DNA of 26,905 nucleotides from a virus: IMG/VR virus record IMGVR_UViG_3300006737_000155, positions 1 through 26,905 of that record; one strand, 5' to 3'. This document shows positions 1 through 26,905 of the stretch, in pieces (within the stretch, counting starts at the first letter, position 1; the number at the start of each line of letters is the position of its first letter). Position numbers and translations under genes: made by a program. Below the pieces are notes generated by a model. That model was not told the origin of the DNA, did not search any database, and saw only the letters and a list, made by a program, of their open reading frames with translations.

Positions 1-2393
1 AGCCAAACACGACCACCATTGATGTAAGTCAGACGTGAACCAGCATCACCTACACCGCCAATTTCAATGGCTTGGTTGGCAGGTTCTGGGATGCCGCCAA
101 AATCTGGGTGAGCCCGGTAGTCCGTCCCGCTACCAACGAACTCCATGACATGCCCACCAGTACTAATGTACGACTGGAGGTAGAACTTACAAGTGTTGCC
201 CGCGACACCAGCGACTTTTAATCCACCGTTTTCAAATGCGTCAGGGTCACCAACCGTATCCGCGAGAGGCGAAAAAATATTTACCTCATAACCAGTAGCT
301 GTTTTAGTAGAACCAAGAATTGGATACAGGACACTATCGCCGTTCGCATCAACAATCTCAACCACCATGTGATCTAGTGGTGTCATCTGACGTGGGGGTT
401 CCCACTGTGTTCCCTTGGTAAAGCTGACAAGATCAATAAATTGAACACCTGCGGCTACATCATCTTTCAATGCAGCAGTAAAGATAGGTGAATCTGATTT
501 ACCATCAGCAATCAGTCCGTATTGACCAAAGTCAGAAGTACAGTTACTGAGGTTTAGCTGGCCACCATTAAGTGACTTCGCATGATACCAACAGAATGTG
601 CCAAAAAATGATACTAACTGCGCGTATCCGTTGTTTAGACAAGTCACGCCGGGCCCACCGAGCGAGATCTGCGTGAAACTATCTACAACAAATGAACGTA
701 GAGGAGATGAAACATCAACTCTTTCTCCATCTACAAGGATGCCGCCGCCTGCTGGTCCTGATGTTGTATCACCACCTTCACCTGCTAAGAAGTTAGGGTC
801 AAAGTTGGCGTTATCAGTTTGAAGGTCAGAGAAGTGGGTACAGTTCTGGATATAAGGAGACTTAGTAATAAAGGCACCTTGCCTGTGAGCTGCTACCCAA
901 CCTTGTTGTGGAGGTAATCCATAGGTTGGGTCAGGGTCAATGCCACCATTGCCACGAGTCCCAAGACTCTTCAATCCAGCAAAGGTGAATCCAGTGAGAT
1001 AAGAGCCGCTGTCCAGCTCAAACATGATCTCCAGTTCACCAGGATAAATATCTATTCCTTGTTGTTGTCCAGCTACAGCTTCACCAGTGATGTCAGGATG
1101 AATATAGGTATTACGCAAAGAACTACCAATAATGGCAAGGTTCTTAGCTTGAACTTGAATCGGGAACTTCTCAGCGTAGACGCCAGGAGCACAACGGATT
1201 GTATAGGCATCACCTAGACGCGCATCTTTAGGAGTAACGACTCCACCTGATACATATGTGTGTGCCTTCTCAGTTGGCCCTGCATAAACTCTGAATGTTG
1301 TAGGGCCTGTTACCGAGGAAATTCTGAACTGTTTACTTACACCAGGAAACGAAGCCTGCCCATCAGTACAACTCCAAACCATTGGAGATAATGTAACTGT
1401 AGTGCCACTGATTAAATTGTGATTAGCAGCTGTTGTGATATTAACGAAGCCACTAACGTTATCGTAAGCAGCCGTACTTACGGTTGACACTGTTCCTGGA
1501 GTCGCTGTATTAGCAACCTCTACCGCACGTTTAATAGTACGGAATGCTTCATCAGGTCTCCGTCCAGGGTTAGTGTCTTCACCTTGTGGATCTACATACA
1601 GAACGCTTTGTGGTGTAAATGGATTAGGTACTACCTCACCGGCTGCAATTGTCTGCCAAGTAGCACCATCGTAAATAGCAAAGTTTTGAAACTCCTTCCC
1701 CAGGTTGGTTACATATCTCTGATACCAAAGTTTTCCTCGCTCCCAGGCTTCATTGGGATCCGGTGGAGTGTCCTGATAAAGATTTTCAAAATACCGCTTA
1801 GACGCTCCTGCTGTCGGTATTGCACCATCAACCCACCTAGAGCTAGCAGCTCCATTCCTCATCTCACTCTCGGTGATTGGGCTCTTATTTATCCATTGCT
1901 GGGTAGTCGCATCAAACGTCAGTTGGTCCCAGTCAACAGGGCTTGTGATCGTGACATCACCCAGATTGTCCAGGTTCACAAAATCACCAGGGCCAGACCC
2001 GCCGCCAGTAATTTCCCCAAGCCAATCGGTCAACTCTTGATCGATATAAAGGCTTTGCTCTTCGCTGGTATTTAAGTCCTCCGCAATGATGTAGCTGCCA
2101 TCCTTCCATTGCACAGCTTGCTCATTGACAGGGGTGCGCCGCTGAACCTTGAGTTGCTGGTCTGTCGTTGGCGCAGTCCCTACCGTTATCAGCTGGTCGT
2201 TGTCCCAAATAAATTCATCGCCTGTTGGCGTCCCCGTTTGGATGACAGTTAGTTCTGTTTGGCTGCCGTCAACTGTCTCAATCCGGTAAACAACAACAGT
2301 GTCCCGATCCAGAAAATCAAACGTGACCGGAAACGCGACCTGTGAGCCGGTCCCCGGATACACGTCAGCTGAATAAAACGAAACGACTGGCAT
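1..2393 (-). CDS. Tail fibre protein, T7 gp17-like N-terminus with beta-helix body (partial, C-terminus outside window)
   Basis: The reading frame opens with ATG at 2393 and runs without a stop to the left edge, giving at least 797 codons. Residues 1 to about 125 have the pattern of the T7 tail-fibre N-terminal domain that anchors the fibre to the tail: VYPGTGSQVAF near residue 11, KVQRRTP near 82 and an EDLNTSEEQSLYIDQE stretch near 105-120. A Gly-rich hinge (GGGSGPGD) follows. From about 264 the motif VLYVDPQGEDTNPG and then DEAFRTIKRAVEVA introduces a body rich in G, N, T and S with short repeating strands (IRCAPGVY..., QAKNLAIIGSSL), as in parallel beta-helix fibres of cyanophages. It presumably recognises the host surface. 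It follows the core genes as gp17 does in T7. An 81-bp gap with a direct repeat separates it from the previous gene, so it may have its own expression signal. The family call is firm; the receptor is unknown. Confidence 0.85.
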   Translation of the reverse strand, partial: MPVVSFYSADVYPGTGSQVAFPVTFDFLDRDTVVVYRIETVDGSQTELTVIQTGTPTGDEFIWDNDQLITVGTAPTTDQQLKVQRRTPVNEQAVQWKDGSYIIAEDLNTSEEQSLYIDQELTDWLGEITGGGSGPGDFVNLDNLGDVTITSPVDWDQLTFDATTQQWINKSPITESEMRNGAASSRWVDGAIPTAGASKRYFENLYQDTPPDPNEAWERGKLWYQRYVTNLGKEFQNFAIYDGATWQTIAAGEVVPNPFTPQSVLYVDPQGEDTNPGRRPDEAFRTIKRAVEVANTATPGTVSTVSTAAYDNVSGFVNITTAANHNLISGTTVTLSPMVWSCTDGQASFPGVSKQFRISSVTGPTTFRVYAGPTEKAHTYVSGGVVTPKDARLGDAYTIRCAPGVYAEKFPIQVQAKNLAIIGSSLRNTYIHPDITGEAVAGQQQGIDIYPGELEIMFELDSGSYLTGFTFAGLKSLGTRGNGGIDPDPTYGLPPQQGWVAAHRQGAFITKSPYIQNCTHFSDLQTDNANFDPNFLAGEGGDTTSGPAGGGILVDGERVDVSSPLRSFVVDSFTQISLGGPGVTCLNNGYAQLVSFFGTFCWYHAKSLNGGQLNLSNCTSDFGQYGLIADGKSDSPIFTAALKDDVAAGVQFIDLVSFTKGTQWEPPRQMTPLDHMVVEIVDANGDSVLYPILGSTKTATGYEVNIFSPLADTVGDPDAFENGGLKVAGVAGNTCKFYLQSYISTGGHVMEFVGSGTDYRAHPDFGGIPEPANQAIEIGGVGDAGSRLTYINGGRVW

Positions 2394-2405
2394 CTGTTCT
2401 GCGGG

Positions 2406-2479
2406 GCAGTAGCTCTATTGTGCCTGTTCTAGGACGTTTGCAAACGCATTCGCTCTAGCCTCTGCGCAGTAGCTCTATT
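2406..2479. repeat. 14-bp direct repeat around the end of the 1180-aa core gene and the tail-fibre leader
   Basis: The sequence GCAGTAGCTCTATT (+ strand) occurs at 2406-2419 and again at 2466-2479, exactly 60 bp apart. The right copy contains the stop codon of the 1180-aa gene; the left copy lies in the tail-fibre leader, 13 bp upstream of its start codon. Between them is a perfect 12-bp palindrome, CGTTTGCAAACG, at 2435-2446. No hairpin with a T tract is present, so it is not an obvious terminator. Confidence 0.7.
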
Positions 2480-5400
2480 CTGCCCTTTGTATTGCTGAGG
2501 ACATAGCCTCAATCCGAGCCGCCGCCGCGCTCGCTCTTGGAGCGCCACCGATCTGATCCATCTGCGCTTGAGCCTGCTTGGCTCTAAGGATCTTCAGGCG
2601 TTCCTGCCACTGTTCAACTGATGGCGACGGGTTCTGTTCATTCTCAAACTTCGATTTGGTCATATGGCTGTAGTAACCCTTCACCGCCTCGACCATGATC
2701 ACTGCCGCTTGCTTGCGCCGTTCCTCTGCTGGCACGTTTTCATTACTCTGAAGCTCAGGATCATTCTCAATTGCCAAGAACATTGGGTCATTGGTCAATG
2801 ACTTCATTGCTTCAAGCACTGTCTTCCCTTCCGTGTGCTTGCCCAGGAACAAGGACATATCAAGGTTGAAATTCTTTGAGTCTTTCTTAACTGTGATACC
2901 TTCCACGGTTCGGAAGTTAATGCTGCCGGGAAGTTTGACCGTCCAAGTAGTGCTAACGCCAGAATTCTTCAGAGCCACGACAGGATCTGTTGTGCCTTTG
3001 ATAGATCCGAGCGTGTCGTTGAACTCCTTTTGAAGATCGTCGCTCATTGGAATGTCATCCAACCTTCGGGTGATGAGCTCGTCTGGAGGTGACAGCGCAC
3101 CTAATTGACGAAGCACTTTGTAGACACGTTCTTTCGGGTACAGCTTTGGAGAGAACCTGTTTTCCCAGTGATCCATGAAGTTTGCACCCCATTGCAGACG
3201 GATCGGACTGCCCAGCCAATCCTTGTCTTTATATGCCCCACCGGCAACTCCAGCCAAACCGCTGAAGTTATATGCCCAGTAGCGAAGTTCGGACTCAAGC
3301 TTTTCTGTCTCCTCTCGGGGGAATAACAGCTCGTCTTTATGAGTCCATGGAGCATCACGATAAAGATCTGACTGCTGCGAATTAGAGAACCGTTCAAGCG
3401 AACGCATTGGTCCCGCTCCTGGCACTTGACCCGCAGCCATGTAACCAACAAGAGAGCCAACTTTTTGGTCTGCGTTTTGCTGATTGCCAAAAACAATGTC
3501 AAACAATTGCTGCACTTGGCCCAATGCTGATGCCCTTTCAAGGTGCCCAGCGATTGCACCCAGCGCCGCATTAACCATTTTGTTTTGGTCAAACTGGCTG
3601 GCTCCTGCATAGGCCACGTTGTGAGCCATGTCCTCCATCAAGAACATGGTGTTGAAGATTGGGAACCCCCCAGGCAATGGAATACCCATGATTGAATTTG
3701 GAACCTTGCCTTGAGCGTCCAGCTCCATCCTCCATTGACGCTTGGCTTCAGGATCTGTAGGCCCATTGCCAATGATTGTTCTGCTGGCAGATAGCGTTCC
3801 CCATATCCCAAAGATCACGCCGGACATTGCCATGTTGGCTTTCATCCGACGGATCTTCACCTTGTCGCCATCCTTCATCGCTAATGCCAAACGGCCTGCT
3901 GCTACTGGTGGGAGCATTGTCATGTCCAAGCCAGTGCCGTTAAACGGTGCCTGAAAGTAAGGAAACGCCAGATCAACCCTTGGGTCTTGACGCATCTTCT
4001 GACCAGCGTCGTAGGCCAATTTCCCGAGCCCATCTTCTGGTGGCTTGGTGAATCGCATCTCAGAAGAGAAGTCACTAGCCGCTGCAATGTATGCGTTGGC
4101 ATTAGGGACTGGTGCGCTATACGTCTCACGAACTCTTTGCTCAACAATCATGTCCGCAATCGCCTGATCGCTCATCAGCTCAGGGGAAATTCCTTGATTA
4201 CGACGGAACGCAATGATCTGCTTTTCTGTTGGCTGCTTGGAATAGAACGACTCATCAAACTGTTTATTAACCCACTCATCCATTGCACGTTGCGCTTCCT
4301 CTGGAGACCGGCCTGCCTCGAAGTTCAGCTGCTCGCCCTGGAGCCGAGCTCGCATCTCAATGTCATGCCGCAGCTTGTAATTAAAGAAAGCCCAGCCAGC
4401 AGCATTATCAACAGAAGCCAATGACCTAAAGCCAGGTTGCAAGAACCACTGGCTGCCTGTCGCGTTATACATCCATAGCCTTACCGATGCGTGCATCCAG
4501 CGACGATGCCGATCAGGGTTTACCCAGCTCAGCGTCTTTGTCGCTGGATCTTGGAAGAAACCTTTGCGGGTACCGCCCCTTCTGGCATCCTCAAGCTCAG
4601 CAAGCATTTCATCAATTCGCTTCTCGTACTTGCCATAGGTTTCGACATTTTGCGTGTACATGTACTTGCCTTCTCTAAAGGCATCGAGAAAGACTTCTTT
4701 CCCTGAATCACGCATTGCACGAAACGCTGCGCCGTAACCCTCCCAATTGGCTTGCCACGCCACACGAGATGATTCCATCAGCTCAGTGCCATACGCCAGG
4801 ATTGGATTGGCATTAGTCGCTCTTCGTGCCTTCAACGAGTCTTGAATGATTTGAACATCTTCCAAGTAGGTTCTGGCAGGCCCAAGTATTGCCATCGCTG
4901 AGTTGGAACCGACATTCAAGAATTGGGTTCTTTCGTTCGTCAGCTGCTGGTCTTTGGCCATTGCATTGCCCAGCCTGAACCTGTTGTATTTGTATTGCTT
5001 TGGGTCGTACTTCTGCCCTAGTTCTGCTCCGCGAACAAGAATATCTGTCAGCTCAATTGTTAGCTGCTCCATTGCAGCATTTGGATCTGTGGAATTTTTG
5101 TCCGCAGAATCCAAGACTCTTGCAAACGACATCTCCTCAGATAAGTCGTTAAAAGTAAGATCCACCGCTTCCTGCATCTCAGCGACTCGATCAAGATCTG
5201 TCCCTTTGACGGAGGCATCCACATCTGCGAGTGCTTCTTGAATTTCAGGGTCAAGATCACCGAAAGCTTTTAGTGGACCCTCGAACCCTTTGCCTTGCAA
5301 CGCTTGGCCGAGGTATCCCCATTGGCTTCTGATCAAGTTGTAATGCCGAGTGGCCAGCATTGCCAGCTTGAAATTATTGAAGCCTTTGAGCTTCATCTCT

Positions 5401-6017
5401 GGTGGCACCACCTTCCCAGGGTTGGCAGCCATCCAATCCTTAATGCTCGTCGCTTGCGCCACATAAGCAGCATTTGCGGTGTCGTTAGCAAAGCGAACTG
5501 TCATCACCTGATCAAGCATTCCTGCCAGCCCTGGCGTTGGATCAGAGATAACTTTCAGCCAGCTGCGAATGTCCCCACGGCCAGTCAAATCTTGCAGCGT
5601 TTCTGCCCTGGCTCTTGGTGTAGAGAGTTTTGATTGCTTAAAGCCGGGGATGGCCTCAGCAGTTCCTTTCATTGCTGCGCCCATAACCCCCGTGTATTCA
5701 CGAACAAGCTCTTCCGGCTTGTCTCTTGCGATCTGGGTGTAGTTAAAAGGCTGACCCTCCCCGATGTTGACCCCAGGGGGCCTCCCACCTTTGCCCTGTT
5801 TTCTCAGCTCTGCTTGCCTTGCGCCTTCCGCCGCCTTTGCATTGACCTCTGGGTCAGACAGGTTATCTATCGCTGCATCTTGCGCCTTCCTGAACTCATC
5901 ATCTGAAGGGATGCGATTGAGCTGGATGTTGGACATCCGCGCCAACTCTTCGTCGTTGGCTTGCTTCTCAAGGTCAAGCGCAAGTTTGCGTTGAAATAGC
6001 TCGTCGCAACTAGCCAT
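2475..6017 (-). CDS. Giant internal virion (ejection) protein, counterpart of the gp16 C-terminal part
   Basis: 1180 aa, starting at ATG 6017 two bases after the stop of the 1540-aa gene (TGA-TC-ATG). It is mostly helical, charged sequence. A central-to-C-terminal region, FPYFQAPFNGTGLD followed by RMKANMAMSGVIFGIWGTLSAS, resembles the conserved membrane-associating segment of large T7 gp16-type core proteins. There is a predicted hydrophobic patch there and another around GLAGVAGGAY. No lytic transglycosylase motif is evident. In T7 the gp14/gp15/gp16 core is ejected into the cell to form a DNA-translocating channel, and position and size suggest the same job here. T7 has one 1318-aa gp16; here two consecutive large genes (1540 and 1180 aa) occupy its place. 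The internal-core role is an inference from gene order plus the conserved segment; a specific catalytic function is not supported. Confidence 0.7.
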   Translation of the reverse strand: MASCDELFQRKLALDLEKQANDEELARMSNIQLNRIPSDDEFRKAQDAAIDNLSDPEVNAKAAEGARQAELRKQGKGGRPPGVNIGEGQPFNYTQIARDKPEELVREYTGVMGAAMKGTAEAIPGFKQSKLSTPRARAETLQDLTGRGDIRSWLKVISDPTPGLAGMLDQVMTVRFANDTANAAYVAQATSIKDWMAANPGKVVPPEMKLKGFNNFKLAMLATRHYNLIRSQWGYLGQALQGKGFEGPLKAFGDLDPEIQEALADVDASVKGTDLDRVAEMQEAVDLTFNDLSEEMSFARVLDSADKNSTDPNAAMEQLTIELTDILVRGAELGQKYDPKQYKYNRFRLGNAMAKDQQLTNERTQFLNVGSNSAMAILGPARTYLEDVQIIQDSLKARRATNANPILAYGTELMESSRVAWQANWEGYGAAFRAMRDSGKEVFLDAFREGKYMYTQNVETYGKYEKRIDEMLAELEDARRGGTRKGFFQDPATKTLSWVNPDRHRRWMHASVRLWMYNATGSQWFLQPGFRSLASVDNAAGWAFFNYKLRHDIEMRARLQGEQLNFEAGRSPEEAQRAMDEWVNKQFDESFYSKQPTEKQIIAFRRNQGISPELMSDQAIADMIVEQRVRETYSAPVPNANAYIAAASDFSSEMRFTKPPEDGLGKLAYDAGQKMRQDPRVDLAFPYFQAPFNGTGLDMTMLPPVAAGRLALAMKDGDKVKIRRMKANMAMSGVIFGIWGTLSASRTIIGNGPTDPEAKRQWRMELDAQGKVPNSIMGIPLPGGFPIFNTMFLMEDMAHNVAYAGASQFDQNKMVNAALGAIAGHLERASALGQVQQLFDIVFGNQQNADQKVGSLVGYMAAGQVPGAGPMRSLERFSNSQQSDLYRDAPWTHKDELLFPREETEKLESELRYWAYNFSGLAGVAGGAYKDKDWLGSPIRLQWGANFMDHWENRFSPKLYPKERVYKVLRQLGALSPPDELITRRLDDIPMSDDLQKEFNDTLGSIKGTTDPVVALKNSGVSTTWTVKLPGSINFRTVEGITVKKDSKNFNLDMSLFLGKHTEGKTVLEAMKSLTNDPMFLAIENDPELQSNENVPAEERRKQAAVIMVEAVKGYYSHMTKSKFENEQNPSPSVEQWQERLKILRAKQAQAQMDQIGGAPRASAAAARIEAMSSAIQRAE

Positions 6018-6019
6018 GA

Positions 6020-9000
6020 TCAGCAGCCCTCCATGTTTAACTCGTCTGCCAGTTTGTCAGTGAGTACATCAAAGTCTGCCTGCTTTTGCTTCAGGTAGCT
6101 GTGGACTCGATCTGTCAGCTCAGGGAGCATTGCATCCATATTGGAATCAATACGGCCCTTTAGAGCTTCCAGCTGCTCTGGCCTCAGCTTGGCGATGGCT
6201 TGATTGCCCTTGTCAGCGATCTTGCCTTCTGCTGCTAGCTCAAAGACATCTACATAGGAGGGGTCTTTCCCGACCGCGAGCTTCCATTTACGTCGCAGAG
6301 TGTTGACGAACTTCTTGATCTTCTCAAAAGCAGCCTGGACACCGCCTGCTTTCATTCTGACCTTGCGGTTGTTGTACCAAGTGGCAAACGCTTCAGCTTG
6401 AAGCTCCTTGATGTTCATCCCTTTTTGATAATTCCCGAACCTGTCGCTTTTAACCAGCGCAGTCATTTCAGCAATTGCTTCCTCAGTTCCCATTGCTTCC
6501 ATCATTGAGACGGATTTAGAGCCAACGCCACCTTTAACGCTCATCTTTTCCAACCAATCCTGAACGGCATGAAATGCCTCGTGATAAGCAGTTCTCTGAA
6601 ACGGATAGCCAGCATCATTAGTCAACGCCTTGCTCGCCAGTCGCGTGTCAAGGCTTGGACCCATCGCCAGGTAAATCATGCTTCGGTGAATGCTTGGGTA
6701 GTCCCGTGGAACAAAGACGCCTGAAGTCTCTCCATCAACAACATCCATCAATGGATCGCCTGGGTTCTCTCTGGCAAACCGCGCAGCATTTGGATCCCAC
6801 TGCTCAAGCGCCTTGTTTGCATCTGCATCACCAAACAGCTTGCGAGTATCAACCTTGTCGAGGTATTGAATCCGCAGCGGATCTAGGCCGGAAATGCGAG
6901 CTGCATCTTTCAGCCCAGCAACCATTTCACGACCAAGCCCTTCGCTCACCCGTGTCATGCCTGCGATGGTGCTTGGCAGCTTGAGCCCAAGATCCAGCAG
7001 CGCAGCTTCCTGCGCGAACTTCCTGCGTTCAGCAGCCCCCTCGTAACGCTTGCGGAATTTGCCTTCGTCGTATTCACCAGACCGGCTGAGTTGTGGGCCA
7101 GTCCGTGACAGCCGTGGCGACGACGTTGACGCCAACGCTGACTTCGGCACCTGAATTGTGAACTCCTCCTGTGGAGCACGACGGCTGCCGGTGACTTCCT
7201 TAACGCCGTCTTGGATCTGAGCCTTGACCTCATCTCCAAGCGCCCTGATCTCATCAACGTCGTAGCCCTGCTCCTCCAGAGCAGCGATCATTCGGTCCTC
7301 ACCCTTGGACTTCTTCGCCTTGTTTCTGATCATGTAAGCCGCACGATCAAGATCGCTCTCGAACTGCAACTTGGCCCTGCCAAATCGTGGAGCTGATTTC
7401 GACAGGTCTTTGGGGATTACGAACTCAGCCGCAGGCAATGCTGGCGGCTGCATCGTGTCGGATAGCTCGCGAAGCCCAGCAGCCTGATCATCAATATGCT
7501 GGCCAATCTTTCTGGCCATTTGCCTGTCCAGTTCATTGCTTTCAGCAATGGCCGCTTTCATCTGCTCCGCTAAAGACTCCCCCTGCCGATCCATGATTCC
7601 GTCAACAGTTCGAGTGAACTTGCCAATCGATTGACCCAGGTCGTTTAGATCGCCACGCATCTGATCTGCCAACGACCTTCTTCGGGGCTTCTCAGCTTCC
7701 GCCAAACCATCCAGCATCCCGGCACCTTTCTTCTCCTCAAAAGTCATCTCGCTATAACCAATCGCCTTGCGTTCTGCTTCAAGTCGATCTGCATCAACTG
7801 CATCGTCGATGGCAGCCCACTCCTCACCTAGGCGAGCTTCGTTGTCGAGACCTTCCAGCAACGCAACATCAGCACGTTTGCCGTCAGTCGCAACCTTCCC
7901 CGGATCTGGAGTCTCAATTAGAGGGGTTGTTGATGGTCGTAATTCACCCTTCTTCGCTCCAGTCGCAAGAATCTTTTTGATCTGAGCTTTGCGTGGCAAC
8001 ACCTCGACCGTCTCCTCAGGAGCTTCGGCCTTGGCCTCTGGATCAATTGCTTTCTCTGGAGCAGGACTCTTCTCCGCTGCCTCGATCAACTGACGACGAA
8101 TGCGATCAGCAACAGCCTTGACCTTGGCTCCATTCTCAATCTCCAACGCGCCTTCGTTCAGCAGCTGGCTGGTGGGAGTATCCATGTACTTGCTGGCCTT
8201 GAACTCGTTCACCAACGCTTCGGTGTCATCTGCAAGCGACTTGGTTCCCGCTTTATTGATTTGGCTGCCAGCCCCCTCCAAGGTGTCAACATTTTTGGCT
8301 GCACTTGTTGCAGCTTTCTTCACCTGACGCAAGCCCTTTTCAATTGCGGCGGCAAGCTGACCCTTTTGAACCATCAGGTTCAGCATGTCGGTGTTCCCGA
8401 ATAGGTCCACCTGATCGCCTTGGACTGTTGGAGAAAACTTGGCCTGCTGGATTACTTCATCGAAGGTGGTATCTGTTAGATCACGCGATTGCAGCGCCTT
8501 ATATGCCTGCTGCATTCCGGTCTCGTCGAGACCGCTACCGCCTAGCGCCAGGGCCTTGCCTTTACTGACGATGCCATCAACTGCATCTTGGAAGATGTTG
8601 TCTGGCAGCTTGGACAACGCCATGCCTTCAACGGCCAGCCCTGACTTCAGTGGCATCCCGTCCGCTGTGAGTTGGGCTAGATCCGTAATGCCCGAATCGC
8701 GCATGTACTTGGCGGCATCAAAAGCGGTCCCCTTGTCATCCGCAATGTTGGCGATTGCTCCTTTAGCGCGAGCCAATTCAGCTGTTGGAGCATTGATGTA
8801 CTTGACTGGCAGGGAAGGAATGCGCAACTTGTCTGCCTTGGCCAAGCGGTTGTGGCCATTGACGACATAGGTCAGGCCATCCATTGGGTCCGTCCAGACC
8901 TGAACGATTCCTTCCATGTCCTCATTCCATACCTCAACGCCATCAAGCGAGTTGCCTTTCTGTTGGCCCTGGTCGTCAACGCCTTGCTTGAACTGGAATC

Positions 9001-10642
9001 GCTTTGGATCAACTTCGATGTCTTCCACCAACATCGTTGGCTGACCCATTAAGCGAGATGGCATCACCGTGCGGCCATCGGCTTCTAACCGCTCAATCGC
9101 AGAAAGAATGTCGAACCGATTGAAATTGGGCCATTCCTTGCCTGTTGCCTCACTGATCGCTTCAGAAAACGCCGGGCTGTTCTGCGGACTTGCTAGTGAC
9201 AGCAGGTTCTCTTGCGATACAGAACCAAAACGGTCACTGATGCTGCCTTCCCCCTGGGCGAGTTTTGACTTCGGTGCAGCAACTTCGTCGTAGGCCATGG
9301 CTGGATTGACAGCATTAGCCGCTGGAGCTGGAGAGCTGACCGTCTCAATAGCGACAGCTGTGTCAACGCCCTGCATCTGCAACTCGTTCATTCGAGCGAG
9401 TTGATCGTTTGAGAAATTACCCTCAATCGCCTCATAAGCCGCATCCACTTCAGGGATTGAAGGGTCGTATGTGACTTCAGTTGGGCCAACGTCACCCGTT
9501 ACGGCTGGCTCGCCGTCATCCGTTTGAACCCGACCTTCGACGTTCTCAGCTTCCTCTGGTTGCAACGTCTCCTTCGTGAATGAATACTTCCCGTCCTCAT
9601 CTTTTTGCTGAACGCCATTGGCTACCGTCTCGCTTCGCGCCGTCGTCCTTTGTGATGTTGCGGTTTGGGCAGTCTTGGCTCTTCTGATATTTGGCAGCCT
9701 GCTCAATGCCCGAGCTCCCACAGCCAAGCCACCTCCCAACAGCATTGCCGATCCAAGATTTGGCCAGAACGCTGCTTGTGAGGCTTCCGTCCGAGACATT
9801 CCTGGCTTGACCGGATCAGCGTCAGCGCCAAACAAGCCCAGCAAAGTGCCGCCAGTGTTGTCATCAAGGAAGGTGCTTAATGGTTCATCGACCAAGTTGC
9901 CTGCCGCCATGCGACTCAACATGCCCATGAAGGTTTTGCCTTTGGACGGATCAAGGAATTGAGTTGCACGACCAAGGGCTGGATAAGCCTTGCCAATGGC
10001 ACCAAAAACTTGGCCACCGCCAACGGCCAACGCTGTATTCAGCACCAAGCTGGATCTCATGTCGTCACCCGCAAGCTCGTCCTCGCTCATCTCGGATGGC
10101 AGCTTTGACTCTTGAGTTGCGGCGTAATAGTTATCAAGCACCTGATCAATGGCACCTTCTCTTGCTGGTGTCAGCCCTCCCCCACCATCCAGCACTGACT
10201 TGGCAACGTTTGCCGTGGCTTTAGCGCCACCCAGCGAAAGAGTGTTGCCTAAATCGTCAGGGAGATATTCAGTCGCAGGATTGTTCTTAATCGCTAAATG
10301 CGTCAACCGAGGCAAAGCTGTCTCTGGGCTAGACAGTTGGTTCAGCTCATATTGAGCATCGTTTACTGCACGATCAATAAACCCCGGCATCTTGCCTTGC
10401 GTAAGGCCTTGGATTGTTTCGACTGCATTCGGTGCATATCTCAATGCAGGAGCAACGTCCTCCACAACATCAACCGCTGCATCCTTTAGCTGCTCCCACC
10501 ACGGCTTATCCGGCGTAACCCTTTCAGGCTTTTGTCGAGGAGGTGCTTGCGTTGCTGTTGCAGTTTCAGGCAGTGGCGTTGTCGCGTCGGGATAGTCGCC
10601 CTCCCAGACGCTCTTGCCGTTTGAGTCAGTTGTCCAAGGCAT
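6020..10642 (-). CDS. Giant internal virion protein with ParB/sulfiredoxin-like domain and HExxH metallopeptidase motif
   Basis: 1540 aa, ATG at 10642 two bases after the preceding stop (TAA-TC-ATG). Visible parts in order: acidic, Pro-rich N-terminus; two Gly/Ala-rich hydrophobic stretches near 199-223 and 290-316 that could be membrane-active; low-complexity linker about 320-480; a ParB/sulfiredoxin-like segment about 540-660 with VVNGHNRLAKADKLRIPSLP at 593-612; long coiled-coil-like charged region 780-1150; near the C-terminus HEAFH at 1354-1358, a zincin HExxH motif, with EEAIAEM and AEAFATWY downstream supplying candidate third ligands (E1392 or E1417). The ParB-like plus zincin combination is typical of phage and plasmid polyvalent proteins. 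It sits where T7 has gp16 and is probably packaged and ejected with the DNA. The gp16-type N-terminal transglycosylase was not found. Function beyond these motifs is unknown. Confidence 0.75.
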   Translation of the reverse strand: MPWTTDSNGKSVWEGDYPDATTPLPETATATQAPPRQKPERVTPDKPWWEQLKDAAVDVVEDVAPALRYAPNAVETIQGLTQGKMPGFIDRAVNDAQYELNQLSSPETALPRLTHLAIKNNPATEYLPDDLGNTLSLGGAKATANVAKSVLDGGGGLTPAREGAIDQVLDNYYAATQESKLPSEMSEDELAGDDMRSSLVLNTALAVGGGQVFGAIGKAYPALGRATQFLDPSKGKTFMGMLSRMAAGNLVDEPLSTFLDDNTGGTLLGLFGADADPVKPGMSRTEASQAAFWPNLGSAMLLGGGLAVGARALSRLPNIRRAKTAQTATSQRTTARSETVANGVQQKDEDGKYSFTKETLQPEEAENVEGRVQTDDGEPAVTGDVGPTEVTYDPSIPEVDAAYEAIEGNFSNDQLARMNELQMQGVDTAVAIETVSSPAPAANAVNPAMAYDEVAAPKSKLAQGEGSISDRFGSVSQENLLSLASPQNSPAFSEAISEATGKEWPNFNRFDILSAIERLEADGRTVMPSRLMGQPTMLVEDIEVDPKRFQFKQGVDDQGQQKGNSLDGVEVWNEDMEGIVQVWTDPMDGLTYVVNGHNRLAKADKLRIPSLPVKYINAPTAELARAKGAIANIADDKGTAFDAAKYMRDSGITDLAQLTADGMPLKSGLAVEGMALSKLPDNIFQDAVDGIVSKGKALALGGSGLDETGMQQAYKALQSRDLTDTTFDEVIQQAKFSPTVQGDQVDLFGNTDMLNLMVQKGQLAAAIEKGLRQVKKAATSAAKNVDTLEGAGSQINKAGTKSLADDTEALVNEFKASKYMDTPTSQLLNEGALEIENGAKVKAVADRIRRQLIEAAEKSPAPEKAIDPEAKAEAPEETVEVLPRKAQIKKILATGAKKGELRPSTTPLIETPDPGKVATDGKRADVALLEGLDNEARLGEEWAAIDDAVDADRLEAERKAIGYSEMTFEEKKGAGMLDGLAEAEKPRRRSLADQMRGDLNDLGQSIGKFTRTVDGIMDRQGESLAEQMKAAIAESNELDRQMARKIGQHIDDQAAGLRELSDTMQPPALPAAEFVIPKDLSKSAPRFGRAKLQFESDLDRAAYMIRNKAKKSKGEDRMIAALEEQGYDVDEIRALGDEVKAQIQDGVKEVTGSRRAPQEEFTIQVPKSALASTSSPRLSRTGPQLSRSGEYDEGKFRKRYEGAAERRKFAQEAALLDLGLKLPSTIAGMTRVSEGLGREMVAGLKDAARISGLDPLRIQYLDKVDTRKLFGDADANKALEQWDPNAARFARENPGDPLMDVVDGETSGVFVPRDYPSIHRSMIYLAMGPSLDTRLASKALTNDAGYPFQRTAYHEAFHAVQDWLEKMSVKGGVGSKSVSMMEAMGTEEAIAEMTALVKSDRFGNYQKGMNIKELQAEAFATWYNNRKVRMKAGGVQAAFEKIKKFVNTLRRKWKLAVGKDPSYVDVFELAAEGKIADKGNQAIAKLRPEQLEALKGRIDSNMDAMLPELTDRVHSYLKQKQADFDVLTDKLADELNMEGC

Positions 10643-10644
10643 GA

Positions 10645-13296
10645 TTAGTTCCCGAGTTGTTGAGCGATGGACCGACGCAGTTGGTCGTAATTGGAGTAAG
10701 GCGTCATGCTTTTGCTCCCAGCAGGAGCAGGAGCCAAGAAGTCAATCGATGCGATGGTTCCATCGGCTGACCGGACACGTCCCGTGCCTCCCTGACGGCC
10801 GATGATCTGACCTGCCTCGATTGGCTGACCAGCTCTCAACGTCGAACCACTTGCAAGGTGTGAATAAAGAACATCAACAACAGCGCCCGTCATTGGGTCG
10901 CGACTTTCCACAACGATGTAATGCCCATAACCGCTGTCAGCACCACCCTGAAAATTCACCTCTTTTACGCGACCAGGCAGCACAGCAGGAAACTGCTTGT
11001 TTTCAAAAAACACGTCGATGCCTGACTGGTTTGTGTCGTATGTGATCGACGACACCTGGGGCCGGAAGCTGCTTAATTGAGCAGGAGCTCCAAGCCTGGA
11101 ATCAAATGTGGGTTGCCTTGTGGCTGCTCTTGCTGGAGGCGTGAGAATGTTGACGAATGCTCTCGTTGCCATAGCCAATGGCCCATTCCCCGTAGGGGCC
11201 GCAGTAGCGAATGAGTTGGAAACGCCTTGAGCTTGATTGCTGTTTTGCTTGACCTTTCGCCGGATGTCGGGCGGCACAGGCAAGCCAAGACGATTGGCGT
11301 TTTCCAGCAGGAACTCACCTGGCGTCATGCCGGATGCTGCCGCTGCCCTGCGAACACTTGCGGGGATTGGATCGCCATCCCGCAACGTTTGCAGCATCTG
11401 GATTGTTGATTCCTGGTTGTAAACGGGAGCACCGCTATCAAGTGCTTCTTGCGGCACTGGCCCCTGAGGGCTGAAGTATTTCGGGATCGGTTGCGGCGCT
11501 GGTGCGCTGCTTGTATTTGAATTTGATGGAGAGCTTGCAGGCTCAGGCCTTGGCACTCCCTCGACAGGGATCAGTGCATCCATCAGCTCCGGGTCGTTAA
11601 GAGCTTTCTCGGTAACTTCAAGCCAGATTTGTGACTGCCTCCCAGGCAGCAGGATGCCGCCGTTTTTCTCAGTCTCGGCAATAATTGCGTTCTCGCCTTG
11701 CTGCGTGATGTAAGCCCTAAACCGCTGTATTCCGCGAGTTTCGTTTACTTCTTGCATCGCGATGTAGTCCGAGATGGACACACCTTCTGCTGCTGCCGAC
11801 CTAAGCATTGCCATGCCATCTTCCCCTAGTCTTAGCCTTAATGCACGATCTAAAGCGTCGTTAATCCCATCTGTTGAAGTCGCGGAATCTATTTCACCAC
11901 TGCGTTGTCGGCGCTTACGTTCAATAATAGTGTTCGTTCGTGTTTCAAACTCTTTCCTTGCTGTTGCTGGAAGAGTCTTTCTAATCTGTGCTGCTTTCTT
12001 TCTAAATGTTCCTTCGTCATACCCAGGATTATCCGCCGTACCGTAAAACTCTTCAAGGCTCATCGTGTCAACATTGAGCTCTTGAAATTCAAGATTTTGC
12101 TTGGCAGCATCAAGCATGATCTGCCGACGCTTAATAGGAGAAAGCTCTGGATATAGTTCCGCAATCCTGGCGTCTTCTGCACTCCACTCAGGGCTGCCTG
12201 GAGCGAAGCCAAACCAATTAGCAGACTGCTTCTCAACCTCAAATTCCATTGCAGCCTGATCGTTATCGCGCAGCGTCTTGAGGTCTCTGCTGCTGGCCGC
12301 TTGGCCTTTGACGATTTCATTGCCATAGGCCATCCCTACGGTCAGCCCCGGAACTCCGCTTGGAAGGTTCAACAGCCTCCTCATAGCCAGCGTGGCTTTT
12401 TGCCTAGTCGCTGGGTCGGCCATTTGTGCGCTAAGAAGCTCGGCGGTGTGTAGATATGCCTTCTTTGTCATCTCCACCGGCTCGCCAACCAAACCAAAAC
12501 TCGCGGCCTGGGCTCCCATGAAGTCGACGATGTTGTCATCAGACGCTCCCGTCATCAACTTGTTGTTTAGGAAGGTTCCTGTTTGCCTATACCCAACTTC
12601 TTTCTGATATTTGACGTGAGCTGCGTCCTGTTTTTGTCGCAGCCATTCCCATCCCTTGTTGATCTGAGGAACGACGTATTCCTGGAAGCCTGGACTGAAC
12701 TCATCCAGCCCAAATGCTCCCGCCAGGTCGCTGGTAACCCTGGCTTCAATAGCTGTTATTGAATTGTCAGAAGGATCCAGTTGAGCAAGGTTTGAACCTT
12801 GACTTGCCCATGCAGCGCGAAACTGGTCTTGAGCTTTGGTCGCAACAAATTGGCTTGCTTGATTGATGCGACCAGCTTGCCTAAATGGATTCGCTTGATC
12901 CATCAGCACACCCGCCACGGGGTTTACTGCACTGACCTCACGGTTCTCTCTCGCGTATTGAAGCGACTTGCTAATCGTGTCGCGATTGATGTTGCTTGCA
13001 GCCCTAAGAATTTCGTTCTGGCCACGCTTGTACTGGTTCGATGCGTAATACTCAGCGCCATAGTCATACAACTGGGTCAAAGGCTTCAATGCCTCTGTCA
13101 ACTCTGCGATTGGATTAACGCCTTGAATTGACCGGTCAGCTTGCCTTTGGATGATGTTGACCCCTTGGGGCCTGCCGAGCATGTTTGGCCTAGACGGCTG
13201 CGCCGGATCGCCATCATTCTTGAACTGCAAGAAGTTGGAGACGGGCCTAGCGGATGGCGTCAGTGAACCTGCGCCTAATCGTTGTGGTGCTGGCAT
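10645..13296 (-). CDS. Internal core protein, T7 gp15-like, with C-terminal M23-like domain
   Basis: 883 aa; ATG at 13296 overlaps the preceding stop (TAATG) and has a good Shine-Dalgarno, GGGAGGAAG, just upstream. Residues 1 to about 600 are helical, Q/E/R-rich core-protein sequence, consistent with gp15, which forms the periplasmic tunnel in T7 ejection. A Ser/Pro/Asn linker near 600-625 leads to a C-terminal domain (about 755-865) with the layout of an M23 (LytM-type) endopeptidase: GIDVFF at 759, GYGHYIVVES with H792, LYSHLASG with H813, and then SIDFLAP at 850. The canonical first His of HxGxD is Gln here and the final HxH is SID, so two usual zinc-ligand positions are changed while D761 and H813 remain. 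It could be a modified or structural peptidoglycan-binding domain. The gp15 role comes from order and size (T7 gp15 747 aa); the M23 relation comes from the motif layout. Confidence 0.8.
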   Translation of the reverse strand: MPAPQRLGAGSLTPSARPVSNFLQFKNDGDPAQPSRPNMLGRPQGVNIIQRQADRSIQGVNPIAELTEALKPLTQLYDYGAEYYASNQYKRGQNEILRAASNINRDTISKSLQYARENREVSAVNPVAGVLMDQANPFRQAGRINQASQFVATKAQDQFRAAWASQGSNLAQLDPSDNSITAIEARVTSDLAGAFGLDEFSPGFQEYVVPQINKGWEWLRQKQDAAHVKYQKEVGYRQTGTFLNNKLMTGASDDNIVDFMGAQAASFGLVGEPVEMTKKAYLHTAELLSAQMADPATRQKATLAMRRLLNLPSGVPGLTVGMAYGNEIVKGQAASSRDLKTLRDNDQAAMEFEVEKQSANWFGFAPGSPEWSAEDARIAELYPELSPIKRRQIMLDAAKQNLEFQELNVDTMSLEEFYGTADNPGYDEGTFRKKAAQIRKTLPATARKEFETRTNTIIERKRRQRSGEIDSATSTDGINDALDRALRLRLGEDGMAMLRSAAAEGVSISDYIAMQEVNETRGIQRFRAYITQQGENAIIAETEKNGGILLPGRQSQIWLEVTEKALNDPELMDALIPVEGVPRPEPASSPSNSNTSSAPAPQPIPKYFSPQGPVPQEALDSGAPVYNQESTIQMLQTLRDGDPIPASVRRAAAASGMTPGEFLLENANRLGLPVPPDIRRKVKQNSNQAQGVSNSFATAAPTGNGPLAMATRAFVNILTPPARAATRQPTFDSRLGAPAQLSSFRPQVSSITYDTNQSGIDVFFENKQFPAVLPGRVKEVNFQGGADSGYGHYIVVESRDPMTGAVVDVLYSHLASGSTLRAGQPIEAGQIIGRQGGTGRVRSADGTIASIDFLAPAPAGSKSMTPYSNYDQLRRSIAQQLGN

Positions 13297-14105
13297 TACT
13301 TCTTCCTCCCTGAATTGGTGTACGGCTTAACTGAGTTGTATGTATTGATCCCAGCTCCAACGGCCCCGATGGCAGAACCTAAGAACGCTGTCGATGCACT
13401 TGGAGCAGCGCCAACAAACGACGGACCAGCAGGATTAACCAGCGTCGGCAACGGTGCAAACGGCATGATCGGGTCTTGAATGTCCTGCATCTCGTAGAGC
13501 TGCTGACTGTTGTATTGGTTCAGATAGTTGGCGATATTTCCGGCTTGATCTCTTGTGTATTGCCGATCTCGAAACTTCTGGTTCATCATTTGCAGCGATG
13601 CCATATCGCCGGACTGCCTGGCGTAGTCATTTAGATAACGATCACTGCTAGCTCCAGCATTTAACCCAGCGGCTGTTGTCGCTTGGGCTCGCAACGCTTG
13701 CTGCTTGTACTGCATCAGCGACACAGCATCAGCCATCGACTGTTGGCTAAATGCTTCAGCCGTGGCCTCACTGGCCTGCATGAAGTTAGCGCCAGCTCCA
13801 GCCCTTGCTTGCTGAACTAGCTCCGCCTGGTCGATGGATCTAGCCAGCTCAAAATTGCGTAGCTGATTGGCATAAACAACCTCTTGGCCGTAATTGACCT
13901 GTTGCTGCCAATAGGAGTATTGATTATTGAGGTCTGTCTGCTGCTGCTGCTGAGAGGCAGACCACGAAGCAAACTCGGCGCTGGCTTTGCGTTGCGCCTG
14001 TTGGTTGAGATATTCCTGCTGCCTGGCGTTATTGCCCAGCATCCCCATCCCAAAGTTAAGAAGACCGGAGCCAACGGCCAGGGTCATCGGGTTGATAACA
14101 ACCAT
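13296..14105 (-). CDS. Internal virion protein, T7 gp14-like
   Basis: 269 aa, ATG at 14105 sharing a base with the preceding stop (TGATG). After a short hydrophobic, Gly/Met-rich N-terminus (MTLAVGSGLLNFGMGMLG) the protein is rich in Gln, Ala and Ser with long helical stretches. The C-terminus contains a Gly/Ala hydrophobic stretch (AFLGSAIGAVGAGI near 240-253). T7 gp14 (196 aa) is the first core protein ejected and inserts into the outer membrane, and the Gly/Ala hydrophobic segments fit that. The gene lies between the gp13-like and gp15-like genes exactly as in T7. Sequence motifs alone would be weak; order and composition carry the call. Confidence 0.75.
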   Translation of the reverse strand: MVVINPMTLAVGSGLLNFGMGMLGNNARQQEYLNQQAQRKASAEFASWSASQQQQQTDLNNQYSYWQQQVNYGQEVVYANQLRNFELARSIDQAELVQQARAGAGANFMQASEATAEAFSQQSMADAVSLMQYKQQALRAQATTAAGLNAGASSDRYLNDYARQSGDMASLQMMNQKFRDRQYTRDQAGNIANYLNQYNSQQLYEMQDIQDPIMPFAPLPTLVNPAGPSFVGAAPSASTAFLGSAIGAVGAGINTYNSVKPYTNSGRKK

Positions 14106-14554
14106 CAGCTGTTCCTCCAGAAATCACAGAACAAAGCGCCAGACTTCCCAATTGGCTTGGGAATATCAACGGTAAAACCAAGCATCTTTAACCAACGAAT
14201 TGACTCAGCGTTCTTGAAATACACCTGATTAAACAGCGGTCCACCCACTTCTTCAAAGCAACTGTCTACCCATTTTCGCCCTTCAACGATTAACTGCCAC
14301 CTGCCCCTACGTGTTGCTGTCAGCTCAGGAGTTCCCAGCATCCAAATGCGATGCTCTGCGACCCCGCAGAGACCAACAGGAACACCTTCATCGCTTGCAA
14401 TCCCACGGCATATATCTGAGTCGCAATAGCTGGATTTAACCGCTTCGTGTGGACTCATCCCATGACTCAGCATTACCTCCTCCACATCTGACGGTCTGAG
14501 GTTGTGGCCAATCCACACAGCATCACTGGCTGACGGCTCCATGATCCACTGCAT
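14105..14554 (-). CDS. T7 gp13-like protein (GNAT-like fold, DUF2833 type)
   Basis: 149 aa from ATG 14554. This start overlaps the stop of the tail tube B gene (TGATG), the junction type used throughout the operon; a GTG at 14614 and an ATG at 14593 would add 20 or 13 residues, so the start is open. The pattern matches the gp13 family: LRPSDVEEVMLSHGMSP near 19-35, GVPVGLCGV near 57-65, WMLGTPEL near 71-78, and FKNAESIRWLKMLGF near 113-127, which is the acetyltransferase-like N...A...LGF signature. T7 gp13 is needed for proper internal core assembly; whether the fold acetylates anything is unknown. The location between tail tube B and the gp14-like gene supports the assignment. Confidence 0.85.
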   Translation of the reverse strand: MQWIMEPSASDAVWIGHNLRPSDVEEVMLSHGMSPHEAVKSSYCDSDICRGIASDEGVPVGLCGVAEHRIWMLGTPELTATRRGRWQLIVEGRKWVDSCFEEVGGPLFNQVYFKNAESIRWLKMLGFTVDIPKPIGKSGALFCDFWRNS

Positions 14555-17079
14555 CAGCTCGCCCCTGAACGGCTGGTCATGCCACCGATCCATTCGCAAG
14601 TTGAAAACTTGCACGGATGCGGGGTGTCGTTCAACAGCTCCACCAGGACGCGATCACCACGACCCATAATCGGAATGTTGAATACGCCCTCGTAATAACG
14701 CTGTTGTGACTCTGTTGTTGGAGACGTGTCCCCAATCTTTGATTCCCTAACCGCCAAGACTGTTGCATCAAAGGTATAAAGGCCCGGAGAGCGGTGCTCC
14801 GGCATTGTCTTTGCCTGAAAGAAACCTGTTTCGTGATAACCCAGCTTTGCCTGTCGGATTTGGGTCCGAACCACGTTTCGAGGCGCTTTACCGCCACCAA
14901 TATCTTGCATCAACTTGAAGCGCGAAAAGCGATAACGAAATTCGTACTTCTCTCCAGCCCAAACGTCTGCTGTTGACCAATCACCTCTTACCGTAATTGT
15001 CGTGCCAGACAATGTTGAACCCAAAAGGACTGGGCCAGGTTTGCCGCTTCCACTGTTGTTATAAGCCGACCAAATCTGAATCTCGTTTGTGGCGACATAA
15101 GGCAAGGTGAATGTGGTCTCGCGCGTTTGCTCGCTGTAAACGCCTGGCGCAATCTTTAGTGCAACTGGAGTCGCTGAAGTGCTGCTTACAAGCCTGTCGA
15201 GAAGAACTGGCAGCAACCCGTTACTGGGTTCCTCCGCTCGATCAAGAACGGATATGGCTTCTAAATAAACCTTGTCGCCATAACGCATTAAGCAATAAAG
15301 AATCTCCCTGATGCAAACGACCTGAAGAACCTCGTCTGCCCCAAATTCCCAATAACTCCAGCTGTTCTGTACACGCTCAGGACCGCTGCCCGTATTTCGC
15401 AGGAACCATTTGTATGTATAGATCCGTTTGCGGTAGTCAATTCCATCCGCGCCGTACCTGGAGCTGATCAGGAACGCCGAATTTCCAGCGTCATTGACTG
15501 TGAGCTTGAAGCATTCGTCAGGGATGTATGAGCTGACGTAGCCAGTCAAGTCCGCAGCATCGGCAGTCAACGCTGTTCCTGCACCCCGCACAGCAAATTC
15601 ACGCATCTGCGACCATTGGCCGTTGGACTGCATGAAAAAGATGCCACCGCCTGCCTGCTGTGGCCTCACCTCAACATCAACATCGAACTGCGTCAGCACT
15701 GTGATCTGCGCTGTCGCTGGAGTCAGGACAGTCTCAGCAGCGTTAAACCTGAACTGGATCTGACTGGAAAAGAGGATCAGCTCGTCTTGATAAGGAACTG
15801 CGTAGCGAAGGACCGAAACACGGTTATTGCTAGCAATAACATCAATAGGGTCAGTATCCAGAACAGTCGTAACCGTCTCAGGGAAAAACTCAAAGAACTC
15901 TCGAACTCTGCTGAGGACAACGTTTTCATCAGCCAAGAATCCAAGCCGGTTCTTGTAGATAAAGATGTCATTAATCGCATAACCAATGAATGAAGGATCA
16001 GGAGCTGTGTCGTAATCGCCAGCAGTACGTTGCCCCCATTCAGGGACTCCATCAGGGATGCCGTTTACCGTTTGGCCATTTACCGGGCCAAACCAAAACG
16101 ACAGTGGAGTTGAGTTCGTCCTAATCAGGACATGAGGCATCGTTAGCGGATCAACTCTGTACTCGACACCAGGGCTTACCGTTTCAGCCCAGGCTCCTTC
16201 GCCAAATGTTCCGCTGCGAGGCTCAAACTCGACGTAGTAGTTATCGAATGCTGTCCCCGGATCTCCTGTGATCTCGACCTGATAGCCCTCAGGGGCAATT
16301 GTTGGCAGTTCGATAAAAGCCTGAACTTCGCCAAGAATTGCAGTAATCGTGCTGTTTGCTTTGGCATCAGTTGCTTTGACCGTTATTGGGCTTGTTCCCC
16401 AAACCCAAATCACTGAGCCTGATTGTTCAAGCGTGTAGCCCGTCAAGCCAGCGGTGCCCAGCGCCGTTATCAGTTGCTCGGCAATTTCTTCACTACTGAT
16501 TCTGTTCTCGGTGACGGTTGAACCATTGCTAACCACTGGGGCTACAGGGGTCTGGACAGTGGCTTCAAACCCGTTGATGTTTAGGACGTACTCGTTGCCA
16601 TAAGCAGCCTGCTTAATCCAAACCAAACACTCATGAGGTGGCCTGCTGCTGACTGGCGCTGTGGCCGAGTCCATTGCTGTGGCCTTTGTTGTGTTGCTGA
16701 TCCATGTGAAATCAGCAATTGTTACGGCCCGAATCTGCTGACGTGCATCAGTAACTCCGCTCAAATAGCTGTAAGCGCCAGAGTCTTGAACAACATTGAC
16801 TGGATTTCCAGCTAGGTCAAATACTTGAATCCCATTGCTGGTAATAACAGCGATGTATTCCTCTTGCTGGTCCCTAAGAATCGTATGAAAAAAGGCATCA
16901 CCAAAAGGTGTGTCGCTGACCTTGGCAAGGGTTCTACTGCTGTCGCGCTTCCTTAATCCTTCCGCAATCGAGGAGACGCCATTGATTTGTATTGCACCTT
17001 GACTTGGGTCACGCTGCGCGTCCGGCTGATTGCTCACACCTTGGATGAGATTAGGGATCGTGAACGCAATGTTTTTCAT
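14554..17079 (-). CDS. Tail tubular protein B (nozzle), T7 gp12-like
   Basis: 841 aa (T7 gp12 is 794 aa). ATG at 17079 overlaps the upstream stop (TAATG). The N-terminus, IPNLIQGVSNQPDAQRDPSQ, is the conserved opening of gp12-type tail nozzle proteins. Further family-like segments are DNYYVEFEPRSGTFGEGAWAE near the middle, FEFFPETVTTVLDTDPIDV, and a late beta-rich region. It should form the hexameric nozzle to which fibres and the adaptor attach, and it is the largest tail component. It is directly coupled to the gp11-like gene upstream and the gp13-like gene downstream. Confidence 0.93.
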   Translation of the reverse strand: MKNIAFTIPNLIQGVSNQPDAQRDPSQGAIQINGVSSIAEGLRKRDSSRTLAKVSDTPFGDAFFHTILRDQQEEYIAVITSNGIQVFDLAGNPVNVVQDSGAYSYLSGVTDARQQIRAVTIADFTWISNTTKATAMDSATAPVSSRPPHECLVWIKQAAYGNEYVLNINGFEATVQTPVAPVVSNGSTVTENRISSEEIAEQLITALGTAGLTGYTLEQSGSVIWVWGTSPITVKATDAKANSTITAILGEVQAFIELPTIAPEGYQVEITGDPGTAFDNYYVEFEPRSGTFGEGAWAETVSPGVEYRVDPLTMPHVLIRTNSTPLSFWFGPVNGQTVNGIPDGVPEWGQRTAGDYDTAPDPSFIGYAINDIFIYKNRLGFLADENVVLSRVREFFEFFPETVTTVLDTDPIDVIASNNRVSVLRYAVPYQDELILFSSQIQFRFNAAETVLTPATAQITVLTQFDVDVEVRPQQAGGGIFFMQSNGQWSQMREFAVRGAGTALTADAADLTGYVSSYIPDECFKLTVNDAGNSAFLISSRYGADGIDYRKRIYTYKWFLRNTGSGPERVQNSWSYWEFGADEVLQVVCIREILYCLMRYGDKVYLEAISVLDRAEEPSNGLLPVLLDRLVSSTSATPVALKIAPGVYSEQTRETTFTLPYVATNEIQIWSAYNNSGSGKPGPVLLGSTLSGTTITVRGDWSTADVWAGEKYEFRYRFSRFKLMQDIGGGKAPRNVVRTQIRQAKLGYHETGFFQAKTMPEHRSPGLYTFDATVLAVRESKIGDTSPTTESQQRYYEGVFNIPIMGRGDRVLVELLNDTPHPCKFSTCEWIGGMTSRSGAS

Positions 17080-17732
17080 TAGAAGATCGAAGAACCAGTT
17101 GAAACACGACGGTTCATCAATCCACTTGACGGCTGATATGTCGGGAATGAATAGTTGCCGGTCAGCATGTTTGGGCTTTCTTGCGTCAGCTCCATTTGCA
17201 TCAGCAACGCTTGGGCGTCCTGTTCATCTTTCAACGTGTACTTGAACAAGGCTTCAGATCCCAACGTCCGATCAGAAAAAACGCGAGCTGCCCTGATCGT
17301 GACGAAACGATTGAACGCCTCTGGCACGTCGTCCCAAGACAACATCCAAATAACATCCGCCGTTATTTGATTGATGGTTGGATCCATCTGATACGTCCTG
17401 TTCAAGAGGTCGTAAACCCTTGAGCCCCTTAGCTGAAACCGGCCATTCCATTCGTATGGGTTTGGGCTGAACTCGACCACAGTCTCAGGTACTCGGATCT
17501 GACCAAGCGAGTCCCTGGAGAAGGGGTAGGCGTACTCCTTATTCCAGCTCCAGCCACGAACCTGCTCTTGCTTATGCACTTCAAGAAGAGTCCTTTCGGC
17601 AACCCTGGCGTCTTGAATCTGTTCGTTTTCGAGGCTATCTACCGGCTGCTCCCCAATGTTCTCCAGGCAAATGTTTACCGCGTCTAGCAATGTCGTTCGA
17701 CCTGGCGCTCTTGTCTGTTGAACTATGCCCAT
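17079..17732 (-). CDS. Tail tubular protein A (adaptor), T7 gp11-like
   Basis: 217 aa from ATG 17732 (an in-frame TTG at 17738 would add two residues and has no better context). The N-terminal segment LLDAVNICLENIGEQPVDSL is characteristic of gp11-type adaptors (T7 196 aa). SRVYDLLNRTY and MLSWDDVPEAFNRFVTIRAARVF continue the family pattern. The adaptor ring connects portal to nozzle. The gene starts about 40 bp downstream of a strong terminator behind the capsid gene, so its transcription depends on read-through or a nearby promoter. Confidence 0.93.
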   Translation of the reverse strand: MGIVQQTRAPGRTTLLDAVNICLENIGEQPVDSLENEQIQDARVAERTLLEVHKQEQVRGWSWNKEYAYPFSRDSLGQIRVPETVVEFSPNPYEWNGRFQLRGSRVYDLLNRTYQMDPTINQITADVIWMLSWDDVPEAFNRFVTIRAARVFSDRTLGSEALFKYTLKDEQDAQALLMQMELTQESPNMLTGNYSFPTYQPSSGLMNRRVSTGSSIF

Positions 17733-17772
17733 GGACAACTACGGGGACGTTGCACACAGTCTATGGCGCATG

Positions 17773-17800
17773 AAAAAAGGGGCCAGCTCCCTGACCCCTT
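17773..17800 (-). terminator. Intrinsic terminator behind the capsid gene
   Basis: On the minus strand AAGGGGTCA and TGGCCCCTT form a 9-bp stem (one G-T wobble) around a 6-nt loop, followed by an unbroken run of T residues (17773-17778). It lies 23 bp past the capsid stop. Its place matches the T7 terminator Tphi after gene 10, which makes capsid transcripts more abundant than tail transcripts. Confidence 0.88.
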
Positions 17801-17822
17801 GATCCCCATCTCCTAAGTCAGC

Positions 17823-18878
17823 TTAAGCAGAGACGGAGATGGCGCAAGCGCACTCAGCGCGAAGCTGACCCATGCCAAGCGCCTGACGGGCAACCATCAG
17901 ATCAGACTGGTACTGAACGCGGAACTCGTTCCCTGTGAGTTGCAATGAAGGTCTCAAAAGAGAGACAACACCAACAGCATCACGGTGGAAAACAAAGCCA
18001 CGGACGTTCGACAGATCCTGAGCATAATCAGGGTTCACATCTCCAGCCACTAATGTGTAATCAGGCTGGGTGACGTGATTACTTGAATAGAGAGGAATGC
18101 CTGCAACTTTTGCAGTCTCGCCCTGAGCGATAGTGCCGTTGCCACCACCACCGTTGAAATCAGTATTGATCGCACGCGATGACTGCGTGATGCAGTAGTA
18201 ATCGTCAGGAGAGAACACCGCATACATGTTGTCAATACTGACATCTTTGGTCTCGAAACCCACACGAGCATCGAAGATGGCATCAACCAACATGTCGCCA
18301 CGAGCTTGACGTGTTTTGGCGTCAAAAGTAGCAGCGTCGTCGCCGAGATCGATGAGCTGGCCTGTCCTTCCAGCATTCAGAGGATCTTTTGCAAGAGGCT
18401 CTGTTGTATTACTAGCGGCGGCGTAAAGTATACGCGCAACACGCTTATCGTATTCGTAAGCTAATGCTCTGCCCAGCTCAGTTGTATAGATTTGACGAAT
18501 ATCATAGAAATTCATCAGCTCATCTACTTGATAAATAGCTGCGTCGGCTACCATCAATGCGTCAAGTTCAATTACTCGCTCATTGATATCAGAAGGATTG
18601 TTGCCTTGACCTAAAATTTGAGTTCCAGGTTGATGATAACGGGCGGCCATTTTTCCAGTAATTGGAAAAGCAACTGACCGGCCTCCACGAATATTTCTTT
18701 CGCGAGTTTTGCCCTTAAATACACAATTAGTCATGAACGCATCAAGAACCTCAGAGCTTCCCAGCTTGAGGAACATGGCGCGATCTTTATCGACGCCATT
18801 CAGCCCTGGACCCCAGGTAGCACCGTCGCCTTTGATCTGGCCTAAGCGTTGCAAAGCAACATCAGGAGGAGTAGGCAT
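17823..18878 (-). CDS. Major capsid protein, T7 gp10-like
   Basis: 351 aa from ATG 18878 (MPTPPDVALQRLG). The longer frame begins at TTG 18941 and would add 21 basic, non-family residues. T7 gp10A is 345 aa. Family-like segments are SSEVLDAFMTNCVFKGKT and RNIRGGRSVAFPITGKM (N-arm and E-loop region), LMVADAAIYQVDELMNFYDIR, and VFSPDDYYCITQSS followed by KVAGIPLYSSNHV near the C-terminal third. It forms the T=7-type procapsid on the scaffold encoded just upstream. No Shine-Dalgarno is close to the chosen ATG; a hairpin lies in the leader and a terminator follows, so this gene seems separately controlled within the operon. Confidence 0.94.
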   Translation of the reverse strand: MPTPPDVALQRLGQIKGDGATWGPGLNGVDKDRAMFLKLGSSEVLDAFMTNCVFKGKTRERNIRGGRSVAFPITGKMAARYHQPGTQILGQGNNPSDINERVIELDALMVADAAIYQVDELMNFYDIRQIYTTELGRALAYEYDKRVARILYAAASNTTEPLAKDPLNAGRTGQLIDLGDDAATFDAKTRQARGDMLVDAIFDARVGFETKDVSIDNMYAVFSPDDYYCITQSSRAINTDFNGGGGNGTIAQGETAKVAGIPLYSSNHVTQPDYTLVAGDVNPDYAQDLSNVRGFVFHRDAVGVVSLLRPSLQLTGNEFRVQYQSDLMVARQALGMGQLRAECACAISVSA

Positions 18879-18891
18879 GATTAGATTTTTC

Positions 18892-18931
18892 GGAGGAATA
18901 GTTTTGGTTTTGTTTGACCGCCCATTCCTCC
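18892..18931 (-). promoter_or_regulatory. Hairpin in the capsid gene leader
   Basis: GGAGGAAT (minus strand, 18931-18924) pairs perfectly with ATTCCTCC (18899-18892) across a 24-nt A-rich loop, ending about 13 nt before the capsid ATG. The 5' arm is a good Shine-Dalgarno-like sequence, but it is too distant from the ATG to serve it and is locked in the stem. It is a possible processing or translational-control element. The pairing is seen; the role is inference. Confidence 0.5.
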
Positions 18932-18991
18932 CTGGCTGCAAGTTATCCTTTCGGGCTTGCCCAGTTCCGGTTGCTGTCTAACAACAACTTA

Positions 18992-19912
18992 CTAGAAGTC
19001 TGGTGAAGCGTGCAATATCATCGCCACCTTGTTCCTGTAAGCCTCATCAACATCGTAAAGACGCTGACCTCTGTCATTCCGTTTATTCATTGCGTCGAGG
19101 ACTTGCTGTTGACTTTCAAACCTGACCACCGTGTCTGTTGGTGATCCGCCCCCGTAGAGCTTTGGCTCCACAACAGCGTCAGGGGCCACCTGACGGGCTT
19201 GCATTGCCTTCAATGCCCAACTAATGGCCTCTTTGTTGCCCGAGTCCACCACAGCGTTGTAATTGGCTAATTCTTCTGCTGGCAGGTTGGCTTTAGCCCA
19301 GCCACTTAGCTGATCAAAGTTCTCTTGGCCGCCAACAGATTGCAGCAGCTCTGTTGCATCAGCATCAGACAGTCCCGCCTCGCCAGTTGACGGGGCGGAT
19401 TGCGCCTTTGATACATAGTTCTCCACCACTTGGCGGGGCACTTTGAATGTTTCAGCCAGCGTGTCGTAGTGCTCCGAGATGTCAGCGCCCTGGTCGGCGT
19501 TCCACATCAACTCAGCAAGATCGACACCTTTCTCGGCAAGTGCTCCAACTGCTTCTTTGCCATAAACCTCACTGGCTTGATCAGCGGAATAGCCAGGAGC
19601 TTCGGCTGCTTCAGGCTCAGCAGCAGGCTCAGGCTGAGGTTCAGCAGAAGACTGCTGACCCATCTTGCGCTGAAGCTCCGCATAAGCCTTCGCCAAATCT
19701 TGGGGAGACTTGAACTTGCCGAGGATTGCTTCTTCTTCCTGAAGTTGTTCCTGTTCCTGGGCAAATTCTTCGACAATTCCCTCTTGGCCGGGGCCAACCA
19801 TCCCGCCCTTTTCGCCTTCAGGAACAGTCAGTTGAGGTGAAGTGTCGGTTTGTGATCCTTCGACAAAAGGTTGAGGATCGGCCATTACTGGTCTGCCGAG
19901 TTCAGGACTCAT
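18992..19912 (-). CDS. Scaffolding protein, T7 gp9-like
   Basis: 306 aa (T7 gp9 307 aa). ATG at 19912 overlaps the portal stop as ATGA; a second in-frame ATG ten residues in (MADPQPFVEG) is an alternative. The protein is strongly acidic, with an E/Q-rich region near 45-60, then the scaffold signature GKFKSPQDLAKAYAELQRKMGQ (about 65-86), an Ala/Glu/Pro-rich linker, and a helical C-terminal half. The scaffold lines the procapsid interior and leaves before DNA packaging. It is flanked by portal and capsid genes as in T7. Confidence 0.93.
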   Translation of the reverse strand: MSPELGRPVMADPQPFVEGSQTDTSPQLTVPEGEKGGMVGPGQEGIVEEFAQEQEQLQEEEAILGKFKSPQDLAKAYAELQRKMGQQSSAEPQPEPAAEPEAAEAPGYSADQASEVYGKEAVGALAEKGVDLAELMWNADQGADISEHYDTLAETFKVPRQVVENYVSKAQSAPSTGEAGLSDADATELLQSVGGQENFDQLSGWAKANLPAEELANYNAVVDSGNKEAISWALKAMQARQVAPDAVVEPKLYGGGSPTDTVVRFESQQQVLDAMNKRNDRGQRLYDVDEAYRNKVAMILHASPDF

Positions 19913-21555
19913 TGAGGTTGAGGTTCAGGGTTTTCGGATTGGATCTGCATGTTCTGAGCAGTCTGCGCTGCATCAGCCATGTTCTTCGGATCAGCCAACT
20001 TTGACTGCATCAGCATTGCTTGCTGCTGCTGTTGTTGTGCTGCTTGTTGTTCTTGGGCAAGCTCTTCGTCGGTCTTGATTAGACCAACAGTGTCGATGCC
20101 CATGGAATATGCAAGGCGCTTAATCAGCTCTGATGGCTTCAGATAGGTTTGTAATCCTTCTGGCCCCATTGTCTGACCAAGCGTTGTCGTAAACCTTACT
20201 AGCTGCTCCAAATCGTTGCCACGACCAACAGCGGCAAGGCCCACAGTCATGACAGGTTTGACCAACTCTTTTGGCAGCCTGGGCACCTTCTTCTCACGCT
20301 GAAGAATGTCAAGCTTGCGGGAGACATAAGGCACCTGAAATTCGGTCTGCAAAATGCTGTAGATCGACCCCAGCGAGTTCTCAATCTGTAAGGCCTGTAG
20401 GCGTACCTCTTCCGCTGTTGTGCGCTCACTATCTCTCACATCAGCCAGCATGAAAGCCTGTGACAGCCTGGCTTCTATCTGAGTTTTGCCTTGCATTGCA
20501 ACTTGCAGATCTGTGGATTTCTGCACCTGCAAAGCCATCACATCCTGAGGGTCTCCTGTGACAAACGAACCGTTTGGACTGTCGGCAAGATTGGCTGCTT
20601 TGGTGACACCAGACGGCTTAACTAGGAACAAAATTTTGCTACTTGCAAGGCTCCCTTCTGCAATTGCTTGGCACAACGCTTCCACAGTCTGAAGATCAGC
20701 CAAGGCCGCGGCTTCCACGTAACTGATGCCATACATTTGCCCATCGCTGCGCGTCATTCGTAGGGGCATCCATGGATTTACGTCTTCTGGAGCACGACCT
20801 TTAGAGCCGGGAATGATCTTGTTATTGACCTCCTGGTGCCACTTGACCGTCCCTTTCTTCCCTTGGCCATTTCGTTCCCAAGTGATATGGGTGTAAATCC
20901 GAACCGTGTCGCCAGAATCACGACGTGGAACAGGTTGAGCAATGTCATCAATCAAGCCACTGGTGATGTCGTCGTCATCCTCTGGATTACGAATCAGATC
21001 CTGCACTTTTTGCGGCAGCGTCTCAATTGCCAGTTGTTCGCACGTAATTACTTCCAATGGATTTCCCATCGGATCCCGCTGACAGACGTAGCGGTTTAGG
21101 TGAAAACAACGCAGGCCTTCTGGAGCTACATAAAGCAGTGCATTGCCGCCAACGATTAGATGCAGCAATGCCTCATGGAAAACCACGCGGTCATTGCTGG
21201 CCTCGATCTCTCGGAGCACCTGGCGCTCGATTTGACTCAAGGCCATCTCAAACTCAGACTTTTGCTCTGGACTTACACCTTGAGCATTTAGCTCGGCTTC
21301 ATCCAGCGAGAAGCGAAAAAACTGCTGCGTTGGTGGAAGCAATGCCAAAAGCATTCGGCTTGCCAGGTTCAAACAGCCCCTAGCTCCAATGCCATTCCAT
21401 GGGACTGGATAGGTCTCCTTGGTATTGGCGACTGGTTCTGAACTGGTCGGGATGAGATACGGAATCGTCAGTTGCGCACAAGCGCGACCACGACTTAGGT
21501 AATAGTCCCGGTCAGATTGCAGGTCTTCGTAGCGTTGAGCAGCAGTTTTACGCAT
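19909..21555 (-). CDS. Portal (head-tail connector) protein, T7 gp8-like
   Basis: 548 aa (T7 gp8 536 aa), ATG at 21555 two bases after the preceding stop (TAA-TC-ATG). The N-terminal RYEDLQSDRDYYLSRGRACAQ, then NGIGARGCLNLASRMLLALLPP near 55-75, and YGISYVEAAALADLQTVEALCQA and QAFMLADVRDSERTTAEEVR further on are characteristic of podoviral connectors. The tail end is very Gln-rich (a run of six Q after QQAA). It forms the dodecameric vertex through which the terminase packages DNA. Confidence 0.95.
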   Translation of the reverse strand: MRKTAAQRYEDLQSDRDYYLSRGRACAQLTIPYLIPTSSEPVANTKETYPVPWNGIGARGCLNLASRMLLALLPPTQQFFRFSLDEAELNAQGVSPEQKSEFEMALSQIERQVLREIEASNDRVVFHEALLHLIVGGNALLYVAPEGLRCFHLNRYVCQRDPMGNPLEVITCEQLAIETLPQKVQDLIRNPEDDDDITSGLIDDIAQPVPRRDSGDTVRIYTHITWERNGQGKKGTVKWHQEVNNKIIPGSKGRAPEDVNPWMPLRMTRSDGQMYGISYVEAAALADLQTVEALCQAIAEGSLASSKILFLVKPSGVTKAANLADSPNGSFVTGDPQDVMALQVQKSTDLQVAMQGKTQIEARLSQAFMLADVRDSERTTAEEVRLQALQIENSLGSIYSILQTEFQVPYVSRKLDILQREKKVPRLPKELVKPVMTVGLAAVGRGNDLEQLVRFTTTLGQTMGPEGLQTYLKPSELIKRLAYSMGIDTVGLIKTDEELAQEQQAAQQQQQQAMLMQSKLADPKNMADAAQTAQNMQIQSENPEPQPQ

Positions 21556-21557
21556 GA

Positions 21558-22037
21558 TTAGATCGAAAGGTTTGTGCCACGACTACGAGCAGATCCGCGA
21601 GCCACATTTGCTTGAGTTGATGCAGCCCCACGGCCACTAGGACGTGATGCGGTTTGCGATGCAGTTGGAGCCATAGGTTGCTTCTGCCCAAGGATCCGCA
21701 AGGAAGAAACAACCGATTGGCCACTGGTTCTGATGCCAGAAAGTTTTTCAGCTTGCTGAGATTGAAGGCCAAGCACTTCTTTACTCTGCGCCTTTTCCTG
21801 CTCAACCATCTCGGCTTGTAATCGCTGAGACTCGGCCTGCTGCTGCGCAATTAAGGCTTTTCGCTGAGACGATAATTCATCAACTTCTTTCTGCCGCATT
21901 TTCGCGACCCGTTTGTAGTGCTCCTCCCTGGTCTCACCTAAATAAACGATCTCCCCAGTCTTTTTACTTCTAAACCCCACAGAAAGACCTTTGGGGTCGG
22001 ACCCGGCTTCAGCCCCCTCAATGCTTCCAGCACACAT
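21558..22037 (-). CDS. Small Met-Cys protein 3 of the trio (unknown function, probably virion-associated)
   Basis: 159 aa from ATG 22037 (MCAGSIEGAEAG). The GGAG Shine-Dalgarno 7 nt upstream selects this start rather than the TTG two codons earlier. After the N-terminus there is a short globular patch (VGFRSKKTGEIVYLGETREEHYKRV, about residues 22-46), a long Q/E/A coiled coil (about 50-100), then a Ser/Ala/Arg-rich tail with SSLRILG and the ending GTNLSI. It shares the Met-Cys start, central coiled coil, LRI-type motif and GxxL(N/S)I end with its two upstream neighbours. It sits directly before the portal gene. I do not recognise a characterised family; a connector or ejection-associated role is only a guess from location. 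Confidence 0.75.
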   Translation of the reverse strand: MCAGSIEGAEAGSDPKGLSVGFRSKKTGEIVYLGETREEHYKRVAKMRQKEVDELSSQRKALIAQQQAESQRLQAEMVEQEKAQSKEVLGLQSQQAEKLSGIRTSGQSVVSSLRILGQKQPMAPTASQTASRPSGRGAASTQANVARGSARSRGTNLSI

Positions 22038-22468
22038 AATCAAACTCCGATGTTGAGGCCAGAGCCAGCACTAGCCATTGTTCCGCCAGTGCTGATCTTG
22101 AGATTTTTCTTGGGCTTTTTCTTCTCAGTAACAGCAGCAGTTGTTTGAGCACCTTCTGGAATTTCTGTTTGCTGCGCTGACGTTGTATAGGCAGCTGCTT
22201 GATCAGCAGAAGACGCGGCTGCTGCGGCTGCGGATTCCGCCGCGAAATTAGCCTGAAGCTCAGCAGTCTCTGCGTCAGCCGCATCGATTTGAGCTTGAAG
22301 CTGAGACTGGAACTGACTCTGCTGTTGCATCATCTGTTCCTGGTATTGATCAAGAGAACGCTGATTTCTGTCTATATCGGCCTGGGATGGACCGACATAT
22401 TCAACTTTTGGAGCGCTAGGACGACCACCACCACACATAATCAAACTCCTAAGTAATGTTGAGGCCAG
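22031..22468. repeat. Duplicated gene-junction sequence between the Met-Cys genes
   Basis: CACACATAATCAAACTCC occurs at 22031-22048 and 22432-22449, and ATGTTGAGGCCAG follows each time (22050-22062 and 22456-22468), separated by 1 nt in one copy and 6 nt in the other. Thirty-one bases are thus identical. On the minus strand the block encodes the C-terminal GLNI of one gene, its stop, the GGAG ribosome binding site and the ATG-TGT start of the next. Confidence 0.85.
22040..22438 (-). CDS. Small Met-Cys protein 2 of the trio (unknown function, probably virion-associated)
   Basis: 132 aa from ATG 22438 (MCGGGRPSAP), preceded by AGGAG at 7 nt. A longer in-frame opening would add 53 residues inside the previous gene and is not needed. 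The body has a Gln-rich coiled coil (about 20-60), an Ala/Ser-rich stretch, then KKPKKNLKISTGG and the ending GSGLNIGV. The stop falls within the leader of the next gene, so translation is likely coupled. It is a paralogue in layout of the genes on either side, with nearly identical junction DNA. No known fold or catalytic motif is visible. Confidence 0.78.
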   Translation of the reverse strand: MCGGGRPSAPKVEYVGPSQADIDRNQRSLDQYQEQMMQQQSQFQSQLQAQIDAADAETAELQANFAAESAAAAAASSADQAAAYTTSAQQTEIPEGAQTTAAVTEKKKPKKNLKISTGGTMASAGSGLNIGV

Positions 22469-22850
22469 TGCCCTGGCTAGATGAATTGGCCGTGCGGCCA
22501 ATGCGTAAGGACTTACGCCCTTTGGTTGTTTTAACGCCGCGATCTTTTGAGCCAATCTCAGGAGCTTGCGCTGGCTCCTCTGGCGGGGGAGCGCCAATCA
22601 ACGTAGATAAACGCATGGCTTCTTCGTTCAAAGCCGACGCATCATTCGCTGCGGCAGTTTTGTCTGCGGCAATTTCAGATCTGACAGTGTTTTGCGACTG
22701 CAAAGCGCTCTGCAACTGCTGCTGCATTGCCATAGAGCTGCTATTTATTTGCTGCTCAATCGCAGAACGTTGCAACTCAAATTGCTTGTCGTAAGCGTTG
22801 TAGTCAGGCTGATAAATCGTGCCGCCACCTCCGCCACCTCCGCCACACAT
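22449..22850 (-). CDS. Small Met-Cys protein 1 of the trio (unknown function, probably virion-associated)
   Basis: 133 aa from ATG 22850, which overlaps the stop of the 65-aa gene (TGATG) and has GGAGGG upstream; an in-frame extension of 32 residues exists but would overlap that gene entirely. It begins MCGGGGGGGGTIYQPDYNAY: Met-Cys followed by eight glycines. Then come a Q/S/A coiled coil (about 25-75), a Pro-rich linker (PPPEEPAQAP), and a C-terminal KSLRIGRT with ending GTGLNIT. Removal of the first Met would leave an N-terminal Cys. Composition suggests a flexible, extended protein; function not recognised. Confidence 0.78.
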   Translation of the reverse strand: MCGGGGGGGGTIYQPDYNAYDKQFELQRSAIEQQINSSSMAMQQQLQSALQSQNTVRSEIAADKTAAANDASALNEEAMRLSTLIGAPPPEEPAQAPEIGSKDRGVKTTKGRKSLRIGRTANSSSQGTGLNIT

Positions 22851-23047
22851 CAGCCACCCTCCATTTCCATGACGACAGTCTCTGATTGCTGGTCTAATGA
22901 TTTTTGCGCCAGCCATTTGACGACTGACACCTGACCAGCACGCCAAATGATCTCTCGATCACTCCACGACAAGTCAGGAGATCGATCAGGAAACTCAGCC
23001 GCGAGAGCAGCCACAAGCCTCTCATCAATTTGTGGAAGATAAGGCAC
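22850..23047 (-). CDS. 65-aa conserved-type phage protein upstream of portal genes (unknown function)
   Basis: 65 aa with a GTG start at 23047; an in-frame stop 33 bp upstream limits any extension, and no ATG is available in between. The sequence PYLPQIDERLVAALAAEFPD, then SDREIIWRAGQVSVVKWLAQK, resembles a small protein commonly found near the portal in T7-like phages. It is probably helical, with no membrane segment. It heads the leftward group leading to the portal and is divergent from the small terminase-like gene across a 58-bp spacer. Confidence 0.75.
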   Translation of the reverse strand: MPYLPQIDERLVAALAAEFPDRSPDLSWSDREIIWRAGQVSVVKWLAQKSLDQQSETVVMEMEGG

Positions 23048-23105
23048 TCTGCGCAGCTGTAGATATGGCCATGGTATCTAAGCTTCAGTCAGAAACCCAA
23101 TAGTT
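23048..23105. promoter_or_regulatory. Divergent spacer with imperfect palindrome
   Basis: These 58 bp separate a leftward gene (GTG at 23047) from the only rightward gene (ATG at 23106). In the middle (23061-23079) AGATA and TATCT form 5-bp arms around TGGCCATGG. No convincing -35/-10 pair is visible in either direction. Being the only divergent junction inside the window, it is the logical place for a rightward start signal. Confidence 0.35.
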
Positions 23106-23339
23106 ATGTCCGATCAGCTAAGCAAGCTCAGCGAGATGCACGACCTCGTAATCGATCAAGTGCTGGAAGATCTTCAGAACGGTGATCGTCGGGCACGTCA
23201 AGAAGCGATGGCATTACTGAAGAACAGCAACGTCACTGCTGTTGCAGCTGAGGGTTCAACCCTCAAGAAGCTTGCAGGCAAGCTCGACTTCTCTGAGATG
23301 AGCGACAAAGTAGTGCCGCTTAAACAGTCAGCCTCTTAA
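23106..23339 (+). CDS. terS: Small terminase subunit-like protein, on the opposite strand to all other virion genes
   Basis: 77 aa on the plus strand, ATG at 23106 with no clear Shine-Dalgarno. The pattern fits podoviral small terminase subunits (T7 gp18 is 89 aa): a helical N-terminus with HDLVIDQVLEDLQNGDRRA, then ARQEAMALLKNSNVTA (the usual A..FLK.N.I element), and an end LKKLAGKLDFSEM. Small terminase recognises phage DNA and regulates the large subunit. The minus strand has no alternative gene here, supporting this reading. Its 3' end overlaps the 3' end of terL by 20 bp (23320-23339). The direction is odd: it would have to be transcribed against the late operon. Family call good but based on a short sequence; opposite-strand coding is certain if the gene is real. 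Confidence 0.72.
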   Translation: MSDQLSKLSEMHDLVIDQVLEDLQNGDRRARQEAMALLKNSNVTAVAAEGSTLKKLAGKLDFSEMSDKVVPLKQSAS

Positions 23340-25074
23340 CTCCACCGTAGGCACCGTGATTAGACAGATTGGGTCGCCATCCCAGCGCGAGGGAATCGAC
23401 GGCCCCCTCCTGTTCACTCATCCATGCCTCCATGTCTTCACGCTGCATTTGCGAGCTGCGTTCTAGCTGCGTTCGCATCTGGTCCTGGGCCGCGGCCTCT
23501 ACGAAATAAGCAAGCGCAATCGCAAGCGCATCAGCGCGGTCATCGTGTGACAGGCAGCCCTTCTCATCGGTTAGCCGCGACATCTGGTGCGCAACTGATC
23601 TGGAATATCCGTGTTCTGGATCTTCATCCAATAAGCGGTAATCAGCCTTGATCACCTTGGCCAACATGCACAGCCTGTGCTGCTGAATAATCGGGCCTAG
23701 CGTGTCACAAAGTCGCGTCTCTTTCCTGATGCTGTGCTTTACCTCCTCAATCGTTACCGGGTGATGCCGGAGCATGTGGGGTTTCAACAGGGCTGTGAAC
23801 ATGCCATCGCCCATGTTTGCCTCAGCGATGACGTAATTCACATCCCATTTCTTGGCGATCTTGGCGCAATTCTCTAGAACAACATCGTCATAGCCAAGGG
23901 TTGAGCCACCACTTTCCAGAACAAAGAAATTACCGCCATATTCAGCCAATACACACCAGGCCAGCTCATCCCGGCCTCTACCAGCAGGGTCAATCGACAT
24001 GACAACACGGGCTTCTTTTCTTTCAACCCAGCCATTGATAAATGCAGGTCGATGCCAATACCTATCCGCCCCCATTCCGATACAGACAAGTTCCTGAAGC
24101 CTGTATTCCGGCGAACTCGACCAAACGACAGTCTCTGGAAGGGCAGATCCGTCGATATCGAGGACGACAATATCGCCCAGGCGTACTGGGAAGCGGTCAA
24201 GAGTGGCAAGCCTGCAATTGAGATAGAACTGAAGTTCGAAACTTGCCTTCGTCATCGACGCTTGACGTTGAAGGATGTCTTCGTGACTGAACCGCTCAGG
24301 GTCCGTTGGCTCTCCGACTAACCCTGGATCGGCGGTTACCTCCGCCTCGATTCGTGGATCTAGGTTCCCTTCATAGGTATCAAGCTCTTCTGGGTATAAA
24401 GCAGGCCAATACCGACTTGAATAACCCCTTTCTCGCACTAATCGCAGGTAAATACTTGTCTCTGTATGAGGAGTTCCGAGATAACTAATCTTTCGTGGCA
24501 GTAATTGACCCTCGTCGGGCTTGATGATGGATTCCATCTCTGTCACAGCATGAGCAATACGCTCTTGCTTCAGGATCGTCAGAGTATTTGCCAGGGTCTC
24601 AATGTCATCCAAGATCGCGCAAGTACAACGCTGGCCTGTGGTTTGCGCTCCAACACCCAAGGCTCGTACAGATGGCGACTGCTCAACCGTGCATGGGGCG
24701 ACATCAAAAGCGACATTGCTGGATCTGTTCTCCAATTCAGGCAATAAACACTGCAATATGTCCACTTCAGCCATGGTCCTGAGCATGAACTGGGTGAAAT
24801 CCGTTGCTTTGATGGCTGTGGCTGAAACGACAAGGATTTTCTCTTCGCAATCCATGCGAAGCCGCCAAAGCGCGTAATACGACGCCAACAAACTTTTACC
24901 CAGACCACGGAAAGCAACCGTTAATTGCCTATCTGGCCCTGATTCCATCCATTGAGCGACAGCTACCTGCTGTTTGGTGGGAGTTCTTGCCAGACCTTGT
25001 TCTCTAAGCAGATAGCAACAGAACTGCGGAAAGCTTTGCAGCTCTTTAGGTAGAGGCTCCCACAGTTGTTTCAT
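23320..25074 (-). CDS. terL: Large terminase subunit, T7 gp19-like
   Basis: 584 aa (T7 gp19 586 aa). ATG at 25074 overlaps the stop of the 53-aa gene as ATGA. The ATPase half has Walker A AFRGLGKS (54-61) and Walker B ILDDIE (154-159), followed by a coupling-type segment ISYLGTPH. The nuclease half has SIDPAGRGRDE (D362), VIAEAN (E418) and HDDRADA (510-516; D511, D512, D515), the acidic RNase H-like set that binds metal. All motifs appear intact. It packages DNA through the portal and cuts concatemers. Unlike T7, where terL comes after the tail fibre, here it precedes the portal. Confidence 0.97.
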   Translation of the reverse strand: MKQLWEPLPKELQSFPQFCCYLLREQGLARTPTKQQVAVAQWMESGPDRQLTVAFRGLGKSLLASYYALWRLRMDCEEKILVVSATAIKATDFTQFMLRTMAEVDILQCLLPELENRSSNVAFDVAPCTVEQSPSVRALGVGAQTTGQRCTCAILDDIETLANTLTILKQERIAHAVTEMESIIKPDEGQLLPRKISYLGTPHTETSIYLRLVRERGYSSRYWPALYPEELDTYEGNLDPRIEAEVTADPGLVGEPTDPERFSHEDILQRQASMTKASFELQFYLNCRLATLDRFPVRLGDIVVLDIDGSALPETVVWSSSPEYRLQELVCIGMGADRYWHRPAFINGWVERKEARVVMSIDPAGRGRDELAWCVLAEYGGNFFVLESGGSTLGYDDVVLENCAKIAKKWDVNYVIAEANMGDGMFTALLKPHMLRHHPVTIEEVKHSIRKETRLCDTLGPIIQQHRLCMLAKVIKADYRLLDEDPEHGYSRSVAHQMSRLTDEKGCLSHDDRADALAIALAYFVEAAAQDQMRTQLERSSQMQREDMEAWMSEQEGAVDSLALGWRPNLSNHGAYGGVKRLTV

Positions 25075-25232
25075 TCAAATGCCTTAGCAGCAGCACGTTT
25101 GATGGCAGCTCTCAAGCCTTTTTCCTTGCCATCAACAAGATGGAACGACGAAACATACGTGCATTTCGTTATTCCATCCTCAGTAAGACACACCTTGAGA
25201 CAGTCGTCTTCAGTGGTCGTGATATCAAGCAT
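25071..25232 (-). CDS. 53-aa hypothetical protein between Ig-like gene and terL
   Basis: A short frame with ATG at 25232, immediately after the TAA of the Ig-like gene, ending in TGA that overlaps the terL ATG (ATGA). It begins MLDITTTEDDCLKVCLTEDG and ends IKRAAAKAFE: an acidic N-terminal half that looks beta-rich and a basic C-terminal helix. The perfect stop/start coupling on both sides is the main reason to call it. Function not recognised. Confidence 0.65.
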   Translation of the reverse strand: MLDITTTEDDCLKVCLTEDGITKCTYVSSFHLVDGKEKGLRAAIKRAAAKAFE

Positions 25233-25775
25233 TTATTTCTTGCTGGTGTTTTTAGTTTGCTTGGCTGGATCAGTGACGACAACGCCAACAGTGGCTTCCT
25301 TTGGTGAATCGCTGGAATCAGCAGTAAACATGCAGCGCAGTGTTGCCATCCCAGCTTTCGCGCATGTGATCTGTGCAGTGGACTTATTTTTTGCACCAAC
25401 GAATGAGATGCAATCACCTGATCTGACTGACCATAGATACGTCACAGGACTTGCATCACCGCTAATCACAGCAGTTAAATCAAGCGTTTCCCCTGTGGTG
25501 AGCGACACACTGCCACCTGAGATGCCACTGCCAGCAATTGTGCAATCACCAAGCGTTGCTGGTGGGGCCCCAGGAGTATTAGGCATGCCGGCGACATAAG
25601 GCCACTCACCAGTTGCAGCGTAATAACCCTCTTGAGCAGCCTGAACAATCGACTGAGCTCTTGTGTTTTCTCCTGTCAGCCCCAGCAGCTGCCTGGTGCC
25701 ATTGGTGAGATAGATCTGTGGATCTGAACCATTCACGACAACAGTCATTTGCGGGGCCGTAGTTCTCCCCAGCAT
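25233..25775 (-). CDS. Ig-like (PKD/BIg-type) domain protein, possible virion decoration protein
   Basis: 180 aa from ATG 25775; an internal ATG at 25748 (MTVVVNGSDPQ) is an equally possible start giving 171 aa, and neither has a good Shine-Dalgarno. The N-terminal 60 residues include NGTRQLLGLTGENTRAQSIV and YAATGEWPYVAG. From about residue 95 the sequence has the Ig-like/PKD rhythm: ETLDLTAVISG, VTYLWSVRSGDCISFVG, STAQITCAKAGMATLRCMFTA, and a final VGVVVTD strand. The three Cys in the domain could pair. Ig-like domains are often found on tailed-phage surfaces, where they bind weakly to glycans. Upstream of terL it could encode a capsid ornament; this is inference. A hairpin lies just in front of it. 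Confidence 0.7.
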   Translation of the reverse strand: MLGRTTAPQMTVVVNGSDPQIYLTNGTRQLLGLTGENTRAQSIVQAAQEGYYAATGEWPYVAGMPNTPGAPPATLGDCTIAGSGISGGSVSLTTGETLDLTAVISGDASPVTYLWSVRSGDCISFVGAKNKSTAQITCAKAGMATLRCMFTADSSDSPKEATVGVVVTDPAKQTKNTSKK

Positions 25776-25783
25776 ATTGGCAG

Positions 25784-25814
25784 CAACAAAGCCCGCTGCC
25801 TAGGACAACGGGCT
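25784..25814 (-). terminator. Terminator-like hairpin before the Ig-like gene
   Basis: On the minus strand AGCCCGTTG pairs with CAGCGGGCT (9 bp, one wobble) around a 7-nt loop that contains CCTAGG, and TTTGTTG follows. The T tract is short, so termination may be partial. It lies 9 bp before the first possible start of the Ig-like gene, so it could be an attenuator or an RNA processing site. Confidence 0.6.
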
Positions 25815-25885
25815 CTGCATTGTCTCCCGCTCGGCTCAACCCCCCACGACCAATGGTTGGCGGCGTTACCGAAGACGACTAAAGA

Positions 25886-26227
25886 CTACATCCCTCCAGC
25901 AGAGACGACACCAGATCCTTCCCTTGGGTCATTGCCATCGGCATACATCGCCAAAGCACTGGGATGAATTGGATTCCTCCGACCTGTCTTTGCCTTCTCG
26001 TCCTCAGCACGACGACGAGCCAAGTAATCGTGAAACTCGTTCTGATCACACTTCAATCCATCAGTCAGTCCAAATGACCTCCTATAAGCCTGCATCCCCT
26101 GGGCATACTCTCTCTTCTGATTAGGACTGAACTCAGTACCCCATTCCCTTCCCTCGTTTTCTCTCCGAAATTCATTCTGTGCTGAAGACATGCGTGTCTT
26201 TCCCTGTCGCCGGTAAGATCGGGTCAT
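25886..26227 (-). CDS. Hypothetical 113-aa protein, first gene of the leftward arm
   Basis: ATG at 26227; an internal ATG at 26191 (MSSAQNEFRRENEG) has AGGGA 10 nt upstream and may be the true start, giving 101 aa. The sequence is very hydrophilic, rich in R, E, K, Q and N (NQKREYAQGMQAYRRSFGL, YLARRRAEDEKAKTGRRN), with no membrane segment or signal peptide and a Gly-rich end (GSGVVSAGGM). I do not recognise a family. It is the gene nearest the divergent control region and may be expressed first in this arm. A terminator-like hairpin follows about 70 bp downstream. Confidence 0.6.
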   Translation of the reverse strand: MTRSYRRQGKTRMSSAQNEFRRENEGREWGTEFSPNQKREYAQGMQAYRRSFGLTDGLKCDQNEFHDYLARRRAEDEKAKTGRRNPIHPSALAMYADGNDPREGSGVVSAGGM

Positions 26228-26250
26228 CGCCTAATGCTGTAGGTGGTCGT

Positions 26251-26276
26251 GTCAGGGAGCTGGTAACTCGTCTGAC
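26251..26276. other. Hairpin between the leftward gene start and the rightward terminator
   Basis: GTCAG (26251-26255) pairs with CTGAC (26272-26276), with inner GAG (26257-26259) and CTC (26267-26269). It would lie in the 5' leader of the leftward transcript if the candidate promoter at 26283-26310 is used, or upstream of the terminator in a rightward RNA. Role unknown. Confidence 0.4.
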
Positions 26277-26282
26277 AGATAA

Positions 26283-26310
26283 ATCATATACGCCCCCGAA
26301 GAGCAAACAA
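26283..26310 (-). promoter_or_regulatory. Candidate leftward sigma70-type promoter
   Basis: Minus strand TTGTTT (26310-26305), 16-nt spacer, TATGAT (26288-26283). The -10 matches TATAAT at five of six positions; the -35 is partial. The predicted start is near 26276, about 50 bp upstream of the first leftward gene. The -35 lies in the loop of the overlapping rightward terminator. Moderate to weak evidence. Confidence 0.35.
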
Positions 26311-26331
26311 GCTCTTTAGGGGCTTTTCTTT
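26292..26331 (+). terminator. Rightward intrinsic terminator
   Basis: GCCCC-CG-AAGAGC (26292-26304) pairs with GCTCTT-TA-GGGGC (26311-26323), with one C-A mismatch and one G-T wobble, around the loop AAACAA. CTTTTCTTT follows on the plus strand. The complementary strand lacks a T run, so it acts rightward. No rightward gene ends near it; the closest ends at 23339. Confidence 0.8.
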
Positions 26332-26339
26332 GCAACCTG

Positions 26340-26369
26340 TTGACAAAGCACTTGACACGTTGCTAAAGA
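26340..26369 (+). promoter_or_regulatory. Candidate rightward promoter with duplicated TTGACA
   Basis: TTGACA occurs at 26340-26345 and again at 26352-26357, 12 bp apart. The first is 18 bp upstream of TAAAGA (26364-26369), which carries an extended -10 TG at 26361-26362. The second has no -10 at a normal distance. A start near 26376 would give a structured leader of more than 500 nt to the ribosome binding site at the right edge. Confidence 0.4.
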
Positions 26370-26643
26370 ATGCGGACGGGCTTCTTTACGGGCACCTGAT
26401 TCGGGAACAGCAACGGAGCTAAGTGACGGCGCTCCCCTGCATACCCCCACCTCTTATCTCGATAAGGCGAGCTTATTGAGAATCCGAAAATGCGTCGCGC
26501 GTTGAGGTGGGTATATCGAGGGGCGTTCGCGGCAAAATCCCCCCATAGGGGGTGGCCTGGCGGCCATAAATCAAGCATTCGCCAGCCTGTTTGGCATTTA
26601 TTGCCACCCAGGGGGGAGGGGGTGCCCACCCTGACTGGGTTCT

Positions 26644-26664
26644 GCACACATTTCAAATGTGTGC
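26644..26664. repeat. Near-perfect 21-bp palindrome
   Basis: GCACACATTT (26644-26653) and AAATGTGTGC (26655-26664) are exact reverse complements around one C. Such symmetry suits a dimeric DNA-binding protein site; with a 1-nt centre it is not a good RNA hairpin. Confidence 0.75.
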
Positions 26665-26741
26665 TCACCGCTGGCCGCTGTCGTTTACTAGGGGAGGGGT
26701 GCGGCCGAAACAGCGGCCGAGGCCACGGCCGGGTGAGCACA
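26660..26741. repeat. Nested inverted repeat (two concentric stems)
   Basis: Outer arms TGTGCTCACC (26660-26669) and GGTGAGCACA (26732-26741) are exact reverse complements. Inside them GGCCGCTG (26673-26680) and CAGCGGCC (26711-26718) are also exact. The loop holds the G-rich GGGGAGGGG. The left outer arm overlaps the end of the 21-bp palindrome, so the two structures are mutually exclusive. Confidence 0.75.
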
Positions 26742-26767
26742 AGCAAGTGGCCGCCGAGATAATTGCC

Positions 26768-26795
26768 GAGCTGTTCCCGAGCTGTTCCCGAGCTG
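26768..26795. repeat. 11-bp tandem repeat, about 2.5 copies
   Basis: GAGCTGTTCCC is repeated at 26768-26778 and 26779-26789, followed by a partial GAGCTG at 26790-26795. Confidence 0.8.
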
Positions 26796-26893
26796 CTGCC
26801 GCACCCTGCTTCCATCCAACTGTTACGGATTGTTTCAATATCTAGGGCATCTCCTCTCAACCTCTACCTATCCGCAGAGTTCTGACTATATTG

Positions 26894-26905
26894 AGGAGGA
26901 ATCAA
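26894..26905 (+). promoter_or_regulatory. Strong Shine-Dalgarno for a rightward gene beginning outside the window
   Basis: The window ends with TTGAGGAGGAATCAA, a near-ideal AGGAGG on the plus strand, so a start codon is expected within a few bases of the right edge. TATATT lies just upstream (about 26887). This implies a divergent rightward arm, presumably early genes. Confidence 0.65.

What the first reader, a model, noticed from the sequence alone, without database searches (positions are those of the whole stretch)
6020..10642. Probable ejected core protein carrying ParB/sulfiredoxin-like and HExxH metallopeptidase modules
Seen: GHNR-type ParB-like core at about residues 593-616 and HEAFH at 1354-1358 with downstream Glu candidates. 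Known: ddrB-like ParB domains and zincin domains are hallmarks of polyvalent proteins that phages and plasmids deliver with their DNA to counter host defences. Inferred: this gp16-position protein may combine DNA translocation with effector activities acting in the newly infected cell, such as proteolysis of a host factor or nucleic acid processing.
Basis: partly seen in the sequence, partly recalled or inferred. Interest (0 to 1): 0.68.

Follow-up and report, generated by a model that had tools for sequence, protein, structure and literature searches.

The report
Phage injection protein with swappable effector domains
A T7-like aquatic phage carries, among the proteins it probably fires into its host ahead of its DNA, a 1,540-residue protein with a ParB-like DNA/nucleotide-binding module and an intact-looking zinc protease; close relatives keep the first part but swap the second for other enzymes, as if changing warheads.

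Summary
ORF 6020-10642 (-) has GHNR at residues 596-599, HEAFH at 1354-1358 and a third ligand, Glu1413. In a 36-sequence alignment of the protease region the only four invariant columns are H1354, E1355, H1358 and E1413.

AlphaFold plus Foldseek put residues 533-745 in the ParB superfamily: the best 30 PDB hits are ParB, Noc, KorB, Spo0J or sulfiredoxin, covering the nucleotide-binding domain and the HTH domain. It is not DdrB-like by the Pfam test (PF18763 finds P1 DdrB, not this). The protease fold gets only weak PDB support.

The gene holds the gp16 position of a T7-like internal-virion-protein cluster, found in 75 distinct contigs. ParB is in 54 of 55 complete homologs; zincin in 39, ART-like domains in 15, neither in 10. 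Phages 92-98% identical on both sides differ in this C-terminal cassette. Prochlorococcus phage P-SCSP1, whose core proteins had no annotation, carries ParB, zincin and ART-like modules in one 2,564-residue protein.

Best reading: a polyvalent ejected protein with a constant ParB core and exchangeable effectors. Presence in virions, ejection, protease activity and targets are inferred, not shown.

The parts
6020..10642 (-). Whole ORF, 1540 aa, gp16-position protein; ATG at 10642
9083..10642 (-). Residues 1-520: N-terminal region with two weakly hydrophobic stretches (199-217, 290-308); no family match; conserved with ParB in close relatives
8678..9046 (-). Residues about 533-655: ParB N-domain (ParB/Srx superfamily, nucleotide-binding fold)
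   Evidence: AF2 mean pLDDT 87.7; Foldseek PDB top 30 all ParB/Noc/KorB/Spo0J/Srx; phrog_21 540-859
8846..8857 (-). GHNR motif, residues 596-599
8408..8677 (-). Residues about 656-745: ParB HTH (M) domain
   Evidence: profile A4 matches M. xanthus ParB HTH domain, E 0.003; HTH_ParB in one member, E 0.013; Foldseek alignment length
7703..8002 (-). Residues about 881-980: conserved linker module ('LPDz', my label), in 50 of 55 complete homologs
7145..7423 (-). Residues about 1074-1166: small alpha/beta module with a PRYGR...SDLDRAAYxI-like signature ('PRYG', my label), also in P-SCSP2 gp30
6167..6979 (-). Residues about 1222-1492: zincin-type metallopeptidase module
   Evidence: AF2 mean pLDDT 83.9 for 1060-1500; four invariant catalytic columns; homology to polyvalent protein zincins
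6569..6583 (-). HEAFH, residues 1354-1358 (two Zn ligands and general base)
6404..6406 (-). Glu1413, predicted third Zn ligand (ELQAEAF)
   Evidence: invariant in 36 sequences
6020..6166 (-). Residues 1493-1540 and stop: helical tail ending EGC; its codons contain the Shine-Dalgarno-like GGAGG of the next gene
10645..13296 (-). gp15-position neighbour, 883 aa, C-terminal M23/LytM-like module (wall hydrolase, apparently degenerate)
13296..14105 (-). gp14-position neighbour, 269 aa, no family match
14105..14614 (-). Homolog of T7 gp13 (phrog_308, internal virion protein)
2475..6017 (-). Downstream partner, 1180 aa; P-SCSP1 has one continuous 2564-aa ORF at this position, but homology of its C-terminal part to this protein was not significant

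Best explanation
This is a polyvalent ejected protein of a T7-like phage. It is made late, packed with the gp13/14/15-type internal proteins, and delivered into the host before or with the DNA. The N-terminal part (1-520) and the ParB core (533-745) are the constant carrier: the ParB N and HTH domains bind DNA and/or a nucleotide, and so keep the protein on the incoming genome or sense a host nucleotide. The C-terminal cassette (about 1070-1492) is the payload: in this phage an intact-looking zincin that cleaves a host protein, or first frees itself from the carrier, early in infection. Relatives carry ART-like or other modules in the same place, so the payload is exchangeable and probably host-dependent. 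Shown here: sequence features, ParB fold (predicted), invariant HExxH...E, synteny, and cassette exchange between near-identical phages. Inferred: packaging, ejection, DNA or nucleotide binding, proteolysis, target.
For: ParB: confident AF2 model (pLDDT 87.7); PDB Foldseek top 30 all ParB-family or sulfiredoxin, best E 4e-5; profile match to M. xanthus ParB HTH domain, E 0.003. Zincin: only H1354, E1355, H1358, E1413 invariant in 36 sequences; AF2 pLDDT 83.9. Same zincin in canonical polyvalent proteins: L098 (3121 aa) has it with InPase and LPD1/3/5/38; L097 has it with LPD3/LPD39; the Ruegeria phage 45A6 protein has both domains (hhalign 99.7% and 96%; controls at most 0.4%). Position: gp12, gp13 homolog (hhalign 94.9%), two proteins, this gene, 1180-aa protein; 75 distinct syntenic contigs. 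Module turnover: ParB in 54/55 complete homologs, zincin 39, ART-like 15, neither 10. 54 of 125 pairs at least 80% identical over N-term+ParB differ in C-terminal modules. Locus alignments break there: L071/L077 96.6% over 10.8 kb, then replacement, then 92.6%; L024/L029 differ by one ART-like insertion. ART call: PARP Pfam 2.8e-5; all 30 PDB profile hits are PARP/tankyrase.
Against: No virion proteomics exists for this family in what I could read; the cryo-EM paper on P-SCSP1u models capsid, portal, adaptor, nozzle and fibre, and a term search found no mass spectrometry in it. No significant homology of the neighbouring proteins to T7 gp14, gp15 or gp16. Zincin model has no PDB match below E 0.15. 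Pfam's MPTase-PolyVal and ddrB-ParB models do not match. Most module boundaries come from my own iterated HMMs, and contigs are metagenomic assemblies.
Confidence: 0.6

Rival explanations
1. The zincin is a processing protease: it cuts its own polypeptide (or neighbouring core proteins) before packaging or on ejection, as proposed for phage P1 DdrB, and has no host target.
For: Iyer et al. propose autoprocessing for P1 DdrB, which is cut before packaging (PMC5512222). The protease sits at the C-terminus of a large multidomain chain. P-SCSP1 has one continuous 2564-aa ORF at this position, where cutting would make sense.
Against: 16 of 55 complete homologs lack the zincin, some in phages more than 92% identical on both sides, so it is not needed for assembly in those phages. 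N4 vRNAP carries an HExxH domain yet is packaged uncut (PMC5512222).
Confidence: 0.22
2. A gp16-type structural channel protein in which the ParB and zincin modules are scaffolds or relics with no activity in the host.
For: Position and size match T7 gp16; weakly hydrophobic N-terminal stretches; the neighbouring M23 module has lost likely Zn ligands, so dead enzyme modules may occur in this cluster.
Against: All four zincin residues are invariant while the rest of the domain has diverged to about 20% identity, which is what selection on catalysis leaves. Module exchange with ART-like domains does not fit a structural role.
Confidence: 0.1
3. The ParB module is the effector: an NTP-regulated nicking nuclease acting on host or rival DNA, as proposed for DdrB-like ParB domains; the zincin only releases it.
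For: Literature on ParB/Srx nucleases cited in PMC5512222. ParB is the most constant module (54/55) and R599 and N595 are conserved.
Against: It is not DdrB-like by Pfam. It carries a HTH domain, as in DNA-binding ParB proteins. A constant module is a better candidate for a shared carrier function than for an arms-race effector.
Confidence: 0.12
4. The protein is not in virions at all; it is a late cytoplasmic protein (e.g. genome partition or superinfection exclusion) that happens to lie in the structural operon.
For: No virion proteomics known for the family; classical ParB proteins act in the cell.
Against: Regular placement between internal-virion-protein genes across 75 contigs; no ParA-like family was reported for the window's other ORFs.
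Confidence: 0.06

Closest known systems
Phage P1 DdrB (AAQ13996.1), polyvalent protein with DdrB-like ParB and C-terminal zincin
   Same: One phage protein with an N-terminal ParB/Srx domain and a C-terminal HExxH zincin; P1 DdrB is a processed head protein according to PMC5512222
   Different: Different ParB family: PF18763 hits P1 DdrB at 6e-42 and nothing here; hhalign to DdrB only 4.7% probability, E 0.009. P1 is a myophage; here a T7-like operon. 995 against 1540 aa
Ruegeria phage 45A6 giant protein (ANH49087.1)
   Same: Homologous ParB+HTH region (hhalign 99.7%) and zincin (96%) in one protein
   Different: Over 3,500 aa, about 1,800 aa between the two domains; not in a recognised gp13-gp16 cluster
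Prochlorococcus phage P-SCSP1 gp25 (ULF49719.1 in P-SCSP1g; P-SCSP1u, with solved capsid and tail, has a homolog)
   Same: ParB (GHNR), PRYG, zincin (HESFH) in the same order and place
   Different: 2564 aa: adds an ART-like domain and a long C-terminal region in one ORF; annotated only as hypothetical, and PMC9860041 assigns no function to it in the passages read
Uncultured phage MedDCM-OCT-S31-C1 protein BAQ94395.1 (UniProt A0A6S4PA15)
   Same: Closest relative in the phage collection, same module order and synteny; UniProt already names it 'Large polyvalent protein associated domain-containing protein'
   Different: 35% identity over the best 54%; HESWH instead of HEAFH
N4 virion RNA polymerase, C1 domain (residues 2124-2375)
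   Same: HExxH-bearing domain in a giant protein ejected as part of a DNA-ejectosome (PMC12633501)
   Different: No significant profile match to this zincin; carries an RNA polymerase, no ParB
T7 gp16
   Same: Fourth internal-virion-protein gene after gp12, after a gp13 homolog
   Different: No gp16 family match for this protein and none for its neighbours' profiles; the wall hydrolase module lies in the neighbour here, and enzyme modules of other kinds in this protein

Membership tests
Polyvalent proteins (Iyer et al. 2017) | Two or more domains of disparate biochemistry in one polypeptide | tested here: met
   ParB+HTH and zincin; ART in relatives
Polyvalent proteins (Iyer et al. 2017) | Shares domain families with recognised polyvalent proteins | tested here: met
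   Zincin shared with L098 (InPase, LPD1/3/5/38) and L097 (LPD3, LPD39); both domains in Ruegeria phage 45A6
Polyvalent proteins (Iyer et al. 2017) | Encoded among late virion genes (phage type) | tested here: met
Polyvalent proteins (Iyer et al. 2017) | Injected into the host with the DNA | not testable with these tools
   needs virion proteomics and fractionation
ParB superfamily (N-domain + HTH domain) | ParB/Srx fold followed by ParB-type HTH domain | tested here: met
   (predicted structure)
ParB superfamily (N-domain + HTH domain) | Canonical CTP-hydrolysis motif GERR | tested here: not met
   GHNR instead, invariant G-H-N with near-invariant R; CTP binding itself untested. GERR as the canonical form is from general knowledge; so fold membership, not CTPase function, is claimed
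DdrB-like ParB (PF18763) | Match to the Pfam family | tested here: not met
   no hit in the window or 7 relatives at E<=1; P1 DdrB 5.9e-42
DdrB-like ParB (PF18763) | Conserved active-site Arg and Asp/Asn at end of strand 2 | tested here: met
   R599 and N595 nearly invariant, N595 ends the predicted strand 591-595
DdrB-like ParB (PF18763) | Extra helix with conserved Tyr | not tested
   no coordinates available to compare
Zincin metallopeptidase | HExxH plus downstream Glu ligand | tested here: met
   H1354, E1355, H1358, E1413 the only invariant columns of 36 sequences
Zincin metallopeptidase | Zincin fold | tested here: inconclusive
   confident model; the two best PDB matches are structures of one zincin (anthrax lethal factor, also the comparator used in PMC5512222) but E 0.15 and 0.26; strong viral hits are relatives
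MPTase-PolyVal (PF18818) | Match to the Pfam family | tested here: not met
   weakly informative because P1 DdrB and N4 vRNAP, both with zincins, also fail
T7-type ejectosome cluster | gp13-gp16 gene order after gp12, with internal virion protein homologs and a wall hydrolase | tested here: met
   gp13 homolog 94.9%; M23-like module in neighbour; order
T7-type ejectosome cluster | Homology to gp14/gp15/gp16 | tested here: inconclusive
   no significant hhalign match of neighbour profiles; these proteins diverge fast
T7-type ejectosome cluster | Present in virion core | not testable with these tools
   needs virion proteomics

The most novel reading that the evidence does not exclude
T7-like phages of lakes and oceans carry a polymorphic delivery protein inside the head: a constant N-terminal and ParB carrier that rides with the incoming DNA, plus a rapidly exchanged cassette of effectors (zincin, several ART types, unnamed modules), with the neighbouring core protein swapping its wall-cutting enzyme in parallel. 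It would be the phage counterpart of polymorphic toxins, used against the host.
Probability: 0.45. Interest if true: 0.78.

Novelty: new variant of a known kind. Interest (0 to 1): 0.6.

Why it matters
Polyvalent proteins were predicted in 2017 to be injected weapons of phages and plasmids, with P1 DdrB and N4 vRNAP as prototypes. Here the same idea sits in the ejection cluster of a T7-like lineage common in aquatic metagenomes, including cultured, structurally studied cyanophages (P-SCSP1) whose core proteins had no assignment. The clean cassette exchange between near-identical phages points to the modules as the host-facing, fast-evolving part, and gives natural near-isogenic pairs to compare. 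ART-like and protease domains delivered at time zero could help explain early host takeover in picocyanobacteria and other aquatic bacteria.

Tried and rejected
Pfam on the full protein: nothing above chance (PepSY_2 and Glutaredoxin hits at E 0.01-0.04 rejected). phrog_21 'portal protein' label: rejected, the match covers only the ParB part of a composite profile and the real portal/connector is at 19909-21555. DdrB-like ParB (PF18763): not met. Homology of the 1180-aa downstream protein to the C-terminal part of P-SCSP1 gp25: colinear but not significant (2% probability, E 0.02), left open. Homology of the neighbours to T7 gp14/15/16: none found. A special meaning for the conserved C-terminal EGC: partly explained by the ribosome-binding site of the next gene, though the Cys is kept when the stop shifts. 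Genome-contig scan: 9 hits only (mostly cyanobacterial, one Sphingomonadaceae MAG), not informative about host. The idea that the zincin is an obligatory maturation protease was dropped because 16 of 55 complete homologs lack it.

Full report
OBSERVATION. The ORF at 6020-10642 (- strand) encodes 1540 aa. GHNR lies at 596-599 and HEAFH at 1354-1358, as reported; the predicted third zinc ligand is Glu1413. With only 7 His in the protein, 0.0024 HExxH motifs are expected by chance. The window is an IMG/VR viral contig of 26,905 bases.

SURROUNDINGS. All large genes are on the - strand: terminase large subunit, head-tail connector, scaffold, major capsid protein, two tail tube proteins, a gp13 homolog (phrog_308; hhalign to T7 gp13 94.9%, E 4e-8), a 269-aa protein, an 883-aa protein ending in an M23-like module, the present protein, an 1180-aa protein, and a long ORF at the contig end in the tail-fibre position. 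This is the T7 order gp12-13-14-15-16 with an additional gene.

RELATIVES. tblastn finds the MedDCM phage protein and 18 Prochlorococcus phages. Three IMG/VR scans gave over 100 loci. After removal of duplicates 101 distinct contigs encode the ParB or the zincin module, 75 of them with at least one homolog of the window's gp12, gp13-, gp14-, gp15-position or downstream neighbours; 55 of their ORFs are complete.

PARB. The 391-residue segment 500-890, modelled from 50 sequences, has mean pLDDT 87.7. The first 30 PDB matches are ParB, Noc, KorB, Spo0J or sulfiredoxin (best E 4e-5), mostly over about 200 columns, so N-domain and HTH domain together. A sequence profile independently finds the M. 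xanthus ParB HTH domain (E 0.003). The motif GERR of canonical ParB (general knowledge) is GHNR here. Pfam ddrB-ParB finds P1 DdrB (5.9e-42) and none of the family, and hhalign to DdrB is weak.

ZINCIN. Over 36 diverged sequences H1354, E1355, H1358 and E1413 are the only invariant columns. The model of 1060-1500 has mean pLDDT 83.9. PDB matches are weak; the two best are zincin structures (E 0.15 and 0.26), and the viral library returns relatives, the first named by UniProt as a large polyvalent protein associated domain protein. The same zincin occurs in a 3121-aa protein with InPase, LPD1, LPD3, LPD5 and LPD38 and in one with LPD3 and LPD39. Ruegeria phage 45A6 has both modules in one giant protein. 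So the zincin belongs to the polyvalent network, although PF18818 does not match it; PF18818 does not match P1 DdrB or N4 vRNAP either, so it decides nothing.

MODULE EXCHANGE. Of 55 complete syntenic homologs, ParB is in 54, the zincin in 39, ART-like domains in 15 (9 with both), neither in 10. The commonest type of ART-like module is supported by Pfam PARP (2.8e-5) and by a profile search whose 30 PDB hits are all PARP or tankyrase; the other three types rest on weaker Pfam hits or on sequence pattern alone. Among 125 pairs at least 80% identical over N-terminus and ParB, 54 differ in C-terminal modules; the pairs are not independent. In the clearest cases locus alignments break at the cassette: L071/L077 are 96.6% identical for 10.8 kb, differ in the module region, and are 92.6% identical after it; L024/L029 differ by a single inserted ART-like segment; L073/L084 are 96-99% identical around exchanged segments. 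L026 and L028, from different metagenomes, carry the same cassette, which speaks against assembly chimeras. The neighbouring 883-aa-type protein appears to exchange its wall-hydrolase module as well.

MECHANISM. The constant part is the N-terminus plus ParB, the variable part the enzyme cassette. The simplest reading is a carrier that goes in with the DNA and a payload that acts on the host. In this phage the payload is an intact-looking zincin. Shown: motifs, predicted ParB fold, synteny, exchange. Inferred: packaging, ejection, activity, target. The processing-protease rival is weakened because near-identical phages lack the zincin, but a dual role is not excluded.

COMPARISON. Polyvalent proteins are known (PMC5512222). 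A term search of that paper found no gp16, T7-like or internal virion, and it reports a paucity in cyanobacteria. The P-SCSP1/P-SCSP2 paper could only guess internal virion proteins from size and position and found no similarity between the two phages in the genes it named (g20/g21 of P-SCSP1a, g29/g31 of P-SCSP2) (PMC9860041). Here P-SCSP1g gp25 proves to contain ParB, PRYG, zincin and ART-like modules, and P-SCSP2 gp30 shares the PRYG module. N4 vRNAP, an ejected protein with an HExxH domain, is the best functional analogue (PMC12633501). Literature searches combining polyvalent proteins with Autographiviridae or pelagiphages returned no title or abstract on this; most subscription papers were not searchable.

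VERDICT. Real, well supported as a family, partly anticipated by the polyvalent-protein concept, new in its place (T7-like ejection cluster of aquatic phages) and in the directly visible cassette exchange.

Noticed in passing
window 10645-13296 (-), residues about 751-841 of that protein; relatives L037, L071, L076, L029: The gp15-position neighbour's M23/LytM module has NQSGID where HxGxD is expected and IDF where HxH is expected, so it is probably inactive; relatives carry different modules there (SLT/transglycosylase-like in L076 and L029, others unassigned).
   Followed up: partly
window 6020-6034 and 6006-6017; 44 of 56 complete ORFs: The protein ends in a nearly invariant EGC or GGC whose codons contain the next gene's Shine-Dalgarno-like sequence; the Cys is kept even when the stop position shifts, and the next protein has a Cys within its first residues (MASCDE here).
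   Followed up: partly
phrog_21 (portal protein) hit, window residues 540-859: PHROG 21 is a composite profile: its C-terminal 330 positions are this ParB region, so ParB proteins of this family are liable to be mis-annotated as portal proteins.
   Followed up: yes
L111 (P-SCSP2 gp30, residues about 446-560) and window residues 1074-1166: A small unnamed module (PRYG...SDIDKVAYIL) is shared by the P-SCSP1 and P-SCSP2 large proteins; P-SCSP2 gp30 has neither the GHNR nor an HExxH motif.
   Followed up: partly
L067, L074: Proteins with two tandem ParB modules and no effector modules detected, outside the T7-like cluster.
   Followed up: no
L054, L061, L070, L075 and similar: A second, non-T7-like group in which the same ParB module sits in proteins with short Cys-rich segments such as CGxxxIxxxxxC.
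   Followed up: no
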